Part shown: in pieces, positions 1 to 64,000 of the stretch
Layout: each line of letters opens with the position of its first letter
How positions within the stretch are numbered: position 1 is the first letter of the stretch
Origin: a virus
DNA length: 64,000 nt
Virus record (IMG/VR): IMGVR_UViG_3300037010_003037
Span: 62,001-126,000 of that record
Reading direction: 5' to 3' (one strand)
Program-made: the position numbers and the translations under genes
Notes under the pieces: model-generated
Database searches by the model: none
What the model was told of the DNA's origin: nothing
What the model saw: the letters and a program-made list of their open reading frames with translations, nothing else

Positions 1-181
1 TGCTCTCGATACAGATCAGTTCTATAAAATTAGATCTCCGTCTGATATGACATTCTTTGTGAATGACATCAAAGAAACATGGAAGTTCTATGCCACCCGT
101 ATTAAGGGCCTAAATGTTCATTGTATGAACAAACTATCCTTGTTGAATAATATGGACAGTATCATGGAGGTCTTACAATGA
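1..181 (+). CDS. 3' end of an unidentified protein (partial)
   Basis: An open frame enters from the left edge (first full codon at position 2) and runs 59 codons to TGA at 179-181. Its stop overlaps the start of the glycosyltransferase gene at 178 (ATGA), so the two are translationally coupled. The visible residues show no motif I recognise. By context it probably belongs to the same glycosyltransferase operon. The start lies outside the window. Confidence 0.7.
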   Translation, partial: ALDTDQFYKIRSPSDMTFFVNDIKETWKFYATRIKGLNVHCMNKLSLLNNMDSIMEVLQ

Positions 182-1041
182 GCTCTCATGGGTTTTTTAC
201 TATAGCACAGGGAAAAGAATATCAACGCCTTGCGTATGGACTAGCTCTATCTCTTAAGCTATCACAACCAGAACATTTGTCTAAATTGTCAATAGGGGTA
301 ACTAAAGAAGAAAAATCTAGCATTGATCCAAAATACCTTGAAGTTTTTGATGAAGTTATCGAAATTCCATGGGAAGACCATGCGAAGAACAGCACATGGA
401 AGCTAGAGAATGAATGGAAAGCCATCTATATGACACCATATGATGAGACGATCAAGCTAGATGCTGATATGCTATTTCCGACTGATATTAGTTATTGGTG
501 GGAACTTTTATCTCTAAGCGATGGGGTTTTTGCTACATCTCCAAAGACATATCGTGGTGATATCATTACTAGTGATTTTTATCGCAAGACGTTTACAGAA
601 AGTGATTTACCAAATGTATATACTGCGATGTTTTACTTCAAGAAAAATGATATAAACTTTGAACTGTTCAAGCTGGCTGAGTTCATCTTTAACAACTGGG
701 AACGCTGCTTTTACGAATTCTTAAAACCAGACAATCGTCCTAAGTTTGTCTCTACAGATGTTGTGTTTGCCATCGCTGCAAAGATTTTGGATTACACGTC
801 ATTGAATAAAACACCATTAGCAGATATTCCAACCTTTGTTCATATGAAAAGCCGACTGCAAGATTGGCCTGTTGACCAATTTATGGTTGAGGATTGGACA
901 AAAATGATTCCTTATTATTTCAACAGAGATTGTACATTGAAAATTGGTAATTACGCTCAGCACTTACCTATTCATTATCACGTGAAGACCTTTTTAACGG
1001 ACAAGATGCTTCACACTATGGAAAGGAAGTTAGGACTATGA
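178..1041 (+). CDS. Glycosyltransferase-like protein (GT-A fold, DxD motif)
   Basis: A 287-residue protein. It opens with a short beta strand typical of nucleotide-sugar binding (residues 5-10), followed by a helix and a second strand. At residues 93-100 a hydrophobic strand ends in Asp95-Ala-Asp97, the metal/nucleotide-sugar binding DxD of GT-A enzymes. Length and DxD position resemble GT8-like and other short phage glycosyltransferases. It overlaps the upstream gene by 4 bp and the downstream gene by 4 bp (ATGA at 1038), so it sits in a tight operon with 1038-1865 and 1862-2818. The acceptor (phage DNA, virion protein or host glycan) cannot be told from sequence. The fold assignment is fairly secure, the substrate is not. 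Confidence 0.6.
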   Translation: MSSHGFFTIAQGKEYQRLAYGLALSLKLSQPEHLSKLSIGVTKEEKSSIDPKYLEVFDEVIEIPWEDHAKNSTWKLENEWKAIYMTPYDETIKLDADMLFPTDISYWWELLSLSDGVFATSPKTYRGDIITSDFYRKTFTESDLPNVYTAMFYFKKNDINFELFKLAEFIFNNWERCFYEFLKPDNRPKFVSTDVVFAIAAKILDYTSLNKTPLADIPTFVHMKSRLQDWPVDQFMVEDWTKMIPYYFNRDCTLKIGNYAQHLPIHYHVKTFLTDKMLHTMERKLGL

Positions 1042-1865
1042 GCGCGCTACAAAATCTCATTAAGCAAATTAATCCGAACGTTGTTGCTTTTCAGGCATTT
1101 AAGAATAATCCAAAGTTTTATGCACATTTTGATCCAACTTCACTAAAGATCATCTCAATTAATGGTAAATCAAGCATAGAAAATCTTGGTAGTATTGAGC
1201 TTGATTATGAAATAGCACAAAAACTTCTTTCTGGAAAGGAAGATTTAAGCAAATGGATTGTTGGCGTAAAAAATGATAAGCCAACACTTGAGCGAATTGA
1301 TTCTGTTGACAGTTTTTTCATTAATCGTGTTGAACTAAATCCTATCATTAAACTTGATTTTAAGTCAACTGAAGAATATGACGATGAAGCAGAAGCCGCA
1401 AAGAAACGAAAACAAGCACTAAATGATGCGCTTGCTATAAAGCGCAAAAAAATTGAATCACTTATATCAAGAGCATCCCGTCCAAACTTCATGCCAAATG
1501 ATTATTGGCATGATCATATGTTAGTGCAACGAGCTGAACAAGTTACTGAAGATAATTATGATAGCATTTTTGATCTTATTATCAAGATTAACAGGGATGC
1601 AGGCACCGCATCATTCATTTACAATGGTGATATAATTTTAACTAAAGAAAAAATTCTTCGCTTTTACTTCACTAGAGAAGACGATCCATCGCATTTAAAA
1701 TGTGTCCTTAAATTAGATAAGAACACACTTGACAATGTCTTGAAAATAAACAATCTTGATAAATGGCCCAACCCACTTACGTTCAAAATTCCATTTGGAG
1801 CTGACGATTTATCAATTTATACAATTAAATCAGATCTAGAAATTATAGTGCTGGAGGAAAAATGA
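1038..1865 (+). CDS. Unrecognised 275-residue protein in a glycosyltransferase operon
   Basis: I recognise no family. The N-terminal ~100 residues look like a compact alpha/beta domain. Around residues 112-140 there is a strongly charged helix rich in Glu, Lys and Arg, probably a coiled coil. The sequence then has an N-x-W-H-D-H stretch near residue 158 and a C-terminal beta-rich part. The gene overlaps both neighbours by 4 bp (starts ATGA at 1038; its stop overlaps ATG 1862), so it is coexpressed with two glycosyltransferase-like proteins and may act with them. No signal peptide or membrane segment is visible. Confidence 0.6.
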   Translation: MSALQNLIKQINPNVVAFQAFKNNPKFYAHFDPTSLKIISINGKSSIENLGSIELDYEIAQKLLSGKEDLSKWIVGVKNDKPTLERIDSVDSFFINRVELNPIIKLDFKSTEEYDDEAEAAKKRKQALNDALAIKRKKIESLISRASRPNFMPNDYWHDHMLVQRAEQVTEDNYDSIFDLIIKINRDAGTASFIYNGDIILTKEKILRFYFTREDDPSHLKCVLKLDKNTLDNVLKINNLDKWPNPLTFKIPFGADDLSIYTIKSDLEIIVLEEK

Positions 1866-2818
1866 GCAAGCATTCAATTACCGAGTTTGATGTCTTCTAT
1901 CTCTCATACGATGAACCACAAAAAGAAGAATTTTGGGCTAAAATTCAAGAACTAGCTCCATGGGCCAAACGAGTTGATGGTGTTAAGGGATTTGATTCAG
2001 CGCACAAGGCGTGTGCTGTGCAATCTGAAACTGATCGTTTTATCACAATTGATGGCGATAATATCGTTTATCCAGAGTTCTTTGAGCTAGAGCTAGATAT
2101 TCCTGATAATTTAAAGGACGCAACTCTTAGCTGGGCGGGTCGTAACATAATTAATGGGCTTGCGTATGGAAACGGTGGATTAAAACTTTGGACAAAAGAA
2201 TTTGTTCTCAATATGCGCACACATGAAAATGCGACACGTGATGAAGAGAAAGTAGATTTCTGCTGGGATGCTAAGTACGTACAACTCAACAACATTTATT
2301 CTGATACGTGTCCTAATGGCTCTCCATTCCAGGCATTTAGAGCTGGATTTAGAGAAGGAGTAAAGATGACGCTTGACAGAGGAATGAAGGCTGGTGAAGG
2401 ATCAGTATCACGATACGTTCATGAAAAAAATTATCGTCGCTTGCTTATCTGGGCATCTATTGGCGCTGATGTAGAAAATGGACTGTGGGCAATTTATGGA
2501 ACACGCCTTGGTATCTACATGGCAAACATTGAGGCATCATTTGATATCGCTCAAATTTCAGATTATGACTGGTTTAAGAATTACTTCTACAATGAGATTG
2601 CACCTATGCTAGAAGGTAATAAGACAGATAAGTGTTCACGAACTGGGCAGCGATGGGATAAGAACTTGCTGATTGAAAAAAGTAGAGAACTGTTAGCTCC
2701 GTTGCAAAAGAAACTTGGCATGAATATTACTGACATGACTCCAGAACAATCACTATTTTTCAAAACTGTATATGAGCCACCAGTTAGAAACGTTAATCCT
2801 TTAATGATTGAAAGCTGA
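1862..2818 (+). CDS. Glycosyltransferase-like protein (paralogue of the 13199 gene)
   Basis: A 318-residue protein. It begins with a strand and the signature S-Y-D-E-P (residues 15-19), continues with a W-x-K-R-V-D-G-V-K-G segment, and has Asp64-Gly-Asp66 after a hydrophobic strand, in the place of a GT-A DxD. The same order (SYDEP, HGVKG, AH, DxD) recurs in the N-terminal half of the gene at 13199, so the two are paralogues. The C-terminal half is helical with many aromatic residues. It starts within the preceding gene (4-bp overlap) and is the last gene before a long AT-rich gap. A sugar-transfer role is inferred from fold-like features only. Confidence 0.55.
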   Translation: MSKHSITEFDVFYLSYDEPQKEEFWAKIQELAPWAKRVDGVKGFDSAHKACAVQSETDRFITIDGDNIVYPEFFELELDIPDNLKDATLSWAGRNIINGLAYGNGGLKLWTKEFVLNMRTHENATRDEEKVDFCWDAKYVQLNNIYSDTCPNGSPFQAFRAGFREGVKMTLDRGMKAGEGSVSRYVHEKNYRRLLIWASIGADVENGLWAIYGTRLGIYMANIEASFDIAQISDYDWFKNYFYNEIAPMLEGNKTDKCSRTGQRWDKNLLIEKSRELLAPLQKKLGMNITDMTPEQSLFFKTVYEPPVRNVNPLMIES

Positions 2819-3387
2819 TTTAGACATGGAACAGAACGCCTAAATTGTAAAGTAATTTTTAAAAACTAATTTTAATAGACACATATTCAAAATAAATTTA
2901 GATTTAATGTATTCATCTAATGAATTTAGTAAACTCGTGTAGAGTATATTCTTACAATGGATTAAATTTGAGAAATACTATGTTCAAACATTTTTTAACA
3001 TCCTAAATAAGAATAGGAATTTTGTTCAAACACAGCGTGTGATGACTATCAATGTGGGGCTATATTTAAATTTTACTGCATTCATGTAAGCTCATGTGAG
3101 GTAATAATATTAAGAGTTAAATATCCTCTCAAGAATTATTTCTATCATCTAATATTTTGCACTTTTCATCATTTCAAACAATACTGTTCTTCCAAAGGAT
3201 ATTATAAATAAAAGTGTTGACAAACTTGAAGAATAGTTTCATAAAAATGAAAATAAACTTTGAAATATTTGATAATGTGATAGTAATTTGTTGACAAAAA
3301 TTCTATAAAAACTAAAAAAAAAAGGCTACTGAGGAAAGTTGAATAAAACCTATTGTGTGTAAATCTTGAGTCAATGGTTAATGAAAA
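2819..3387 (+). other. AT-rich intergenic region without a convincing gene
   Basis: This 569-bp gap holds no open frame with a ribosome binding site. The longest ATG frame is 28 codons at about 2920 and lacks a Shine-Dalgarno sequence. It contains a perfect late promoter at 3203, a TTGACA at 3217-3222 with a weak -10 (CATAAA) 17 bp downstream, a second TTGACA at 3291, and two copies of GTTCAAACA near 2983 and 3022. No tRNA or terminator with a strong stem was seen. It separates the glycosyltransferase operon from the SGNH cluster. Confidence 0.6.
3203..3210 (+). promoter_or_regulatory. T4-type late promoter (TATAAATA)
   Basis: A perfect match to the T4 late promoter core read by the gp55 sigma factor. 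It lies 178 bp upstream of the first SGNH hydrolase gene, with no gene in between, so that cluster would be expressed late. The assignment rests on the octamer and its position. Confidence 0.6.
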
Positions 3388-4302
3388 ATGAGAAAAACTA
3401 AATTATTTAGTGGTGATTTAACACAACAACAACAGATAACACGATTTAAACCAAATTCTGTTATGCTTTTTATTAATGGCAACAGAGATATAAATGATAC
3501 AGAAAAAGCCCTTAAAGAAAACAGAACAACTTATAGTCCGGCTGATGTAAATTATAAATTTAATAGTCATGGATTTAGATGTGATGAATTTGAAGAAACG
3601 AATTCACCGGTAATAGTTTTTACTGGCTGCTCATTTACGTTTGGTAGTAGCTTACCGTTAGAAGATGTATGGGCATACCGTGTAGTAAAAAGATTACGTG
3701 AAGAAGTAGATCCAAATATTAAGTATTTTAATATAGCAAAGCCTGGTGCATCTATAGATTCAATGGTTCGTGCCATTTTGGCATTTAGAAAACACTATAA
3801 TCCAGATGTAGTGGTTGGTTTGCTTCCTCAGATGATACGTTTAGAAATGTTTTGTGATCCGGGCGTAGTTAAAGAAGTTTTTTATGCGTCAGAAAACATA
3901 CGATCTTCAATTGATTATGTTGACCTACCTAATCATGCATTGCAAAATGTGAAAAACTATGAAGAGCTATTTTTCGGTGATCCTTTCTTAGATGCATATC
4001 GTCTGTCAAAAAATTTAGCTATGTTTGACATGTATCGAGAAATAACTGGTTGTGAAATGATTTTGTCATCATGGCAAAAATATGATGAATTATTTGAACA
4101 TATAGGTGATGATTATAGTCATTTGTTTACTCCTTTCTTTTATAATTGTGATATTACATGGCCGTTAAAAATTATAGGAAAGACAAGCAAATATGCTTTG
4201 GATGGTATGCATCCGGGACCAGCACATAATGAAGCTTTTGCTCATCTAATGTACCCACTGGTGAAAGCAGCTGTTGAAAAGAAAATAGCTAATAGAAAAT
4301 AA
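3388..4302 (+). CDS. SGNH/GDSL-type hydrolase, copy 1 of 3
   Basis: A 304-residue protein with SGNH-hydrolase blocks. The nucleophile-type motif G-C-S-F-T-F-G has Ser82 after a hydrophobic strand, and the C-terminal D-x-x-H pair is Asp272/His275 in DGMHPGPAHN. The family hydrolyses esters (acetyl, acyl) of sugars or lipids; no signal peptide is seen, so it probably acts in the cytoplasm or is carried in the particle. The Shine-Dalgarno is weak. It shares a 167-bp identical block with copy 3 (3661-3827 versus 5672-5838) and a 161-bp identical block with copy 2 (3976-4136 versus 4948-5108). A differing short segment after residue 145 (QMIRLEMF instead of PRWRIELF) sets it apart. Confidence 0.7.
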   Translation: MRKTKLFSGDLTQQQQITRFKPNSVMLFINGNRDINDTEKALKENRTTYSPADVNYKFNSHGFRCDEFEETNSPVIVFTGCSFTFGSSLPLEDVWAYRVVKRLREEVDPNIKYFNIAKPGASIDSMVRAILAFRKHYNPDVVVGLLPQMIRLEMFCDPGVVKEVFYASENIRSSIDYVDLPNHALQNVKNYEELFFGDPFLDAYRLSKNLAMFDMYREITGCEMILSSWQKYDELFEHIGDDYSHLFTPFFYNCDITWPLKIIGKTSKYALDGMHPGPAHNEAFAHLMYPLVKAAVEKKIANRK

Positions 4303-4356
4303 TTTGTCTAGATGTTTTTATATTGTCTTTAAAGAAATTAAAGATAGAAAAATAGA

Positions 4357-5298
4357 ATGTCTAAATATAAAAAAAAGTTATTCACAGGTAATCTAAAAGA
4401 GCAGCATAATATTTGTCCTATGATGCCTAGCATAACTACACCTATTTGTGGTGTTAATTCTATACCTATTTGTGATAATGCAATCAAGGAAAATAGAACA
4501 GCTTATAGTCCTGCTGATGTAATATATAAGTCAAATAGTCATGGATTTAGATGTGATGAATTTGAAGAAACGAATTCACCGGTAATAGTTTTTACCGGTT
4601 GTTCATATACATTTGGTCTCTGTGTTCCACTAGAAGATGTATGGGCATACCGTATCATAAAAAGATTACGTGAAGAAGTAGATCCAAATATTAAGTATTT
4701 TAATATAGCAAAAGCAGGTTCATCTATAGATGCTATGATTCGCGCTCTTTTGACATTTAGAAAACACTATAATCCAGATGTTGTCGTTGGTTTGCTTCCG
4801 CCGAGATGGCGAATAGAATTGTTTTGTGATCCAGGAGAGATTAAAGACTTAGTACATCAATCAGTAAATTTACGTAAGTTATTTAGTTTTGATATTTCAT
4901 CTGAAACTGAAAAAGAAACACTACTCAAATACGAAGAGCTATTTCTTGGTGATCCTTTCTTAGATGCATATCGTCTGTCAAAAAATTTAGCTATGTTTGA
5001 CATGTATCGAGAAATAACTGGTTGTGAAATGATTTTGTCATCATGGCAAAAATATGATGAATTATTTGAACATATAGGTGATGATTATAGTCATTTGTTT
5101 ACTCCTTTTTGGATGGACCCTGATATAACTTGGCCAGTAAAAATTATAGGAAAAACAAGCAAATACGCTTTAGATGGTGGACATCCTGGACCAGCACATA
5201 ATGAAGCTTTTGCTCATCTAATGTACCCACTGGTGAAAGCAGCTGTTGAAAAGAAAATAATTAACAGAAAAACTAGTTCTTTAGAAGAATTAGAATAA
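4357..5298 (+). CDS. SGNH/GDSL-type hydrolase, copy 2 of 3
   Basis: A 313-residue paralogue of the preceding gene, 54 bp downstream. It keeps the nucleophile motif (GCSYTFG) and the C-terminal Asp/His block, here DGGHPGPAHN. The N-terminal ~45 residues diverge from copy 1 but resemble copy 3, including the M-P-S-I-T-T-P-I stretch. The C-terminus carries an extra tail (TSSLEELE). Shared blocks with both other copies alternate along the gene, as expected after gene conversion. Function is inferred as esterase/deacetylase, substrate unknown. Confidence 0.7.
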   Translation: MSKYKKKLFTGNLKEQHNICPMMPSITTPICGVNSIPICDNAIKENRTAYSPADVIYKSNSHGFRCDEFEETNSPVIVFTGCSYTFGLCVPLEDVWAYRIIKRLREEVDPNIKYFNIAKAGSSIDAMIRALLTFRKHYNPDVVVGLLPPRWRIELFCDPGEIKDLVHQSVNLRKLFSFDISSETEKETLLKYEELFLGDPFLDAYRLSKNLAMFDMYREITGCEMILSSWQKYDELFEHIGDDYSHLFTPFWMDPDITWPVKIIGKTSKYALDGGHPGPAHNEAFAHLMYPLVKAAVEKKIINRKTSSLEELE

Positions 5299-5398
5299 CT
5301 GTATCGAATTAAATTCAAAAACGAATATCAGTAAATATATCATTCATTTTATGATGATGTCTCGAAATTGATTAAACATACAAAAGAAAAGGACTAAA

Positions 5399-6319
5399 AT
5401 GGCTGAACATCAAATGATATTTGCAGGTGATCTAAAAACGCAATATTATGTTCGTCCTTTAGTGCCTAACATAACTACACCTATTCTTAATGTTAATTTA
5501 ATACCCACTATTGAAGAAGCTCTTAAAAAGAACAGAACAGCTTATAGTCCCGCTGATGTAATCTATAAGTCAAATAGTCATGGATATAGATGTGATGAAT
5601 TTGAAGAGACAGATGCCCCCGTAATAGTTTTTGTTGGCTGCTCATATACATTTGGCTCTGGCGTTCCACTAGAAGATGTATGGGCATACCGTGTAGTAAA
5701 AAGATTACGTGAAGAAGTAGATCCAAATATTAAGTATTTTAATATAGCAAAGCCTGGTGCATCTATAGATTCAATGGTTCGTGCCATTTTGGCATTTAGA
5801 AAACACTATAATCCAGATGTAGTGGTTGGTTTGCTTCCGCCGAGATGGCGAATAGAATTGTTTTGTGATCCAGGAGAGATTAAAGATCTTGTGTATCAAT
5901 CAGCAAATTTGCAGAAGTTATTTCGTCTTGCAAATTCATCTGAGGCTGCAAAAGAAACATTACGTAAGTATGAAGAGTTTTTTCTCGGTGATCCTTTCTT
6001 AGACGCATATCGTCTGTCAAAAAATTTAGCTATGTTTGACATGTATAGAGAAATAACTGGTTGCGAAATGATATTGTCTTCATGGCAAAATTATAAAGAG
6101 CTATTTAAACATGTAGGTGATGATTATAGTCATTTGTTTACTCCTTTTTGGATGGACCCTGATATAACTTGGCCAGTAAAAATTATAGGAAAAACAAGCA
6201 AATATGCTTTGGATGGTATGCATCCAGGACCAGCTCATAATGAAGCTTTTGCTCATCTAATGTACCCATTAGTAAAAGCTGCTGTTGAAAAACGAATAGA
6301 GAAAAATAGATTAGAGTGA
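5399..6319 (+). CDS. SGNH/GDSL-type hydrolase, copy 3 of 3
   Basis: A 306-residue paralogue, 100 bp after copy 2. This copy has the best ribosome binding site of the three (AAGGAC ahead of ATG 5399). Nucleophile motif GCSYTFG and C-terminal DGMHPGPAHN are intact, so all three copies look catalytically competent. The central block is identical to copy 1, while the P-R-W-R-I-E-L-F segment and the WMDPDITWPVKI segment match copy 2. Coding sequence is more AT-rich than the replication genes, which suggests acquisition as a moron. Confidence 0.7.
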   Translation: MAEHQMIFAGDLKTQYYVRPLVPNITTPILNVNLIPTIEEALKKNRTAYSPADVIYKSNSHGYRCDEFEETDAPVIVFVGCSYTFGSGVPLEDVWAYRVVKRLREEVDPNIKYFNIAKPGASIDSMVRAILAFRKHYNPDVVVGLLPPRWRIELFCDPGEIKDLVYQSANLQKLFRLANSSEAAKETLRKYEEFFLGDPFLDAYRLSKNLAMFDMYREITGCEMILSSWQNYKELFKHVGDDYSHLFTPFWMDPDITWPVKIIGKTSKYALDGMHPGPAHNEAFAHLMYPLVKAAVEKRIEKNRLE

Positions 6320-6332
6320 ATGTATATCCAAA

Positions 6333-6340
6333 CATAAATA
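6333..6340 (+). promoter_or_regulatory. Late promoter variant (CATAAATA)
   Basis: One mismatch from the T4 late consensus, in the gap after the third SGNH gene and 41 bp upstream of the radical SAM start. A second CATAAATA at 7792-7799 precedes the small peptide gene at 7815, but there the leader would be only about ten bases. Neither has been tested. Confidence 0.4.
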
Positions 6341-6380
6341 ATTCATACTAATCATCAAGAATAAAACACATATCTATATT

Positions 6381-7772
6381 ATGAGCAATCAGCAAAGAAT
6401 CACAAAACTTAAAGAAAAAATCGAGCAGATTAATGCTGTCAGCCCAACATTTTGCTTAGCAAAATGGAAACAAACAACAACAACGTTGTACAACGGCATG
6501 ACACATTCATGTCACCATCCCTCACCGCATAAAATTCAAGTTGAGGATATCAAGAATAACCCACGTGGCTTACATAATACACCTATCAAAATTGCTGCCC
6601 GTCAAGACATGTTAAATGGCATTCAAACAAAAGAATGTGACTATTGCTGGAATATTGAAAATCTAGGGCAACAACATTTTTCTGATAGGCATTACAAAAG
6701 CGCGTCTGAAAACATGGGTATCTGGCAAACTCTTGAAGAGGTAAAAGCATCAGGCCTTGGAGAAAATATTGACCCGGCATACATGGAAATTGCTTTTGAA
6801 AATACATGTAATTTTAAGTGCGCATACTGTTCTCCAGCCGTAAGTTCTCGTTGGATGGAAGAAGTGCAAGCCCATGGTCCATACCAATTACCTCATCATA
6901 CTCATCACCACTTGGATTGGCTGAAACAAACAGGACAATTTCCTATTCATCATAAAGAATATAACCCATATATTGAGGCATTTTGGAAGTGGTGGCCTGA
7001 ACTATACCAAAATTTGTACACCTTTCGTATTACAGGTGGTGAACCATTGCTCAGTGAAAACACCTGGAAGATCATTGACTACGTGATCGCTAACCCACGT
7101 AAAGACTTTAAGCTTGCTATCAACACGAACATGAACGTGCCTGCTAAGCTGATCGACCGCTTAATTAAAAGTATTAACGAACTTGAATCTAAAATACATG
7201 AGATTGACATTTTTACCTCAGCAGAAGGAACAGGAAAACAACAGGAATATTCACGTTTTGGCATGGAATGGGATGTGTTTGTAGCTAACTGCGAAAAATT
7301 TCTTGAACAAACACCAGAAAGCGTTCGGCTTCAGTTCATGACAACTGTTAACCTATTTTCATTTTCAACATTTGATAAGTTCTTGCTGTGGATTTCTGAT
7401 TTACGTGGCAAGTTCAACAAGGACGTTGCATATAGCCGAGTAGGCTTTTCTGTAGCTTATCTTCGTTGGCCTCAGTTCTTATCTTTGACACTTCTATCTT
7501 CAGAAGAAAAGGCTGATTTTGCTAGAAGACTACAAGCAGTTATTGACGAGACTAATTCTCGCCCACAGTTGCAGCGCTTTTATATAGAAGAAATTGATAT
7601 GATTCATCGTCTCATTGACTTCATTAACTCTGTAGAGAATGGCCAACAGATAGAGATTGAAAATTTTGCAGCGTTTGTAGATGAATATGATAAACGTAAA
7701 GGAACGAATTTTTTTGAGACGTTTCCAGAGCTTGTTGATTTATACAATCGCGGTAAAATCAGAAAAACTTAA
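6381..7772 (+). CDS. Radical SAM enzyme with N-terminal auxiliary cysteine (twitch-like) region
   Basis: A 463-residue protein. The radical SAM cluster motif CxxxCxxC is Cys143, Cys147 and Cys150 in a C-N-F-K-C-A-Y-C context, followed by the G-G-E-P SAM-binding motif about 75 residues later. Before the core are four further cysteines (25, 44, 86, 89), with C-D-Y-C-W, likely to bind an auxiliary Fe-S cluster. Twitch/SPASM clusters normally follow the core, so the order is unusual. Such phage twitch radical SAM proteins have no assigned reaction that I know of. Neighbours (SGNH hydrolases, carbamoyltransferase) suggest a role in making or altering a small molecule, glycan or base. The start has only a weak ribosome site. 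Confidence 0.8.
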   Translation: MSNQQRITKLKEKIEQINAVSPTFCLAKWKQTTTTLYNGMTHSCHHPSPHKIQVEDIKNNPRGLHNTPIKIAARQDMLNGIQTKECDYCWNIENLGQQHFSDRHYKSASENMGIWQTLEEVKASGLGENIDPAYMEIAFENTCNFKCAYCSPAVSSRWMEEVQAHGPYQLPHHTHHHLDWLKQTGQFPIHHKEYNPYIEAFWKWWPELYQNLYTFRITGGEPLLSENTWKIIDYVIANPRKDFKLAINTNMNVPAKLIDRLIKSINELESKIHEIDIFTSAEGTGKQQEYSRFGMEWDVFVANCEKFLEQTPESVRLQFMTTVNLFSFSTFDKFLLWISDLRGKFNKDVAYSRVGFSVAYLRWPQFLSLTLLSSEEKADFARRLQAVIDETNSRPQLQRFYIEEIDMIHRLIDFINSVENGQQIEIENFAAFVDEYDKRKGTNFFETFPELVDLYNRGKIRKT

Positions 7773-7814
7773 TATAACTCTCATAAATAAAATTTTCAAC
7801 TTGTCTTCAAAACT

Positions 7815-7925
7815 ATGAAAAACCTATTAGATAAAATTAAAGAACTTATATCTCAATGGAAATATAAGAAAGCTAGAAAAAAGCGCTTGGCAGAAATGAA
7901 AAAGAAGGATCCATTCATTTATTAA
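7815..7925 (+). CDS. 36-residue basic peptide upstream of carbamoyltransferase
   Basis: ATG 7815 opens a 36-codon frame ending in TAA one base before the carbamoyltransferase ATG at 7927. The peptide is amphipathic and very basic (Lys/Arg-rich residues 16-31) and ends in D-P-F-I-Y. The tight spacing to the next gene and codon use like its neighbours argue for a real gene. It could be a nucleic-acid-binding or membrane-surface helix; function unknown. The ribosome site is weak, so it may also serve as a translational leader. Confidence 0.5.
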   Translation: MKNLLDKIKELISQWKYKKARKKRLAEMKKKDPFIY

Positions 7926-7926
7926 T

Positions 7927-9405
7927 ATGAATATTTGGGGCATAAATGCAATGAATCACGATGCTTCAATAAGCGTCGTGGATTCTGATACTGGATCTAT
8001 CCTTTTTGCGGGACACGCAGAACGTTATAGTAGAATAAAAAATGATCCAAACTTAAATGAAGGGTTGATAGCTGACGCATGTCAGGTTGGTAAACCTGAT
8101 ATTATAGTTTGGTACGAAAACCCATATGGAAGAAAGATACGTAACCTTCTAAGTGGAGATTTTGAATCTTTTTTTACATGGGAATCTCCGCAAAAGTATC
8201 TTAAAGCATATGGAATTGACGCACCGGTAAAGTATTCAAATCACCATGCTTCACATGCTGCTGGTGGTTTTTACACATCAGGGTTTAATGATGCTGCCAT
8301 TCTTGTTGTTGATGCTATAGGAGAAATGTCAACTGCATCTATTTGGCACGCGCGTGGGGAAAAACTTACTAAAAAATGGTCTTTAAATTATCCCCATTCA
8401 GTTGGGTTGTTTTACAGCGCCATAACAGATCTAGTAGGTTTGAAGCCAAATGAAGAAGAATACATTCTTATGGGAATGGCCGCGTACTCAAAGCACAACT
8501 ATATTCTAACTGATTATGTGCTTAACACGTTCTTTAAAGATGACCTATGTCTAAAGCAAAGATTCAATTTTCATCGTGGTGTAAGAGGTGATAGTTTTCT
8601 TCAATATGTTGCTTCTACAGAGCAAGGAAAATATGATCTTGCTGGAATGGCACAAGAAATTGTTGAAATGTGCGTTCAACGACTTGTTGATATGACAGAG
8701 GATTTTGTGGACTCTGAAAATCTGGTGTATTCTGGTGGAGTTGCGCTAAACTGTGTAGCAAATGAAAAAATACAGCATAATTATAAAAACGTTTGGATTT
8801 TGCCTAATCCTGGTGATGCCGGAAATTCGCTTGGAGCCATAGCAAACTACCTTAGAAAACCACTTAAGTGGAATGGACCTTTCTTAGGTTATGAAATTAA
8901 AAAAGCACTTGATGTTGATGCTATAGTAGAAGAATTACTAACTACTGGTATTTGTGGCGTCGCACACGGAAGAGCCGAGTTTGGCCCGCGCGCATTTGGT
9001 AACAGATCACTTCTTGCAGATCCACGCAGACCGGATATCAAGGATAAAGTAAACAGCATTAAGAGACGTCAAAAATTTAGACCTTTTGCCCCTGCTGTTT
9101 TATCTAGGTTCGCTAACGAGTACTTTTATCTTGACGATACTAGCAAAGATGCTAAGTACATGCAATATGCTGTACCAGTAATTGTTGATAATCTACCAGC
9201 AATCACACATGCTGATGGAACTGCTAGGGTACAAGTTGTTTCTGATGAAGCCACTACACTTAATCAAATTCTCGAGGCATGGTATGTAAAAACTGGTTGC
9301 CCGGTTTTACTAAACACTTCTCTAAACATAAAAGGAGAACCATTAGTGAACACGTGGGAAGATGCTGTTAGATGGCAGAATTGTTACAATGTTAAGGTTT
9401 TTTGA
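7927..9405 (+). CDS. O-carbamoyltransferase (NodU/CmcH/TobZ family)
   Basis: A 492-residue protein transferring carbamoyl from carbamoyl phosphate, via carbamoyl-AMP, to a hydroxyl group. The N-terminal half has the Kae1-like fold signatures: N-H-D at residues 10-12, His106-His107-x-x-His110 (metal ligands) and a D-A-I-G-E turn. The C-terminal YrdC-like half carries the family hallmark G-R-x-E-F-G-P-R-A-F-G-N-R-S-L-L-A-D-P-R. It is shorter than NodU/TobZ (about 560-570 residues) but keeps both domains. The acceptor might be a sugar, a nucleoside or a hydroxymethylated base; no hydroxymethylase lies in this window to decide. Confidence 0.88.
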   Translation: MNIWGINAMNHDASISVVDSDTGSILFAGHAERYSRIKNDPNLNEGLIADACQVGKPDIIVWYENPYGRKIRNLLSGDFESFFTWESPQKYLKAYGIDAPVKYSNHHASHAAGGFYTSGFNDAAILVVDAIGEMSTASIWHARGEKLTKKWSLNYPHSVGLFYSAITDLVGLKPNEEEYILMGMAAYSKHNYILTDYVLNTFFKDDLCLKQRFNFHRGVRGDSFLQYVASTEQGKYDLAGMAQEIVEMCVQRLVDMTEDFVDSENLVYSGGVALNCVANEKIQHNYKNVWILPNPGDAGNSLGAIANYLRKPLKWNGPFLGYEIKKALDVDAIVEELLTTGICGVAHGRAEFGPRAFGNRSLLADPRRPDIKDKVNSIKRRQKFRPFAPAVLSRFANEYFYLDDTSKDAKYMQYAVPVIVDNLPAITHADGTARVQVVSDEATTLNQILEAWYVKTGCPVLLNTSLNIKGEPLVNTWEDAVRWQNCYNVKVF

Positions 9406-9448
9406 TAACTCTTGTTACAATTTAACATTATCTGTTACACTTTAACAG

Positions 9449-9477
9449 TTCACAGCTGGTTCTAGGTGGTGTATAAT
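9449..9477 (+). promoter_or_regulatory. Strong sigma70-type (early) promoter
   Basis: TTCACA (9449-9454), a 17-bp spacer and a perfect TATAAT (9472-9477), 26 bp ahead of the receiver-domain gene. This is the best host-type promoter seen on the plus strand and would start transcription of the RNA-repair genes soon after infection. It lies directly behind the carbamoyltransferase stop, so it also separates the two gene groups. Confidence 0.7.
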
Positions 9478-9503
9478 TACACATCACTCACTAATGTGCT
9501 GTT

Positions 9504-9815
9504 ATGTCCTACAAGCTTTTCATTGATGATGAACGCTGGCCTATTGATGATGGAACGACATGGGTGATAGCTCGGTCTTCTGCTGATGCTATCACAGCGG
9601 TTGAGTGTCTGGGTGTGCCAGAATATATCAGCTACGATCATGATCTTGGCGGTGATGATACTTCCATCAAGTTTATCTGGTGGTTGATTAACGCGTACTT
9701 GGACAAAAAGATCACAACATTTCCAATCAATTATTATGTGCACAGCCAAAACCCAGTTGGCGCGGAAAACATTCGCTCTCTGTTGTTTAGTTTTATCGAA
9801 TCTGAAGTAAAATAA
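9504..9815 (+). CDS. Cyclic-phosphate processing receiver-domain protein (cPRD-like)
   Basis: A 103-residue single-domain protein. It has the receiver-like start L-F-I-D-D-E-R-W-P (Asp8, Asp9, Arg11), a central Y-D-H-D-L-G (Asp45, His46, Asp47) and a C-terminal His80-Ser-x-Asn-Pro-x-G-x-x-N-I. This combination defines the family named cyclic-phosphate processing receiver domain, proposed from gene neighbourhoods to act on 2',3'-cyclic phosphate RNA ends. The phosphoacceptor pattern differs from true response regulators. It lies between a strong early promoter and an Rnl1-type RNA ligase 67 bp downstream, which fits end-healing before sealing. The biochemical role is inferred, not demonstrated here. 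Confidence 0.8.
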   Translation: MSYKLFIDDERWPIDDGTTWVIARSSADAITAVECLGVPEYISYDHDLGGDDTSIKFIWWLINAYLDKKITTFPINYYVHSQNPVGAENIRSLLFSFIESEVK

Positions 9816-9826
9816 TGTAACTCGAC

Positions 9827-9843
9827 GTGAATTTTTAATTCAC
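9827..9843 (+). promoter_or_regulatory. Small inverted repeat ahead of the RNA ligase gene
   Basis: GTGAATT and AATTCAC flank a TTT centre, a perfect 7-bp stem. It lies in the 67-bp gap between the receiver-domain gene and the ligase; a TACAAT hexamer follows at 9850-9855. It may be an operator, a weak processing hairpin or chance in AT-rich DNA. Confidence 0.3.
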
Positions 9844-9882
9844 AGATGATACAATAGCTTCTAAACTTAAAGTGAGATTAAA

Positions 9883-11025
9883 ATGCTGCACATCTCTAAC
9901 ATCGATGAATTTCGTTCCCATGTAGCGCACAAGGAAGAAATCCGTGAAATGGATATCGGTTTTGATTCCATTTCTTTCTGCTACATGGTCGCTGCTGAAA
10001 AAACGTTTGATGATGCGTGGGCACTCGAGTGTCGTGGCATTGTTTTTGATAAAGTTTCTGGTCGTGTGAGTGGTCGACCATTGCACAAATTTTTTAACGT
10101 TGGTGAACGAGAATCCACGCTTCCTGAAAATCTTGATTGGTCAAAGGTTGTGCGTGTTATGGATAAGCGTGATGGATCACTAATTCATACGGTGCAGACG
10201 GCTCATGGTGTTAGGTTAAAATCTAAGAAGACATTTAGCTCAGCCGTTGCGCTAGCTGCTGAAAAATGGATGCGTGAACAGCCGGGTCAGCACGTCCTAT
10301 CTTTTGCTAACTTTGTCACTGCTCAAAATTTAACAGCTATCTTTGAATGGACGGCGCCGGATGCTCGCATTGTGCTGTTCTATCCAGAAGCTGAACTACG
10401 ATTGTTGCATATTCGTCATAATGAAACTGGCGATTATGTTGCTGGGAACATCTTAAAAGAATGGGCTGAAAAATTTAACGTGAATGTTGTTGATGAAGTT
10501 GATGAATTCTTTGAAGCCCAAGGTAGTCAGACCACATTCAATCATCGCAAGATGTTGGAAGCAGCGAAGACTCGCGAGGGTATTGAAGGCTGGGTTGTCC
10601 AGTTCGAGAATGGTGACATGGTCAAGGTAAAGACCGATTGGTACCTAAAACGCCACCATGCAATGACATTTCTTCGTGAACGAGATATCGCGCAACTAGT
10701 TTTGGACGAAAGCTTGGATGACATGAAGTCGCTGCTGGTTTCAGAAGGCGTCAACATTAATGAAATTCTTGAGATTGAAGAGCGTGTTCTTCATGACCTA
10801 CGCGAAATTGCGTTGACTGTTGACATGATCTATAGTGAAGATAAGGACTTGCCACGAAAAGATTTTGCGATCAAGCACAGCTCACACAAGTACTTTGGTA
10901 TGCTGATGGCAAAGTACAGTGGTAAAGAGCCTTCGTTTAAGGACTACTTCGCGCGCAATGTGTTGAAGAACAACTACAGTCTGCGTCAGTTAGTTCTTGT
11001 TCCTTCAGTTGCTGAAGGTGATTAA
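9883..11025 (+). CDS. rnlA: T4 Rnl1-type RNA ligase
   Basis: A 380-residue ATP-dependent RNA ligase (T4 Rnl1 is 374). The nucleotidyltransferase motifs are in order: motif I K-R-D-G-S with adenylylated Lys95 (Lys99 in T4), upstream E-C-R-G-I-V-F and K-F-F-N as in T4, a central F-E-W-T-A-P-x-x-R-I-V-L, motif IV I-E-G-W-V-V and motif V V-K-V-K-T-D-W-Y. The C-terminal helical domain of Rnl1 is also present. The enzyme joins 5'-phosphate and 3'-hydroxyl RNA ends and in T4 restores tRNA cut by host anticodon nucleases. No polynucleotide kinase/phosphatase is in the window; the receiver-domain protein just upstream may supply end-healing. Confidence 0.95.
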   Translation: MLHISNIDEFRSHVAHKEEIREMDIGFDSISFCYMVAAEKTFDDAWALECRGIVFDKVSGRVSGRPLHKFFNVGERESTLPENLDWSKVVRVMDKRDGSLIHTVQTAHGVRLKSKKTFSSAVALAAEKWMREQPGQHVLSFANFVTAQNLTAIFEWTAPDARIVLFYPEAELRLLHIRHNETGDYVAGNILKEWAEKFNVNVVDEVDEFFEAQGSQTTFNHRKMLEAAKTREGIEGWVVQFENGDMVKVKTDWYLKRHHAMTFLRERDIAQLVLDESLDDMKSLLVSEGVNINEILEIEERVLHDLREIALTVDMIYSEDKDLPRKDFAIKHSSHKYFGMLMAKYSGKEPSFKDYFARNVLKNNYSLRQLVLVPSVAEGD

Positions 11026-11027
11026 CT

Positions 11028-11056
11028 AACTGAAGCTAAATAACTTCCAGTTTTCT
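11028..11056 (+). terminator. Candidate hairpin terminator after the RNA ligase
   Basis: AACTGAAG pairs with CTTCCAGTT (one bulged C) across an eight-base loop and is followed by TTCT. It begins three bases after the ligase stop codon. The stem is short and the T tract poor, so read-through is likely. Confidence 0.35.
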
Positions 11057-11083
11057 ACATTTCAGGTCAAGCACTTAAGGAGC

Positions 11084-11332
11084 ATGCATAAACTCAAGAT
11101 GTACATTTTTGTCGAAAAAGAGTATAATCATACTATGACTGGACAGGCTGCTATGAAAAACACTCAAAACGTAGTACCAAGATTGCTGATGAATCTTTCA
11201 TCTAATGAAAGAACTATGAAAAATGATTTGAAATCAAAATCTAACGGAACTAAACACAATAATAGAAAGAACAAACAAGTGATACCAGCGTTGTTCAAGC
11301 CATTTGTCTGTAACCATAATCTAGGGTGCTAA
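11084..11332 (+). CDS. Small basic hypothetical protein, start uncertain
   Basis: An open frame of up to 82 codons, rich in Asn, Lys and Arg. ATG 11084 sits only one base after AAGGAG, which is too close for normal initiation. ATG 11099 is in frame with a long spacing, and ATG 11135 or 11153 would follow the promoter at 11100-11128. It stops immediately before the ATG of the next gene (11333), so it could be translationally coupled to it. No family recognised. The frame may be real or just a leader. Confidence 0.35.
   Translation: MHKLKMYIFVEKEYNHTMTGQAAMKNTQNVVPRLLMNLSSNERTMKNDLKSKSNGTKHNNRKNKQVIPALFKPFVCNHNLGC
11100..11128 (+). promoter_or_regulatory. Candidate sigma70-type promoter
   Basis: TGTACA (11100-11105), 17-bp spacer, perfect TATAAT (11123-11128). 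It lies inside the first codons of the doubtful 11084 frame and would serve the small genes from 11135 onward and the second ligase. The -35 matches four of six positions. Confidence 0.4.
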
Positions 11333-11605
11333 ATGTTCAACATTGAAAAAATTCAAAACAACAACGTGAAAGCGTTAGCTGAACTATGCGTTGTCCAACA
11401 CAGCAATTCTGGGACGTCTATGGCTAATGAATTCGACTTGGAAAAATTTGCGATGCTTATCGTGAGTGAGTGTATTAAGTCCATTGAAACGTATGAAATT
11501 CCAGTAGGCAACAGCCCAGCTGGGGAAATGGCGTTTGAATGGACATATGATGCTCTAGCACAAATTCGAGATGACATTAATGAAAAATTTATGGTGAATA
11601 AATGA
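11333..11605 (+). CDS. Small acidic phage protein, unknown function
   Basis: A 90-residue protein with a helical core (residues 27-85) containing F-A-M-L-I-V-S-E-C-I, a pattern frequent in small T4-like phage proteins of unknown role. It starts directly after the preceding stop and overlaps the next gene (ATGA at 11602). No membrane segment or catalytic motif. Confidence 0.6.
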   Translation: MFNIEKIQNNNVKALAELCVVQHSNSGTSMANEFDLEKFAMLIVSECIKSIETYEIPVGNSPAGEMAFEWTYDALAQIRDDINEKFMVNK

Positions 11606-11754
11606 GTGAGCTTGCTATTATTGGAATTATGCTTTTTGCATGGTTTCAGGGGTTAATTGTCGGTTACATCATGTGGGGCCCTGATTCTGAATTCAAGCGG
11701 GGCTTCATTGATGGAATTACTCTTAAATTTATTTGGAAACGGTTGGTCAAATGA
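11602..11754 (+). CDS. 50-residue membrane protein
   Basis: ATG 11602 overlaps the previous stop (ATGA), and its own TGA overlaps the next ATG at 11751 (ATGA again), so the frame is embedded in a coupled operon. Residues 4-24 form one hydrophobic transmembrane segment, followed by a polar tail with basic residues at the end. Function unknown; such small early membrane proteins often affect host envelope or defence functions. Confidence 0.55.
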   Translation: MSELAIIGIMLFAWFQGLIVGYIMWGPDSEFKRGFIDGITLKFIWKRLVK

Positions 11755-11957
11755 TTCAAATTGTCTTTCCTGAAAAATGGCAGTGCGAAATTGCTGATAT
11801 GCTTTGGGCTGCTGAATCGTATGACGAAGTTCAATCAATCATTGAAACATATGGTGTTGAGGCAGAAGTTGTTTATGAAATGATCATCGCTGCTACACTT
11901 GATGAAGAAGATCTTGACTTGACGCTCGCGCAAGAAGTTATCCGGAGCGTGAAGTGA
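11751..11957 (+). CDS. Small acidic hypothetical protein
   Basis: A 68-residue protein from ATG 11751. I chose this start because it overlaps the stop of the membrane protein in ATGA form; an upstream TTG in the same frame is less likely. The sequence is acidic and helical (I-I-E-T-Y-G-V-E-A-E-V-V-Y-E). No recognised family. Last of the small genes before the second RNA ligase. Confidence 0.5.
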   Translation: MIQIVFPEKWQCEIADMLWAAESYDEVQSIIETYGVEAEVVYEMIIAATLDEEDLDLTLAQEVIRSVK

Positions 11958-12012
11958 GAATGAAAAACAAAAAGCATAGCATTAATTCTTTCTAAAATAG
12001 CATAAGTCAAAT

Positions 12013-13101
12013 ATGAGAAAATTAGTTACAATCAGAAAAATCAATGATTTGTCCCCCATTTTGGGTGCTGATAACATTGAAGTTGCATCTATTGATGGGT
12101 GGAAAGTTGTAGTTAAGAAGGGAGAGTTCAAAGTCGGAGATCCCTGTGTGTATTTTGAAATTGATAGCTTCCTTCCTGAATCTGATCCGCGCTACGCGTT
12201 CATTATGAAAAGTGGTGTTCGGGAGTTCGAAGGGATTCGTGGGCACAAGCTGCGCACGGTAAAACTTCGCGGTCAAATTAGTCAAGGTTTGGCTTTGCCA
12301 TTAGGTCAAGCTAATAACACGATGTTTCCGGAAATCTGGCAGTATTTGCGGGATCACCATTTTGACGAAAATAATCCATACGAGGCTGACTTCAGTGCAC
12401 TGTTGGGAATTAAAAAATGGGAACCACAACTACCTGCTGAGCTAGCTGGTCAAATTAAGGGGGTATTCCCGAGTTTTATTCGTAAGACAGATCAGGAACG
12501 GTGTCAAAATCTTATTGATGAGATCTTTATTGACAATGCCGATTCAAAGTATGAAGTCACCATTAAGCTAGATGGAACTAGCGCTACTTTCTACCATCAT
12601 GACGGTTACACTGGAGCATGTAGTCGGAATTTTGAGATGAAGATTTGCGATGAAAATGCTACAAACACTTATGTTAGAATCCTAATTGAAAGTGGATTGC
12701 AGACTGCTTTACCTAAGTTTGGTAACATTGCAGTGCAAGGTGAAATTATGGGCCCTGGGATTCAGGGAAACCGTGAAAAATTGAAGACAGCAAAATTCTT
12801 CATTTTTGACGTGTACTTGATTGATGAGAGTCGTTACATGACTCCTGTTGAACGTAAGAATTTTGTCAATGTGCTACTTCCTCAGTTGAACGCTGAATTG
12901 GTTTCTCATGTGCCTGTCATTGCTGAAGCGGCAAACTTGCGTGATACACTTGGAATTACAAACATTGAACAACTTTTGCAGTTCGCGGCTGGCAAGAGCC
13001 TAGTTCATCCTGTGCGTGAAGGTCTTGTTTTCAAGCGGGATGACGGTAACTTCAGTTTTAAAGCAATTAACAATGAATTTCTCGCAAAAGAAAAGGACTG
13101 A
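12013..13101 (+). CDS. RNA ligase of the DRB0094 (Rnl5/Deinococcus Rnl) family
   Basis: A 362-residue protein with the inverted layout of this family. The N-terminal OB-like domain (residues 1-110) includes K-K-G-E-F-K-V-G-D, V-Y-F-E-I-D and the R-x-V-K-L-R-G-Q-I-S-Q-G-L signature, and the nucleotidyltransferase domain follows. Motif I is T-I-K-L-D-G-T with Lys185; motif III lies around G-E-I-M-G-P-G; motif IV is R-E-G-L-V-F-K-R; motif V is F-S-F-K-A-I-N. Deinococcus Rnl seals 3'-OH/5'-PO4 nicks in RNA, including RNA on a DNA template, so it complements rather than duplicates the Rnl1-type ligase 1 kb upstream. Family assignment is strong; the phage substrate is unknown. Confidence 0.92.
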   Translation: MRKLVTIRKINDLSPILGADNIEVASIDGWKVVVKKGEFKVGDPCVYFEIDSFLPESDPRYAFIMKSGVREFEGIRGHKLRTVKLRGQISQGLALPLGQANNTMFPEIWQYLRDHHFDENNPYEADFSALLGIKKWEPQLPAELAGQIKGVFPSFIRKTDQERCQNLIDEIFIDNADSKYEVTIKLDGTSATFYHHDGYTGACSRNFEMKICDENATNTYVRILIESGLQTALPKFGNIAVQGEIMGPGIQGNREKLKTAKFFIFDVYLIDESRYMTPVERKNFVNVLLPQLNAELVSHVPVIAEAANLRDTLGITNIEQLLQFAAGKSLVHPVREGLVFKRDDGNFSFKAINNEFLAKEKD

Positions 13102-13198
13102 AATATTTTTCTAGACATGAGAATTTACTTGAAAACGTGATTAAAAATTGAAGTAAATAAGTCTATCTTCTTATAACAACCATACATGATAGATTAAA

Positions 13199-14539
13199 GT
13201 GCTAGATATTATCTTCATCTCATACGATGAGCCAAATGCTGATAAAAACTGGAAAAATCTAAAAGCTAGATTTCCATATGCAAAGCGCGTTCATGGTGTA
13301 AAAGGCATCGCGAACGCGCACATGGCTGCATGCAAAAAGGCAAACACACAGTTTTTCTACGTAGTAGATGCTGATGCTGAGATTTTAGATTCATTTAAGT
13401 TTGATTACAAACCTCCTGAATATGATTCAGAGTATGTTCACATCTGGCATGCTCTAAATCCGGCAACAGGGCAAGATTATGGGTATGGAGGTGTAAAGCT
13501 CTTTAATAAGAAGCATTTCCGCAACGTAAAGAACGCGCTAGATTTCTCTACCACGCTTACTAAAGATGTGAAAATTATAGATAAAATTGCATGCATTACC
13601 CGCTTTAATTCTGATGCTGTTAGAGCGTTCCGGGGTGCGTTTAGAGAATCTGTAAAGTTATACACTATCATCAATGATGAAAGCAAACCAGAAAATCAAC
13701 GAATTGAAGCTAGAAATAGGTTAGATAGATGGCTTAATCCTGTTCAGGATTGTGATTACCAAGAAATCATTGCTTTAGGTGCACGGGATGGTATAGAGCA
13801 AGCAAAACAGAGAGGTGATGATCTATCATTTATCAATGATCATGATCTAATGTTTAGAATGTTAATGACTGCGCACCCAGAAATTGATCCAAATATCGAG
13901 CCACAACTTAATGAAAATCATCCTATGAAGCACGAATTTTTCTTTACTACACGAATTGCTGGTGTTCTTTATGATAAGTTTATTGAAGAAAATCTCTCAT
14001 TAAATGAATTGCGAGATGCTCTTTCTGACGGTCAAATGTACAGCAAAACATGGCTAGTGGAGGAATTATCCAAACTGATTGAAAGCGGTAAAATTGAAAA
14101 GAAAGAAAAATACCATGTTGTAGTGCTGGGGGGTTGGATTGGGCTACTATCGCTCATGTTATTCACATGGGAATTTCCTGTATCTGTGATTAGTATTGAC
14201 ATTGATCATCGAGCTAATATGATTGCAGAGAAAATGAATTGGGGATTTGATTTTAAAGCTGTACATAATGATATGTATAACACTAACTACGCTGAGTTTG
14301 ACATTATTATCAACACATCATCAGAACACATTCCTGATATTCCAGCATGGCGGGCAACTATTCCTTCAAAAAAAATTGTCATTGTGCAAAATACTGATTA
14401 TGAAGATGGCGACGGGCATGTCTCTATAGTTAGCAGCTCAAATCAGCTTAGAAATAAGTTAAATCTCTCAGAAGTTTTGTATGAGGGAACTAGAAAATTC
14501 AATCAGTACAACAGGTTTATGATTATTGGAAGAACCTAA
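13199..14539 (+). CDS. Glycosyltransferase-like domain fused to a methyltransferase-like Rossmann domain
   Basis: A 446-residue protein starting at GTG 13199; an in-frame TAG three codons upstream excludes an earlier start. Residues 1-110 repeat the pattern of the gene at 1862: S-Y-D-E-P, H-G-V-K-G, then Asp57-Ala-Asp59 after a hydrophobic strand, consistent with a GT-A DxD. From about residue 300 comes a separate Rossmann-like domain with V-V-V-L-G-G-W-I-G-L-L-S and then I-S-I-D-I-D, the arrangement of a SAM-methyltransferase motif I and the acidic residue after strand 2. A canonical catalytic motif is not obvious. The domain order suggests sugar transfer plus methylation by one polypeptide; both activities are inferences. 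Confidence 0.55.
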   Translation: MLDIIFISYDEPNADKNWKNLKARFPYAKRVHGVKGIANAHMAACKKANTQFFYVVDADAEILDSFKFDYKPPEYDSEYVHIWHALNPATGQDYGYGGVKLFNKKHFRNVKNALDFSTTLTKDVKIIDKIACITRFNSDAVRAFRGAFRESVKLYTIINDESKPENQRIEARNRLDRWLNPVQDCDYQEIIALGARDGIEQAKQRGDDLSFINDHDLMFRMLMTAHPEIDPNIEPQLNENHPMKHEFFFTTRIAGVLYDKFIEENLSLNELRDALSDGQMYSKTWLVEELSKLIESGKIEKKEKYHVVVLGGWIGLLSLMLFTWEFPVSVISIDIDHRANMIAEKMNWGFDFKAVHNDMYNTNYAEFDIIINTSSEHIPDIPAWRATIPSKKIVIVQNTDYEDGDGHVSIVSSSNQLRNKLNLSEVLYEGTRKFNQYNRFMIIGRT

Positions 14540-14567
14540 TTCAAGATTACATTGTTGATGGCGGATG

Positions 14568-14576
14568 TGATATAAT
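14568..14576 (+). promoter_or_regulatory. Extended -10 promoter (TGATATAAT)
   Basis: TG-A-TATAAT with a perfect -10 hexamer at 14571-14576 but no good -35. It is 18 bp ahead of ATG 14595, which has AAGGAG at a normal distance. The mRNA leader would be very short, about 12 bases. Confidence 0.45.
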
Positions 14577-14594
14577 TATCTCTAAGGAGATTGT

Positions 14595-15071
14595 ATGGAA
14601 CTTCGCCTTTATGTTTTCATTAACTATCAGCTAAATTCAACACAACAAAATATACAAGCTGGGCGTGCAGCACTTAATCTTGTTGAAAAGTACACTGCAA
14701 AAGATAATCCTTTTAATGTGAGTATTGTTAAAGAGCACACTGATCTAGTTAAACTGTGGGCAAGTAGTAAAAATCTTTTTACGGTGGTTAATGCTGTGTG
14801 TATTCTTGAGCTTGCAAAAGCAACGAGCATTATCTCAAAGTCTGATTTTCCATGGGTAATTATCAGAGAAGATAAAGAAGATGGTAATCAACACCAAATG
14901 GGTGTTGCTGTTATTTTGCCAGACTGTATTTTTTCGGCAAACAAGAAACACCACGCAAATAATGTAATTGAATATTTTGAATACGTGGATAAAGATGAAA
15001 AACGATACGCATTTATGAAAGGTCAACCTCGTTTTGACCTTATCAAGCTAATTAAAACTTATCAGAAATAA
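14595..15071 (+). CDS. Hypothetical protein, possibly PTH2-like
   Basis: A 158-residue protein with a strong ribosome site (AAGGAG). The start shows a strand (L-R-L-Y-V-F-I-N) followed by a helix with N-I-Q-A-G-R-A-A, loosely like the strand and Q-C-A-H-A helix of archaeal-type peptidyl-tRNA hydrolases. The match is too weak to call function. The remainder alternates strands and helices and ends in a basic tail. Placement next to a P-loop protein and an exonuclease gives no clear hint. Confidence 0.55.
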   Translation: MELRLYVFINYQLNSTQQNIQAGRAALNLVEKYTAKDNPFNVSIVKEHTDLVKLWASSKNLFTVVNAVCILELAKATSIISKSDFPWVIIREDKEDGNQHQMGVAVILPDCIFSANKKHHANNVIEYFEYVDKDEKRYAFMKGQPRFDLIKLIKTYQK

Positions 15072-15078
15072 GATTTAT

Positions 15079-15666
15079 ATGATTGTAGGACTTTGTGGAA
15101 CACAAGGGACAGGTAAATCCACTATTTTGCAAGCTGCTGAAGCAGCAGGATTTAAGGTAGACTGTACCCAGGTGTCTCGTACAGTGCAGGCAAATCTTGG
15201 ATGGGATAAACTATCACGTGCTGAAGAATCTGTTGAAAACATGATGTTGCTTCAAAATGAGATAGCTAATGTCATGTACGACCGTGATATTAAGTATCTG
15301 GACAGTGATGAGGTTGTATTAGTTGAACGAACCCCAGCTGATGTGTGGGCATACACATGTGTTTGGTGTAAAAGAAACAATGTGTCTATTTCTATAAATC
15401 CATGGGCTGTGGATTACAAACACCGAATGCAGCGCATGTCAACCTTTTACACTCGCTTCATTATTGTTCCACAAGTTGCAGAAATTCCTTTTGTTGAGGA
15501 TCCACATCGAGCTGATTATGAAAGTCGTCAATATGTTGACAATATAATTCGTGATTTTTTAAAACGTGGTGGTTTACCATATAATGAAATGAAAACGATT
15601 AGTCGAGAAGAACGAAGTGCAGAAATTGCCGCTCTTCTCACTCTAATAAAAATGGAAAAAACATGA
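15079..15666 (+). CDS. P-loop NTPase/kinase-like protein (NadR/AAA_28 type)
   Basis: A 195-residue protein with a Walker A motif at residues 7-15 (G-T-Q-G-T-G-K-S-T) right at the N-terminus. A V-L-V-E-R-T-P-A-D segment about 90 residues later sits where kinases of the NadR/AAA_28 group have the Walker B/substrate-binding acid, followed by a Y-E-S-R-Q lid-like region. These proteins are usually nucleoside or cofactor kinases. Near the RNA-repair genes it is tempting to suggest RNA or nucleotide end phosphorylation, but no substrate motif supports this. It overlaps the next gene by 4 bp. Confidence 0.65.
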   Translation: MIVGLCGTQGTGKSTILQAAEAAGFKVDCTQVSRTVQANLGWDKLSRAEESVENMMLLQNEIANVMYDRDIKYLDSDEVVLVERTPADVWAYTCVWCKRNNVSISINPWAVDYKHRMQRMSTFYTRFIIVPQVAEIPFVEDPHRADYESRQYVDNIIRDFLKRGGLPYNEMKTISREERSAEIAALLTLIKMEKT

Positions 15667-16304
15667 AAAAGAAAGTTGTTCAACAAATGCATCAGTTTGG
15701 TTTGTGCATTGACTGGGAAACTAGTGGGGCTGACTTCGGTAAGGATAGTTCACAACATTATCAAGGACTGTCTTTTGGAGCAGTAGTCTTTAAGACTGAG
15801 GACTTTACAATTGTAGAAGAAATGTATCAAGAGATTAAGTTTAACGGTTCTAAATGGGAGTGGTCTGAAGATGCTGAAAAAATTCATGGTCTAACTCAAG
15901 AGTATCTTGAGCAAAATGGTGTGTCACAGGAAGATGCTGCTATCGCACTCGCAGAGCTGATTCTTAAGTACTGGGGTCCAGAAAATAAGGTGATGTTTCT
16001 TGGACATAATCCAGAATTTGATATTCGTTTTACAAATCAACTTATGAACCAGATTGAGATTGAGTTCTCTGTTGAGAAGAAAACTGATTTTACTAGCTGG
16101 ATTCAGTTACATCATGTGGTACTCGATACCTCAGCTGCAGGATTTATTACAACTGGCATTTATAAATCTGATTTGCTTTTTGAAAAGATGGGATTTGCAG
16201 AACGTGATAAACATAATGCGCTTGAAGATGCACGCCAGACAGTGATGACTTGCGCTATTCTTCGTGAATTAACTAAAATCGGTATGGAAAGTGTGGGTCT
16301 ATGA
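15663..16304 (+). CDS. DEDDh 3'-5' exonuclease (DnaQ-like)
   Basis: A 213-residue protein with all acidic motifs of DEDDh exonucleases: ExoI Asp17-x-Glu19 (C-I-D-W-E-T), ExoII Asp120 in G-H-N-P-E-F-D, and ExoIII His184-N-A-L-E-Asp189. Family members remove 3' nucleotides from DNA or RNA; a phage role in host DNA or RNA turnover or in repair is plausible. It is not closely T4 DexA-like in sequence. The start overlaps the kinase-like gene (ATGA at 15663) and its end overlaps the next small gene. Confidence 0.85.
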   Translation: MKKKVVQQMHQFGLCIDWETSGADFGKDSSQHYQGLSFGAVVFKTEDFTIVEEMYQEIKFNGSKWEWSEDAEKIHGLTQEYLEQNGVSQEDAAIALAELILKYWGPENKVMFLGHNPEFDIRFTNQLMNQIEIEFSVEKKTDFTSWIQLHHVVLDTSAAGFITTGIYKSDLLFEKMGFAERDKHNALEDARQTVMTCAILRELTKIGMESVGL

Positions 16305-16504
16305 CAACATATGTGTATGATGGTATTGAAGTTAGAAAAACCGGCCGAACCGCATCAAAAGAATCTCCTACGTTAAGAGGAAAAAGATTCGTTACCTTGA
16401 TTGAAATTACCCCAGTTGGGGATGATGTCGGATGGAAAAAATGGGTTGATGAAAATTCACTTTATGTTGTTGAGGAAAACAAGGAAAACAATGAAAACAA
16501 TTAA
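16301..16504 (+). CDS. Small hypothetical protein
   Basis: A 67-residue protein with a beta-rich core: V-Y-D-G-I-E-V, then K-T-G-R-x-A, L-I-E-I-T-P and K-K-W-V-D, then an Asn/Glu-rich tail. It overlaps the exonuclease by 4 bp and the next gene by 14 bp. No recognised function; it resembles small single-domain proteins common in T4-like genomes. Confidence 0.55.
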   Translation: MTTYVYDGIEVRKTGRTASKESPTLRGKRFVTLIEITPVGDDVGWKKWVDENSLYVVEENKENNENN

Positions 16505-16739
16505 GTACTATCAAATTTCAGGATTTCAGCTGTTTGTTATGGCTATAATCGTTGGCGTTATTTCTGCGGCACTTATCACGATAAATACAGCTGTGCAAGA
16601 ATATTTGCAACTACCAATGGTGCACATGTCAAAAGATGGGCAATGCACGGTGGTCTCTAATTACAAAAATGGAGATGCTTTCACATGCAATGATGTAGAT
16701 GTAATTCTCCGAAAATATAGAACGACTAAACAAGAATGA
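16491..16739 (+). CDS. Small single-span membrane protein
   Basis: An 82-residue protein from ATG 16491, which overlaps the upstream gene by 14 bp and lies just after an AAGGAAAA ribosome site. A longer in-frame extension begins in the middle of the upstream gene and is unlikely. Residues 10-32 form a hydrophobic segment, probably a membrane anchor, followed by a 50-residue polar domain with two cysteines. It overlaps 16736 by 4 bp. Confidence 0.55.
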   Translation: MKTIKYYQISGFQLFVMAIIVGVISAALITINTAVQEYLQLPMVHMSKDGQCTVVSNYKNGDAFTCNDVDVILRKYRTTKQE

Positions 16740-17872
16740 ACCGCTATTTTATCTATCAATGCACGGTCTGCAGAAGAACTAAGGATATACCACGAAATGA
16801 TACACATGTTATCCCGACGGGGTGTACAATTACCAAGGGGTGTTCAGGAACATTGCTTAAGGTTGGTGAAAGAGATATTGCCGAGCAGACAGCCCCTGTT
16901 GTTGGTGTAACAGATTGGTACCCACGTGGGACACACCCGAGCGATTCTGAACCTGTTAAAACGATTGAATATGTTAATATGTCTGGTTCATCAACAGGTG
17001 CTTTAGTGTTGGCTATCAGAATGACTGAAGATCAAGCAAATGCGGTTTCTTCAGTAGTTGTCACGTTGGAACAACGTCGTGTTGAAGAAATTTCATTCAA
17101 CCAGTTCACTTATTATGTTCTTACTAATGGTATGACAACGATTTCTGGGCGTGATTCCCAAGGAAAGAACCTGCGAATAGATAGTACTGCGGTGACAGAA
17201 GGCCGATTACGCGTTAGAGTCAATGGTGTTATTAGAACTGATTACACTGTTAATTCATCTATTAACTCCTCTTCTGTAGTGTTCTCATCAGTTCTTCCAT
17301 TACAAAGCGCCGTTGACATTATCGTGTTTAATGAAAGAGAAGTTGAAGACAAGGAATTAGAGTTTGTTACTAATAGAACAATTCCTGTTAGTGATTTAAG
17401 TGGTGCTTGGGGTAATGTTCGTTGGATAGACAAGATAAACCCAGCCATCCCCGGTCCAAATGAGGAACGATGGTGGTTATATACATGCACATCAATAGCA
17501 GGACTGCAGCCATCGGCACGAATTAAGGTAACACAAGTATTGGCAGAAACAACGGAAATTTCATTTGAAAATATCATGTTCTTGCTTGCATCTCCACCGT
17601 ATTCACATGTTGATCGGTATTTGGGATTAGTCGTGCCAATGACTGAGTGCGTTGAAGATTTCAATATCTTGACTAGTAGTAAAATAACACGTGATTTCAT
17701 GATTGAAAAAACCAGAGCTAAAAGCATTTACCCACCACTGAAAATAAAGCGTGGATATACAGAACAGCAAAAATCATTAACAAGTGAAGATATTATTCCT
17801 GTTGCTAAAAATTCAACAGCTCAAAACACACCGATGATGTTAACAGACAAATACACTAATGGACCGATATGA
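16736..17872 (+). CDS. Protein with N-terminal zinc-ribbon-like motif, unknown function
   Basis: A 378-residue protein. The first 45 residues contain C-x-x-C (Cys9, Cys12) and two later cysteines (about 30 and 36), a plausible zinc ribbon. The remaining sequence is beta-rich with repeated Val/Thr/Ser strands, unlike an enzyme core, and could be a structural or adaptor protein. It is coupled to both neighbours by 4-bp overlaps (16736; 17869). I do not recognise a family. Confidence 0.55.
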   Translation: MNRYFIYQCTVCRRTKDIPRNDTHVIPTGCTITKGCSGTLLKVGERDIAEQTAPVVGVTDWYPRGTHPSDSEPVKTIEYVNMSGSSTGALVLAIRMTEDQANAVSSVVVTLEQRRVEEISFNQFTYYVLTNGMTTISGRDSQGKNLRIDSTAVTEGRLRVRVNGVIRTDYTVNSSINSSSVVFSSVLPLQSAVDIIVFNEREVEDKELEFVTNRTIPVSDLSGAWGNVRWIDKINPAIPGPNEERWWLYTCTSIAGLQPSARIKVTQVLAETTEISFENIMFLLASPPYSHVDRYLGLVVPMTECVEDFNILTSSKITRDFMIEKTRAKSIYPPLKIKRGYTEQQKSLTSEDIIPVAKNSTAQNTPMMLTDKYTNGPI

Positions 17873-18408
17873 TTGCTGATAAAATTATTCCTAGCTTCTA
17901 TCTTTTAGAATTAGAAGGGGCTGCAGCGCAGGTTGTGGTGCCTGGAGATTTTAACATTGACAGAATAGCAGTTGGGTCAGATGATTACAATTCTGACTTG
18001 CATGCCACAAGTGCCCTTCAACAAGCGATACATGCAATCGCTGATAGCGTAGCAGAAGATCCATCAAAGCTTAAAAAGGAAATAGAATTTAATCCTGAAT
18101 TTTTCCCAACATTAAAGTTTGAACTTCCTGAGGATATTGAAGAAGAGCTTGAAGAAGCACAAGCTATCTCTGATGTCATGTCAAATGAAATGATTGAAAA
18201 TGGACAAGTTCCTATCTTTTTAACTAATACATTTGATTCACTTGGCGATTTTATTCAATCAAGATGGACTGTTTCGGGGGAAAATTTTAAGATAACTGGG
18301 CGTGTCGCCGCAAACCCAACAAAGTACGTGATGTATAAGGGATTAGAACAAGTCAAGCGACATGAGACAATTCATCGTAATGAACTTAACACACTAATGG
18401 TTCACTAA
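17869..18408 (+). CDS. Hypothetical acidic protein
   Basis: A 179-residue protein with an acidic central stretch (residues 85-105, Glu-rich helix) and no recognised motif. It overlaps the zinc-ribbon gene by 4 bp and touches the next gene (18408, TAATG), so the three are one translational unit. Possibly a subunit of a complex with 16736-17872. Confidence 0.5.
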   Translation: MIADKIIPSFYLLELEGAAAQVVVPGDFNIDRIAVGSDDYNSDLHATSALQQAIHAIADSVAEDPSKLKKEIEFNPEFFPTLKFELPEDIEEELEEAQAISDVMSNEMIENGQVPIFLTNTFDSLGDFIQSRWTVSGENFKITGRVAANPTKYVMYKGLEQVKRHETIHRNELNTLMVH

Positions 18409-18821
18409 TGAACACATCGTTTACTTACGCAGTTAAAATTATTGATGGGTCACCATTTTTTGCTAGTGAAACTATCAAAAATTTGTTTCCTAGCGCTAGA
18501 GAAATGGTCATTACTTCAAAACCATTTAACAACTATGACGAGTGCTATGAAAAGCTGTTGAGTCTTCTAGACGCACTAACGACAGCATCATCAACAACAA
18601 GCAAGAAAAATTATGTCATTGTATCTCGAATTAATCCTTCATTGGATAAAACTGGAGAGACTAAATCTATTGAAGGTGAGACATGGGATGATCTTACATT
18701 AATTAAAGCATATGTTGCTAATGCCGATGCACTAAAGAAATCTGAGCTGCGCTACACAATAATTGGAGCAATTATAATGAGTTCAGGAATTGACAATTTA
18801 GTTAATTTTGATCAATCTTAA
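18408..18821 (+). CDS. Hypothetical protein
   Basis: A 137-residue protein, start overlapping the previous stop by one base. Mixed alpha/beta composition with Ser/Thr-rich stretches (residues 60-70). No family recognised. A hairpin follows its stop, suggesting it is last in its operon. Confidence 0.5.
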   Translation: MNTSFTYAVKIIDGSPFFASETIKNLFPSAREMVITSKPFNNYDECYEKLLSLLDALTTASSTTSKKNYVIVSRINPSLDKTGETKSIEGETWDDLTLIKAYVANADALKKSELRYTIIGAIIMSSGIDNLVNFDQS

Positions 18822-18828
18822 TTTATTG

Positions 18829-18858
18829 AGTGATAGTTTTCAAAAAGATCACTTTTTG
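18829..18858 (+). terminator. Candidate terminator
   Basis: AGTGAT (18829-18834) pairs with ATCACT (18848-18853) followed by TTTT; an overlapping alternative stem CAAAAAG/CTTTTTG has an ATCA loop. It sits between the 18408 gene and the DsbA-like gene. The stem is short, so efficiency is doubtful. A TATAAT at 18866 just downstream could restart transcription. Confidence 0.4.
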
Positions 18859-18905
18859 TTAAAATTATAATTTAATTTTTATCTGTTCATCATAGGAGAT
18901 TTTAG

Positions 18906-19229
18906 ATGTCTAAGTCTAAATACGCACTCGCACCCACTGGGAAAAAACAATACATTGAAGTTACGACGCTGATTAAGGATCCAGCACAGCGATCCAAACT
19001 ACAGAACTACATTGATGAAGTTATTCGCTGTAAGACAAAGATTCTTGATGAACAAGAGTCAATCAAAGCGCTTCGTGATGCTGCGGTTGAAGAGCTTAAC
19101 ATTGAACCAAAGATGTTTACTCAACTTGTGAGCTTGTTTTTTAACAACAACTTTGAGCAAAAACGCGCTGAACTAGAACGACTAGAAGCAGCAATTAACG
19201 CTCTTATGCAAACCGAAACCAATGAATAA
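18906..19229 (+). CDS. dsbA: dsDNA-binding protein, T4 DsbA-like
   Basis: A 107-residue protein with a ribosome site (TAGGAG). The segment K-I-L-D-E-Q-x-x-I-K-A-L-R-D-A-A-x-E-E-L followed by K-M-F-x-x-L-V-S-L matches, in spacing and key residues, T4 DsbA (K-I-S-G-Y-N-x-L-I-K-D-I-R-x-x-A-x-D-E-L, K-M-F-N-R-L-L-A-L). In T4 this small protein binds double-stranded DNA and is thought to help late transcription. This one is longer at the N-terminus and C-terminus. It is the gene just before DNA polymerase. Confidence 0.7.
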   Translation: MSKSKYALAPTGKKQYIEVTTLIKDPAQRSKLQNYIDEVIRCKTKILDEQESIKALRDAAVEELNIEPKMFTQLVSLFFNNNFEQKRAELERLEAAINALMQTETNE

Positions 19230-19245
19230 TGTCAAAGAAGTAAAT

Positions 19246-19273
19246 TTTACCAGTGCTCATATGAGATGGTAAA
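19246..19273 (+). promoter_or_regulatory. Nested hairpin in the DNA polymerase leader
   Basis: TTTACCA (19246-19252) pairs with TGGTAAA (19267-19273), enclosing the palindrome CTCATATGAG (19256-19265). It lies 143 bp upstream of the polymerase ATG in a 186-bp gap with no gene. T4 gp43 represses its own translation through an operator hairpin, but that one overlaps its ribosome site, which this one does not. Terminator, processing site or operator remain open. Confidence 0.35.
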
Positions 19274-19415
19274 GATTTAGAAAATGCACGTAGAACACAT
19301 GTTCTTCAGTGATGATTCACAACTTGTGTAATCCTGAACTAGCTAAATATCTTTGAACATTAGGTATTTCTCAAGATACTATAACAATCAGTATCGTAGA
19401 CACAACTAAAAAAGA

Positions 19416-22400
19416 ATGACAACTAAATTTACAAACTACGTCGCTGCATGGGTTGATTACTCTAGAAACCGTGATGGGGAAATTATGGTGCTAGAGCGAG
19501 ACCAAGATGGTAAAGTTTTAAAGGTTCGTCACAATTCCCCATTTTACTTTTTTGTTGAAGATCCAGAAGGTGAACGTGAGTCAATCTTTGGGCATAAAGT
19601 TACGCGGGCAGAATTTAAAACTAAACACGAATATGACGAGGCACTTAAGTTTTTCCGCAATCCACGTAATTTTGAAGAGGAAGGTCGTTGCCCTTACCTA
19701 TTTGAAACAGATATTCAGCCACTTAAGCGCGTGCTGATGGATATGTATTACAACAGACCATCACCGCCTGTCAATTTTGTGTTTATTGATATTGAAGCTG
19801 ACTACACACGTAAGATCGGATTTCCATCTCCATCAAATCCGTATGCTGTAATAAATGCTGTAACAGTGTATCAATCATGGACACAAAAATTCTTCACTCT
19901 AGCAATACCACCTAAGGAATTTACTGGAACAATCGATGATCTGTACGCAGAAATCAATGAGCTTATTAAGCAAAAACAACTACGTGAGGGTATTATTCCT
20001 GAGATCATCTTGTGTGATGATGAGCGTGAGCTTGTTAACATTATGCTTCAGCTTATTCAAGAATCTGACATCATCTCTGGCTGGAACTCAGAATTCTTTG
20101 ATATGCCATACATCTACGAGCGGTTAATGCGGCTTGGTGGTGAATCACTTGTTGCAAAACTAGAACACGTGGGATGTCGCCCACCACGTAAGGTGATGGT
20201 GAACAAGTTTGGGTCTGAGGAACCAGTTATCAAGTTCTCTGGGCGTTCTCACCTTGACTACATGCGATTGTTTCAAAAGTTTACTTTTGAAGGCCGTGTA
20301 TCATATTCTCTTGGAAACATTCTTCAAGAAGAAGTTGGTGTTGGTAAAATCGAGTTCGAAGGTTCTCTTGAAGACTTATACCACAACAACTTTCCTAAGT
20401 TCGTGGCCTACAACTTCCGTGACGTTGATGGAATCGTACAGTTAGACGCTAAGTTTAAATTCATCGCTCTCGCGAATCAAATGGCGCATGAAAATACTGT
20501 GAGTTTTGATGCGGTTTTAGGAACTGTTTCTTATGTTGAAACAGGCATCACCAATCACGCTCACTATGTTCTAAACAAAGTTGTGCATGACAAGAACATT
20601 AAAGAACACGATAAGGTTGAAGGCGCTATCGTTTTGAATCCTAAGATTGGTCTACATGAATGGGTTGGTTCTGTTGACATCAACTCACTATATCCAAACA
20701 CAATTCGTTCATTGAACATTTCACCTGAAAAAATTATTGGGCAGTTTACACAAAAAGAAGAAGCGTGGCTAGCAATTAAGAACAACACAGACGACCGCCT
20801 TTGTTTTCAGTACGAATCTGGTAAGCAAGAAATTCTAACAGCAAAAGAGTGGAAAACTATTCTTGTTGATCGTCACTGGGCTGTATCAGCGTATGGCACA
20901 GTATTTGATCAATCTAATGGGCGGGGTGTTGTTGCTGACATCCTTGGTTTCTGGTATGCAGAACGAAAGCGTCTTCAGGCTGAAAAGAAAAAGTACACAG
21001 CGCTTGCCAAGGAAGAAAAAGATCCAGTCAAGAAAGCTGAATATAAGAAGCTTGAAGAACACTATGATCTTTTGCAGCTAACCAAGAAAATTTCGATGAA
21101 CAGCCTGTACGGCGCGCTCTTGAATCCTTCTATGCGATTCTCAGATGAACGCATGGGTGCATCTGTCACTGCAACAGGTCGACAGATTACTACACATATG
21201 ATGGAAACGATTGCGTTCTTGTTAACTGGTGAACGTTCTCCTCTTAAAAAGCATACTGAGTTCGATGAGGAAGAAGGCAAGTACATTAACATTTACACGT
21301 GTGATTCACCTGCTATCATCTACGGTGATACTGATTCCGTTGACAAAGATAGCGTAATTGATACGTCACTTGGTAAGAAAAGCATTGAATCTTTGTTCGA
21401 CACATTTGATATTAAAAGGAAAAATTACGAAAATAAGGAATTTGCTTTTAGCAGCGTAAAAGTAACCACACCATGTTACGTCAATAAAAGAATTGTGCAG
21501 CGCCCTATTTTGGCAATTTACCGTCACAAGGTATCAAAGAAGAAATACAAGATTACGCTAGAAAATGAAAAAAGCGTAATAGTAACAGAAGATCATTCTG
21601 TGATGGTCATTCGTGATGGGGTTTTGACTGAGATTAAACCTAAAGATATAAACACAAACACAGATCTGTGCATCTCTGTAGATGACATGAATGTGACTAA
21701 TAACGGTGATGTTGCGAATTATGAGCTAGTAAAAATACGCGCAATTGAAGAATTAGAAGCTTTTGATAATGAATACGTGTATGACGTAATCATGGCTGAT
21801 GATAGCACGCCATGGTTTTTTGCAAATGGCGTGCTCGTTCATAATTCTTGTTATTACAAATGCATTGGGGCTACTGACAAAGCGTCAGCTATTGAAATTG
21901 CTGACTTAACAGCTGAAGGGGTGAACGATTCATTCCCCGCTTTCATGCGAGAAGCATTTAATTGTCAACCAGAATTTGACACACTTATTAAAGCAGGTCG
22001 TGAAATTGTTGGATCACGAGGGTTATTTCAAGCTAAGAAAAAGTACATTATCAAGGTTATTGACGCTGAAGGTTTACCCGTTGACAAGCTAAAGTCGATG
22101 GGATCTGAAATAAAGAAGGCCGACACTCCTAAGATCATTCAGGATTTTCTGAAGACAACAGTTGACATGATCCTGGATGGTAAATCATATGATGAACTAG
22201 CAGAGTATGTGAATGGTCAGAGACGTGAAATTCTGAAAAAGAAGGTAAACGTATTTTCTTTGGGTGTTGCAAAGCAAGTAAATAATCTTGAAAAGTACAT
22301 GGCTGAGTATCGCGCACCTGGTACTTTTAGATCAAAAAATGGTGGCAAGCTAACTATTCCAGGACATGCTCGTGCTGCTTGCAACTACAATGCTTTACTT

Positions 22401-22673
22401 GAAGAATTTGACAAAGGTGCAAAACCTATCAAAAGCGGTGACAAAGTTCTAGTTTATTACCTAAAAAAGAACGATAGAGATTTTAAGTCGATTGCTTTTC
22501 CTGCAGAATTTACGCGCTTTCCAGATTGGTTTACCGAAAACTTTCAAGTTGACATTAAGAAAACCGAGGAACGCATGTTTGACAGCAAGCTTAGCGGTAT
22601 GTTTGCCGCAGCGTTTAATAAAGAAGTTCCAACACCACAATCTGTCTTAACTAATAGTTTGTTGGAATTTTAA
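19416..22673 (+). CDS. 43: Family B DNA polymerase (gp43-like) interrupted by an intein
   Basis: 1,085 codons; without the 170-residue intein the product is 915 residues (T4 gp43 is 898). The 3'-5' exonuclease has Exo I Asp125-x-Glu127, Exo II around Asn224-Asp229 and Exo III Tyr332-x-x-x-Asp336. Polymerase motif A is D-I-N-S-L-Y-P-N from Asp421, motif B is around K-I-S-M-N-S-L-Y-G (558-566), and motif C is Y-G-D-T-D-S (636-641), split by the intein after Asp640. After splicing the sequence reads YGDTD-SCYYK. The C-terminus ends hydrophobically (L-L-E-F), as expected for a clamp-binding tail. The ribosome site is weak. This is the replicative polymerase, working with the clamp, primase and helicase downstream. 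Confidence 0.95.
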   Translation: MTTKFTNYVAAWVDYSRNRDGEIMVLERDQDGKVLKVRHNSPFYFFVEDPEGERESIFGHKVTRAEFKTKHEYDEALKFFRNPRNFEEEGRCPYLFETDIQPLKRVLMDMYYNRPSPPVNFVFIDIEADYTRKIGFPSPSNPYAVINAVTVYQSWTQKFFTLAIPPKEFTGTIDDLYAEINELIKQKQLREGIIPEIILCDDERELVNIMLQLIQESDIISGWNSEFFDMPYIYERLMRLGGESLVAKLEHVGCRPPRKVMVNKFGSEEPVIKFSGRSHLDYMRLFQKFTFEGRVSYSLGNILQEEVGVGKIEFEGSLEDLYHNNFPKFVAYNFRDVDGIVQLDAKFKFIALANQMAHENTVSFDAVLGTVSYVETGITNHAHYVLNKVVHDKNIKEHDKVEGAIVLNPKIGLHEWVGSVDINSLYPNTIRSLNISPEKIIGQFTQKEEAWLAIKNNTDDRLCFQYESGKQEILTAKEWKTILVDRHWAVSAYGTVFDQSNGRGVVADILGFWYAERKRLQAEKKKYTALAKEEKDPVKKAEYKKLEEHYDLLQLTKKISMNSLYGALLNPSMRFSDERMGASVTATGRQITTHMMETIAFLLTGERSPLKKHTEFDEEEGKYINIYTCDSPAIIYGDTDSVDKDSVIDTSLGKKSIESLFDTFDIKRKNYENKEFAFSSVKVTTPCYVNKRIVQRPILAIYRHKVSKKKYKITLENEKSVIVTEDHSVMVIRDGVLTEIKPKDINTNTDLCISVDDMNVTNNGDVANYELVKIRAIEELEAFDNEYVYDVIMADDSTPWFFANGVLVHNSCYYKCIGATDKASAIEIADLTAEGVNDSFPAFMREAFNCQPEFDTLIKAGREIVGSRGLFQAKKKYIIKVIDAEGLPVDKLKSMGSEIKKADTPKIIQDFLKTTVDMILDGKSYDELAEYVNGQRREILKKKVNVFSLGVAKQVNNLEKYMAEYRAPGTFRSKNGGKLTIPGHARAACNYNALLEEFDKGAKPIKSGDKVLVYYLKKNDRDFKSIAFPAEFTRFPDWFTENFQVDIKKTEERMFDSKLSGMFAAAFNKEVPTPQSVLTNSLLEF
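21336..21845 (+). other. Mini-intein in polymerase motif C
   Basis: 170 codons inserted in frame between Asp640 and the Ser that completes YGDTDS. Intein Ser1 opens block A (S-V-D-K-D-S-V-I-D-T). Block B is V-T-E-D-H-S-V with Thr84-x-x-His87. Block F is Y-V-Y-D-V-I-M-A-D-D-S-T-P-W-F-F, and block G is A-N-G-V-L-V-His169-Asn170, followed by Ser+1 of the C-extein. All splicing residues of a class 1 intein are present. The 70 or so residues between the blocks are too few for a LAGLIDADG or HNH endonuclease, so it is a mini-intein unable to home on its own. Archaeal and large-virus family B polymerases carry inteins at this same site (pol-c), which supports the boundaries. Confidence 0.93.
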
Positions 22674-22741
22674 CAATTAAAACATAAAAATGTATAAAAC
22701 TGTAATACTACATAGTATAATATACTATTAGATGAAGGAAG

Positions 22742-22984
22742 ATGAAAATGATTCTACACGCTGAAGAACCAAATGATCCCGTGGTTGGGGATGCTTACAT
22801 TGGCAAAATGACCCGCACAGTAAATGTGTTTGATGGAAATGCATGGTAAACATTCAATGAATATGAGCTTTTAGAAATGGAAATGATTCATCTACTTATG
22901 ACAACAGGTAGGACACGACAACAAGCTGAGCGTGCAATTCACATGCTACAACATGGGCACATTCACAATGGAGACAAAGAATGA
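22742..22984 (+). pseudogene. Small gene split by an in-frame TAA
   Basis: From ATG 22742 (good GAAGGAAG ribosome site) 35 codons run to TAA at 22847-22849. The same frame then continues without interruption for 44 codons to TGA 22982-22984, which overlaps the sliding-clamp ATG (ATGA). Read through the TAA, the product would be 80 residues (V-F-D-G-N-A-W-stop-T-F-N-E-Y-E-L-L). That looks like one continuous protein whose Trp-Thr junction is broken. An internal ATG at 22877 could start a separate 35-residue peptide. Nonsense mutation, sequencing error, read-through or two real small genes are all possible; other genes here use TAA as a normal stop. Confidence 0.5.
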
Positions 22985-23721
22985 AATTATCGACAGAGAA
23001 TACTGCTAAACTTACGTCTCTGCTCAATACAGCAAGTATTTGCGGTATTGAGAGCATCATTATAATTGATGATAAGGCCCGTGGTATCAACCCAGCAAAA
23101 ACATGTTTTTTAGTATCAAGTGATAATCTTCCAAAATTTCCTCAGAAGATCGGTCTTGGTCGCTTAAAGGATCTTCAATCACGCATCAATGTTTTTGCAG
23201 ATAAATCTGATGTCGTTATTGATGCAAAAGAATCAGAGCGCGGCGAGATTACATCACTTGAAATTTCTTCTGGGCGTAATAAGGTTCAATATCGTTGTCA
23301 ATCCACTATGATGCTGGCAGATAGCATTCCTAAGAATGTTCCTGACGCATTCAACCCTGCGTATAAGCTGTTCATCAATAAAGACGAGATGAAAATGATT
23401 CTTGATGCAGTACGTGTTATGAACAGCAAGCGAATTACTGTTGCTATCAAAAATGATCGCACGGTAAGTTTTACAGTTAGTGATGCATCTAATGACAATT
23501 TTACAGTAATTCTTTCTACCCCTGCAGAGCGAATTACTGAAGATGAAGATACCGTTGTAAATTACTATGTAACAGAGGTGTTCTCGCCAGTTGTTAAAGA
23601 GCTTATGTCTCTTGACACCGCGGTGGTTCATGTCGGTGAACGTGGAACTATGACGGCAAAGATCAATCAACATAATGTCGTGCTACTCCCGCAAGTGGGT
23701 GACGACGGAGAGGAAGAATAA
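22981..23721 (+). CDS. 45: Sliding clamp (DNA polymerase processivity factor, gp45-like)
   Basis: A 246-residue protein (T4 gp45 is 228). The features are those of phage clamps: N-terminal K-L-S-T-E-N-T-A-K-L-T-S-L-L-N-T-A, a repeated beta-alpha-beta-beta-beta pattern, and a C-terminal domain with M-I-L-D-A-V-R-V-M and repeated strands ending in an acidic tail. It encircles DNA as a trimer, tethers the polymerase, and in T4 also activates late promoters. It starts within the previous stop (ATGA) and overlaps the next start by one base. The clamp-loader genes, which in T4 lie between gp45 and gp43, are not here. Confidence 0.85.
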   Translation: MKLSTENTAKLTSLLNTASICGIESIIIIDDKARGINPAKTCFLVSSDNLPKFPQKIGLGRLKDLQSRINVFADKSDVVIDAKESERGEITSLEISSGRNKVQYRCQSTMMLADSIPKNVPDAFNPAYKLFINKDEMKMILDAVRVMNSKRITVAIKNDRTVSFTVSDASNDNFTVILSTPAERITEDEDTVVNYYVTEVFSPVVKELMSLDTAVVHVGERGTMTAKINQHNVVLLPQVGDDGEEE

Positions 23722-24080
23722 TGGCAGCAGAAAATATGACCATCACTGAAGCTCTAACAATGATTAAAGCACAAGGTGATAAGCTTAAAGAGTGTTATGA
23801 GCAACTAGCAAAATGGAAATTGGAGTTTTCTTTTGAAACCGATCCAACAACGCTCGAGGTAAAAATTAAAGCACTTAAGCCATTTGGTGGGGGTGGTGTT
23901 ATTCGCACTCTCACAAAAGAGGATATCCTCCATTACGCAAATGATATGGACACGCTCATTCGTGAAGTCGCGGAGCAGTTTTATGAGGTTCTCTTGAAAA
24001 AACAAATTTTTGAAGAACTCGCGCCAGGCGCTAGAAGGGTACTTGAGAACACGGCAAGCATTGCAAAAAGAACGGTATGA
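23721..24080 (+). CDS. Hypothetical protein downstream of the sliding clamp
   Basis: A 119-residue mostly helical protein starting at the last base of the clamp stop codon (TAATG) and overlapping the next gene by 4 bp. Residues 40-60 contain a short strand pair and G-G-G-G-V-I-R. In T4 the gene after 45 is rpbA (RNA-polymerase-binding protein) but I see no clear match. A replication or late-transcription role is only suggested by position. Confidence 0.55.
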   Translation: MAAENMTITEALTMIKAQGDKLKECYEQLAKWKLEFSFETDPTTLEVKIKALKPFGGGGVIRTLTKEDILHYANDMDTLIREVAEQFYEVLLKKQIFEELAPGARRVLENTASIAKRTV

Positions 24081-24379
24081 AAAAGAGCACTCTAATTAAC
24101 ATGAAGGAGCTGCTTGAAAGCCGCTCAAAAAAACCTTGGGCATGCTTTGAGACTGAAGGAATTACTGAAAATGGTCTTGGCGTAGCAATGCATTGGAATG
24201 AAGCCTTCGTTAAACACCTTCACACACTAGGAATTCAAGGCGCTAATGATCATGAGACCCTTCAACTGTTTTTTATGTATATGTCTAGCCGAATCGCAGA
24301 TGGTTTAATTGGTGAGGACACTATTAATCCTGAGGCAATGCCTAATCTAACTAGTGAAGCTAATAAGTTTGTTAGTTAA
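24077..24379 (+). CDS. Hypothetical protein
   Basis: A 100-residue protein coupled to the upstream gene (ATGA). Helical, with W-A-C-F-E-T and M-H-W-N-E-A-F near the middle. No family recognised; position in the clamp operon suggests a replication or transcription accessory factor. A TATAAT at 24414 follows, with no good -35. Confidence 0.5.
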   Translation: MKKSTLINMKELLESRSKKPWACFETEGITENGLGVAMHWNEAFVKHLHTLGIQGANDHETLQLFFMYMSSRIADGLIGEDTINPEAMPNLTSEANKFVS

Positions 24380-24513
24380 GTTTATTAGTTGTTCATAATA
24401 GGATATAATTTAAATTATATTGAAAATTCTTTTGATTCAGCAGTGTTTTTAAAGTATGGTGAGACTGACACGCTGATATAAAAGCTAAGTGATAACTTAT
24501 AAGGAAAAACCTA

Positions 24514-25509
24514 ATGCGTCGAATGATCGTTGACACGGCTAACCTGCTATTTCGAGTGGCAGCTGCGCACGGAAAATACAATACATCTGGAACACCGGAA
24601 GAAAAAGCAGGGTTGGCCATGCACATGGCGCTTAATACTCTAAACAAGTACTATAAAAAATACCAGCCAGACCAGCTTGCTTTAACTTTTGAGGGTCGGA
24701 ATAACTGGCGTAAAAAGTATACTCAATCACCCCAATGCTTGTCTGGTAAGGTATATAAGTCAAACCGCGTCAAAGACCCGTCTATGATTCCATTCTTTGA
24801 GCTGATTGCATCGTTCGAAGAGTTGGTACGTAAGCACACATCTATAGTATGCCTTTCACACCAAGAGTTGGAAGGTGATGACTTGTTTGCGGGATATGTT
24901 CAGCGTTTTGATGCGGTAGGTGATGAAGTAATTGGTATTTCTGGCGATAAGGACTTTGTGCAACTCCTGCGTCATAAAAATTTCATCTTGATTGACCCTG
25001 ACAAAGGTAAACCCCGAAAGGTTGAAGATGTTTGTGGCATTGATGATGCTGATTTTTTTATGTTTGAAAAAGCCTTTCGCGGTGATAAAGGTGATAACGT
25101 TTTCCCAGCATACCCGCGTGTTCTGAAAAAGCGATTGTTGAAAGCATACACAGATGAGTACGAACGTGTGAAGATCATGAATGAAACGTGGCAGTTTAAA
25201 GATCCTGATACCGGTGAAGAAAAGACTTTTCGCGTTGGTGATTTGTTTGAAGAGAACATGTTGCTTATGAATCTTGAAGCGCAGCCTGATTATATCAAGG
25301 CTATCATTAACGAAACTTTAGATTATGAGCTTGAGCATCATGGTAAGTTCTCATTCTTTCATTTTCAACGATTCTGTGGTCAGTTTGGACTAAAGCAAAT
25401 TTCAGAAAATTCAACTAATTTCGTGAATATGTTTAGCGTTACGGGACAACGGTCGCCGAATCGTGAAGGTGGACGTAAGAAAAATTCTGCTACATTGCTG
25501 GAGTACTAA
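24514..25509 (+). CDS. rnh: RNase H / 5'-3' FEN-type nuclease (T4 Rnh-like)
   Basis: A 331-residue protein (T4 RNase H is 305). It has the FEN-family acidic clusters: Asp7 in V-D-T-A-N-L-L-F-R, the E-G-D-D-L-F-A motif near residue 123, G-D-K-D-F about 25 residues later, and the F-R-G-D-K-G-D-N-V helix-hairpin region. A basic arch with R-N-N-W-R-K-K-Y lies in between. The enzyme removes RNA primers and short flaps from Okazaki fragments together with gp45 and gp32. The start has AAGGA at good distance, and the C-terminus is basic. Confidence 0.9.
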   Translation: MRRMIVDTANLLFRVAAAHGKYNTSGTPEEKAGLAMHMALNTLNKYYKKYQPDQLALTFEGRNNWRKKYTQSPQCLSGKVYKSNRVKDPSMIPFFELIASFEELVRKHTSIVCLSHQELEGDDLFAGYVQRFDAVGDEVIGISGDKDFVQLLRHKNFILIDPDKGKPRKVEDVCGIDDADFFMFEKAFRGDKGDNVFPAYPRVLKKRLLKAYTDEYERVKIMNETWQFKDPDTGEEKTFRVGDLFEENMLLMNLEAQPDYIKAIINETLDYELEHHGKFSFFHFQRFCGQFGLKQISENSTNFVNMFSVTGQRSPNREGGRKKNSATLLEY

Positions 25510-25574
25510 GTAGATTTTTGTGATTCCTTATGATGTGATATAAAACGTAATGTGATAGGTTTACTGCTATCTTC

Positions 25575-25582
25575 TATAAATA
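25575..25582 (+). promoter_or_regulatory. T4-type late promoter (TATAAATA)
   Basis: Perfect late octamer, 88 bp upstream of ATG 25671, in a 161-bp gap after the RNase H gene. Together with the terminator at 26121 it marks the 25671 gene as a separate late transcription unit. Confidence 0.7.
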
Positions 25583-25670
25583 CTTAGCGTCATTTAGACG
25601 TAAGTGTTTTATTTTCGGGGTTTTTAAAACGTAAGCACGTTATCCCTACAGATTAAAAAGGAGATCCACC

Positions 25671-26105
25671 ATGGCAGTAAAAGATACTATTGAACTACAG
25701 CCTACCAGCCTTCCACATATTTTTCTTTGCGACGTTGATGATTCAGGTTTGCTTAAGGAAATTGCGCTTGTAAAGCGCTTTAGCGACGGTTCCATTTACT
25801 ATATTGAAATCGACTCACTTCATGCAATTGATAAGAGCCGTATTAAGAAAATTGTTACATCTCAACATGCGGATAAGTATGAGTTGTGGGAACTGATGTC
25901 ACAAAGTAAGCTATCTAATGGAATGAATGCCCTAGATTTTTTCCACAGCAACAATGTAAAAGTTAAGCGTCCAAAGGGAGCTCGTGCTTCTTCTGGTAGT
26001 CTAGAAACAGTACCTGCATATGGTACTGATAAGATGATTGGTTCTGATTTCGTAAACCCAGCTGAAGCAACCTTAGATCCCGCTACTAAGAATTTTAGTT
26101 CATAA
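25671..26105 (+). CDS. Late monocistronic protein of unknown function
   Basis: A 144-residue protein with a strong ribosome site (AAGGAG), its own late promoter and its own strong terminator. That arrangement is typical of abundantly made virion or packaging proteins. The N-terminal half is alpha/beta (L-F-C-D-V-D-D-S). A basic segment K-V-K-R-P-K-G-A-R (residues 95-104) is followed by a flexible Gly/Ser/Ala/Pro tail. No family recognised; DNA- or capsid-binding is possible from the basic patch, but this is inference. Confidence 0.65.
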   Translation: MAVKDTIELQPTSLPHIFLCDVDDSGLLKEIALVKRFSDGSIYYIEIDSLHAIDKSRIKKIVTSQHADKYELWELMSQSKLSNGMNALDFFHSNNVKVKRPKGARASSGSLETVPAYGTDKMIGSDFVNPAEATLDPATKNFSS

Positions 26106-26120
26106 GCTGTTTTTCTTGTA

Positions 26121-26155
26121 GAAACTGGGACCTGTTCAGGTCCCAGTTTCTTTTT
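26121..26155 (+). terminator. Strong intrinsic terminator
   Basis: A perfect 12-bp stem (26121-26132 with 26139-26150), GC-rich toward the loop, six-base loop TGTTCA, then TTTTT. It begins 15 bp after the stop of the 25671 gene. This is the clearest terminator on the plus strand. Confidence 0.92.
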
Positions 26156-26177
26156 AGATATTCATAGTTTATAATAA

Positions 26178-26185
26178 CATAAATA
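26178..26185 (+). promoter_or_regulatory. Late promoter variant (CATAAATA)
   Basis: One mismatch from TATAAATA, just behind the terminator and 84 bp upstream of the transglycosylase gene, so it would restart late transcription for a virion or lysis enzyme. Confidence 0.5.
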
Positions 26186-26268
26186 CAGTTCATTCTGTTT
26201 TTATAAAAGCTCTGCTCTCTATTCAGAAAGTAGACCTACCAACCCTTAAACAAGGAAGGAGATCACTC

Positions 26269-26934
26269 ATGAAACTGAGCAACTATATGCTCTCTTTGGT
26301 CGCTGTCGTTGTAACTTCAGCAGCTGTATTTGCAACAACACATATTATTAGTACTAACCCGACAACAGTTATTAGCATACCCAAAGAAGAAAGAGACGGA
26401 ACTTTTGCAGGTGATAACATTACATTAAAACTTCCAGAAAATTTATCTGACCGGCAAGCAAAACTTCTTTCCATGGCATATCAAATAGCTAAGGAAGATG
26501 GGCATCGATACCCGCAAATTTTGCAGGGAATTATTCTTCAAGAAACTCATGCTGGTGAACTTCGTCATTACAAGGTAGCTGGGCAAGAATTTGGCCTTAA
26601 AACCAATGAACGATACTATGGCGTTGGGCAAATTAAACTTTCAGTTGCAAAGGATGTTCTTAAGCGTTATCCGCAGCTGAAAGATAAATTTAATTTCAAT
26701 ACGGAGATGGATGAAGAAATTATCGCGAAGCTGATTGAAGATGATAGATTTAATCTTACAGTAGCGAGTAAGTATCTATTGATTTTGCGTGATCATGGAT
26801 ATGATACAATAAAACAATTAGCTCTGGCATATAATCAAGGACCTGCTGGTGCTAAACGATTTGATTCAGATACACATCACTATTCGAATGGGGTTATGAA
26901 GTATATTCAAAAGCTTAATGTTGTCAGTAAGTGA
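26269..26934 (+). CDS. Membrane-anchored lytic transglycosylase (SLT-like)
   Basis: A 221-residue protein with an excellent ribosome site (AAGGAGAT). Residues 7-26 are hydrophobic, a signal or anchor segment without an obvious cleavage site. The C-terminal domain has family 1 transglycosylase features: catalytic Glu92 in I-I-L-Q-E-T, the G-V-G-Q-I-K turn near 118-123 and A-L-A-Y-N-Q-G near 185-191. It would cut the peptidoglycan glycan strand from the periplasmic side. It could help lysis (a signal-anchor endolysin) or act in the particle during entry. It stands apart from the minus-strand lysis cassette. Confidence 0.75.
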   Translation: MKLSNYMLSLVAVVVTSAAVFATTHIISTNPTTVISIPKEERDGTFAGDNITLKLPENLSDRQAKLLSMAYQIAKEDGHRYPQILQGIILQETHAGELRHYKVAGQEFGLKTNERYYGVGQIKLSVAKDVLKRYPQLKDKFNFNTEMDEEIIAKLIEDDRFNLTVASKYLLILRDHGYDTIKQLALAYNQGPAGAKRFDSDTHHYSNGVMKYIQKLNVVSK

Positions 26935-26976
26935 GTAAAGAATAGTTTATCATCTATCATCGTTAGAGCGTGTTTC

Positions 26977-27957
26977 ATGTTAAAGTCAGTAACACTTGAG
27001 AGTTTGATTAAGGAACGTCTACATCTTAGACGTTCCCGTACTGGTTGGGATGTTGGAAAGTGTCAGGTTTGCAATGATTATAAGGATCGTGCTGGCTTTA
27101 AATTTGAAAATAACTATGTTGTTTATAATTGTTGGAACTGTGGCACTACTTCTCGTTATGAGGAAGGTAGTGGGCATATTTCAAAGAACATGCGACGCAT
27201 CCTAAATGCGTATGGATTTGACGATACTGAGATTAGTGATGTAGTTAACTCAACATTTTTCAAGCCAATACAAAAGGCAGAAGTTATTACTCTAAGCTCT
27301 ATTTCAAAAATAAACACTAATACTCCTACTGTTAAACTTCCACCAAAATCTTATCGTATAGGGTCAGATGAATTTACTGATTATCAAGAAAAGTTAGTAT
27401 CTTACTTAATCAATCGAAAAATTGATTTGATTAAATATCCATTTTATTTTTCAATGGAAACTCGATTTATTAATCGTGTTATAATTCCTTTCTATCGAAA
27501 TGGGCATTTGATTTATTGGCAGGCACGCTCAATAGACGAGTCTGAAAAGAAACGGTATGATAATTCGCCAGTTTCTCGTAATGCTGTTATTTTCAACTTT
27601 GATCAGCTTTACACATATTCTCCTGGACCATTATTTGTTACTGAAGGGGTATTTGATGCGATGATCGTAAATGGTGTCGCGATTCTTGGAAGTAAGCTAA
27701 ATGATGCAAAAATTGAACTGTTTTCTAAGACTAATCGACGATTAGTTTTTGTGATAGATAAAGATAAGAATGGTAAGCAATTAGCTGAAGACGTTCTTTC
27801 AAGAGGATGGGAGATTGCATTTGCACCAGATGGTGCAAGTGACATCAACAATGCTGCTCAGCGCTTTGGAAAAATTTGGACAATTCAGCAGCTCTTTAAG
27901 AGCATTCCCAAAACAACAAGTGAAGCACAATTAGCAATCAACATAAACTGCAAATGA
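26977..27957 (+). CDS. 61: DNA primase (gp61-like)
   Basis: A 326-residue protein (T4 gp61 is 342). The N-terminal zinc-binding domain has Cys29-x-x-Cys32 and Cys52-x-x-Cys55. The Toprim domain has V-T-E-G-V-F-D-A (near residue 217) and the F-V-I-D-K-D-K-N-G metal site. It makes RNA primers together with the gp41-type helicase encoded just downstream. Its stop overlaps the next start (ATGA). The ribosome site is weak, so primase may be made in low amounts. Confidence 0.88.
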   Translation: MLKSVTLESLIKERLHLRRSRTGWDVGKCQVCNDYKDRAGFKFENNYVVYNCWNCGTTSRYEEGSGHISKNMRRILNAYGFDDTEISDVVNSTFFKPIQKAEVITLSSISKINTNTPTVKLPPKSYRIGSDEFTDYQEKLVSYLINRKIDLIKYPFYFSMETRFINRVIIPFYRNGHLIYWQARSIDESEKKRYDNSPVSRNAVIFNFDQLYTYSPGPLFVTEGVFDAMIVNGVAILGSKLNDAKIELFSKTNRRLVFVIDKDKNGKQLAEDVLSRGWEIAFAPDGASDINNAAQRFGKIWTIQQLFKSIPKTTSEAQLAININCK

Positions 27958-28229
27958 ACAACAAATACGACTATACAAATCTTATTGAACTTTTATTGGT
28001 AGCACCTGAAGATCAACTTGATCCATCAGTACGTTCTTTGATTGAGAAGTGGAACCGACCAATGCCAAAGGCAGTACAAGTTCTTGAGGTGCTTTACAAA
28101 TGTGTTTTCTCTTCACGGTGCTCTGATTTTGTTGTTGGTACACTTGAAACAATCTATGAGCGGGCGCTTGAGAATGAAAATGTAACTCGCGCTGAAATTG
28201 AAAAACTTGTTGCATGGTATGATCTATAA
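27954..28229 (+). CDS. Hypothetical protein between primase and helicase
   Basis: A 91-residue all-helical protein. It overlaps primase by 4 bp, and its stop overlaps the helicase start by one base (TAATG), so it is translated with both. No recognised motif. The placement suggests a primosome accessory protein, which is a guess from context. Confidence 0.55.
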   Translation: MNNKYDYTNLIELLLVAPEDQLDPSVRSLIEKWNRPMPKAVQVLEVLYKCVFSSRCSDFVVGTLETIYERALENENVTRAEIEKLVAWYDL

Positions 28230-29569
28230 TGGAACTTGAAAAACAAAAACTGCTAGTTAGCGCTCTCGCTAGTAATCGCGATCTTATGGCGCTGTGTTCT
28301 AGTATTATCAAACCATCATACTTTGATCCATCTCTCAAGAAGTCAGTTCGCTTCTTGAAAGAATACTTTGAGAAATATAAGGATGTACCTCGTGCTCAAG
28401 TAATACGAGCTGAAACAGGTATTATCCTGGATGATGTTGGAGAGATTAACAAAGCTGAAATGAAGTTCGTCTCTGAGGAGATTGAGACATTCTGCCGTAA
28501 TAGGGCCATGACAGAAGCAATTCTTGCTGGTCCAGAACTTATTCAAAAAGGTGACTTTGGCAAAATCCTGAATGTTCTTAAAGATGCCATTTCAGTAGGG
28601 CTAGTTAAAGACCTAGGAATGGATTATTTCTCTAATCCAGAAGAGCGTTTAAAGAACACCCTTGTTACACAAGCTAGAATATCAACTGGTTGGGCTGAAC
28701 TAGATGATCTTACAGGTGGGGGTCTTAGTAGACAGGAACTTATCATGTTTGCTGCTAACTCTGGTGGTGGTAAGTCAATGACAATGCTGAACTTAGGAAA
28801 AAACCTTCTTGCGCAGGGATTGAATGGTGTTTATATCTCTCTTGAAATGTCAGAGTCAGTAGTTTCTAAACGTCTTGACTCAATGATTTCAATGATTGGG
28901 CAGGATAATCTTCTCAAGGAAATGCAAAAGGTAGCTTCTATCATTGAGAAAGCTAGCGGTAAGATGGGTAAGTTCATCATCAAGCGGATGCCTGAAAACA
29001 GAACTAATATCAATACGATTCGTTCGTACTTGCTTCAACTAGAACAAGCAACAGGGTTTCGCCCCGATTTCATCATTATTGATTACATTGACATCATGGG
29101 AACTACCATGAGCATTTCAATGGATAACTTATTCATCAAGGACAAATACGTTACTGAAGAAGTTAGAAGCTTAGGATATGATTTTGATTGTATCATGATA
29201 AGTGCTTCACAGCTTGGGCGTGGAGCAATTGATGCAGAAAAACTAAGTCAGGCACACATTCAAGGTGGAATTTCAAAGATAAATACATCTGATTATACCA
29301 TCGGTATTAAGCAAGATGATTTGATGAGAGCCTCTGGTGAAATCTACTTTGAAGGGTTAAAGACCCGAAATTCAGCTGGAACTGGGGTACGAAAACTTTT
29401 AGGATGGGATCCAATTTCCCTGAACATTATCTCTCTTCAGAAAAAAGAGAATCAATTACAACTTAACCGCAAATCAAAACCGGCAATTTTGAATTCTAGT
29501 AGTACACTTTTTGAACGAGAAGATGCTACAAAGAAAGATGAAGGCATTTTTAGTTTGATGAACACGTAA
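28229..29569 (+). CDS. 41: Replicative DNA helicase (DnaB-like, gp41)
   Basis: A 446-residue protein (T4 gp41 is 475). Residues 1-120 form the N-terminal helical domain. The RecA-like motor has Walker A A-N-S-G-G-G-K-S (Lys182), the L-E-M-S segment of DnaB motif 1a, Walker B F-I-I-I-D-Y, the S-A-S-Q-L-G-R motif and a C-terminal R-N-S-A-G-T-G arginine region. It unwinds DNA 5'-3' at the fork as a hexamer and couples to the primase. It is followed 14 bp later by a small gene. Confidence 0.93.
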   Translation: MELEKQKLLVSALASNRDLMALCSSIIKPSYFDPSLKKSVRFLKEYFEKYKDVPRAQVIRAETGIILDDVGEINKAEMKFVSEEIETFCRNRAMTEAILAGPELIQKGDFGKILNVLKDAISVGLVKDLGMDYFSNPEERLKNTLVTQARISTGWAELDDLTGGGLSRQELIMFAANSGGGKSMTMLNLGKNLLAQGLNGVYISLEMSESVVSKRLDSMISMIGQDNLLKEMQKVASIIEKASGKMGKFIIKRMPENRTNINTIRSYLLQLEQATGFRPDFIIIDYIDIMGTTMSISMDNLFIKDKYVTEEVRSLGYDFDCIMISASQLGRGAIDAEKLSQAHIQGGISKINTSDYTIGIKQDDLMRASGEIYFEGLKTRNSAGTGVRKLLGWDPISLNIISLQKKENQLQLNRKSKPAILNSSSTLFEREDATKKDEGIFSLMNT

Positions 29570-29583
29570 CAAGGAGAAAACAT

Positions 29584-29832
29584 ATGAAAATTGAAACACC
29601 AACTAATCTAACAATTGATGGTAAAGACTACGCTGTCGCTGACTTTAGTGACAAGGTTAAAAATTTGGTTGCAATTCGCACTGAATGGCAGAATGAAGCA
29701 CAAAAAGAGCGTTTAGCACTTACAAAAACTGAAGCCGCTATCAGAGCTCTTGATGCTGAACTTGCACAACTAGTTAGTGCTGAACTCTCAGAAAAGAATG
29801 GTGCAGCAAATGATGCTGAAATAGCATCATAA
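29584..29832 (+). CDS. Small conserved phage protein (DUF6447-like)
   Basis: An 82-residue protein with an AAGGAG ribosome site. It begins with a short beta hairpin (I-D-G-K-D-Y) and continues with a long charged helix (residues 26-65), likely a coiled coil. Small phage proteins with this hairpin-plus-helix layout are common (DUF6447-type); function unknown. A GC-rich palindrome follows the stop. Confidence 0.6.
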   Translation: MKIETPTNLTIDGKDYAVADFSDKVKNLVAIRTEWQNEAQKERLALTKTEAAIRALDAELAQLVSAELSEKNGAANDAEIAS

Positions 29833-29854
29833 AAGCATAACTTTTTATTAAAAT

Positions 29855-29874
29855 CAGGGGCCTTAAGGCCCCTG
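29855..29874 (+). terminator. GC-rich palindromic terminator-like hairpin
   Basis: A perfect 8-bp stem CAGGGGCC/GGCCCCTG with a TTAA loop, 23 bp after the stop of the small gene. The following bases (TTGTGC) form a poor T tract, so it may pause or be bidirectional rather than terminate fully. It ends the replication operon before the late promoter at 29897. Confidence 0.6.
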
Positions 29875-29896
29875 TTGTGCATGAAAATACATTATC

Positions 29897-29904
29897 TATA
29901 AATA
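29897..29904 (+). promoter_or_regulatory. T4-type late promoter (TATAAATA)
   Basis: Perfect octamer 41 bp upstream of ATG 29946. It fixes that ATG as the start of the large gene, because an upstream GTG in the same frame at 29877 lies ahead of the promoter and inside the hairpin region. Confidence 0.7.
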
Positions 29905-29945
29905 CATTGTTGACTCTTAACCTTCTACTATATCATTATTATTTC

Positions 29946-32900
29946 ATGGCACATCTTCTAAAAAATGTCGTCTTATTTGAAGGCATAACTCATCTTGAGG
30001 ATTTACCACTCGATGAGTTTATTCGCACGGTTGAAACACTAAAAGATAAGATAATTACTGAAAAGTTAGATGGAGCAAACCTTTGGTTTGGTCTAGATGA
30101 GAACGGGCTATTTACATCTAGAGAAGGTAAAACACCAAAGAATTCTCGATTCTATAGTGTTAGTGATTATGCCATGGTGGCGGCATATAATGGATTTAGA
30201 GCAGCCCATTTAGCCCTTGAGGCAGTCGAACCAATCATTCGAAAGTATTTTCAACAGGGTGATACTGCTGAAATTGAAGTTCTGTTTGGTCGTCAACCAA
30301 ACACAGTACCTTATGGAGTTAATGACAAGAATTTCATTGTTATTCTAAGGGCAGTTAATGACACACCAGATGAGCGGATTCAGAAACTTGCAAATGCTTT
30401 ACAAAATAAGGTAGTTACTGTAAAATCAACAGTAATATCTTCACCAGATGGTGAACAACTTCAACAAGAAGATGTAAAAATGAAGTGGGAGTTCACTAAA
30501 ACAACTCCTATCAATACCAAACAGGTTAATACTAAGGAAGCAATGAAGCTTCTTAGTGAACTTAAGATGTATCTAAAGCAGAAGAACAACGTTCTTCCAG
30601 AAATGACGAATGCGCAAGTTGCTGAGCTCAAATTATCATCAGTACCTAAAGATCAAAGAGAAGAAGCTAAAAAAGAACGTGAAAGAGTCAATGCCTACAT
30701 TATGACCAATTTCAAAGGTCCAATAAAAGAGCTATTGCTCAACAACCTTGTTCGTAAAATTAAACCATTCTTACAAGCAAAAGATCTTGACTCATCTGAG
30801 GAAATTGGTGTAGAAGGTGTTGTTGTTCGTGATCCTGTTTCTGGTTCACAGATAAAGATTGTTGATAAAGACGTGTTTACAGCCATCAACTCCTTCAATA
30901 ATGAAGTTCGCAATATTATTTCTGGTCTTGTAAGAACAACAGATCAAGATGCACCTATTGAAGCACGAGGCGGAGTGTTCGGACAAGCAAAAATTCGTAT
31001 TGCTAATCTTCTAGGTGTTAAAGAGCTGGCAGCATCTTCGTCTGCTAAACGCTTTATCAGTAAATTTAAGCAGAATGATCCAATATCAACAGCTGATGCT
31101 TTAGCTAAAAGTCTAAAGATTACAAATCTTTCATCAATTAAAACAAAGATATCAGCTATTCTCAAGAGCACACTTCAAGATATTGATGAAATATTGAATG
31201 ATTTCAAACAAGAAGCTGGAAAGCTTAAACTTAAACTAAAAACTGGAAAAGAAATCGGTATAAGTCCTGAAGTTATGAACCGCACGCTTACCGCATTTGC
31301 GGAAACTAAAGCTGATATCAATAGACTTAACAAATTAGTGCAAAAAAGTAGTACTCCAATAGAACTTATACTGGCTTTGTATGGTAGAACAATCGAATCA
31401 CTCTTTAATGGAGATAAAACCGAAGTGAAAGAATCATTCAACTTAATAAAATCTTTACAAGAAGAAGGTGATAGTGGTAGTGTAGATTCAGGAGCTGCAA
31501 ACAATGGAACAGAAGCTCAACTTTCTAATCCTGCCGGGTATATATCATCTGTTCAAACAGGTGCTATTGCATCTGTGCCATTCAAGCTTCTTAAAGGCTC
31601 GAAGATTGTTCAACGCAGAAAGAGAAATTTCACTCGACCTAAAAAGTTCCCCACACCGCAATCACGTTCAGAGTTTAAGCCGACCAGTGAAGGTGGGGAT
31701 TTTTCACTGATTAAGACTATCAGTGAAGACTGGTCACATGTAAAAGACATGAAATTTGCAACTGATGTTGATGATTCTGCATTAGCTAAATCTGATGTTG
31801 AATTTTCACGGTTAAGAAATAACCTTAATATAAGTGATAACGTTTCAGCGATGGACGTTGACCGTTATTTAGACAAAGCACATGAACTAAATAATGAAGT
31901 TGACAGTATAGTCTTTGGCATGGAAACAGATGATGGTAGTATTGTAAAGGTATGGGTAAATGCGCAAGAGGCAGATAACTTTGAAGCAGCTCTAGCTAAA
32001 TTACTTGGTCAAGAAGATGATGTAGAAAAAGTCATTAATATGTTAGCTGATAAGTTTGATATCGTTGATGTTGAATGGCCAGAAAGCATGCAACATGGAA
32101 CAGAAGACTCTACTGATAAATCTTTAGATAATTATTCACAGGATAATAGTGATATAAAAGATGATGATAATTTTGATTCAAATAAAGAATTGAGTCCTGA
32201 AGATAATACTGAAGACGCCTCTGAAAATGATGACATTTATCTTGGAACAGAATCTGATAAGGATGAAGAGAATGAAGATGAAGAGAATGAAGATGAAGAT
32301 GAAGATGAAGAGAATGAAGATGAAGATGAAGATGAAGAGAATGAAGATGAAGAGAATGAAGATGAAGACGAAGAGAATGAAGATGAAGATGAAGATGAAG
32401 AGAATGAAGATGAAGAGAATGAAGATGAAGAGAATGAAGATGAAGAGAATGAAGATGAAGACGTTTTTCTTGGAACAAAATCTGATAAGGATGAAGATGA
32501 GGAAGAAATTTCTTCTAAAAAGGAAACTAAGTCCAATATAATTGGTAAAGAAAAACCAAAAAGTAAAAAAGCAAAAGACATAAAAAAGGAGTCAGTTATG
32601 TTAACATACGGTCAACGATTTAAGGAAAAAATTCTTTCTGAAGAAAATCAAAAGAAAGATAGAAACAAAAATTATAGGGAAAAGAATGATCTTGAACAAC
32701 AAGAAGACCCTATTGTTATTGCTTCTCGTGCAAAGAATAAGAAGCAAGTTGATGATCTTATAAAATCATTTCCAACGGCGAGCCAAAAAGCAATAATCAC
32801 TTTAATGCTTACACTCGGCGCACCAGCGAACGCGATGAAGATTCATAAAACTGATCTTCGCGAAAATATTGAACCTGTTGCAGAAAAGTATCGCAAGAAC

Positions 32901-33512
32901 AGCGCATTTAGAACCTGGGTTCATAAGCTTATGTCTGCTATTTCGTCAAATTCATCTTCAATGAATGAAGAAGCTGTTCTTGAAGATAGTCATTTTGAAA
33001 GTATGCTTTCTAATAAGTATCAGCGCGTCATTTACTATATTCTTAAAGCGCTTGGTTTACCAGAATCAATTGAAATTACTGCAGCACGTGCCCTTAAAAA
33101 GGGTATTCGTTCAACAGCCGAACTGATTATGGACGATAGTCGTGCACGCTTGTATCTTATGTCTGTTGCTGAACAACTTGGGATAAATGATAAAGTTGAA
33201 AATGATTCTGAACCTTCGGAATACGTCAAAGAAGAAACTGTTTTAGAACATAACAATGTAGAAGAAGCGATTGCTGTGCTAACTGATCTACTTACCACAC
33301 TTGGTTTTGATACTACTCGTAATTCGTCAATAGCTATGCAGGCACAACGAGTTAACGCGCGTAAAGCCTTTTTTAAACTTGCAGCTAACCCAACATTATT
33401 GAAGCGTTTGACTATGATCACTAACATGATTAAAAACAAAATCGCTGATCATACACAATCTCCATCTTCATTTTCATCTCCACAGACTATGAATGATAAT
33501 ATTCAAAGATGA
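29946..33512 (+). CDS. Giant protein: KxDG nucleotidyltransferase (ligase-like) domain plus acidic repeat and C-terminal domain
   Basis: 1,188 residues from ATG 29946. Residues 1-310 carry the motifs of ATP-dependent DNA/RNA ligases: motif I E-K-L-D-G-A with Lys40, motif Ia S-R-E-G-K (58-62), motif III-like E-I-E-V-L-F-G (109-115), motif IV E-G-V-V-V-R (290-295) and motif V with Lys304/Lys308. Residues 310-620 are helical and charged. A domain with A-T-D-V-D-D-S-A-L-A follows (about 600-720), then a Glu/Asp/Asn repeat (about 773-838), then a basic, helical C-terminal domain of about 300 residues. Expression from a late promoter is odd for a repair ligase and suggests a packaged or assembly-linked enzyme. 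Substrate unknown; a third ligase-type gene in this window. Confidence 0.75.
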   Translation: MAHLLKNVVLFEGITHLEDLPLDEFIRTVETLKDKIITEKLDGANLWFGLDENGLFTSREGKTPKNSRFYSVSDYAMVAAYNGFRAAHLALEAVEPIIRKYFQQGDTAEIEVLFGRQPNTVPYGVNDKNFIVILRAVNDTPDERIQKLANALQNKVVTVKSTVISSPDGEQLQQEDVKMKWEFTKTTPINTKQVNTKEAMKLLSELKMYLKQKNNVLPEMTNAQVAELKLSSVPKDQREEAKKERERVNAYIMTNFKGPIKELLLNNLVRKIKPFLQAKDLDSSEEIGVEGVVVRDPVSGSQIKIVDKDVFTAINSFNNEVRNIISGLVRTTDQDAPIEARGGVFGQAKIRIANLLGVKELAASSSAKRFISKFKQNDPISTADALAKSLKITNLSSIKTKISAILKSTLQDIDEILNDFKQEAGKLKLKLKTGKEIGISPEVMNRTLTAFAETKADINRLNKLVQKSSTPIELILALYGRTIESLFNGDKTEVKESFNLIKSLQEEGDSGSVDSGAANNGTEAQLSNPAGYISSVQTGAIASVPFKLLKGSKIVQRRKRNFTRPKKFPTPQSRSEFKPTSEGGDFSLIKTISEDWSHVKDMKFATDVDDSALAKSDVEFSRLRNNLNISDNVSAMDVDRYLDKAHELNNEVDSIVFGMETDDGSIVKVWVNAQEADNFEAALAKLLGQEDDVEKVINMLADKFDIVDVEWPESMQHGTEDSTDKSLDNYSQDNSDIKDDDNFDSNKELSPEDNTEDASENDDIYLGTESDKDEENEDEENEDEDEDEENEDEDEDEENEDEENEDEDEENEDEDEDEENEDEENEDEENEDEENEDEDVFLGTKSDKDEDEEEISSKKETKSNIIGKEKPKSKKAKDIKKESVMLTYGQRFKEKILSEENQKKDRNKNYREKNDLEQQEDPIVIASRAKNKKQVDDLIKSFPTASQKAIITLMLTLGAPANAMKIHKTDLRENIEPVAEKYRKNSAFRTWVHKLMSAISSNSSSMNEEAVLEDSHFESMLSNKYQRVIYYILKALGLPESIEITAARALKKGIRSTAELIMDDSRARLYLMSVAEQLGINDKVENDSEPSEYVKEETVLEHNNVEEAIAVLTDLLTTLGFDTTRNSSIAMQAQRVNARKAFFKLAANPTLLKRLTMITNMIKNKIADHTQSPSSFSSPQTMNDNIQR
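32236..32497 (+). repeat. Acidic-codon repeat array with flanking direct repeats
   Basis: Between 32264 and 32462 the DNA is built from GATGAA and GATGAAGAGAAT units, encoding repeats of Asp-Glu-Glu-Asn/Glu-Asp-Glu. The array is bordered by two 34-bp direct repeats (32236-32269 and 32464-32497) differing at two positions. Having no stop codons in several frames, it gives false open frames on both strands. Copy-number change by slippage or recombination would keep the reading frame. Confidence 0.9.
32598..33512 (+). other. Possible internal start for a separate 304-residue C-terminal product
   Basis: Inside the giant gene, AAGGAG stands six bases before ATG 32598, in the same frame. This is a better ribosome site than that of many real genes here. 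The resulting product (M-L-T-Y-G-Q-R-F-K) would be the basic helical C-terminal domain alone, without the ligase domain and acidic repeat. It may mean a nested gene or a gene fused to its upstream neighbour. Confidence 0.45.
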
Positions 33513-33658
33513 TACTATTTTGAAATATTTGTTAAGTGAAATGTAATACTTGCTTTAATAGCTTCAAATGATATTGCTATTATTGAACAAGAAATGTAAA
33601 TTAAGCTTTAATGTTGAAGAAGCAAATAAATTGAGATTTGATCTTAGTGTAAAATAAA

Positions 33659-34321
33659 ATGAAATTTGCTTACCCAGATCTTCAGGCGACATCAGTTCAG
33701 GGTTTACGCCTTTACGAAACTCCTGAGGGAAACTTTTATCCTTCAATCACTACTATTTTAGGCAAGACTATGCCTAAGGAAAAGGCTGATGCATTGAAGA
33801 AATGGCAGCTTTCTCTGGGTCCTTTGGCTGATAAAAAATCTAAAGAGGCTACCGATAAGGGAACCGCAGTGCATTTACTTGCAGAGCGGTTCCTTAAAGG
33901 TGAAGAGCTTATTAAACCTGGAGAAAAATTTGATACTAATTCCATTAGCTCTTTTAATGGACTTAAATTGAAGCTAAAAAAGGTTGAAGAGGTATGGGGG
34001 CAAGAAGTTGCCCTTTATTCTGACATTATTCACGTTGCAGGTCGATGTGATTGTATTGCAGTATACAAAGGTAAACCATGTATTATCGACTTTAAAACGT
34101 CTGGACGTATTAAGCGGGATGAAGATATTGAAGATTATCGTCTTCAGCTTACAGCATATGCCATAATGCACAATGAGATGTTCGGAACTGAAATTTATGA
34201 TGGTGTAATACTTATGTCATCTGATAATGGTTTTCCACAAGAGTTTAATGTAAATCTTTTAGAATACATTGAACCTCTTATTGAGAGAGTAAATGAATTC
34301 TATGCTAATCTTCAACTATAA
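33659..34321 (+). CDS. PD-(D/E)XK nuclease (Cas4/RecB/exonuclease-like)
   Basis: A 220-residue protein with the nuclease core G-R-C-D (Asp131), then I-I-D-F-K-T-S (Asp144, Lys146), then Q-L-T-A-Y-A on the following helix, the hallmark order of RecB-like nucleases. An upstream H-L-L-A-E (His72) fits the extra metal ligand of MGME1/Cas4-like exonucleases. No cysteine cluster is present, so it lacks the Cas4 iron-sulfur site. Likely a DNA exonuclease in recombination or host DNA degradation. It starts after a 146-bp AT-rich gap. Confidence 0.82.
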   Translation: MKFAYPDLQATSVQGLRLYETPEGNFYPSITTILGKTMPKEKADALKKWQLSLGPLADKKSKEATDKGTAVHLLAERFLKGEELIKPGEKFDTNSISSFNGLKLKLKKVEEVWGQEVALYSDIIHVAGRCDCIAVYKGKPCIIDFKTSGRIKRDEDIEDYRLQLTAYAIMHNEMFGTEIYDGVILMSSDNGFPQEFNVNLLEYIEPLIERVNEFYANLQL

Positions 34322-34330
34322 AGGCTTCAT

Positions 34331-34582
34331 ATGAGTAGAACAAATAAACGTGTGTTTGCTGAAGAACTTCATGATTATATTTGGCAATTTGCTAAAGATA
34401 AAACACCGAGTCCATCAGAGATAGAAAAGTTCATAAATGATTTTGAACAAAAAATTGGTTTTCCAATTTTTATTAAAGAAGAACAAATAGATAAAAAAAC
34501 AGCCGTTCTTCTTAAACCATCAACAGAATCAAAACGCCTTCGTGAGCTTGCGGGTATACCACATAAAGGAAACTTCATATGA
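34331..34582 (+). CDS. Small hypothetical protein
   Basis: An 83-residue protein 9 bp after the nuclease, overlapping the next gene by 4 bp. Mostly helical; the C-terminus reads R-L-R-E-L-A-G-I-P, a pattern common in small phage and virion-associated proteins. Function unknown. Confidence 0.5.
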   Translation: MSRTNKRVFAEELHDYIWQFAKDKTPSPSEIEKFINDFEQKIGFPIFIKEEQIDKKTAVLLKPSTESKRLRELAGIPHKGNFI

Positions 34583-35271
34583 AAACATTCATAGTGCAAT
34601 GTGATAATACAGAATTAGAAAACAAATTAGTTGATACTATTATCCAGTATCTGGCTAATAATAATTGTGAATCGCAAGTAGAATCAGTTGGTGATTTCAC
34701 CGTGCATTTTATTAATGCTAAACAGCGTGATGCCTCAGAACAATCATTTGATGATAATGGACAAGATAATGTGACCACTGATGAACCATTACCAGAACCT
34801 GTTATTGAACCGGCTGAAGTATCGCAAGATCTATCAGCTGAAATATCTTCAGAGACGGAACTTCAACCATCACCTACTTCATCAGTTGCACCATTTCAAT
34901 CAATGTGCAAGCTATGGGATTTGTCTTCAAACACACAAGTTCCGTGTGTGCATGATCCACTTAGCAAAATAAGTTATCTTTGTGTTAAGCAGTGTGAAGT
35001 AGTTGGTGATTATGTTATGTTTACTTATGCTGGCATGATGCACAAGGTTCCTCGTGCAGTTTCAAGTGATCCGTGCTGTAATAAAGATGCAATTATTACA
35101 CCATCATCAGTATGTGTTTCGCTTTCTATCGCTGATGGAGCTATTTTTCGTTGTCTTTTAAGTGTGAAATGTGATGATGGGGAAGAACGCGTTGTAATAG
35201 GAAATGATCTTGAACATGAGATACCATCAACAGATATAGAGGTGATAAATGGTTCTATATCAACCAAATAA
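34579..35271 (+). CDS. Hypothetical protein with Pro/Glu-rich linker and Cys-rich C-terminal domain
   Basis: 230 residues. Residues 1-50 form a small alpha/beta domain. Residues 55-108 are a disordered Pro/Glu/Ser linker. Residues 109-230 form a beta-rich domain with eight cysteines (for example D-P-C-C-N-K), perhaps metal binding. It overlaps the following gene by 23 bp in another frame. No family recognised. Confidence 0.55.
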   Translation: MKTFIVQCDNTELENKLVDTIIQYLANNNCESQVESVGDFTVHFINAKQRDASEQSFDDNGQDNVTTDEPLPEPVIEPAEVSQDLSAEISSETELQPSPTSSVAPFQSMCKLWDLSSNTQVPCVHDPLSKISYLCVKQCEVVGDYVMFTYAGMMHKVPRAVSSDPCCNKDAIITPSSVCVSLSIADGAIFRCLLSVKCDDGEERVVIGNDLEHEIPSTDIEVINGSISTK

Positions 35272-36004
35272 TATCTTATTTAGAATAACATCAGCTGCAG
35301 CTATCAGTAAGTTCAAAAGTATTCAAGCTCATTCACTTGGCCAACTAAATCGAAAAGAACTTGACTTTGATACTAGTGCGCGAGAAGTCGTTCTAATTAC
35401 GTATGACAGATTTTCCCAATGGATTTATCGGGTAGAACGCATATGTTTGACTGCGACTTCAAACAAATATGATACACCTACACTTATACGAGCTCTTATA
35501 GCATCATTTATTGATGAGCAGCGAATCACACAAACCGTAATTGAAAGTCATGGTGATATTTTTAAGAACGGTATTGATGCATACGTTAGAATTATTCACA
35601 ACTACACATCACGTATCATTAAACACTTCTTTGAATCATTATGTGACAAGAAAATTATAGAAATCTATGCTGAAATAGTTGACATAACAAGCATGTATCT
35701 TCAGCACATTCTAGTTGCTATGCATGAGTTTAATAACAATTGTGTCACTAACAAGAAACAACCATTTGTATCAATAGCTGACTTTTGTTTAAATATTACT
35801 AAACCAGAACTGAAGTTGATACCATGTTTTGAGAGAATTAAGTTTTTTGCTAAATGTTCAAAGCACACTGAATTTTTATTAAAGTTTTATGGATCAGATG
35901 AGCACACGTTTGATGAGGCATTTGAAAAGCTACAAGAAATGTGTAAACAATTAAATATTACTCTTGTTAAAGAAGAACTTCTAATTGCGCATGAGGAAAA
36001 ATGA
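35249..36004 (+). CDS. Hypothetical helical protein
   Basis: A 251-residue protein starting at ATG 35249 within the previous gene, with AGAGGTG as ribosome site. Predominantly helical, with several cysteines and no catalytic motif I can name. It overlaps the membrane/coiled-coil gene at 36001 by 4 bp, so these four genes form one unit. Confidence 0.5.
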   Translation: MVLYQPNNILFRITSAAAISKFKSIQAHSLGQLNRKELDFDTSAREVVLITYDRFSQWIYRVERICLTATSNKYDTPTLIRALIASFIDEQRITQTVIESHGDIFKNGIDAYVRIIHNYTSRIIKHFFESLCDKKIIEIYAEIVDITSMYLQHILVAMHEFNNNCVTNKKQPFVSIADFCLNITKPELKLIPCFERIKFFAKCSKHTEFLLKFYGSDEHTFDEAFEKLQEMCKQLNITLVKEELLIAHEEK

Positions 36005-36663
36005 CAGAATTTCTACTAGGACTCCTTAGACAACTTGCATCAACACTATCACCATTTGACTTTATAGTGGTGTTGTTCTTAATAGCAAGCGGAACATTTT
36101 TTACCATGAAATTCATTTTTAAAAATACTAGGAGTTCTGGTGGGCTACTTGATCTTTTTGCTGGTACATTAAATGATGAACGAATAGAGCAATTAACAAA
36201 AAAGCTGGATGAAACTGCATCAAAAAATGAGCTTATTGCAGTAGAAAAACGAATTATTAATGTTCTCGATGAAATGCGACGCGAAGCGCAAAACCATAGC
36301 AGTGATTTAAGTGAGCACGTTAAAGCAATTTCAATCATAAAGGTTGAGCTTGAAAATTCATTTGATCAGATTAACAAACAGATAGATTCCATTCAGCAGC
36401 AAATAAAAATGCATGACATGCATGATGATGCACAATTTGCTGTTATTAAAGATAACATTACACGCAGCCAAGAGCTAATGAATAAAGTTTTATCACAAAT
36501 AGAAAAAATAGATGAGTTCATAAGAACAACAGTTCCTGAATTCAGAAGTTATCATAAAGAACTAACTAAGGAAGTTAGTACTCTTAACAGAGATATTAAT
36601 GTGATGGATCGTGTTCTACAGGCGCAAATAAATACAAATAAAGAAGGAATTACCCTTCGTTAA
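36001..36663 (+). CDS. Membrane-anchored coiled-coil protein
   Basis: A 220-residue protein with one hydrophobic span (residues 19-41) followed by a long charged, heptad-like region (about 60-215). Single N-terminal span and length are similar to T4 holin T, and the lysis cassette lies 1.4 kb away, but the coiled coil is unlike T and the strand is opposite. It may be a holin, an anchor or a superinfection-related protein. Confidence 0.5.
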   Translation: MTEFLLGLLRQLASTLSPFDFIVVLFLIASGTFFTMKFIFKNTRSSGGLLDLFAGTLNDERIEQLTKKLDETASKNELIAVEKRIINVLDEMRREAQNHSSDLSEHVKAISIIKVELENSFDQINKQIDSIQQQIKMHDMHDDAQFAVIKDNITRSQELMNKVLSQIEKIDEFIRTTVPEFRSYHKELTKEVSTLNRDINVMDRVLQAQINTNKEGITLR

Positions 36664-36688
36664 CTTATATTATAAGATAAAAGATAAA

Positions 36689-37324
36689 ATGAGAAGCCCT
36701 TTTTTAATTGTACAAGATTTCCTCTCTCCCTTAACCTGTGAGAGAATAATTAATGAAAATACTGTTGCTACTCCTGATGTAGACGAGAATGGTGACCCGA
36801 AAAAGCTGGAGCACCATATTTCTAAATTTGATGCTGAAATAGCAGAACGATTTAGAAATCTTATCCCAACAATAGAAGAGCGATATGATTGTGTATATCG
36901 TGGTTTAGAAAAACCACTTTTACAGTACTATCCAGAAAATTCAAAGGCACCGGCTGAACCACCTGGTTGTGAAAACTCTAAGTACATTCGAAAGAAATGG
37001 GTGATGTATAAAGATGTCGACCTAGTTGGTTTTGTATGGTTAAAGGATTATAATGATAATGTTCCTCTTGATCCACGCCATGAAGTTTTTGGTGGCAAAA
37101 TAGAATTCCCAGCATATAACTTTAGTTTAGTTCCTCAGCGGGGGACCCTTGTCCTATTCCCTGCTGGACCACATTTTATTACAGTGATTTCACCTATTCT
37201 CCTTGGTGATTTATATCAAATCAAACTTAATGTGTGCATTAATTCAAAGAACGGTGGTCGTTGGTTTTATCAACCACAAAACTTCCCCGGTAAATGGAAT
37301 GATTGGTTAGAAGAGTTCATGTGA
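36689..37324 (+). CDS. 2OG-Fe(II) oxygenase-like protein (P4H type)
   Basis: A 211-residue protein with the double-stranded beta-helix pattern of prolyl-4-hydroxylase-like enzymes: F-V-W-L-K-D-Y-N-D, then G-G-K-I-E-F-P, P-Q-R-G-T-L-V-L-F-P and a distal His162 (G-P-H-F-I-T), with a following basic residue (Lys179) for 2OG. The usual H-x-D before the first strand appears here as Asp109-Val-Asp111, so the proximal His is missing or shifted. Such proteins are frequent in aquatic T4-like phages. Active oxygenase or degenerate fold cannot be decided from sequence. Confidence 0.6.
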   Translation: MRSPFLIVQDFLSPLTCERIINENTVATPDVDENGDPKKLEHHISKFDAEIAERFRNLIPTIEERYDCVYRGLEKPLLQYYPENSKAPAEPPGCENSKYIRKKWVMYKDVDLVGFVWLKDYNDNVPLDPRHEVFGGKIEFPAYNFSLVPQRGTLVLFPAGPHFITVISPILLGDLYQIKLNVCINSKNGGRWFYQPQNFPGKWNDWLEEFM

Positions 37325-37360
37325 GCATAAATTATTCTTGAGCTTCAATCTATTTTCTAG

Positions 37361-37389
37361 TTTACTTAAAATTAATTATTGTATATAAT
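37361..37389 (+). promoter_or_regulatory. Candidate sigma70-type promoter
   Basis: TTTACT (37361-37366), 17-bp spacer, perfect TATAAT (37384-37389), 48 bp ahead of ATG 37438 in a 113-bp gap. Would express the glycosylase-like gene on its own. Confidence 0.5.
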
Positions 37390-37437
37390 TTTTAATCATA
37401 GATTGAAAGCGCAACGGTGTATTAGCAAAAACAACAG

Positions 37438-37989
37438 ATGAACATTTCATTCAAAAATCTTAAACCTGATGATCAAGCTGCTATCGCTGATCGACTTGAA
37501 GTACGCAAACAGCGGTACCTTGATCTTCTTAGTGAAAAAACAGTTATTACAGATTTTCTTCTAATTGGAGATAGACCAGGGCCGGCGGCACCAACAGACC
37601 CCAACTATCATCACACCCCATTCTATTCTACGAAGCATTGTTCTGGGTGGTTGAATGCATATCTTCACGTTGAAGAAATCCCTGAGGAAAAATTACTTTG
37701 GATAAATGCGTATGATCGCTTAGGAAATCCAATGAGTGCAGACATATCAAAACACATAAAAGCAAAAACAGTAATTGCTCTTGGAAATCATGCTAGCAAA
37801 TGGGCTAAAATGGTTGGTTTTTCTAAACATCCTCGCTTTATCCAGGTTCCTCATCCTCAATGGCACAAGCGTTTCATGCACAGTGAACCATATGATTTGA
37901 TTGAAGTAATTAAATGCTGTTCGCTTAAATCTAGCGTTAATTTTAAAAAGTGTGTGTTTGAAGTGTGTCCATTGCACACTAGAATGTAA
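37438..37989 (+). CDS. Uracil-DNA glycosylase superfamily-like protein
   Basis: A 183-residue protein matching the motif order of family 4/5 uracil-DNA glycosylases: L-L-I-G-D-R-P-G-P (44-49, in place of G-E-x-P-G), a P-F-Y/S-G-W-L segment, N-A-Y-D-R-L, V-I-A-L-G-N-H-A (112-119) and V-P-H-P-Q (His139). Catalytic residues differ from standard UDGs and no Fe-S cysteines are apparent, so the substrate may be another base or nucleotide. It ends 26 bp from the convergent lysin gene. Confidence 0.5.
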   Translation: MNISFKNLKPDDQAAIADRLEVRKQRYLDLLSEKTVITDFLLIGDRPGPAAPTDPNYHHTPFYSTKHCSGWLNAYLHVEEIPEEKLLWINAYDRLGNPMSADISKHIKAKTVIALGNHASKWAKMVGFSKHPRFIQVPHPQWHKRFMHSEPYDLIEVIKCCSLKSSVNFKKCVFEVCPLHTRM

Positions 37990-38015
37990 ATCTATTCAAA
38001 AGAGCATTTCTTCAT

Positions 38016-39620
38016 TTAACCAATTGCTCTTATACTTCTTCTATAATAGTCAACTCCCTGCATATCTCTACCTTGTATTGCATTTCCAACACCATCATGA
38101 TGAATTAAGCCATATGTAAACTCGCCTTGTGTTAAGTTTTGATATCGTGCAGCAACAGCAGGATCAAGTTGTTTGCCTGCTATTGTTCCACGCGTTCTAA
38201 ACTCATCATAATAAGGTTTTTGTTCACTCTTGTAAAATTCTATCTGCGCCTTGGTTGCAAGATATGGGTCATTACGCTGTTCTTCTGTGGGGTTTGGATA
38301 ACCAATCTTAGCGTAGTAAGTGTTTGCAGTTTTATCAAGCATCTGATATACACCACGCGCTGATGAATAAGGATTCTTAGCGTCTGCTTTGTAATTACTC
38401 TCGATACCGGCAACAAACATCAAATATTTTTTATCTTCAGGAGTAAGTGAAGGATCTTCATCTAATGCTCGTTGAATTTGTCTCTGCACTTCGGCTTTAG
38501 AGGCATTAGAACTCATTGGAATAGATCGTGGTTCAGTACTTGATTGATTAGATGCTTGCCCACCCAATCTTTTAGAGCTAGGTTCTGCATCCTCATTAAT
38601 ACGTGGTGCACCAAATTGACTTGGCAGCTCACCTCCGCATGGTCCCGTGTTTTGCTCACCAGCAACCATTACTGAATCTTTTACTACAATAGGATCTTCT
38701 CCTTCAATTTCATGAACGCCATTTATATATGGCAATGGATCAACCGGATTACCTAGCTTACCTTTATGTAGTTCAAAGTGAAGATGCGGACCAGTTCCAA
38801 CCCCGACACTACCTTCTTTTGCTATCTTTTGACCAGATGAAACTGTTTGCCCAGCTGTAACATAAATTTCACTCATGTGGCCATAGACAGTTGTAGCAAC
38901 AACATTACCATTTGCATCACGGTGTTCAATGAAAACCGCGTTACCATAACCGCTTGCTGGACCTGCGCGCAAAACTACTCCATCTGCAGCAGCTACAATA
39001 TCACCAAGGCTACCACCAGGAATAGCAATATCTACACCTTTATGAATGCTGCTGGCGCCAGGGGTCGGTGACTTTCGCGGTCCAAAACCTGAAGTTACTA
39101 CTCCCTTTGGTACTAAAGGCCATACAAATTGAATATCTTCACCCTTTGCTGGTAATTTAGGATACATGTTGTACTGTCGTGAATCAATCAAGTCACCATT
39201 GCTATCAAAAGCCTTAACTTCAACTTTATAGTTTTTGTTTCTCGCTGACTCAGGTACCTGCCCGCTTAATTGCCCAGTAGTGGTATTAAAGTTTAGCCCT
39301 GTCGGTCCAGTTCCAGGTTGATCATCTGTCCAAATTCTCCAAGAAGCTACTACTTTATCAGAATTCGGCGTTAACTTAAACGTAGTGTCAACATTTCCAT
39401 TTTTATCTACAACTATAGCTGTGTTTTCAATAAGGTTTGAAATTTTTTCTCGTGCATCATCTTTTCCATTTTCTGGTGCTCGTTTAGCAAAGCAGTCTAT
39501 GTTTTCACCGGGTAAAGGATAATGTGACGGCTGTGCTCCATAAGCTGATGTGCTGACTCTAAATGGTGGAATAGGAGTCCACAATGGGGTACGCTGTGGT
39601 TTACGGCATCCACATGACAT
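38016..39620 (-). CDS. Bifunctional peptidoglycan hydrolase: M23 peptidase plus lytic transglycosylase
   Basis: A 534-residue protein. The N-terminal C-G-C motif is followed by an Ig-like domain (about 65-155). The M23 metallopeptidase domain has His193-x-x-x-Asp197, Y-G-H-M-S and His279-x-His281 in G-P-H-L-H-F-E, all zinc ligands present. After a linker, an SLT-type domain has Glu407 (G-I-E-S-N-Y) and A-R-G-V-Y-Q-M. It would cut both peptide cross-links and glycan strands. It is the third gene of the lysis cassette, starting 3 bp after the o-spanin stop, so it probably is the endolysin; a tail-associated entry enzyme is the alternative. No signal peptide visible. Confidence 0.85.
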   Translation of the reverse strand: MSCGCRKPQRTPLWTPIPPFRVSTSAYGAQPSHYPLPGENIDCFAKRAPENGKDDAREKISNLIENTAIVVDKNGNVDTTFKLTPNSDKVVASWRIWTDDQPGTGPTGLNFNTTTGQLSGQVPESARNKNYKVEVKAFDSNGDLIDSRQYNMYPKLPAKGEDIQFVWPLVPKGVVTSGFGPRKSPTPGASSIHKGVDIAIPGGSLGDIVAAADGVVLRAGPASGYGNAVFIEHRDANGNVVATTVYGHMSEIYVTAGQTVSSGQKIAKEGSVGVGTGPHLHFELHKGKLGNPVDPLPYINGVHEIEGEDPIVVKDSVMVAGEQNTGPCGGELPSQFGAPRINEDAEPSSKRLGGQASNQSSTEPRSIPMSSNASKAEVQRQIQRALDEDPSLTPEDKKYLMFVAGIESNYKADAKNPYSSARGVYQMLDKTANTYYAKIGYPNPTEEQRNDPYLATKAQIEFYKSEQKPYYDEFRTRGTIAGKQLDPAVAARYQNLTQGEFTYGLIHHDGVGNAIQGRDMQGVDYYRRSIRAIG

Positions 39621-39623
39621 TTA

Positions 39624-39989
39624 TTATTCTGCCTTTGTAGGTTTTAATTCATTTAGAACGGTTTCTGCGTTTGAATTTTTTTCAGCTGCATCCTTATCGA
39701 GCTTTATTTGTTCATCTCGTAGAAATCTTCCAATGAGAATTAATTGTTCACGTAGCTTTAACATATATCTTTCATTGTCGATTATCCATTGTGCAACAGT
39801 AGCTTGAGTTGCATTTTCAACATCTATTTTAGGTGGCATCGGTGGAAGTTCAGTTAACTCTGCAGGAGGAACACGTACAACATATTCTATTTTTTCAACA
39901 GTGTGTGTTTCAACCGATGGTAGTTTAGATGTTGTTCCGCATGCCGTTAAAGCAACAGCCACCAATGGTATTGTAAGTAGCTTTATCAT
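39624..39989 (-). CDS. Outer-membrane spanin (Rz1-like lipoprotein)
   Basis: A 121-residue protein with a lipoprotein signal: M-I-K-L-L then hydrophobic residues and the lipobox A-L-T-A-C with Cys17. A proline-containing stretch V-P-P-A-E-L-T-E-L-P-P-M-P-P (about 40-53) is typical of Rz1-type spanins, followed by a helical C-terminal part. It would be lipid-anchored in the outer membrane and bind the i-spanin in the periplasm. Its start overlaps the i-spanin stop by 4 bp. Confidence 0.78.
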   Translation of the reverse strand: MIKLLTIPLVAVALTACGTTSKLPSVETHTVEKIEYVVRVPPAELTELPPMPPKIDVENATQATVAQWIIDNERYMLKLREQLILIGRFLRDEQIKLDKDAAEKNSNAETVLNELKPTKAE

Positions 39990-40459
39990 AGCTTGTCCCT
40001 TTCTTTTTGAATTTCTCTTATGACTTCTCGCAGAACAGGTGCTACTGGCCCATCAGATTTTGGATCTTTTAATAATTCTTCTATTTTAGCGTTCAGACGA
40101 TCAAGAGTTTGCTTGTTATTTAAGTTGGTATTAGCGAGCGCTTTAACAGCATCAATCGCCTTTTGTCTTTCCTCATTAAGCTTACGAATAGTTGCTACAT
40201 TAGTAGAATTCGCTGTTTCTAGATCCTTGTTATTCTTTTGCAAAACAGCATTATTGCTCTCAAGAATTTTATTTGCTGCTACAAGAGAATTGTTAGTTTC
40301 AGTTAAGTCATGAATAGTAGATTTAAGCTCACGAACATAAAGCCAAAATCCAATAGCAGCTGTTATGATGATAGTACCAACAATAACAACACTAATAAAC
40401 TTTATTTTGTTTTCAATAAAAGATGAAACGGCACTAGTGCCAAGTGAGAAAAAATTCAT
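39986..40459 (-). CDS. Inner-membrane spanin (Rz-like)
   Basis: A 157-residue protein with AGGAGA as ribosome site. Residues 20-42 form a transmembrane helix, followed by a periplasmic coiled coil of about 110 residues rich in Asn, Leu and Lys. This is the standard i-spanin layout. Together with the o-spanin it fuses the two host membranes in the last step of lysis. It is first in the minus-strand lysis cassette; no late promoter octamer was found in the 140 bp upstream. Confidence 0.75.
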   Translation of the reverse strand: MNFFSLGTSAVSSFIENKIKFISVVIVGTIIITAAIGFWLYVRELKSTIHDLTETNNSLVAANKILESNNAVLQKNNKDLETANSTNVATIRKLNEERQKAIDAVKALANTNLNNKQTLDRLNAKIEELLKDPKSDGPVAPVLREVIREIQKERDKL

Positions 40460-40599
40460 GTATGTCTCCTATTGTGTCAACTAATAGTTTTAAAATATGT
40501 GTCAAATATTATCACATACCTTTTTAAATGCTAATTAATGATAGTAGCTTCAAAGATATTAATTGTATTAAGCAAGCATTCTTTCAAATGTAATTAAAA

Positions 40600-40851
40600 T
40601 TACAACATACTTGTTGCAAAACTAACAAGGCCAGCGCGTGGTGATGTCCAATTAATTTCAACATTGTTATCATCAATGTGTATCACAGACAATGGAAATG
40701 CTTTTGTCAAAATACCATTATCATGCACAAAAATATCAATCAATGGTTTTTTGCCAAATGCATGATAAATTGACCACGTAGATGCCGGAGTATCCTGCTT
40801 ATATTGCCAAAGCTTTATTCCACCGCCCTGTGATAGTGTTAGAAACGACAT
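40600..40851 (-). CDS. Small tail-associated beta-domain protein
   Basis: An 83-residue protein with GGGAG ribosome site. Nearly the whole protein is one copy of the recurring domain: W-S-I-Y-H-A-F-G, then strands I-D-I-F-V-H-D and V-E-I-N-W-T-S-P-R-A-G-L-V. The same unit occurs in the next genes upstream and at the ends of larger fibre proteins. Probably a stand-alone structural module of the tail or fibre. Function inferred from similarity and neighbourhood. Confidence 0.65.
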   Translation of the reverse strand: MSFLTLSQGGGIKLWQYKQDTPASTWSIYHAFGKKPLIDIFVHDNGILTKAFPLSVIHIDDNNVEINWTSPRAGLVSFATSML

Positions 40852-40862
40852 ATTTAATCTCC

Positions 40863-41105
40863 CTAAACTATGATATGCGCAACACCAGTAAACGCGCCAA
40901 CGTCAAATTCAATAACAACAGTGTTGTTATCTTGTATAAGAATTTTACTTGGCATAATCTTTGCAAGATTTCCATCTTTGTTTACAAAGACATCTACAAT
41001 AGGAACCCCCTGGCTCCCATTATTTCCTAAGTTATGAACAATCGTCCATACTGAAGATGGAGTGATCTGTTCATAACGAAAAGTAGAAGGTATAAACAGT
41101 GACAT
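40863..41105 (-). CDS. Small tail-associated beta-domain protein
   Basis: An 80-residue paralogue of the preceding protein, 11 bp upstream of it in transcription order. Core motif W-T-I-V-H-N-L-G, followed by V-D-V-F-V-N-K-D and V-V-I-E-F-D. AAGGAAAA ribosome site. Likely arose by duplication of the same module. Confidence 0.65.
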   Translation of the reverse strand: MSLFIPSTFRYEQITPSSVWTIVHNLGNNGSQGVPIVDVFVNKDGNLAKIMPSKILIQDNNTVVIEFDVGAFTGVAHIIV

Positions 41106-41115
41106 GTTATTTTCC

Positions 41116-41718
41116 TTATATCAGCTTAGCTTGACCAACTTGTGGAGATGTAAACGTGATAGTAACTTGATCAAGAGTATCAAATGTAATAGAAGCTGGT
41201 TGAACTTCTTGGTTACCAATAAACACACGAATTATTGGATAACGGCCTAAGGAATGAGAAATAACCCAGGTATCAGATGGTGTGGTCTGATAGTACTCAT
41301 AAGCGTATGTAGGTTTAGTTTGCCCATCAAAGTGACCAGATAGCACTACCGCTTTACCCTGTGCTGGTGTTCCAAAATCAATAGTTATGGAGCTAGGACC
41401 ATTAACAGTAATTTCATTTGGTATAACAACCTGATTAGAAGTGTTATACACTGTAACGCTTACATGTGATGTATTCAAGGGATGGGTTATATTCCATACT
41501 GGAGCGGCTGTTCCTTGAACATGTGTGTAAGCTGTAATTTCATTTGTAAGTGGAACCCATACAGGAAGTCCTCCTGTAATTTCTACGCAAATGTAGAGAA
41601 TACGATCCTTAAAGACTATCTGTCCAACTTTTGGTGATTGGGGGAAGGCTGTATCAAGAAGAATAACTGCATCTTTAATATAATTTTGTTGTAAGTGCGC
41701 TTCACCATAGAATTTCAT
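41116..41718 (-). CDS. Tail protein with two copies of the recurring beta domain
   Basis: A 200-residue protein. Residues 1-70 hold a unique part with F-K-D-R-I-L-Y-I-C-V, a short capsid/fibre-associated motif common in phage tail proteins. Two tandem modules follow: W-N-I-T-H-P-L-N (about residue 75) and W-V-I-S-H-S-L-G (about 150), each followed by the V-x-V-x-x strand and an I-T-I-x-F strand. AAAGGAAA ribosome site; a late promoter lies 53 bp upstream. Confidence 0.65.
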   Translation of the reverse strand: MKFYGEAHLQQNYIKDAVILLDTAFPQSPKVGQIVFKDRILYICVEITGGLPVWVPLTNEITAYTHVQGTAAPVWNITHPLNTSHVSVTVYNTSNQVVIPNEITVNGPSSITIDFGTPAQGKAVVLSGHFDGQTKPTYAYEYYQTTPSDTWVISHSLGRYPIIRVFIGNQEVQPASITFDTLDQVTITFTSPQVGQAKLI

Positions 41719-41770
41719 TTGAAATTTCCTTTGTAAGATATACTAATAACACTATGCCAGTAATATTAGT

Positions 41771-41778
41771 TATTTATG
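41771..41778 (-). promoter_or_regulatory. Late promoter variant on the minus strand (CATAAATA)
   Basis: Read on the minus strand the octamer is CATAAATA, 52 bp ahead of the start at 41718 and just downstream of the terminator at 41811-41840. It would restart late transcription for the three small tail genes. Confidence 0.5.
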
Positions 41779-41805
41779 TTGTCTATTGACATTTTTAAAC
41801 TTCTG

Positions 41806-41840
41806 CATATAAAAATAGGCGACCAAATGGTCGCCTATTT
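41806..41840 (-). terminator. Intrinsic terminator (minus strand)
   Basis: A perfect 13-bp stem (41813-41825 with 41828-41840) with a two-base loop, read on the minus strand followed by TT after the stem's own TATTT. It begins 23 bp after the stop of the tail-fibre gene at 41863. GC-rich toward the tip (GGCGACC), a convincing terminator. Confidence 0.85.
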
Positions 41841-41862
41841 AGTGAACATCAGACAACAGGTG

Positions 41863-44277
41863 TCATGATGGTTGTGAACTAATGTTCAATGGTGTTGCTG
41901 GATTAATGCTCATGCCCATGACAACAACCTTACATGACAATGGCGTTGTAAAGGTTACTGTTAATTGGTTAGCATTATCAAATGTAATTGATTGTGGAAT
42001 AACCACTTCATTTGAAGCATCAACTACAGTAACGTTACAGAACTGTTGACCAAGGTTGTGATTAACAGCGTGCGAAGTAGCTGCAGAAGATGCAGTATAC
42101 AGATAGTACAACGGCTGTGGTAAAAATCCGCTAACTGCGCCTTGATATGTTAGAACTTGACCACTGTTACCACCTGGTCCAGCACTCAATGTTCCAATTT
42201 GAACATCGCTAAGGTTGCTTAGGCCTGCAGCTAGAGCAATGTCAATGTTATTATTTGTTACAGCAACAGCAATACCATTAGAACCACCAATGGTGATATT
42301 TTCACCAAGGTTAACATTGTCAGTACCACTGTCACCAGTTAAACCGATGTAACTGTATTGTAATTTGCTGTTAGTTACGTTACCATCAGCGATCTTTGCA
42401 GTTGTTACCCCAGAATCGCGAATAGTTAAAACATTGCTTGTAACTTCGAGATGCACCGGGTCAACATTTAGTGCAAGCTTTGAACCAGAACCACCAGTAA
42501 TACCAGCATTTGTTGCGATAGCAGAGCTGTTAATTTCAATTTCAGTAATACCACCAGCCGCAACTTTGAGACCATTACCTGATTGTGAAAGGGTATTACC
42601 ATCTAAGAACAGAGCTATCTTATCACCAGAAGCTGCACCACCTTCAGTTAATACACGACCATTAATTCCAGCATTGTAGAAACCGATGGCAGAACCGGTG
42701 TAATTGTGAATATCAATGCCAATTTCAGTTCCTGGCAGGAAGGTAAGACCTGCACCAGCCAAAACACTGAACACAGTACCATTTAAATCAAGACCTGCGC
42801 CGGCGCTATATGTACCTGCACCGGAGAACTGTGTGAATGTAATATCATCTGTTCCAACAGTAAATGAAGCTGGATTATTAACTAATGCTGCCCAACCAGT
42901 TGCCTTGTTTAAGGTACCATCTTGAACGAAAACGAACATTGAAGGAATTTCAGATGCTTCATCGCAATAAGCGCAGCGTGTAAGAATCCAATCTGTACTG
43001 CCGTTACCAACTTGTGAAACATAGTAACGTCCATTTTCAAATTTGTTAGTTTGATCCTTAACAAGGACACCCTCATTCAGCGTAGTAATAGCAACTCCAT
43101 CAATAACCAGCGAAGCAGATGGGCCAAGGTTTAAAGTTGCTCCAACACCAGAAGCTCCATTATTGTAAGTCGCAGTCAATGGAGCAGTAGTTGCTGCAAT
43201 AACAGCTGGCTTGATGGAAAGACCTTGTGCAGTAGCATCAACATATGCCTTTGTAGCAGCATCAGCTGCATCCGTTGGCGTACCAAGAGCAGTGATCTTG
43301 TTTCCATTCATGTTCAAGGTACCAGTCATGGTATCACCAGAAACGTTTACATAAACGTTATCAACTAGACCCGTGATGTCTGCTTGGACGACGTTATTTA
43401 CACCGGTTACTCGACCATATGTATCATATGTGAATTTCAGGAAGTTACCAACGTTTGTTGGAATAGTTAGTGTTTGAAGGTCAAGCGTTGGATCACCGGC
43501 GACACCGTTACCATGATCAACAACGATAGTACCAGTAGTACCACCAGTAATTGAACGAACAGCCCATGTATCTGCTGCAGTACGAGCTGCTAAACCAGTT
43601 CCTGTTAAGCCTTCAACTGCTGCAAGGTCATTTGCAAGAGATATAACTGAATTACCACCACCAGAAGTGTTGGTCATTGTAATACCTTCTGAAGGCATTT
43701 GGAAAGAGCTAGCAACAAATGTATTTCCATCTGCACTTACAGAAACATAACCTGGACCAGTAATATTAGCCAGGTTAGCAAGACCAACATCATATGGTTG
43801 AACACCAGTTGATTTTCCTGGTGAAGCATTTACCCAATTTGTTCCATTATAGTATAAAATCTGACCAGCAGTTGCTGCATTAATTGAAACATCACCAAGT
43901 TCTGCAAGAGTATCAGTACCTTGTGCTTTTCGAGCCAAAGCATTAATTATATCTGTCCAGTTCGTTGGAGTTGAACCAACGATAGCTGTAACATCTGAAC
44001 TAAATGTTCCTATCGTGCCATTGCCCTGAATACCAGCACCAAGTGTAGCTTCAATATTATCAACTTCTGCTTGAATAGCTGAAGCATTACCACCTGTAGC
44101 AAATGGAACCCATGAAGTTCCGTCATTGAAGTAATAAAGCGCGTTAGTTGTATTGTAGTAAATGCGTCCAGCTTCTGCACTGTTGAAAACTGGTGCAGTT
44201 GCTAGGCGCTCGATGTACGCGTTCTGGATTTCACCAGTTGCGTCTGAATTAAATACTAAATTACCGTTAATTTTCAT
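41863..44277 (-). CDS. Tail fibre protein
   Basis: An 804-residue protein with AAGGAG ribosome site, Gly/Thr/Asn/Ala-rich throughout. It has phage-fibre signatures: N-terminal N-A-Y-I-E-R-L, repeated G-D-V-S-I / L-S-D-V-Q-I-G-T elements, T-G-T-L-N-M-N-G-N-K-I-T-A-L-G-T-P-T with A-A-T-K-A-Y-V-D (residues ~315-345), and an N-G-R-Y-Y-V module near 415-480. The C-terminus is one copy of the recurring domain (H-A-V-N-H-N-L-G). It probably contributes to host binding; a tip chaperone or adhesin is not apparent. The N-terminal fibre part may attach to the baseplate. Confidence 0.85.
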   Translation of the reverse strand: MKINGNLVFNSDATGEIQNAYIERLATAPVFNSAEAGRIYYNTTNALYYFNDGTSWVPFATGGNASAIQAEVDNIEATLGAGIQGNGTIGTFSSDVTAIVGSTPTNWTDIINALARKAQGTDTLAELGDVSINAATAGQILYYNGTNWVNASPGKSTGVQPYDVGLANLANITGPGYVSVSADGNTFVASSFQMPSEGITMTNTSGGGNSVISLANDLAAVEGLTGTGLAARTAADTWAVRSITGGTTGTIVVDHGNGVAGDPTLDLQTLTIPTNVGNFLKFTYDTYGRVTGVNNVVQADITGLVDNVYVNVSGDTMTGTLNMNGNKITALGTPTDAADAATKAYVDATAQGLSIKPAVIAATTAPLTATYNNGASGVGATLNLGPSASLVIDGVAITTLNEGVLVKDQTNKFENGRYYVSQVGNGSTDWILTRCAYCDEASEIPSMFVFVQDGTLNKATGWAALVNNPASFTVGTDDITFTQFSGAGTYSAGAGLDLNGTVFSVLAGAGLTFLPGTEIGIDIHNYTGSAIGFYNAGINGRVLTEGGAASGDKIALFLDGNTLSQSGNGLKVAAGGITEIEINSSAIATNAGITGGSGSKLALNVDPVHLEVTSNVLTIRDSGVTTAKIADGNVTNSKLQYSYIGLTGDSGTDNVNLGENITIGGSNGIAVAVTNNNIDIALAAGLSNLSDVQIGTLSAGPGGNSGQVLTYQGAVSGFLPQPLYYLYTASSAATSHAVNHNLGQQFCNVTVVDASNEVVIPQSITFDNANQLTVTFTTPLSCKVVVMGMSINPATPLNISSQPS

Positions 44278-44332
44278 AAAAATCTCCTTGCAAGTTTGAT
44301 TTCAATCATCCTGTTAAGTCATTTTATCATCT

Positions 44333-44563
44333 TTACATTGTTCTGCGGCTAGCAGTAGTTAGTGCCTTTATAGCAGAATTAAAAGCTACAGGTTCTACTC
44401 TAATATTTCCTAGATCATAATCATTGATAACATCATCATCAACATTTGAAAAGAAAAATATTCCTTTGTTGCCAACTTTTTCGATGGTTTCAAGACGATA
44501 ACCTAAAACTTTCAAAGCTGCAGCAAGCACGATGTCTTGCGTTTCTATTGTCCGTTTTGCCAT
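44333..44563 (-). CDS. Small DUF5659-like protein
   Basis: A 76-residue protein with AAGAGGAT ribosome site. Pattern T-x-D-I-V-L-A-A-A-L-K-V-L-G-Y, then G-I-F-F-F-S-N and a C-terminal V-E-P-V-A-F-N-S-A-I-K-A-L matches the small DUF5659-type proteins found among phage structural genes. Preceded by a CATAAATA late promoter. Role unknown. Confidence 0.55.
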   Translation of the reverse strand: MAKRTIETQDIVLAAALKVLGYRLETIEKVGNKGIFFFSNVDDDVINDYDLGNIRVEPVAFNSAIKALTTASRRTM

Positions 44564-44607
44564 GTTGTTTCTATCCTCTTATTAAAAATACGGGTTGAGA
44601 TCGAAAC

Positions 44608-44615
44608 TATTTATG
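44608..44615 (-). promoter_or_regulatory. Late promoter variant on the minus strand (CATAAATA)
   Basis: Octamer 44 bp ahead of the start at 44563 in the 64-bp gap between that gene and 44628-45590. Position and orientation fit a late promoter for the small protein and the tail fibre gene after it. Confidence 0.5.
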
Positions 44616-44627
44616 ATAAAACAAACT

Positions 44628-45590
44628 TTAAAACGCTAAAATCATTGCTCTTCCTACTGTTGCTGCTACAAATGTTATAAGTATAGTTGATGAATCTATG
44701 ATTTTAACGCTTTCTGGGATTATCTGCTCCCATGATGCATCATACACCGTGACTTGTGCTCGTGTAGATGATAGCGGGTGATTAATCATCCACGACATTT
44801 GTGGAGTAAGTTGAACATGTTCATAACCTTTAGCTAAACCAGATGATTCTGCATCAACTTTAGTATTTAGCGCTTCCAGCGCTTCTTGAACATTGGAAGC
44901 ACCTGGAAGTGAAGTTATTGAAAGAATATCTATATCAGTAGCTTTGTGCCGAAGTGGTGCTGATCCTGCGATATGAGCATCAAAATCATTTTTAAGTGCA
45001 GCAACATCTACACCATTTAGCAATCCACCAAGTGTAAAGTTTTGTGTGGCAATTAAATTGCCATTTTTATCGACACGAAAAACTGGAGTAGTACCAAATG
45101 TTCTTCTGACTGTAATTAAATCAACTATAGGAGTGACGCCTAAATCTGGCTCTATCTTCAATGCTGTTTGTGCACCATTTTTAGGGGAGATAACCCAGTG
45201 ATCACTGTCTTGAACAACTGACTCAATAATTGTTGAACTTCCAAGAACCTCTAGATCACCAGTAATTGTAACCTTACCTGTCTCAGCATCTACCTTAAAG
45301 AATAGATTATCATCAGTATCATCCTTTAGAACAAAATCTTTACCAAGAGTCAACTTAATGACGGCTTCACCGTTGACAGCATTAGTTAAGTCATAAATTC
45401 TTTGTAGTGATAGCCTACTGCTACCACTTGGTGCTGTTGATGCACCATCATCAAATAATAGCCCACGACCATTTACTGTCCATGTATCATGAGAAGTACC
45501 GCCAGCATTAATAATGGACCCATCTAACATGTGCCCAAATATACCATCATTTTCTAAAATAATTAGTTTAACGGGCTGAATTGTCATCAT
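44628..45590 (-). CDS. Fibre/neck-type structural protein with C-terminal recurring domain
   Basis: A 320-residue protein. The central part (residues 65-205) has repeated beta segments of the kind V-T-I-T-G-D-L-E-V-L-G-S and N-G-N-L-I-A-T-Q-N-F-T-L-G-G, typical of phage fibre shafts. A helical stretch, V-Q-E-A-L-E-A-L-N-T-K-V, follows. The C-terminal ~60 residues are the recurring module (W-M-I-N-H-P-L). The start (tandem ATG, M-M) has a weak ribosome site. Probably a short fibre or fibre connector. Confidence 0.65.
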   Translation of the reverse strand: MMTIQPVKLIILENDGIFGHMLDGSIINAGGTSHDTWTVNGRGLLFDDGASTAPSGSSRLSLQRIYDLTNAVNGEAVIKLTLGKDFVLKDDTDDNLFFKVDAETGKVTITGDLEVLGSSTIIESVVQDSDHWVISPKNGAQTALKIEPDLGVTPIVDLITVRRTFGTTPVFRVDKNGNLIATQNFTLGGLLNGVDVAALKNDFDAHIAGSAPLRHKATDIDILSITSLPGASNVQEALEALNTKVDAESSGLAKGYEHVQLTPQMSWMINHPLSSTRAQVTVYDASWEQIIPESVKIIDSSTILITFVAATVGRAMILAF

Positions 45591-45610
45591 AATCGTAAGA
45601 AAAAATTATT

Positions 45611-46675
45611 TTAAGAATGAAGTCTGACAGGCGGAAAAAGATGCATGTAAATGGACTGACGATCGTATACGAATCCTATTTGCTGAGATACCCCTGTAAT
45701 TGGTGGGTTAAGCGTTACTTCTCCAGATGGCCCACAGAAAAGTGGTTTGTTAATTTGCGAATCATCCCAGTTCCATTGTTCATTTCGAACTACACCGCTT
45801 GTAATTACGTGTCCAACATCATCAGCATAGAGATTATCAACAACAATACCACTTACAAAATTAAACTCATTGTTACACGATGCGAGTACAATCTTTCTGT
45901 TACCAGTCATTGAGACTAAGTAAAATGCTGGAATAGATTCTTCAGCCTGTGCTATAGAGATCGCCGAGTCAAATTTTACGTTTAACCCAGAATAGTTAGA
46001 TACAACCAGAACAGTTTCAGTCGTTACGAATTTAGAATTTCTTCCTTGCCGTAGCGGTTGACCATTTGCCGCCGAGAACATAATTGGCCCTGAGACGCAA
46101 TCATCAATTGTTAGGCCAGGATATGTGCCAACATCTAATCCTACTTGAGAGCCATTAACCCACTTAGAATTGCTATAAACATTTAGTGGGTATGGGGGAT
46201 AGAAATTACCACCCTCATATTTTGCAGCAAACACCCGAATTACATCGCGCCAATGTGGGACTGGAGATGTTGCATCATAAACCTTCATAGTTTTGACACT
46301 CATATCGAACCAGTGCGCACCATTAGTGATAGATCCAGTAGGAGCGTCTCCTATGATTGGAGAAATATTTGTCCAACCAAATGTTCTAGCTCCTGTATTT
46401 AGGTTAATGTCCCAGTACAACCACTTTGCTTCAGTAGTCGTCATTAGAGGACCATTATTTGGCCCACCACCACCCCAAGCAGAAACAACTGTTGTGTTTT
46501 CTTCAAAAAGATAATTTGCATCATAATGCGCAAATGTAACTTTCACAGGGCGGGTAAACGAGTTACTTATGACAAGATCAACAGTATCTCCTGCTGATGT
46601 AGTTTTCTGCAGGAACGGAGGCCCTGCTAAAAATGTAGGAGCTAAAATACCCTGTCGAAAGCTAATGTTCTTCAT
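45611..46675 (-). CDS. Virion structural protein, unknown
   Basis: A 354-residue beta-rich protein with many Gly, Asn and aromatic residues, no enzyme motif and no membrane segment. It lies between two fibre-like genes with 20-bp and 8-bp spacing, so it is part of the late tail operon. Likely a baseplate or fibre component; specific equivalence to a T4 protein is not apparent. Confidence 0.55.
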   Translation of the reverse strand: MKNISFRQGILAPTFLAGPPFLQKTTSAGDTVDLVISNSFTRPVKVTFAHYDANYLFEENTTVVSAWGGGGPNNGPLMTTTEAKWLYWDINLNTGARTFGWTNISPIIGDAPTGSITNGAHWFDMSVKTMKVYDATSPVPHWRDVIRVFAAKYEGGNFYPPYPLNVYSNSKWVNGSQVGLDVGTYPGLTIDDCVSGPIMFSAANGQPLRQGRNSKFVTTETVLVVSNYSGLNVKFDSAISIAQAEESIPAFYLVSMTGNRKIVLASCNNEFNFVSGIVVDNLYADDVGHVITSGVVRNEQWNWDDSQINKPLFCGPSGEVTLNPPITGVSQQIGFVYDRQSIYMHLFPPVRLHS

Positions 46676-46683
46676 ACTTTACA

Positions 46684-47283
46684 TTATGATACTGAAATTG
46701 TTAGTGTGTAAGTAATAACTAACTCGCGGTTTGCTGTCTTTAAGATCGGTGAAAAGATAATATGTGTCAACAACAAATTATCAAACGTGAAAAGCCCAAG
46801 TTCATCAAATGCATATTGAGCATTTGGATCAGGGTCACCAGGAGAGTCAGTGAGGTCTTGACCTGATGGTTCGCCAGCAGCAATAGTTGCAGTAACAATT
46901 ACTACTGTTGTTTCACTTGGTGCTGGACTTTCTTGATATGTGACCGAGTTCTCGCTTGGTGTTGATGCAATTGATTCATCAACCTGCTCTTCATATGTTG
47001 GAGACCAAAGATCAGCTGTAGCTCCAGTTACGTTAGGTGCAAGATAAGTAATCTCATTTGATGAGTTAATAGTTGAACCACCATTACCAAGCTTAATCTT
47101 AAAAATCTGATGTTTTCCAATGTTATATGTAGTATCTGGTGGCTCATTAGAAAGCCCACGGGCAATTGCAATTGCCATGTTTTTATTATGGACAGCATTG
47201 TTCTTATCTAACAACACCTCACCAGTGTGCTTGTCAACAATACGAACGTGACCTTTTACTTTGATAGCTGCTTCAGTAGTCAT
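46684..47283 (-). CDS. Virion structural protein, unknown
   Basis: A 199-residue protein with GGAGA ribosome site. N-terminal V-K-G-H-V-R-I-V-D-K-H-T-G-E and L-G-N-G-G-S-T-I are patterns I associate with phage baseplate/tail proteins carrying a short beta domain. A Ser/Thr/Pro/Glu-rich middle (residues 95-125) is probably a flexible linker, and the C-terminus is a beta strand-rich T-Y-T-L-T-I-S. Function unknown. Confidence 0.55.
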   Translation of the reverse strand: MTTEAAIKVKGHVRIVDKHTGEVLLDKNNAVHNKNMAIAIARGLSNEPPDTTYNIGKHQIFKIKLGNGGSTINSSNEITYLAPNVTGATADLWSPTYEEQVDESIASTPSENSVTYQESPAPSETTVVIVTATIAAGEPSGQDLTDSPGDPDPNAQYAFDELGLFTFDNLLLTHIIFSPILKTANRELVITYTLTISVS

Positions 47284-47323
47284 TGGATCTCCAATTTTTA
47301 GCTCATTGCACTTAATTGTTAGG

Positions 47324-47331
47324 TATTTATT
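47324..47331 (-). promoter_or_regulatory. Weak late-promoter-like octamer (AATAAATA)
   Basis: One base from the late consensus, 41 bp ahead of the start at 47283 on the minus strand, but overlapping the gap just before the stop of the upstream gene. Supported mainly by spacing. Confidence 0.3.
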
Positions 47332-47334
47332 ATA

Positions 47335-50300
47335 TCAAGTAATTCTAAGCCTAAAAGGCGCGGTGAATCCTGATGGAAGTGTAAATGAAAATGATTGTAA
47401 GCTTATAGCAGATGGAAACTGTTGAAATGGCATCATGTTTGGAATAGGTGAAGCATAAACACCTGGGTTATTAACTGACTCAACAATCAGAGTAGGTGTT
47501 ACAGGTGGGCCATTATGAGTGATAAGATATTCATCAGCATTCTGTGTAATCAATAAGCCTTCCAAAGGAACTTTTGTAAAATCATACATCTTACTAACAC
47601 GATTAACTTGATTTTCTGTGACAGTAATTGTTCCTGTAAGGCTTGAAAATGGTGTAATAAGAACATGATTTGGATCCAAGTAGTTGACTGTATATGCACT
47701 TGGGTTAACTATGTTGTTAGTTCCGTCTCTAACAGTAACAGAGACATTCAAGGTATTTAGATTGTGCGTTACTAAAATAGGGTTATCACCTGGAACCCAT
47801 GAAAATGTGAACACCGGTGCAGCTAGCTTTTCTACAAGTGTAAAATCTTCTAAAAATTGCGTACCTGTTGTTTCAGTAGATTCTTCAGAAACAAATGTTC
47901 CTAATGATCCATTAATTGGGTGTGGCAGGATTATTTGCGCATTTTCATCATACTCGTATACCCCAGGCGCTATTTCGATGGCATGCTGAATGATTGCTGA
48001 ATATCGTTGATCGTAATCGAATATATCATATGGCATTTCATCATAGCCAAAAACGATAGGAAGCGCGCCACCTTCGATTAGTGTGATATTCAACGTGTCA
48101 TCAAGAGCAAGATTACCAACAACATTAATTCCTGAGATATTCTCAAATGAGAACAACACAGGTATGTTGTCAAATAAATTCAACCGTACGCGAGCGTATG
48201 CGCGCAGATTCTCTGTTACCTTTACTCTAATATTTTGCCCATAAGAAGCATCAGGTTGAAATCTGAACGCAAATTTAGTATTAAACGGAACGTAGTTCTT
48301 AAAAAAGTTTTTATCAAATATAATGGTTGCAGAACCATTCCTGTTAGTGCACTGATATCGAGGTTGCTCGATTGTAAATACCTTGACTGTTGGATCAGAA
48401 CAAAGATATGCTTCAATTTGAGTAGTAAGGTCAGGAAAATGAGCAGTCTTCCCATCATATAGAGATGCTGGGGAAGTTGGCCTATCGAAATAACGAAACT
48501 CAAGTGGAATCCAGTCATTTACTGAAGCAAGTTCTGGGTAAATCTTACCAGCATCATTAATTCTAAAGCGCATCACATCTAACAACGCTTTGTCAATTAT
48601 GATGCGATCTCCATCATTTACACCATTTTTAAAAATGACAGAACCATAGCTGTGATACAGTGGGAAATATTCCTCATTGTACAACCACGGAACAGTAATG
48701 TCTTCTATACCAGTATCATATCGAGGAATTTCATAGTTAAGCTCATCATACCATCCTTCGGCAGCATAGGTATACTCTGGTGCAAGATATACTCTAATTG
48801 TGTCACCAGCTTGATACTCGAACTCTCCAGGAATATAGTCAATTTTGAATGAACAGAACTCATCTTCCCATACTTCATTCAATGTTAGAACTTTTCTATA
48901 TCCATAAATGTTGTTTACAACTGTTGCATACTTAACAACAGTATTTGGTTTAACTGGAGGTTGGAACGTAATCGTATACACTGATGGTTCAGCAATAGAA
49001 TGTACATCTTTTATCTTTGTGAACAACAATGATGTTGTTTCAGAACCACCAACAGCTACAAATAAACCATTTCCATACGCGATAGAGTTATATGAATTCC
49101 CTTTATAACGCGTCCAGGAAATGCCACCATCTTCTGATGAAGCAATAAAACCATCTGGTCCAACGGCAACGAATTTTCCATTACCATATGAAACTGAAGT
49201 CAAAATTCCAGTATCTCGCTCAACTGGATTATCCCAAGTATTAGCTACACGTGTCCATGTTAATCCACCATCGGTTGAGCGAATAATAACTCCATTGCTG
49301 CCAACTATAATAAAGGTGTTAAGATCTTTGACATAAATGATGTCATTAAAATCTACGCTTTGTTGCTGGAGTGTTCCTAGCACAGATAAACCAAATGAAA
49401 CCGGTGTCCAATTAATTCTATCATTAGAACGAAGAATCGTACCTTTATTACCAACAGCAATTATCGCATCATTAGACCATGCAATACCATTTAAGCTATC
49501 ATGTGTACCACTTAATCTCTTTACCCACCCAAACCCAGTTGTAGATGTAAGGATTGTTCCATCATCTCCAACAGCTATAATACAGTTTTTTAAACTTAAA
49601 CTATATGACACTATTACAGTCTCACCAACAGTAAATGGAATAGTAGCTGTTGGCGGAAAATTTGGGTCATAGAGATAAATTACATCAGTGTTGGTATCAT
49701 ACCAGAAAGGAACAGTTTCTTCCTGTGGAACTCCACCAACAACTTTCCAGATTGATATACCTGACGGGTCTAGTTCATTACCACTGTTCAACACAATAGA
49801 AGCATTATCAAGTTTGTCATTCGCTGTTTGCGTAATAACAATTGGTCCGCTGTTAGTTTTTGACACTAGAAAATTAGGAATAACTGTAGACGCGTGCAGA
49901 GTAGAATTAACCCCAGTTGCTTGACGAACCCAGTGTTCACCGTCGGATGATGTAGCAATTAGCCCATTTTCGCCAACGATAACAATTAGTTCACCTGGAG
50001 GTGGTGGAACAACTTCTTGATACCACGTGTTCCCATCAGGTGATGAACCAACTATAGAATCTTTACCAGCTACGTAAAATGCACCATTAAATGAAATAGA
50101 TGTTAAGATTTGCGCGTTAGAAACTACTTGGCGCCATGTCCTATCATTTCCATCTGGTGACACCGAAACAGTAGCACGATAGATGCTCGCGAAGTATTTC
50201 AGTTTGGGGATCTTAAAACCAATCTTTCCGTTCCAATACCATTCCCCAATCTTTGCATTAGGTTGCCAGCCTGAAACGCTTCCATATACTAGAAAGTTTT

Positions 50301-51519
50301 CTACACGATCTCCAACAGTGAAGTTAAATGTGTCACCTTGGAAAAATCCTTCAATTGTAGGAATAATAGTGAAGTGAATATCATCGTTCTTGAATGAGCA
50401 ACCATCCTTAAGATCAATATTTTCAATAGTATAAGGATTAACGCTGTCTATCTTAGAAAGATTGTATGTTCCATCTCCATTAAACGTAATGGACCATGAT
50501 GATGGAATACTTACCCTATCAAGAGAACGGGTGTGAATTTCTAATGCAGGTTGATACAGCCGTGATGGTGAACCTGCTCCAGGCATAAATGATGGTTTAG
50601 ACTGTACAACGATAGGGTTTGTTTTAATAATCGACCAAACTTCTTGTGGTGCGTCTTCGGCAACTGTGATCTTATGATATGGCGTTAAAACAAACGTGTC
50701 ACCAATAATAAGTAGATGATCAGTTTGACCTGGTGCTGGTTCAAAGTCGAATTTTAACAGTGGGTGATTAAATGTAGTTCTAAATTGTGATGTTCCAATT
50801 AAGCCATTATATTTGCCTCTAACCTCGACAATACCATTAACATCATCTATGCACGTGAGAGTCCATTCATCATAAGCACCACGCTCTATGTTACGAATGC
50901 ATGCGGCAGCTTTAATTACGTCTTGATATAATAAAATGCCGGTACTTTCAGCAAAAGCTGGTATACTGGAAACGTTTTGTTCAATCCAACGCTGATTGGG
51001 ACGTGTTTCAAACGTGTAAACACCATGACTTAGGAAATAGTCAAATGATTCTTGTTGGTGTTCACCATTCTTACGAACATTTGTTACGCTTGGACCATCC
51101 CATCTTCGTGGGTTAAATGCTCTACCGCCATGATTTTCAATTCCAGGAATCTGTAAATCATCATTTTCACCAGCAATGAATGTTTCTTGACTAACATGGC
51201 TTAAAAACTTATGTACAGATGTAAATGGTACTTGCCATTGTGTTCTATTACCATCAGATATCAGTTCTTTCCACCAGGAATTTGAACGACGTGTTCTTAC
51301 TCCTGGATATGGTGATGATGATTCAAGAAGATCAGCTCCTAGAAATGCTAAAAGTTGATGATTTTCTGTAATTTTTACGTTTACATCATCATTGATTTCA
51401 TATCGTTCTTCAATTTCTGAAAGCTTAGTGTGGTATGGTTTTACGTCTAAAACGTAATTATTCAGAGCATCAGTATGCCCATTTGCTACGACAAGATAAT
51501 GGCTTTTAGTAGAGTTCAT
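47335..51519 (-). CDS. Large baseplate/tail protein with BNR/Asp-box (Ycf48-like) repeats
   Basis: 1,394 residues from ATG 51519, which has GGAG 9 bases upstream and overlaps the previous gene by 14 bp; an in-frame TTG 30 bp further upstream is less likely. In the middle third there are repeated Asp-box units: S-S-D-G-E-H-W, S-N-D-x-x-x-x-x-x-G-x-x-G-T-I-L-R-S, S-T-D-G-G-L-T-W and S-E-D-G-G-I-S-W, each followed by G-x-x-x-x-x-V-G. These build a beta propeller as in sialidases and Ycf48-type proteins. The C-terminus ends with the recurring module (I-L-V-T-H-N-L-N). Its place after the 2,933-residue gene corresponds to the T4 baseplate wedge region; a receptor- or glycan-binding role is likely. 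Confidence 0.7.
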   Translation of the reverse strand: MNSTKSHYLVVANGHTDALNNYVLDVKPYHTKLSEIEERYEINDDVNVKITENHQLLAFLGADLLESSSPYPGVRTRRSNSWWKELISDGNRTQWQVPFTSVHKFLSHVSQETFIAGENDDLQIPGIENHGGRAFNPRRWDGPSVTNVRKNGEHQQESFDYFLSHGVYTFETRPNQRWIEQNVSSIPAFAESTGILLYQDVIKAAACIRNIERGAYDEWTLTCIDDVNGIVEVRGKYNGLIGTSQFRTTFNHPLLKFDFEPAPGQTDHLLIIGDTFVLTPYHKITVAEDAPQEVWSIIKTNPIVVQSKPSFMPGAGSPSRLYQPALEIHTRSLDRVSIPSSWSITFNGDGTYNLSKIDSVNPYTIENIDLKDGCSFKNDDIHFTIIPTIEGFFQGDTFNFTVGDRVENFLVYGSVSGWQPNAKIGEWYWNGKIGFKIPKLKYFASIYRATVSVSPDGNDRTWRQVVSNAQILTSISFNGAFYVAGKDSIVGSSPDGNTWYQEVVPPPPGELIVIVGENGLIATSSDGEHWVRQATGVNSTLHASTVIPNFLVSKTNSGPIVITQTANDKLDNASIVLNSGNELDPSGISIWKVVGGVPQEETVPFWYDTNTDVIYLYDPNFPPTATIPFTVGETVIVSYSLSLKNCIIAVGDDGTILTSTTGFGWVKRLSGTHDSLNGIAWSNDAIIAVGNKGTILRSNDRINWTPVSFGLSVLGTLQQQSVDFNDIIYVKDLNTFIIVGSNGVIIRSTDGGLTWTRVANTWDNPVERDTGILTSVSYGNGKFVAVGPDGFIASSEDGGISWTRYKGNSYNSIAYGNGLFVAVGGSETTSLLFTKIKDVHSIAEPSVYTITFQPPVKPNTVVKYATVVNNIYGYRKVLTLNEVWEDEFCSFKIDYIPGEFEYQAGDTIRVYLAPEYTYAAEGWYDELNYEIPRYDTGIEDITVPWLYNEEYFPLYHSYGSVIFKNGVNDGDRIIIDKALLDVMRFRINDAGKIYPELASVNDWIPLEFRYFDRPTSPASLYDGKTAHFPDLTTQIEAYLCSDPTVKVFTIEQPRYQCTNRNGSATIIFDKNFFKNYVPFNTKFAFRFQPDASYGQNIRVKVTENLRAYARVRLNLFDNIPVLFSFENISGINVVGNLALDDTLNITLIEGGALPIVFGYDEMPYDIFDYDQRYSAIIQHAIEIAPGVYEYDENAQIILPHPINGSLGTFVSEESTETTGTQFLEDFTLVEKLAAPVFTFSWVPGDNPILVTHNLNTLNVSVTVRDGTNNIVNPSAYTVNYLDPNHVLITPFSSLTGTITVTENQVNRVSKMYDFTKVPLEGLLITQNADEYLITHNGPPVTPTLIVESVNNPGVYASPIPNMMPFQQFPSAISLQSFSFTLPSGFTAPFRLRIT

Positions 51520-54500
51520 CTTGTTGCTCCACTTGTGTTGCTTGGACAATTGTTGTAGATGAACTTACAGTAATATATGATGTCTTGAAAATGTCGCTAA
51601 ACTCAAAATTGTTAGCAAGCGCATCATCTAGAACTGCAAAGAAGATTTCATTAACTTGACTTGCTCTAGCAGTTTTGTAAATTATGCTCATTGTTTCACG
51701 TGCTTTTTCAGGTGTTGCAAACCATTCACTAGACTTAGAGAAGTCCAGTGCAGTTATATAGTCAGTAATAACTTTATTTCCAACACGCAATGTACATTGT
51801 GTATTCAAGATAGTATTAATAATAGATTTCTTTACTAGCTCCGTATCAGCAAAAATTTGACCTTTACCAAAACCAAACCGAGTACGTGTACCATTTCGAT
51901 TATCATAGTCAATTCGTGCTTGAGATGGAACTGGATTTCCACCTGCATCAATTCCAGAAACAGCAGCAGTAATTAACTCCCATAATTGAGCTGGAATTTT
52001 ATTTCGTTGGCTCTTTCTGATAAGTTTCCACTCACTGTGCGTGTTCTTTAAATTAATTTCTTCTGGGTCATCCCTTAATGTAAAGTCTCTTACAAAGCGC
52101 AGTTTGAACGCAGAGTCCTTAGTAACAAACGCGCTCAATCCAGCAATAGCACAGGAATCAAACTTAGCAGGATATTTTTTATCGTTAGAAGGCAAAGCGC
52201 GTACAAAGATAGTATACGTGCTTGGACCAACTGTTAGAATATCTTGTGCTTGAGCTAGCGACATTGTCTTGTTTACTTGAGGAATTGTCTTATCTTGTAC
52301 CCAGAAATAATACTTAGCCGCTGTAATATTACCATCAGCATCACGCTGTTGAATTACTGTGTACTGGTAATCCAACTTGTACTGTGTTTGAATGGTATAG
52401 TCTTCAGCTACATCAGGATCAAATTCTAGTTCTTTACTTGATGGAACATAAGCTCGGTATAGAACTAAAACGCTTGAACCTTCCTGTGGAGTATTTACAA
52501 TCTGAAGTAGATATCCCGAAATGACATATCCGCTTGGATTAACCTGAATTCCATTTACGTAGACAGATACACGGTTATTGTCAATTTCTTCTGGAAGAAC
52601 AAACAAGATAGGATCTACACCATTAGATATTTTATTAAGACGCAGATCATTAAGTAACTTCCACTCTGTCCAACTTACAGTATAACGAGCTATACTTTCG
52701 CCAGTTCTTAAAACTAGTGTATTAATGGGGTTGTACATTTCACTAATTATTGAAGAAGTGGCAGAAACTATTTGCTCGTCACCAACATAAGGCTTCCACA
52801 TGTTAAACGGAGGCACTAAATCAGAATCCAGTTCTTTCTGAGTTGGAGTTTCCCAGGTTTTCCACTCATATTCAGATTCTGAATAATCAATATCATTTTT
52901 ATCATTTATGAAAATATCATCTGGTAGAGGAATTATCTCTTCAAATGAAATACCTTCACGAATATAAATGTCCTGCTCACCATTAACTATTGAATCAATA
53001 ATTTCCTCACTAGTCAGTGGGGTGTTGCCGAATATCGCTCTTTTGATTCTAACTGATAATCCAAAAGTTTCAAATTTCACGATAAGCAAGTTATCATTTA
53101 CAGCATCAGTAGAAACCCAATCATTAACTTGTGTATCTTCATAATTTCCTAGAGCATCAGACATTCTTAGCGCAAATACTCCAGCAGAAATAGTTTTCTT
53201 AGAAAGCTTAATCGCTCCAATTTTTGAACCAAATGCTGGGATTTTAAGTGGCTCTAGTTCAATTGACGCAAGTTTAGTTCCACTTGGAACAATCATAGGT
53301 TGATCAAGAAGAACACTTGAGCCAATAACATATTGTATATTATCAACAATTTTGACCTCACCTACTGGCTTATTATTTTTCCAACCTCCAAAATGACGGT
53401 CAGCTACTAGTGTTTGATCTTTACAACGACCTTTATCAGCAACTAACAGATTACCAGAAACAAATACTTTTATTAATGTAGACCCAAATGATGGGTGCGC
53501 ATTAGAATTTCCAACACCAGCTTTTGACCACGCAATAGGCTTTCTTTTGATAATGCGATCACGTTTATAGTATTTTTTCAGAGCGGCACGCCCTGATGCC
53601 TTTAATCTTGGGTCAATTTCAGCACTACCTTCTTGTTTAGCAGCAAGATCATCATATTTAGCTGGGTGAACAGGACTTTCAACCCATTCATATAGATCAA
53701 TAGAAGCCCAATCAGCTAGCAGACCCCAGCGCTGTAATCGTGCATCTCTGTTTGGGAAAATTTTTGCATCATAGTACGGGATATAGCCAAGATTTGCAGT
53801 ATTCCACCAAACTCGTCCAACCTCGCGTTGAGCCCATGGTTTTAAAGTATGATAATTTTCATTGTTAGTTGTTTGCATTGAGTAGTTATATCTAGCAGGG
53901 TCAGCATGTGAAATAATATCAACTACTTCCAGCGGTGCTTGTGCGTGTATACCGATAGCTGGATGCCATAATGAAATATCATCAATTAGAATTGAGTCTT
54001 TATAGTTAATTAGCTTTATTGGTGAAAGCTTAGTAGGATTAATCCACGTAAAGCCTGTTACTTTGTATGTTCCTGGACCATCAACTTTAATAAGGCTAGC
54101 GTTTATAACTTTACAGTTAAACGGACCAGTGACAGAAGGCTCAACACCATCACCATTGTGATAAATGTTGGATAAGCGAATATAAGCTGGAAATGTGTTT
54201 GACGCATCTACAACAACAGTCTCAGAAATTCGTTCTGCTTCAAAATACAAGCCTTTGCCCAAGTCATTAATGCTAAACCAGCGCGTATCATCACCACTTT
54301 CTATGTGGGTAAACAGTGGCATTAAGTCAACACCATCACCATTTGTATAGAACTGAAGTCTAAGATACTTCTGAGTTGTATCTGTTGGTTCAATCTTAAG
54401 CTCAGGAGATGACTTTTCTCGAGCATCTCCATACTCAGCTATCTTATATGCCCAGTACTCATCCACCGAGGCATCATTAAACTTCTTGTAATTGACGAAT

Positions 54501-57500
54501 GCATCAATCGTCATGTTAGTTCCTTTGGCTTGGATTAGGCCACGCCAAAAATTAAACTGTGTAGAATTGTTAACATCGATTTTGTCAAAATAGGACTTCT
54601 TACTATAGCCAAGAAGCGCAAGCGCGTGTTCTGCAGTTGTAGGTTCATAGAAAGTTTTGGCTGCATCATAATAAGATGCAGAAGCATCAACAGATGACAT
54701 TAGGTTTCTACGAACATTATTACCACTTAAGAAAAAGCCTTCAAATGTCGGTTTGCCATTTGGCTCTTCTTGTCGAATATAGTTTAAGTACGCAGTTTTA
54801 ATTCGCGCGCTGGTAAATGGATCAAACAGCGTAGCTGCCCCATTCTCATCACTGAACTTCTTATTGAATAGAATAGCGTGCTCATATTCATCAATAAACA
54901 CGTGTGCAGAAAAGATCGGCGTGTTAGTGTAAGTTACTGCATACTCATCTGTTCTGATTACGTGTAGTTTATCAACTGGAATTAGCGCACCAGTCACATC
55001 ATAAGCGCCTTGTGCTGAGTATGCATCAATGAATACTCTGTCACTGTAACGCGCCATTAAACCATATGGTGTGATTAGAGTCAAATTTTCCATGAATGGG
55101 TTAAGAATATGGGCATCCCCAGCATTCATGCCCTTGTATACACGGTCAATAAATTTCTCAATTTCAAGCTGCCAATCCAGATTGCGTCCTGTTTCTTCAT
55201 CAGTAACTGGCATCCCCTCTGAATAAATTCTCCATCCAAGATCATGCAATCTATCAACATAACCAAAGATGAAATTAATAACGTTTTGCAGCCCAGTAAT
55301 GATCTGTGGAGTTGTTACTGTTTCAATTGACAACTTTTCGGTATAGCGTTTCCATTCAAGGGGTGTTGTTATCTTACTTAGTGCGTTAAATGTTAAGTAT
55401 TCACCGCTTGTGTTTAACACGTATTTTTCAATAGTCGGGTTTTGATTGCTATAACTTTCAATTCTAAATACCCAATCACTTGCATCAGTTTTTGGTGCTT
55501 GATACCCATATTGATTTATAACTCGTGAGCCCATGGATACTAACTGCACACGAAGGCCAGTAATCCATAGACTGTCATTATTAGAGTTCTTTTTCAATAG
55601 AAGATTATACGATGTTGTTGGTAGTAATCCAAGAGTTGTATTAATGCTTAAAGTATCTTGACGTATTAGAGCACCAATGCGATGCGCAAGCTTAAGCTGC
55701 CAATTTCTGTATGCTTGTGTGGCAGAAGAGAATTCTGTGTCAATAAAGCTAAAGCGCAGCAGGTTTGTGAACCACTGACCAAGTCCTTTGAACTTTTTAA
55801 CAGTAGCTGCAACATGTGTAAATTTAGTTGGAACAGGTTTCATCGGTTGTGTAGGATGAACAACAGCTGCACCATCTGCAACGCATCCTTCACAAAAATC
55901 ATTAATGATTAGACTTGGGTCAACATAATTTGGGCTATCTACATCGACCACGTCGTCATAGAGATTGATAATAAGTTTTTCACCAAGTTCAAAAGGAATT
56001 CCCAGATCATCAATGGTTACATTGTTAAAACTAACACCATCAGTTACAATGCTAAATGGTAAACCCTCTTCAACATACGCTTTTAGTTGTCCATTTATAA
56101 ACAAGCTAAAAATAGTTAAATTATCTTCAACATGGCTAACTTCAAAAATTATCTCACGTGTTTTATCATTAGGGTTAACAGCATTAATGGTTCCTTTAAT
56201 TCTTTGTTGAACTTCATCAGAGGTGTAAGTGTTGATAATGTTTAATCGTTCACCATGCATTAAGAATGAAGTGTGTGGCTGAAGAGCAGATAGGTTTCTT
56301 TCGAGCCGCGCGCCACCAGGATATGCTGTAACGAATGTATCTCCCCATGACTTACTTAAAAACTCAAGTGGTTGGAGTCTAAACGCAGTGCGGGCGAGAC
56401 CGTATAGGTATTCTAAAGATTTCTTCCATACTATTTCAACAGGTCCATTATCACCAAACCTATATACATCAGAAATTCCTGATGGTATATAAGTTAAAAG
56501 AGCTTCTGAAGAAGCACTTTCCAGTGGTGAAACATATGGTGGAAGAACTGCATCATTGTAAATGTTAACGCATAGCTTGAGAGATGGATTAGCAGCCTTG
56601 ATATCTGCCCACATCTGTTGTTTCCACATGCGCACCTGTTCAATTGTTACAGGTGTAACGTTAGGAATAATAGTGCCTGATGTGGTAATTACCCACACTG
56701 TATTTGCCCTAGTGTCACCTTCAAGGCAACCAACTGTTAAACCTTCAGCTAAAATGTCAGATGAACGTGTCCAGCTACTTGCAGCAGCTATGTAAATTCC
56801 ATTCATTTCAGGTAGTGTCTGTGCTATCAGTAGAATACGATCACCGTTAGCAACTTGTATTCCATCAATAACTGGAAAACCTGCCAATGTAGGCACATTT
56901 TGCCATGCAACAACACGAACAGGAGTTGCAATATTATTTGTTCCACTTACTGTGCTTGCATAAAGAGCATCCCATGTGGGTGGTTTAATAGCAAAGTTTA
57001 GTAGCTTCCATGGCTCAAGGTTAGGACGACATGTAGAAACGGTTTGTCCAGGTCTGTTAAAATGCTGCTTGTAAATATCATACCATCTTGCAGGCACTGT
57101 TGTGAAGCCAGGAATAATTGCGTGGGAATAATTCCATGTAAAGGCATCGTTCTGCTTAAAATCGGGAGCGTATGTATCATAACCATACTTAAGAGCGAAC
57201 CGCGCTAGTTCTATTTCTGAGTAACGCGAAACATTTGCATTGCTCAGATATGAGCTTACACTTTGTGATGGGTGAACACTCTCAAATAGTTTTTGCTCTA
57301 CCGCAATAACAAGACTATTACGAATAGTTTCAATGCTGAATGGCAACCATCTATTAGCAACCGTGACAGAACTTACAATCCACGTGTTACTAACATTATC
57401 CCATTCATGCATCTGGCGTGTTGAACGGTTAAACCAGAACTGTCCAGTTGATCCGTTTGGTGGTGTTGTAGGCGTGTCATAGTTTACAGAGAAAACTCTT

Positions 57501-60307
57501 AACTCCATTGTAGATGGCTTTAGCCACAGTTGCCCCGCATATGGGGTGCTTGGCATAGCCTCTACAAAATAGCCACCAGAAGTAGTTCCATCTGAACGTA
57601 AAACCTGTGTTTTTACAAGCTCACGATCAACATCAAAACTGCGTTGAATAATTGGAGAAATATGACCATCATGGTGAACAATGATGCTTATGCCAAGCTC
57701 TGGATCAAATGAAACATTCGGATGAACAGCTGGAATTAAACCGAACATTGGAAGCGTAGCTGGCCAATTAGGTATTTTTGCTGTTGTGTCACCAAAAACA
57801 TCACGGAGGTTTTGGTTATTTTCTCGTGATTTACAATATTCATCGAGTAATGATTGAATTTCGACAGAAAATGGATCAATATGAGAAATTGTAAGCGTGT
57901 TACCACGCGTAATATAAGATGGTATATTTTCTGAAACAAATTGATCAATACTTGCAAGAGCAACGTTGTATTGTTGTTCAGCAAAGTCAATGAGCGTGAT
58001 AGGACTCATGTCTTGCTGAATAAGCATGCTTGCTAGCAATGGAAAGTTTAGGTTAAAATCTCTTATGGTGCCACCATAAGCTGGATTAAACTCTAGCAAG
58101 CGAACGTTATTGTTTCCAAGAGACCCTCCTTTGAAACCATCCTGGTTACGTACTATGCTTCTAGCATGTTCAACTATATCACCATAAAATAATTCATCAC
58201 GTGTTTCACGTTCCATGTTTTGGAACATTCGAAGTGGTGTCATCCAAACACCATCAATATGATTATCAAGAGCATCAGCGCTAACACCACCAGGATAGTT
58301 AATGATTTGATCATTAATTTTCTTAATGTAACGCGGAGACAGCTTATTCATCACATTGAATGAAATAACATCACCATCTGAATATGCAGCTGGAGTTATT
58401 GTGATAATAAAATCATCGCATTCAAACGCTGTTCCAGGCAGAGCATTACCAACATTTCCAGAACGTTCACCAACAACTGTAAATTTTCCACCTGTATATG
58501 TAAGTGTCCATGTCTGAACATCAGCTGTCTGTTTAAGCATATCAAATGTTATGTTAGCACCAGCTACGTTAGGAAGTGTTACTGATTTTGCAACAGCACC
58601 AGTTACACCAGGCACCCATATTGTTTCAAGCTTAGCATTTGCAGCATCACCATCTGGCACCTTCTTGTAAAATAACAGACGACCTTGCTCGTCCTTCAAT
58701 CCATGGCCAAAAACAAAGTCATAGTCAGATGTTGTTTTAAGGCGTCTTTGAATAATCGGGTCAACATCAGAGCTCGCATCTTCAGCATAGAAGAAAATAG
58801 ATGAGGTTTTACCAGCATGAGTGCCATCATATCTAAAAAGATCAAATTGTGGTAGCTGGTTTTTAGAAGAAATATGCTGCGTTATTTTAATGGGACCATC
58901 TTGAGTTGGTTCACCATCTAAAGTAATAGAAGAGTTAAGCTGAAGATCCTCATCATATTCTATAATTGGTCTTTTTGCCTGTTCAGCCTGATCAATTGAA
59001 AAACCATATGATCCAAAAAGTGCATCAAAATCATCTTTGTGGTACCATCTATTTCTAATTTGCCAATCATTTACGTTGATAGGTGGATTAGTAGGATCAA
59101 GCGTAAATGTGATAGCTGAGGAAATTGGGGTATCATCATCTAATAGTGGGGTTTTTGCTGTTACTTCAAAAGTTTGCCCTGTAAAAGAGACATATACACG
59201 TGAGCCTATTTTTAAATGACTTTCTAGTGTAGCATTTGAGGCACGTTTCCATTTAACATTATCAATAATATAGATTCCGTTTTCATGTGGATCTGGTTGG
59301 TTTATTACAAGTACACCACGTCCGCGAATAACTTGATTTCCATTAAGATACATTAACGGAAGAGTTGATTTTACACCAAGCAATGCACCCTTACCAGAAG
59401 GAGAAATAGAATTAAAAGAAACAAAAATATTGCTTGTGCGATGAGAAACGCTAATAATAAATTCATCGTTGGCAGAGAATGGAATGGCTCCATTTTGAAT
59501 TGTCAATTCTAGAACTTGATCATTTGGTTCAGGGAAATTAGTATCATATGGTTTACCAATTCCATAGCCAACAATGCTCTTACCACGCACGAAAAGCTTA
59601 ACATGTGTCTTAGCACCAGAAGTAATAGATGATAAAGTACCTGTAGTAAGGCCACTTGGATCAGTGCTGTTAACAATGATCTTGCCACTATCTACTGGAT
59701 TTGACGATGTCACAACAAAGTCAGCACTTGATGTAAATTTAACAGTTATAACTTCATCTTCACGATCAGTACCTGTTAACTTAACTGGGGTTGTAGCAAG
59801 GTATGAAACAGGAAACTTAATCTTAGACTTTGGGTTTGGTCTAGCAATAGTGTAGTAATCTGGATCATTATGCGGATTACCGGGGAAAGTATTTGGTGCG
59901 ACTAGTATCTTACCTGCCCAATAATAGTTCCCATAGTTAATGAATTTGTCATAGTTAATAGGAACGTGAAAGTTGAAGTACTGCTCACTCATCCATGAGC
60001 GCATGTTCTCAATGTCAGCGTTCAGAACTTTTAATCGATTAACAAAATCATTAAATGTGTAAGCAGACTCTTCTGTTCCTGTCTTTACATAAAGAGCTGG
60101 AACAAGTGCGTTTACTTCTCGCTCTAAGTTTGAAGCAAAAATTTGCGGTTCACCATCAATTTGCTGTCCAATTCGTCCATCAATAAGCACGCTTCTTTCT
60201 TCTGCTACAAATCGATTGAACAGGTTTGAAACGAGACTTGTTAATGTCTCATTTTTAAGAGTTAAAGGAAGAAGTCTATTGAAATCTAAGTATTGTTTCT
60301 TTGCCAT
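51506..60307 (-). CDS. Giant virion protein (2,933 residues) in the gp7 position
   Basis: Directly follows the gp6-like gene, the place of baseplate wedge gene 7 in T4 (1,032 residues), but is almost three times longer. The N-terminal part (L-P-L-T-L-K-N-E-T-L-T-S-L-V) has no recognised enzyme motif. Modules of the N-G-I-Y type occur near residues 325-360 and 1140-1215, similar to one in the 41863 fibre. Many Asp/Asn/Thr-rich beta segments follow. Composition shows no membrane segment or signal. Most likely a baseplate wedge/fibre-attachment scaffold expanded by insertion of adhesin-type modules. The assignment to gp7 rests on synteny, not on a visible sequence match. Confidence 0.7.
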   Translation of the reverse strand: MAKKQYLDFNRLLPLTLKNETLTSLVSNLFNRFVAEERSVLIDGRIGQQIDGEPQIFASNLEREVNALVPALYVKTGTEESAYTFNDFVNRLKVLNADIENMRSWMSEQYFNFHVPINYDKFINYGNYYWAGKILVAPNTFPGNPHNDPDYYTIARPNPKSKIKFPVSYLATTPVKLTGTDREDEVITVKFTSSADFVVTSSNPVDSGKIIVNSTDPSGLTTGTLSSITSGAKTHVKLFVRGKSIVGYGIGKPYDTNFPEPNDQVLELTIQNGAIPFSANDEFIISVSHRTSNIFVSFNSISPSGKGALLGVKSTLPLMYLNGNQVIRGRGVLVINQPDPHENGIYIIDNVKWKRASNATLESHLKIGSRVYVSFTGQTFEVTAKTPLLDDDTPISSAITFTLDPTNPPINVNDWQIRNRWYHKDDFDALFGSYGFSIDQAEQAKRPIIEYDEDLQLNSSITLDGEPTQDGPIKITQHISSKNQLPQFDLFRYDGTHAGKTSSIFFYAEDASSDVDPIIQRRLKTTSDYDFVFGHGLKDEQGRLLFYKKVPDGDAANAKLETIWVPGVTGAVAKSVTLPNVAGANITFDMLKQTADVQTWTLTYTGGKFTVVGERSGNVGNALPGTAFECDDFIITITPAAYSDGDVISFNVMNKLSPRYIKKINDQIINYPGGVSADALDNHIDGVWMTPLRMFQNMERETRDELFYGDIVEHARSIVRNQDGFKGGSLGNNNVRLLEFNPAYGGTIRDFNLNFPLLASMLIQQDMSPITLIDFAEQQYNVALASIDQFVSENIPSYITRGNTLTISHIDPFSVEIQSLLDEYCKSRENNQNLRDVFGDTTAKIPNWPATLPMFGLIPAVHPNVSFDPELGISIIVHHDGHISPIIQRSFDVDRELVKTQVLRSDGTTSGGYFVEAMPSTPYAGQLWLKPSTMELRVFSVNYDTPTTPPNGSTGQFWFNRSTRQMHEWDNVSNTWIVSSVTVANRWLPFSIETIRNSLVIAVEQKLFESVHPSQSVSSYLSNANVSRYSEIELARFALKYGYDTYAPDFKQNDAFTWNYSHAIIPGFTTVPARWYDIYKQHFNRPGQTVSTCRPNLEPWKLLNFAIKPPTWDALYASTVSGTNNIATPVRVVAWQNVPTLAGFPVIDGIQVANGDRILLIAQTLPEMNGIYIAAASSWTRSSDILAEGLTVGCLEGDTRANTVWVITTSGTIIPNVTPVTIEQVRMWKQQMWADIKAANPSLKLCVNIYNDAVLPPYVSPLESASSEALLTYIPSGISDVYRFGDNGPVEIVWKKSLEYLYGLARTAFRLQPLEFLSKSWGDTFVTAYPGGARLERNLSALQPHTSFLMHGERLNIINTYTSDEVQQRIKGTINAVNPNDKTREIIFEVSHVEDNLTIFSLFINGQLKAYVEEGLPFSIVTDGVSFNNVTIDDLGIPFELGEKLIINLYDDVVDVDSPNYVDPSLIINDFCEGCVADGAAVVHPTQPMKPVPTKFTHVAATVKKFKGLGQWFTNLLRFSFIDTEFSSATQAYRNWQLKLAHRIGALIRQDTLSINTTLGLLPTTSYNLLLKKNSNNDSLWITGLRVQLVSMGSRVINQYGYQAPKTDASDWVFRIESYSNQNPTIEKYVLNTSGEYLTFNALSKITTPLEWKRYTEKLSIETVTTPQIITGLQNVINFIFGYVDRLHDLGWRIYSEGMPVTDEETGRNLDWQLEIEKFIDRVYKGMNAGDAHILNPFMENLTLITPYGLMARYSDRVFIDAYSAQGAYDVTGALIPVDKLHVIRTDEYAVTYTNTPIFSAHVFIDEYEHAILFNKKFSDENGAATLFDPFTSARIKTAYLNYIRQEEPNGKPTFEGFFLSGNNVRRNLMSSVDASASYYDAAKTFYEPTTAEHALALLGYSKKSYFDKIDVNNSTQFNFWRGLIQAKGTNMTIDAFVNYKKFNDASVDEYWAYKIAEYGDAREKSSPELKIEPTDTTQKYLRLQFYTNGDGVDLMPLFTHIESGDDTRWFSINDLGKGLYFEAERISETVVVDASNTFPAYIRLSNIYHNGDGVEPSVTGPFNCKVINASLIKVDGPGTYKVTGFTWINPTKLSPIKLINYKDSILIDDISLWHPAIGIHAQAPLEVVDIISHADPARYNYSMQTTNNENYHTLKPWAQREVGRVWWNTANLGYIPYYDAKIFPNRDARLQRWGLLADWASIDLYEWVESPVHPAKYDDLAAKQEGSAEIDPRLKASGRAALKKYYKRDRIIKRKPIAWSKAGVGNSNAHPSFGSTLIKVFVSGNLLVADKGRCKDQTLVADRHFGGWKNNKPVGEVKIVDNIQYVIGSSVLLDQPMIVPSGTKLASIELEPLKIPAFGSKIGAIKLSKKTISAGVFALRMSDALGNYEDTQVNDWVSTDAVNDNLLIVKFETFGLSVRIKRAIFGNTPLTSEEIIDSIVNGEQDIYIREGISFEEIIPLPDDIFINDKNDIDYSESEYEWKTWETPTQKELDSDLVPPFNMWKPYVGDEQIVSATSSIISEMYNPINTLVLRTGESIARYTVSWTEWKLLNDLRLNKISNGVDPILFVLPEEIDNNRVSVYVNGIQVNPSGYVISGYLLQIVNTPQEGSSVLVLYRAYVPSSKELEFDPDVAEDYTIQTQYKLDYQYTVIQQRDADGNITAAKYYFWVQDKTIPQVNKTMSLAQAQDILTVGPSTYTIFVRALPSNDKKYPAKFDSCAIAGLSAFVTKDSAFKLRFVRDFTLRDDPEEINLKNTHSEWKLIRKSQRNKIPAQLWELITAAVSGIDAGGNPVPSQARIDYDNRNGTRTRFGFGKGQIFADTELVKKSIINTILNTQCTLRVGNKVITDYITALDFSKSSEWFATPEKARETMSIIYKTARASQVNEIFFAVLDDALANNFEFSDIFKTSYITVSSSTTIVQATQVEQQDELY

Positions 60308-60311
60308 GAGC

Positions 60312-60363
60312 TGATTGCTGGATAAATCATGAATAATATAATATCTTATTTATCCAGCAATCA
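60312..60363 (-). promoter_or_regulatory. 16-bp perfect inverted repeat with late-promoter-like octamer
   Basis: 60312-60327 and 60348-60363 are perfect reverse complements separated by 20 bases. They occupy most of the gap between the gp6-like stop and the start of the giant gene at 60307. On the minus strand the right arm contains GATAAATA (60347-60354), a one-off late promoter octamer, and the left arm carries its complement. The RNA would fold into a long hairpin just before the giant gene's ribosome site. It could regulate its translation, stabilise the message or terminate part of the transcripts from gp6. Confidence 0.5.
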
Positions 60364-60383
60364 AAATGCTTAGAAAGTCATTT

Positions 60384-63300
60384 TTACTTGATTTGTCTTA
60401 GAACGGATGGAGTAAGTGCATCAACTATTTCGATGTCATTAATAGTTGCTGCTGATTGAAGAATTTCATCAAATCCTGACTCGATCGTAAACAATGAACC
60501 AAATGAGTTCACTGAATACATTGGAACTAGAACAACAGAGGAAATTTGAGAGGTTAAGCGCTGGTGAATTAAAGAGATTAGTTCAGTAGCGTAGAATGTA
60601 TCTCCAAAATCCCATCCTTGAATGTCAAAGAACTTATCTATAACAGCTATGATCTCTTGTTTGATGCGCTCATCAGAGAACGTAGCTGTTGGTGACTTAA
60701 CAACCCTAAACTTAGCGCGGAACCTCTGATCTGCTTTTTCACCAAACAATAACTTTATTTTCCCAGGATGCAAAACAACAGTGTCAGACAACATCTTGTT
60801 CTTCAACAAATAACCATATGCTGTTCTTAGTTCTAGAGGTGTTGGAGGTATAGGCTCAATAGAGCTAAACCCCTTTATGTAATCCCTCATGCTTATATAG
60901 TACCCACGAGTTAACAAAAATGCATCATGTATATTAGTAACTGATGGGTCAATAAGGTTAGTGACAGGAGAGAAGTGCTGCCACATAAAATCAAGACCTT
61001 TAATCAAGTTGCATCCATCTATTCCATTATCTCCTGTTGGAGATACTGGTGCTGGTACCATTCTTCTTCTAACAATAGTTACATTTACGGCTGATGGAGA
61101 GATAAGTTTACCAACGTAGTTTCCATATTCAAATGCGTAAAAAACTCCACTACCAGCAGGGAACTCGATTCCCATTCTGTCATACACTGTTGTGTCATAA
61201 TCAGGGATATCATATCCATCTATCAGCGTATATCTATAATTTGGATCTTGTTCATCACATGCCAGCCAACGAATTGTGGTACCATCTGCAGAAACAATTC
61301 CGTATTGATAAGAATCTTTTGAGAACGCTTCAAATTGTAAAATATTATCTGGAGTAGCATCTCCAGAACGAATGAAGTTTATTGTATCTGTTGGTGCAAC
61401 TTCTAATTGATTGAAATTTATAACTCCATCTGAGTTATATACAAAACCTAGTGCATCATAAATGTGCGCGCTTACAAGTGGTTTACCAAATTCATCTAAA
61501 TTTGAACGTAGAATTCTGATTTTGTCAACAACTGGTTTTTTAGTTTCAGAATCCAAAATCTGATCATTTTGATTGTACCAGAACTTTGTTGTGTTGCTTT
61601 GAACTATAGTCTTAGTATTTCTGTTAAAAATCTTCCATGATGTTGTTGTCCCACCATTATCTTCACGAACAATCATGAAGATCCATGATTGGGCTTTTAT
61701 CGCTTGGTTAAAAGTCATCTGTTGTGCAAGATCTGGGCCATTCTCATCAAGTCCTGCCCCTCCAATGTATGGTTTAAGGTTAATCATCTCAGCATCCGCA
61801 GGAACTGATGGATTAGCTCTCATAACTGCATCAGGAATTATTTCCCACCAACCTGTAAAGTTTACTTTATATTTGAGACCATGAATTTTTCGAACAGTTG
61901 CTGTGAAATCACCACTCGAAGGATAAGACTGTTTTTGAATATCAATAACAAAGCCATCTCCCGTTTGGAATGGAGAATTTACATCATTAGTAATAGAGAA
62001 ATCTACTGGAAGATTATGACCATGTTGATCAGACCACCGAGCTCCATTTCCAATAACATAATTAGGTAATCTTCCACGTAGATTTGAAATAACGGTAAAG
62101 GTGACACCATCAGAAGTCATCTCGATGGTTATTACTTCTTTCTTATGCGCGAACTGGTCAAGCCCGTTCGCCTTTGGAGCACCTGCACTACCGTCACCAT
62201 ATCCCCATATGCTTTGTGAAGGATCAGTTGGTGGCAGATTGTTGTCAAAGCTGTGGAGTCTAATATCACCACCACCAAAACAGCGAATAAATGGGTTAAA
62301 GCGCAAGCCAAAGATCTTTTGTGGTGGAACTTGCTGAAGACCAGAACCCACATCGCCAGGAGGATAGGTGTTTACACCATCAATAGTTCTTGGTAGATCT
62401 GGCTGGTAAATTTTTCCATCATCTTCAGGATAAAGTATTGGATCCTTAATGATACCATGGCGAACGCCATTAATTATAGCGTACTGCTGAACATCACCAT
62501 ACCAGTGCTGGTCAAGTGCTCCTTGAATAGCTGTTTTCTCGTTTAAAGAACCATCACCACCGTTTATTAATGTAGATTGAACCCACGCATCATAAAGCTC
62601 ACCATATGGTGCGACAACAGTATCATCAAGACGATAGTATCTTGTCTGGTTATCTTCTACAAAAACTCTGCGTGGGTATGAAATAATGCCATCGGCATCT
62701 GGTGATGTTGCAATAGCGTGTACAATGCTATTAAACACACCAGGACTTTGAAGCAAAGGCTCAATGAAAGAGTCTATTATGGTTCTGGCTGATAAGCGCG
62801 TTTCAACCATATCAACTGATATATCAGAAAACATTATAAGATCATCACCAAATAACTTAACGTTCTCATAATGACGTGATGCGTCATTCCATTCAATATA
62901 TTTTGGTTGACCAGCAAATGTTCTGTTGATCGTTTTAAGACGTAAGATTGTTGGGTCCTTCAACATGAAGGTGTTATAATCTTGGCCATTTACCATTCTG
63001 TTCTGCGCGTAGTACGTAGAAGGTGCGGCCTGTCTTATTTGCTCAGTAGTTTCAGATTGTGAGTTGTTTTGAATTGCTGCAGTTAGAGAGAACGTAATGT
63101 TACACGTGTGCGTATTGTTTTGCTGGTTAGTGTAGACAAAGCTCATTGGCTGACCAGCGATTCTATTCTTTGGAATAAAGATGTTTTGGTTAGTGGACAC
63201 TCTAGTCCAGATTTGGAATTTTCCGACTGGAGCATCGCTAAAGTTTCCATCACCAAATAACAACGCGATTCGATCGTTTTCTAACGTTTCAACCTCAAAT

Positions 63301-64000
63301 TTTTTACGGCCACTTTGATCATTGAACTGAAGGTTTTGTTCACTTAGTGTCTCAACTTCATGCCACACTTCAGTAATGACATCATCATCATTTACTCTGT
63401 AAACCCATACGTCAGTGTTGTTTATATTGATAGCTTCAAGCTCAAGACGCCGGTTTGCTGTTGGTTCAAGAATAGTGTAATCTGTTCTTATAAGAGTACC
63501 TTGCTTCACAAACATCATGAAGCCAGTAAAGTCGGATCCATCACCCTTTCCATCATTAGCATAAACTATGTTGAACTGTGCGTTCAAATCTGGGGAACGT
63601 TCAAATGGACCATTTTCGTCTATGTCAATAGGTACAGCTTCCATTTGAAACTGTTCATTGGCACCTGATGCAATAAATGAGTAGACGCCGTTTCTAAACG
63701 AGTTAGTATGATTATTAAATGTGTAGAGCTGCATCGACACATCACCAATTTGTACAGCCTTAATTGGCTGCCCAAAGTGTGTGGTTAAAACCTTGTTAAT
63801 TACTAAAAAGAACTGTTCTTTCCAATTAGTATTGTTTGGATCATTCCACGTGATAGTAACATTTGAAAGGTTGTTGCCTAGAGAGTCAAATACCGTTTCA
63901 GATGTACTGATAGAGTTAATTTTTACTAACCCGCGAGCAGGAATATTTCTAGAAGCTTTATATGAAATCAACCGGGCTAGACGAAGAATTGATTGCTTGC
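60384..64000 (-). CDS. 6: Baseplate wedge protein gp6-like (5' end cut by window)
   Basis: The frame is open to the right edge, so at least 1,205 residues are visible and the start is outside the window. The C-terminus is a clear T4 gp6 match: I-I-x-x-I-D-K-F-F-D-I-x-x-W-D-F-G-x-T-F-Y, then I-S-S-V-V-L-V-P and F-G-x-L-F-x-I, then A-T-I-x-x-I-E-I-V. In T4 gp6 forms the wedge ring holding the tail tube baseplate. The product is nearly twice T4 gp6 (660 residues), with extra beta-rich material in the middle. Transcription runs from outside the window toward the giant gene at 51506. Confidence 0.88.
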   Translation of the reverse strand, partial: KQSILRLARLISYKASRNIPARGLVKINSISTSETVFDSLGNNLSNVTITWNDPNNTNWKEQFFLVINKVLTTHFGQPIKAVQIGDVSMQLYTFNNHTNSFRNGVYSFIASGANEQFQMEAVPIDIDENGPFERSPDLNAQFNIVYANDGKGDGSDFTGFMMFVKQGTLIRTDYTILEPTANRRLELEAININNTDVWVYRVNDDDVITEVWHEVETLSEQNLQFNDQSGRKKFEVETLENDRIALLFGDGNFSDAPVGKFQIWTRVSTNQNIFIPKNRIAGQPMSFVYTNQQNNTHTCNITFSLTAAIQNNSQSETTEQIRQAAPSTYYAQNRMVNGQDYNTFMLKDPTILRLKTINRTFAGQPKYIEWNDASRHYENVKLFGDDLIMFSDISVDMVETRLSARTIIDSFIEPLLQSPGVFNSIVHAIATSPDADGIISYPRRVFVEDNQTRYYRLDDTVVAPYGELYDAWVQSTLINGGDGSLNEKTAIQGALDQHWYGDVQQYAIINGVRHGIIKDPILYPEDDGKIYQPDLPRTIDGVNTYPPGDVGSGLQQVPPQKIFGLRFNPFIRCFGGGDIRLHSFDNNLPPTDPSQSIWGYGDGSAGAPKANGLDQFAHKKEVITIEMTSDGVTFTVISNLRGRLPNYVIGNGARWSDQHGHNLPVDFSITNDVNSPFQTGDGFVIDIQKQSYPSSGDFTATVRKIHGLKYKVNFTGWWEIIPDAVMRANPSVPADAEMINLKPYIGGAGLDENGPDLAQQMTFNQAIKAQSWIFMIVREDNGGTTTSWKIFNRNTKTIVQSNTTKFWYNQNDQILDSETKKPVVDKIRILRSNLDEFGKPLVSAHIYDALGFVYNSDGVINFNQLEVAPTDTINFIRSGDATPDNILQFEAFSKDSYQYGIVSADGTTIRWLACDEQDPNYRYTLIDGYDIPDYDTTVYDRMGIEFPAGSGVFYAFEYGNYVGKLISPSAVNVTIVRRRMVPAPVSPTGDNGIDGCNLIKGLDFMWQHFSPVTNLIDPSVTNIHDAFLLTRGYYISMRDYIKGFSSIEPIPPTPLELRTAYGYLLKNKMLSDTVVLHPGKIKLLFGEKADQRFRAKFRVVKSPTATFSDERIKQEIIAVIDKFFDIQGWDFGDTFYATELISLIHQRLTSQISSVVLVPMYSVNSFGSLFTIESGFDEILQSAATINDIEIVDALTPSVLRQIK

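Follow-up and report, generated by a model that had tools for sequence, protein, structure and literature searches.

A putative prohead-core precursor that would carry an RNA ligase into the virion of a large T4-like phage

The window analysed here (64,000 nt; positions 62,001 to 126,000 of the IMG/VR virus record IMGVR_UViG_3300037010_003037) encodes a giant protein that, in our reading, is probably a late-made prohead-core precursor packaging an RNA ligase for injection (probability roughly 0.65). Since this precursor bears putative head-loading tags, an enzyme for RNA repair probably enters the host ready-made, together with the phage DNA. We infer packaging, cleavage and injection, as well as the substrate of the ligase, along the following lines. 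The leader (residues 1-12) and/or the fused core modules would pull the precursor into the prohead scaffold, and the S77 (T4 gp21-type) protease would cut after L/I-x-E at residues 12, 506, 594, and 899. The products would be the 55-kDa RNA ligase (13-506), a basic peptide, and two core proteins, one acidic and one helical. The freed ligase would remain in the head, enter the host with the phage DNA and, jointly with a similarly tagged RlaP, might mend RNAs broken by host nucleases, tRNAs most likely, ahead of phage gene expression. The gene and its surroundings are organized as follows:

26977..27957, + strand: DNA primase (conserved gene order)
28229..29569, + strand: DnaB-type replicative helicase (conserved gene order)
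29584..29832, + strand: 82-aa gene 5' of the giant gene (counterpart by position only)
29896..29905, + strand: T4-type late promoter match, CTATAAATAC
29946-33512, + strand: giant ORF, 1188 aa, ATG start
33659..34321, + strand: phrog_298 exonuclease, 3' of the giant gene (conserved gene order)

The perfect late promoter that the original prediction had placed before the gene is borne out, as a TATAAATA match lies 49 nt 5' of the ATG (TATAAATAC at 29897); the start in the program-made ORF list, a GTG at 29877, falls 5' of this match. Of the 8 plus-strand TATAAATA sites in the genome, 7 fall between genes, 44-185 nt 5' of plus-strand ORFs, with intergenic sequence making up just 14.3 kb of 147.7 kb. 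The 9-mer CTATAAATA also occurs outside the window, at window coordinate 84177, just 5' of the gene for the prohead protease; this S77 protease is encoded in the same record at 146240-146740 (E 5.4e-31). The order primase, helicase, small gene, and ligase is common to PA5oct, Phosso, and Atu_ph07, and the 82-aa gene matches the position of a small 'virion structural protein' in PA5oct and Atu_ph07, the similarity being weak (E 0.083). Nine related contigs encode the same fusion (1034-1253 aa), one of them as a 100% identical copy, and the architecture is therefore conserved.

The N-terminal part of the protein, from residue 13 to about 490, is predicted to be an RNA-ligase-fold nucleotidyltransferase:

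29982..31463, + strand: RNA-ligase-fold nucleotidyltransferase module, residues 13-506, 55 kDa (predicted fold, motifs)
30060..30074, + strand: motif I EKLDG with the nucleotide-accepting Lys40 (K40; invariant residues in 16 homologues)
30813..30869, + strand: motifs IV (EGVVVR, E290) and V (KIVDK, K304; homologue alignment)

All ligase-superfamily motifs named in the original prediction (KLDG, SREGK, EGVVVR, and the motif V lysines) were found, together with EIEVLFG, and the KxDG lysine is retained in every homologue. An AlphaFold2 model (pLDDT 81.4, pTM 0.77), ordered up to residue ~488, yielded the anticipated nucleotidyltransferase fold, which is of the RNA-ligase type: the top 20 Foldseek matches in the PDB are RNA ligases throughout (best E 8e-4, probability 0.98, with low global TM-scores of 0.18-0.26), DNA ligases being placed below them, and structural matches in BFVD include phage RNA ligases. 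The model of the PA5oct homologue is matched with E 1e-29. Furthermore, 15 of the 16 family members match Pfam RNA_ligase at E<=1 (best 2.5e-6), the window protein scoring 19 bits against a gathering score of 27 and one relative (L026) passing this cut-off with 27.7 bits. The catalytic and OB-fold domains that a replicative DNA ligase should have are not seen, Pfam giving no DNA ligase match. Pfam and PHROG scans with the full-length protein gave no convincing family, and PDB sequence searches, with the single protein as well as with a profile, returned chance matches only, for instance to the acidic tract. With the Rnl1/Rnl2/Trl1 superfamily (Pfam RNA_ligase) the module shares motifs I, IV, and V and the predicted fold; it differs in being just 10-14% identical to solved ligases, in an extra C-terminal helical part, and in its motif V, KIVDK..F...N. 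A 324-aa relative in Atu_ph07 carries the UniProt name RNA ligase. The assignment as an RNA rather than a DNA ligase, and the mechanism outlined above, go beyond the original prediction.

One could also imagine a catalytically dead ligase domain turned into a structural piece of the scaffold, to which its fusion with prohead-core-like modules would be congenial; we consider this very improbable, as all 16 aligned homologues, with identities down to 26%, keep the catalytic residues K40, D42, G43, E290, and K304, along with E39 and G291.

Beyond the ligase, the precursor continues into several further modules:

31464..31727, + strand: linker peptide, small-residue-rich and then basic, residues 507-594, 9.4 kDa, with border site 3, TISE↓, at its end (arrows mark predicted cleavage)
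31761..32093, + strand: alpha/beta core-protein domain, residues 606 to about 716-722 (separate gene in relatives)
32091..32555, + strand: acidic disordered linker, residues 716-870, net charge -75 (length and sequence differ among relatives)
32262-32461, + strand: 15-bp tandem DNA repeat, 13.5 copies, coding for the Glu/Asp/Asn tract
32643..33509, + strand: helical C-terminal modules, residues 900-1188 (AlphaFold helices, pLDDT mostly 80-90)

The original prediction had divided the protein into an enzyme of 310 residues and some 880 residues of other sequence; the fusion as such holds, but the module comprises ~480 residues and the extra part ~680, because the stand-alone PA5oct homologue (446 aa) aligns with it end to end. 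Likewise, the C-terminus described as basic and helical is indeed helical, yet its charge is close to neutral (net +3 over 900-1188), the basic stretch of the protein being the linker peptide around 540-575, and the acidic tract given as 65 residues is present with a length of 67 (773-839). As a functional domain this tract was rejected, for its tandem repeat is private to this genome and the acidic sequences of the relatives are unrelated. Several of these modules recur as separate pieces among relatives. In L023 and L024, a peptide similar to the linker forms the C-terminal end of the enzyme, and parts of the C-terminal modules recur in separate genes. In L023, L024 (MKLLKTINE↓), and L025 (MSLIEYLMKE↓AAASG), the 606-722 domain is encoded separately, by the gene that follows and that has a leader of its own; the domain is homologous to XacN1 ORF347 and a RAS14 protein. 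This domain was not found in PA5oct, Phosso, Atu_ph07, and two cyanophages; PA5oct proteomics is therefore uninformative on it. For the C-terminal 306 residues, phage records contained no match, and neither did the PDB for their predicted structure.

The module borders coincide with candidate sites for the prohead protease:

29946..29981, + strand: candidate capsid-targeting leader MAHLLKNVVLFE, L-x-E site after E12 (hydrophobic-x-E in 9/9 giants)
31452..31463, + strand: border site 2, SLQE↓, after residue 506 (hydrophobic-x-E in 9/9 giants)
32631..32642, + strand: border site 4, ILSE↓, after residue 899 (7/7 giants possessing the region)

In T4, gp21 cleaves after L/I-x-E, and proteins bearing a leader (CTS) are thereby packaged for injection (PMC9026906). 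Sites 12, 506, and 899, as well as border 594, fit this rule. An alignment of the nine giants keeps [LIVMF]-x-E without exception in just four columns, three of which are the module borders (12, 506, 899); a column-shuffle null gave a mean of 1.5 such columns, with at least four in 13 of 300 shuffles. The leader motif itself, LFE (residues 10-12), is kept as hydrophobic-x-E in L023, L024, and L026 too, and is missing from homologues in which the enzyme stands alone. Related phages have comparable sites in their capsid proteins, namely LQE↓TAAAG (in full LQHLQE↓TAAAG, resembling SLQE↓ at 506), LKE↓TAEAG, and LAE↓TASAG; the present record stops before its own capsid gene. The motif is short, and a genome-wide count of leader-like tetrapeptides at residues 6-16 was not significant (13 of 139 ORFs, compared with 5-13 of 139 in later windows), so the case rests on module-border conservation and the split genes. 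Two leader-bearing proteins resemble ADP-ribosyltransferases by eye, which Pfam did not support; the one of 572 aa has no relatives.

The partner to be expected for the ligase, an RlaP-type Pol-beta nucleotidyltransferase, has a leader in this phage that resembles the capsid-targeting leaders of T4. Within this clade the RlaP leaders follow the pattern M.xF..FL..E↓GG, which is lacking in Atu_ph07, Phosso, and PA5oct. Its PA5oct homologue, gp253, is annotated 'structural protein, ESI-MS/MS', hence the leader is not the sole route into the virion. The PA5oct ligase gp256, equally leaderless, is not marked as MS-detected in the annotation. Conserved leader and border sites, the S77 protease, the split leader-bearing genes, and the virion-detected RlaP homologue thus lend computational support to the earlier suggestion of a virion-packaged or assembly-linked nucleic-acid enzyme.

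A conventional RNA-repair ligase acting in the cytoplasm during infection, with C-terminal additions serving as a tether or chaperone-like tail and coincidental L/I-x-E sites, would agree with the stand-alone, leaderless homologues in Phosso, Atu_ph07, and L030/L031 and with the ligase adjoining RlaP in Phosso and Atu_ph07, the usual RNA-repair pairing (PMC7824862). However, leader and border sites are specific to the phages with the fusion and their closest relatives, a late-type promoter match precedes the gene, and a fused module is elsewhere a leader-bearing gene beside head genes, which makes this explanation unlikely. Still less probable is a virion enzyme that acts in assembly without being injected, either sealing nicks or joining nucleic acids at packaging, or as an assembly catalyst like T4 Rnl1 (gp63), whose second role is to promote the attachment of tail fibres. 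The late promoter match and the head-module fusion would suit such a role, and the weaker structural matches include an Rnl1 protein with the name 'tail fiber attachment catalyst'; yet the nearest folds are RNA rather than DNA ligases, the fused modules indicate the head rather than tail fibres, and the RlaP partners indicate RNA repair.

Packaging for injection would most closely resemble the T4 internal head proteins and Alt, with which the giant shares a leader ending in L/I-x-E, an S77 protease, a late promoter match, and an enzyme as cargo (PMC9026906). Those proteins are CTS-tagged, gp21-cut, and injected; for the giant, packaging is a prediction, and its cargo is an RNA ligase forming the front module of a long multi-site precursor with core-like proteins. 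PA5oct gp256 is a homologous enzyme (~31% identity) at the same locus; like the Phosso and Atu_ph07 ligases, it differs in being stand-alone, without L-x-E leader and fused modules. The cyanophage family DUF6267 (T4-GC71) matches by profile in the region of motif I (hhalign 96.9%, E 1.5e-10, over 111 columns only) and likewise sits after gp41, at the same locus, but has neither leader nor core fusion. With weak E-values in 3 of 16 members (best 0.0034) and a partial profile match, the giant counts as a distant relative of DUF6267 rather than as a member. A neighbour of T4-GC71, the GC190 cytidylyltransferase, was reported from S-SM1 virions (PMC3037559), and the Syn33 protein begins with MKKFSAFLTE↓A. 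Polyvalent and MuF-fused effectors (Iyer, Aravind) are similarly multidomain, enzyme-bearing, and thought to be injected (PMC5512222, PMC9503650), whereas delivery here would use prohead-core targeting and protease sites. Pfam and PHROG gave no match to a MuF or portal domain in the giant protein.

Taken further, we lean slightly towards the view that virions of this large T4-like phage branch carry a pre-made RNA-repair kit (ligase and RlaP), each enzyme with its own capsid-targeting leader and injected to counter RNA-cleaving host defences without delay, the ligase of one clade being fused with prohead-core proteins as a protease-cut polyprotein. Phage RNA ligases are known as infection-made enzymes repairing tRNAs cut by host anticodon nucleases; if our model is true, a virion-borne ligase and its partner would remove the lag during which this defence acts, and RNA repair would join the injected phage functions already listed, i.e. 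Alt, IPI, vRNAP, and Tad1. The border sites provide exact predicted cleavage positions. DUF6267 has matches in 460 phage records, most of them from cyanophages; its connection with the ligase superfamily gives this marine-phage family a first functional lead.

The protein is read from a 1188-residue ORF, in a 147,697-bp IMG/VR virus record of which the window is 62001-126000. The late promoter claimed for it in the original prediction was borne out:

Window, start 29896: late-promoter match CTATAAATAC, ahead of the giant ORF
Window 29946-33512 (+): giant ORF, 1188 aa

Its TATAAATA core lies 49 nt 5' of the ATG; a strong ribosome-binding site is not apparent in front of this ATG. Across the whole record, 7 of 8 plus-strand TATAAATA sites are intergenic, 44-185 nt upstream of plus-strand ORFs, while intergenic DNA makes up just 14.3 of 147.7 kb. 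One of these sites precedes the prohead protease gene.

The enzyme module of the giant almost certainly belongs to the RNA-ligase superfamily. Using tblastn, its N-terminal third was matched at ~31% identity in PA5oct-type jumbo phages; Sinorhizobium phage Phosso also matched, and through it the Agrobacterium phage Atu_ph07 homologue was reached. In all of these the ligase is a gene of its own, preceded in turn by primase, helicase, and small gene(s). As expected from the ligase-superfamily motifs first recognized, the catalytic residues E39, K40, D42, G43, E290, G291, and K304 are invariant across 16 homologues. Of 16 members, 15 gave weak matches to Pfam RNA_ligase (best 2.5e-6), whose cut-off is exceeded by the relative L026. 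Furthermore, the AlphaFold model of residues 1-530 (pLDDT 81.4, pTM 0.77) agrees with the predicted nucleotidyltransferase fold, as its best 20 PDB matches are RNA ligases throughout, including fungal tRNA ligase, T4 Rnl1, Rnl2, and archaeal ligases, with modest scores (best E 8e-4). Against viral models, PA5oct gp256 ranked top (E 1e-29); third came a protein of Atu_ph07 that carries the name RNA ligase. On these grounds, a replicative DNA ligase was rejected. As a side observation, PA5oct gp255 (L003:8315-9334), the gene after the ligase, shows by eye a D..-xxK pattern and could have a restriction-endonuclease-like fold.

A ligase profile search retrieved 18 viral contigs, nine with the full fusion (one copy identical to the window gene). 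The proposed fusion to other sequence is thus conserved, with ~680 rather than ~880 extra residues; likewise, the acidic Glu/Asp/Asn tract is present, with 67 residues (773-839, encoded by a 15-bp DNA repeat) instead of 65. Relatives have acidic, variable, predicted-disordered sequence at this position, and the tract is a linker keeping composition rather than sequence.

In the alignment of the nine fused proteins, [LIVMF]-x-E occurs in all sequences at four columns only, window residues 12, 453, 506, and 899, the last counted in the 7 having that region. Site 12 (L-F-E) ends the N-terminal leader just ahead of the enzyme, 506 (L-Q-E) ends the enzyme, and 899 (L-S-E) ends the acidic linker; residue 453, with Phe at -2, lies within a strongly conserved enzyme helix. 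An additional border site, I-S-E at 594, is retained by most relatives. Since a column-shuffle null (mean 1.5 fully conserved columns) reached at least 4 in 13 of 300 shuffles, the number is just mildly unusual; the border positions are the stronger evidence. T4 gp21 cleaves after L/I-x-E, and T4 capsid-targeting leaders direct proteins into the head for later injection (PMC9026906). With putative cuts marked by a slash, the giants' borders (LIKSLQE/EGDSGS, LLKSISE/DDAGG, and similar) parallel sequences ahead of the mature shell domain in major capsid proteins of related phages: LQHLQE/TAAAG (G002, G005), YLKE/TAEAG (G003), MLHE/TAAAG (G006), and MLAE/TASAG (XacN1). By likeness to T4 gp23, these capsid proteins would be cleaved.

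Record 146240-146740: S77 prohead protease, T4 gp21-type (E 5.4e-31)

This protease was found in 12 of 13 searched records of related large phages (own record counted) and the Gp23 capsid protein in 11 of 13; the window's record stops before the major capsid gene.

The domain at window protein residues 606-722, used as profile, also occurs in separate genes:

L024, gene directly after ligase: 478 aa, E 3.6e-38, MKLLKTINE/
L023, gene directly after ligase: 619 aa, E 1.5e-29
L025, gene directly after ligase: 340 aa, E 3.7e-17, MSLIEYLMKE/AAASGATGAGAIA
XacN1 ORF347: ~1e-11, KLNE/TAGGG
RAS14 protein: ~1e-11, SLNE/TAGAG

XacN1 ORF347 adjoins a gene annotated head completion protein. Since the domain exists as separate leader-bearing genes, we read the giant as a ligase gene fused with leader-bearing core-protein genes, whose joints still bear putative cleavage sites. 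The L023 and L024 ligases end in a similar site and a basic peptide of 60-70 residues, and in the tree they join the giants in one leader-bearing clade. Both ORFs also contain a similar extra ~230-residue module between ligase and terminal basic peptide.

The ligase of Phosso and Atu_ph07 is directly followed by a gene for a Pol-beta-type nucleotidyltransferase of the RlaP kind, a name assigned from motifs and context; RlaP has been described as partnering phage RNA ligases (PMC7824862).

Record 15330-16217 (+), L009, outside the window: RlaP-type homologue (E 1e-19 to Atu_ph07)

Its start, MLTFKTFLLLE/GG, is a T4-like candidate capsid-targeting leader, and relatives begin MITFKQFLLE/GG, MINFKTFLLME/GG, MRSFKQFLLQE/GG, and MITFMGMLLVE/GG. 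At the positions important in the T4 IPIII leader, MITFKQFLLE likewise carries hydrophobic residues (4, 7, and 8) and a Glu (10). Ligase and RlaP form a single fusion in L026, with LLKE/GG where they meet. RlaP of Phosso, Atu_ph07, G008, and G009 begins MGG, without leader. The leader is not the sole route into the virion, because none is present either in the PA5oct homologue gp253, whose match spans 153210-153557 and whose annotation reads "structural protein, ESI-MS/MS".

DUF6267 (T4-GC71), matched in 460 phage records, mostly of cyanophages, resembles the ligase: the hhalign alignment between the cyanophage family and the ligase profile spans 111 columns (96.9%, E 1.5e-10), both share a K-I-V-D-K/R motif, and the DUF6267 gene is positioned after gp41. 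Its cytidylyltransferase-like neighbour GC190, which begins MKKFSAFLTE/A in Syn33, was detected in purified S-SM1 virions (PMC3037559).

Record 131650-132351 (-), L013: GC190-like, cytidylyltransferase-like (PF01467, E 1.5e-6), leader MDEQLQLTQLFE/N

In cyanophage S-PM2 (L050:5983-7758), DUF6267 is fused to the PF01467 domain, supporting a functional GC71-GC190 link. Other ORFs were noted alongside:

Record 45267-46985 (+), L011: 572 aa, leader MLLKLLLLQE/A
Record 36752-37408 (-), L010: 218 aa, leader MKVAELFE/A
Record 32250-33515 (-), L010: 421 aa, leader-like MFQLLSFAE/S, GTRWCTA motif
Record 26118-27611 (+), L010: AAA-ATPase-like, leader-like start MKLIDLCE/S
Window 3388-6319: three tandem ORFs of ~305 aa, apparent paralogues (N-termini KLFSGDL, KLFTGNL, IFAGDL)
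Window 51506-60307 (-): one ORF, 2933 aa, putative tail region

The 572- and 218-aa proteins look ADP-ribosyltransferase-like by eye (YRG, S-T-S, E-x-E), with no Pfam support for this assignment, and are possibly Alt-like injected enzymes.

Computation established the ORF, the ligase motifs with the predicted fold, and the conservation of both the fusion and the border motifs; we put the probability that the giant is a head protein processed by the prohead protease at about 75 %. A head-packaged phage RNA ligase was not reported anywhere in the open-access literature searched. The giant would be packaged, cleaved, and injected, its ligase presumably acting on RNA, and we lean slightly towards this ligase being an injected RNA-repair enzyme.
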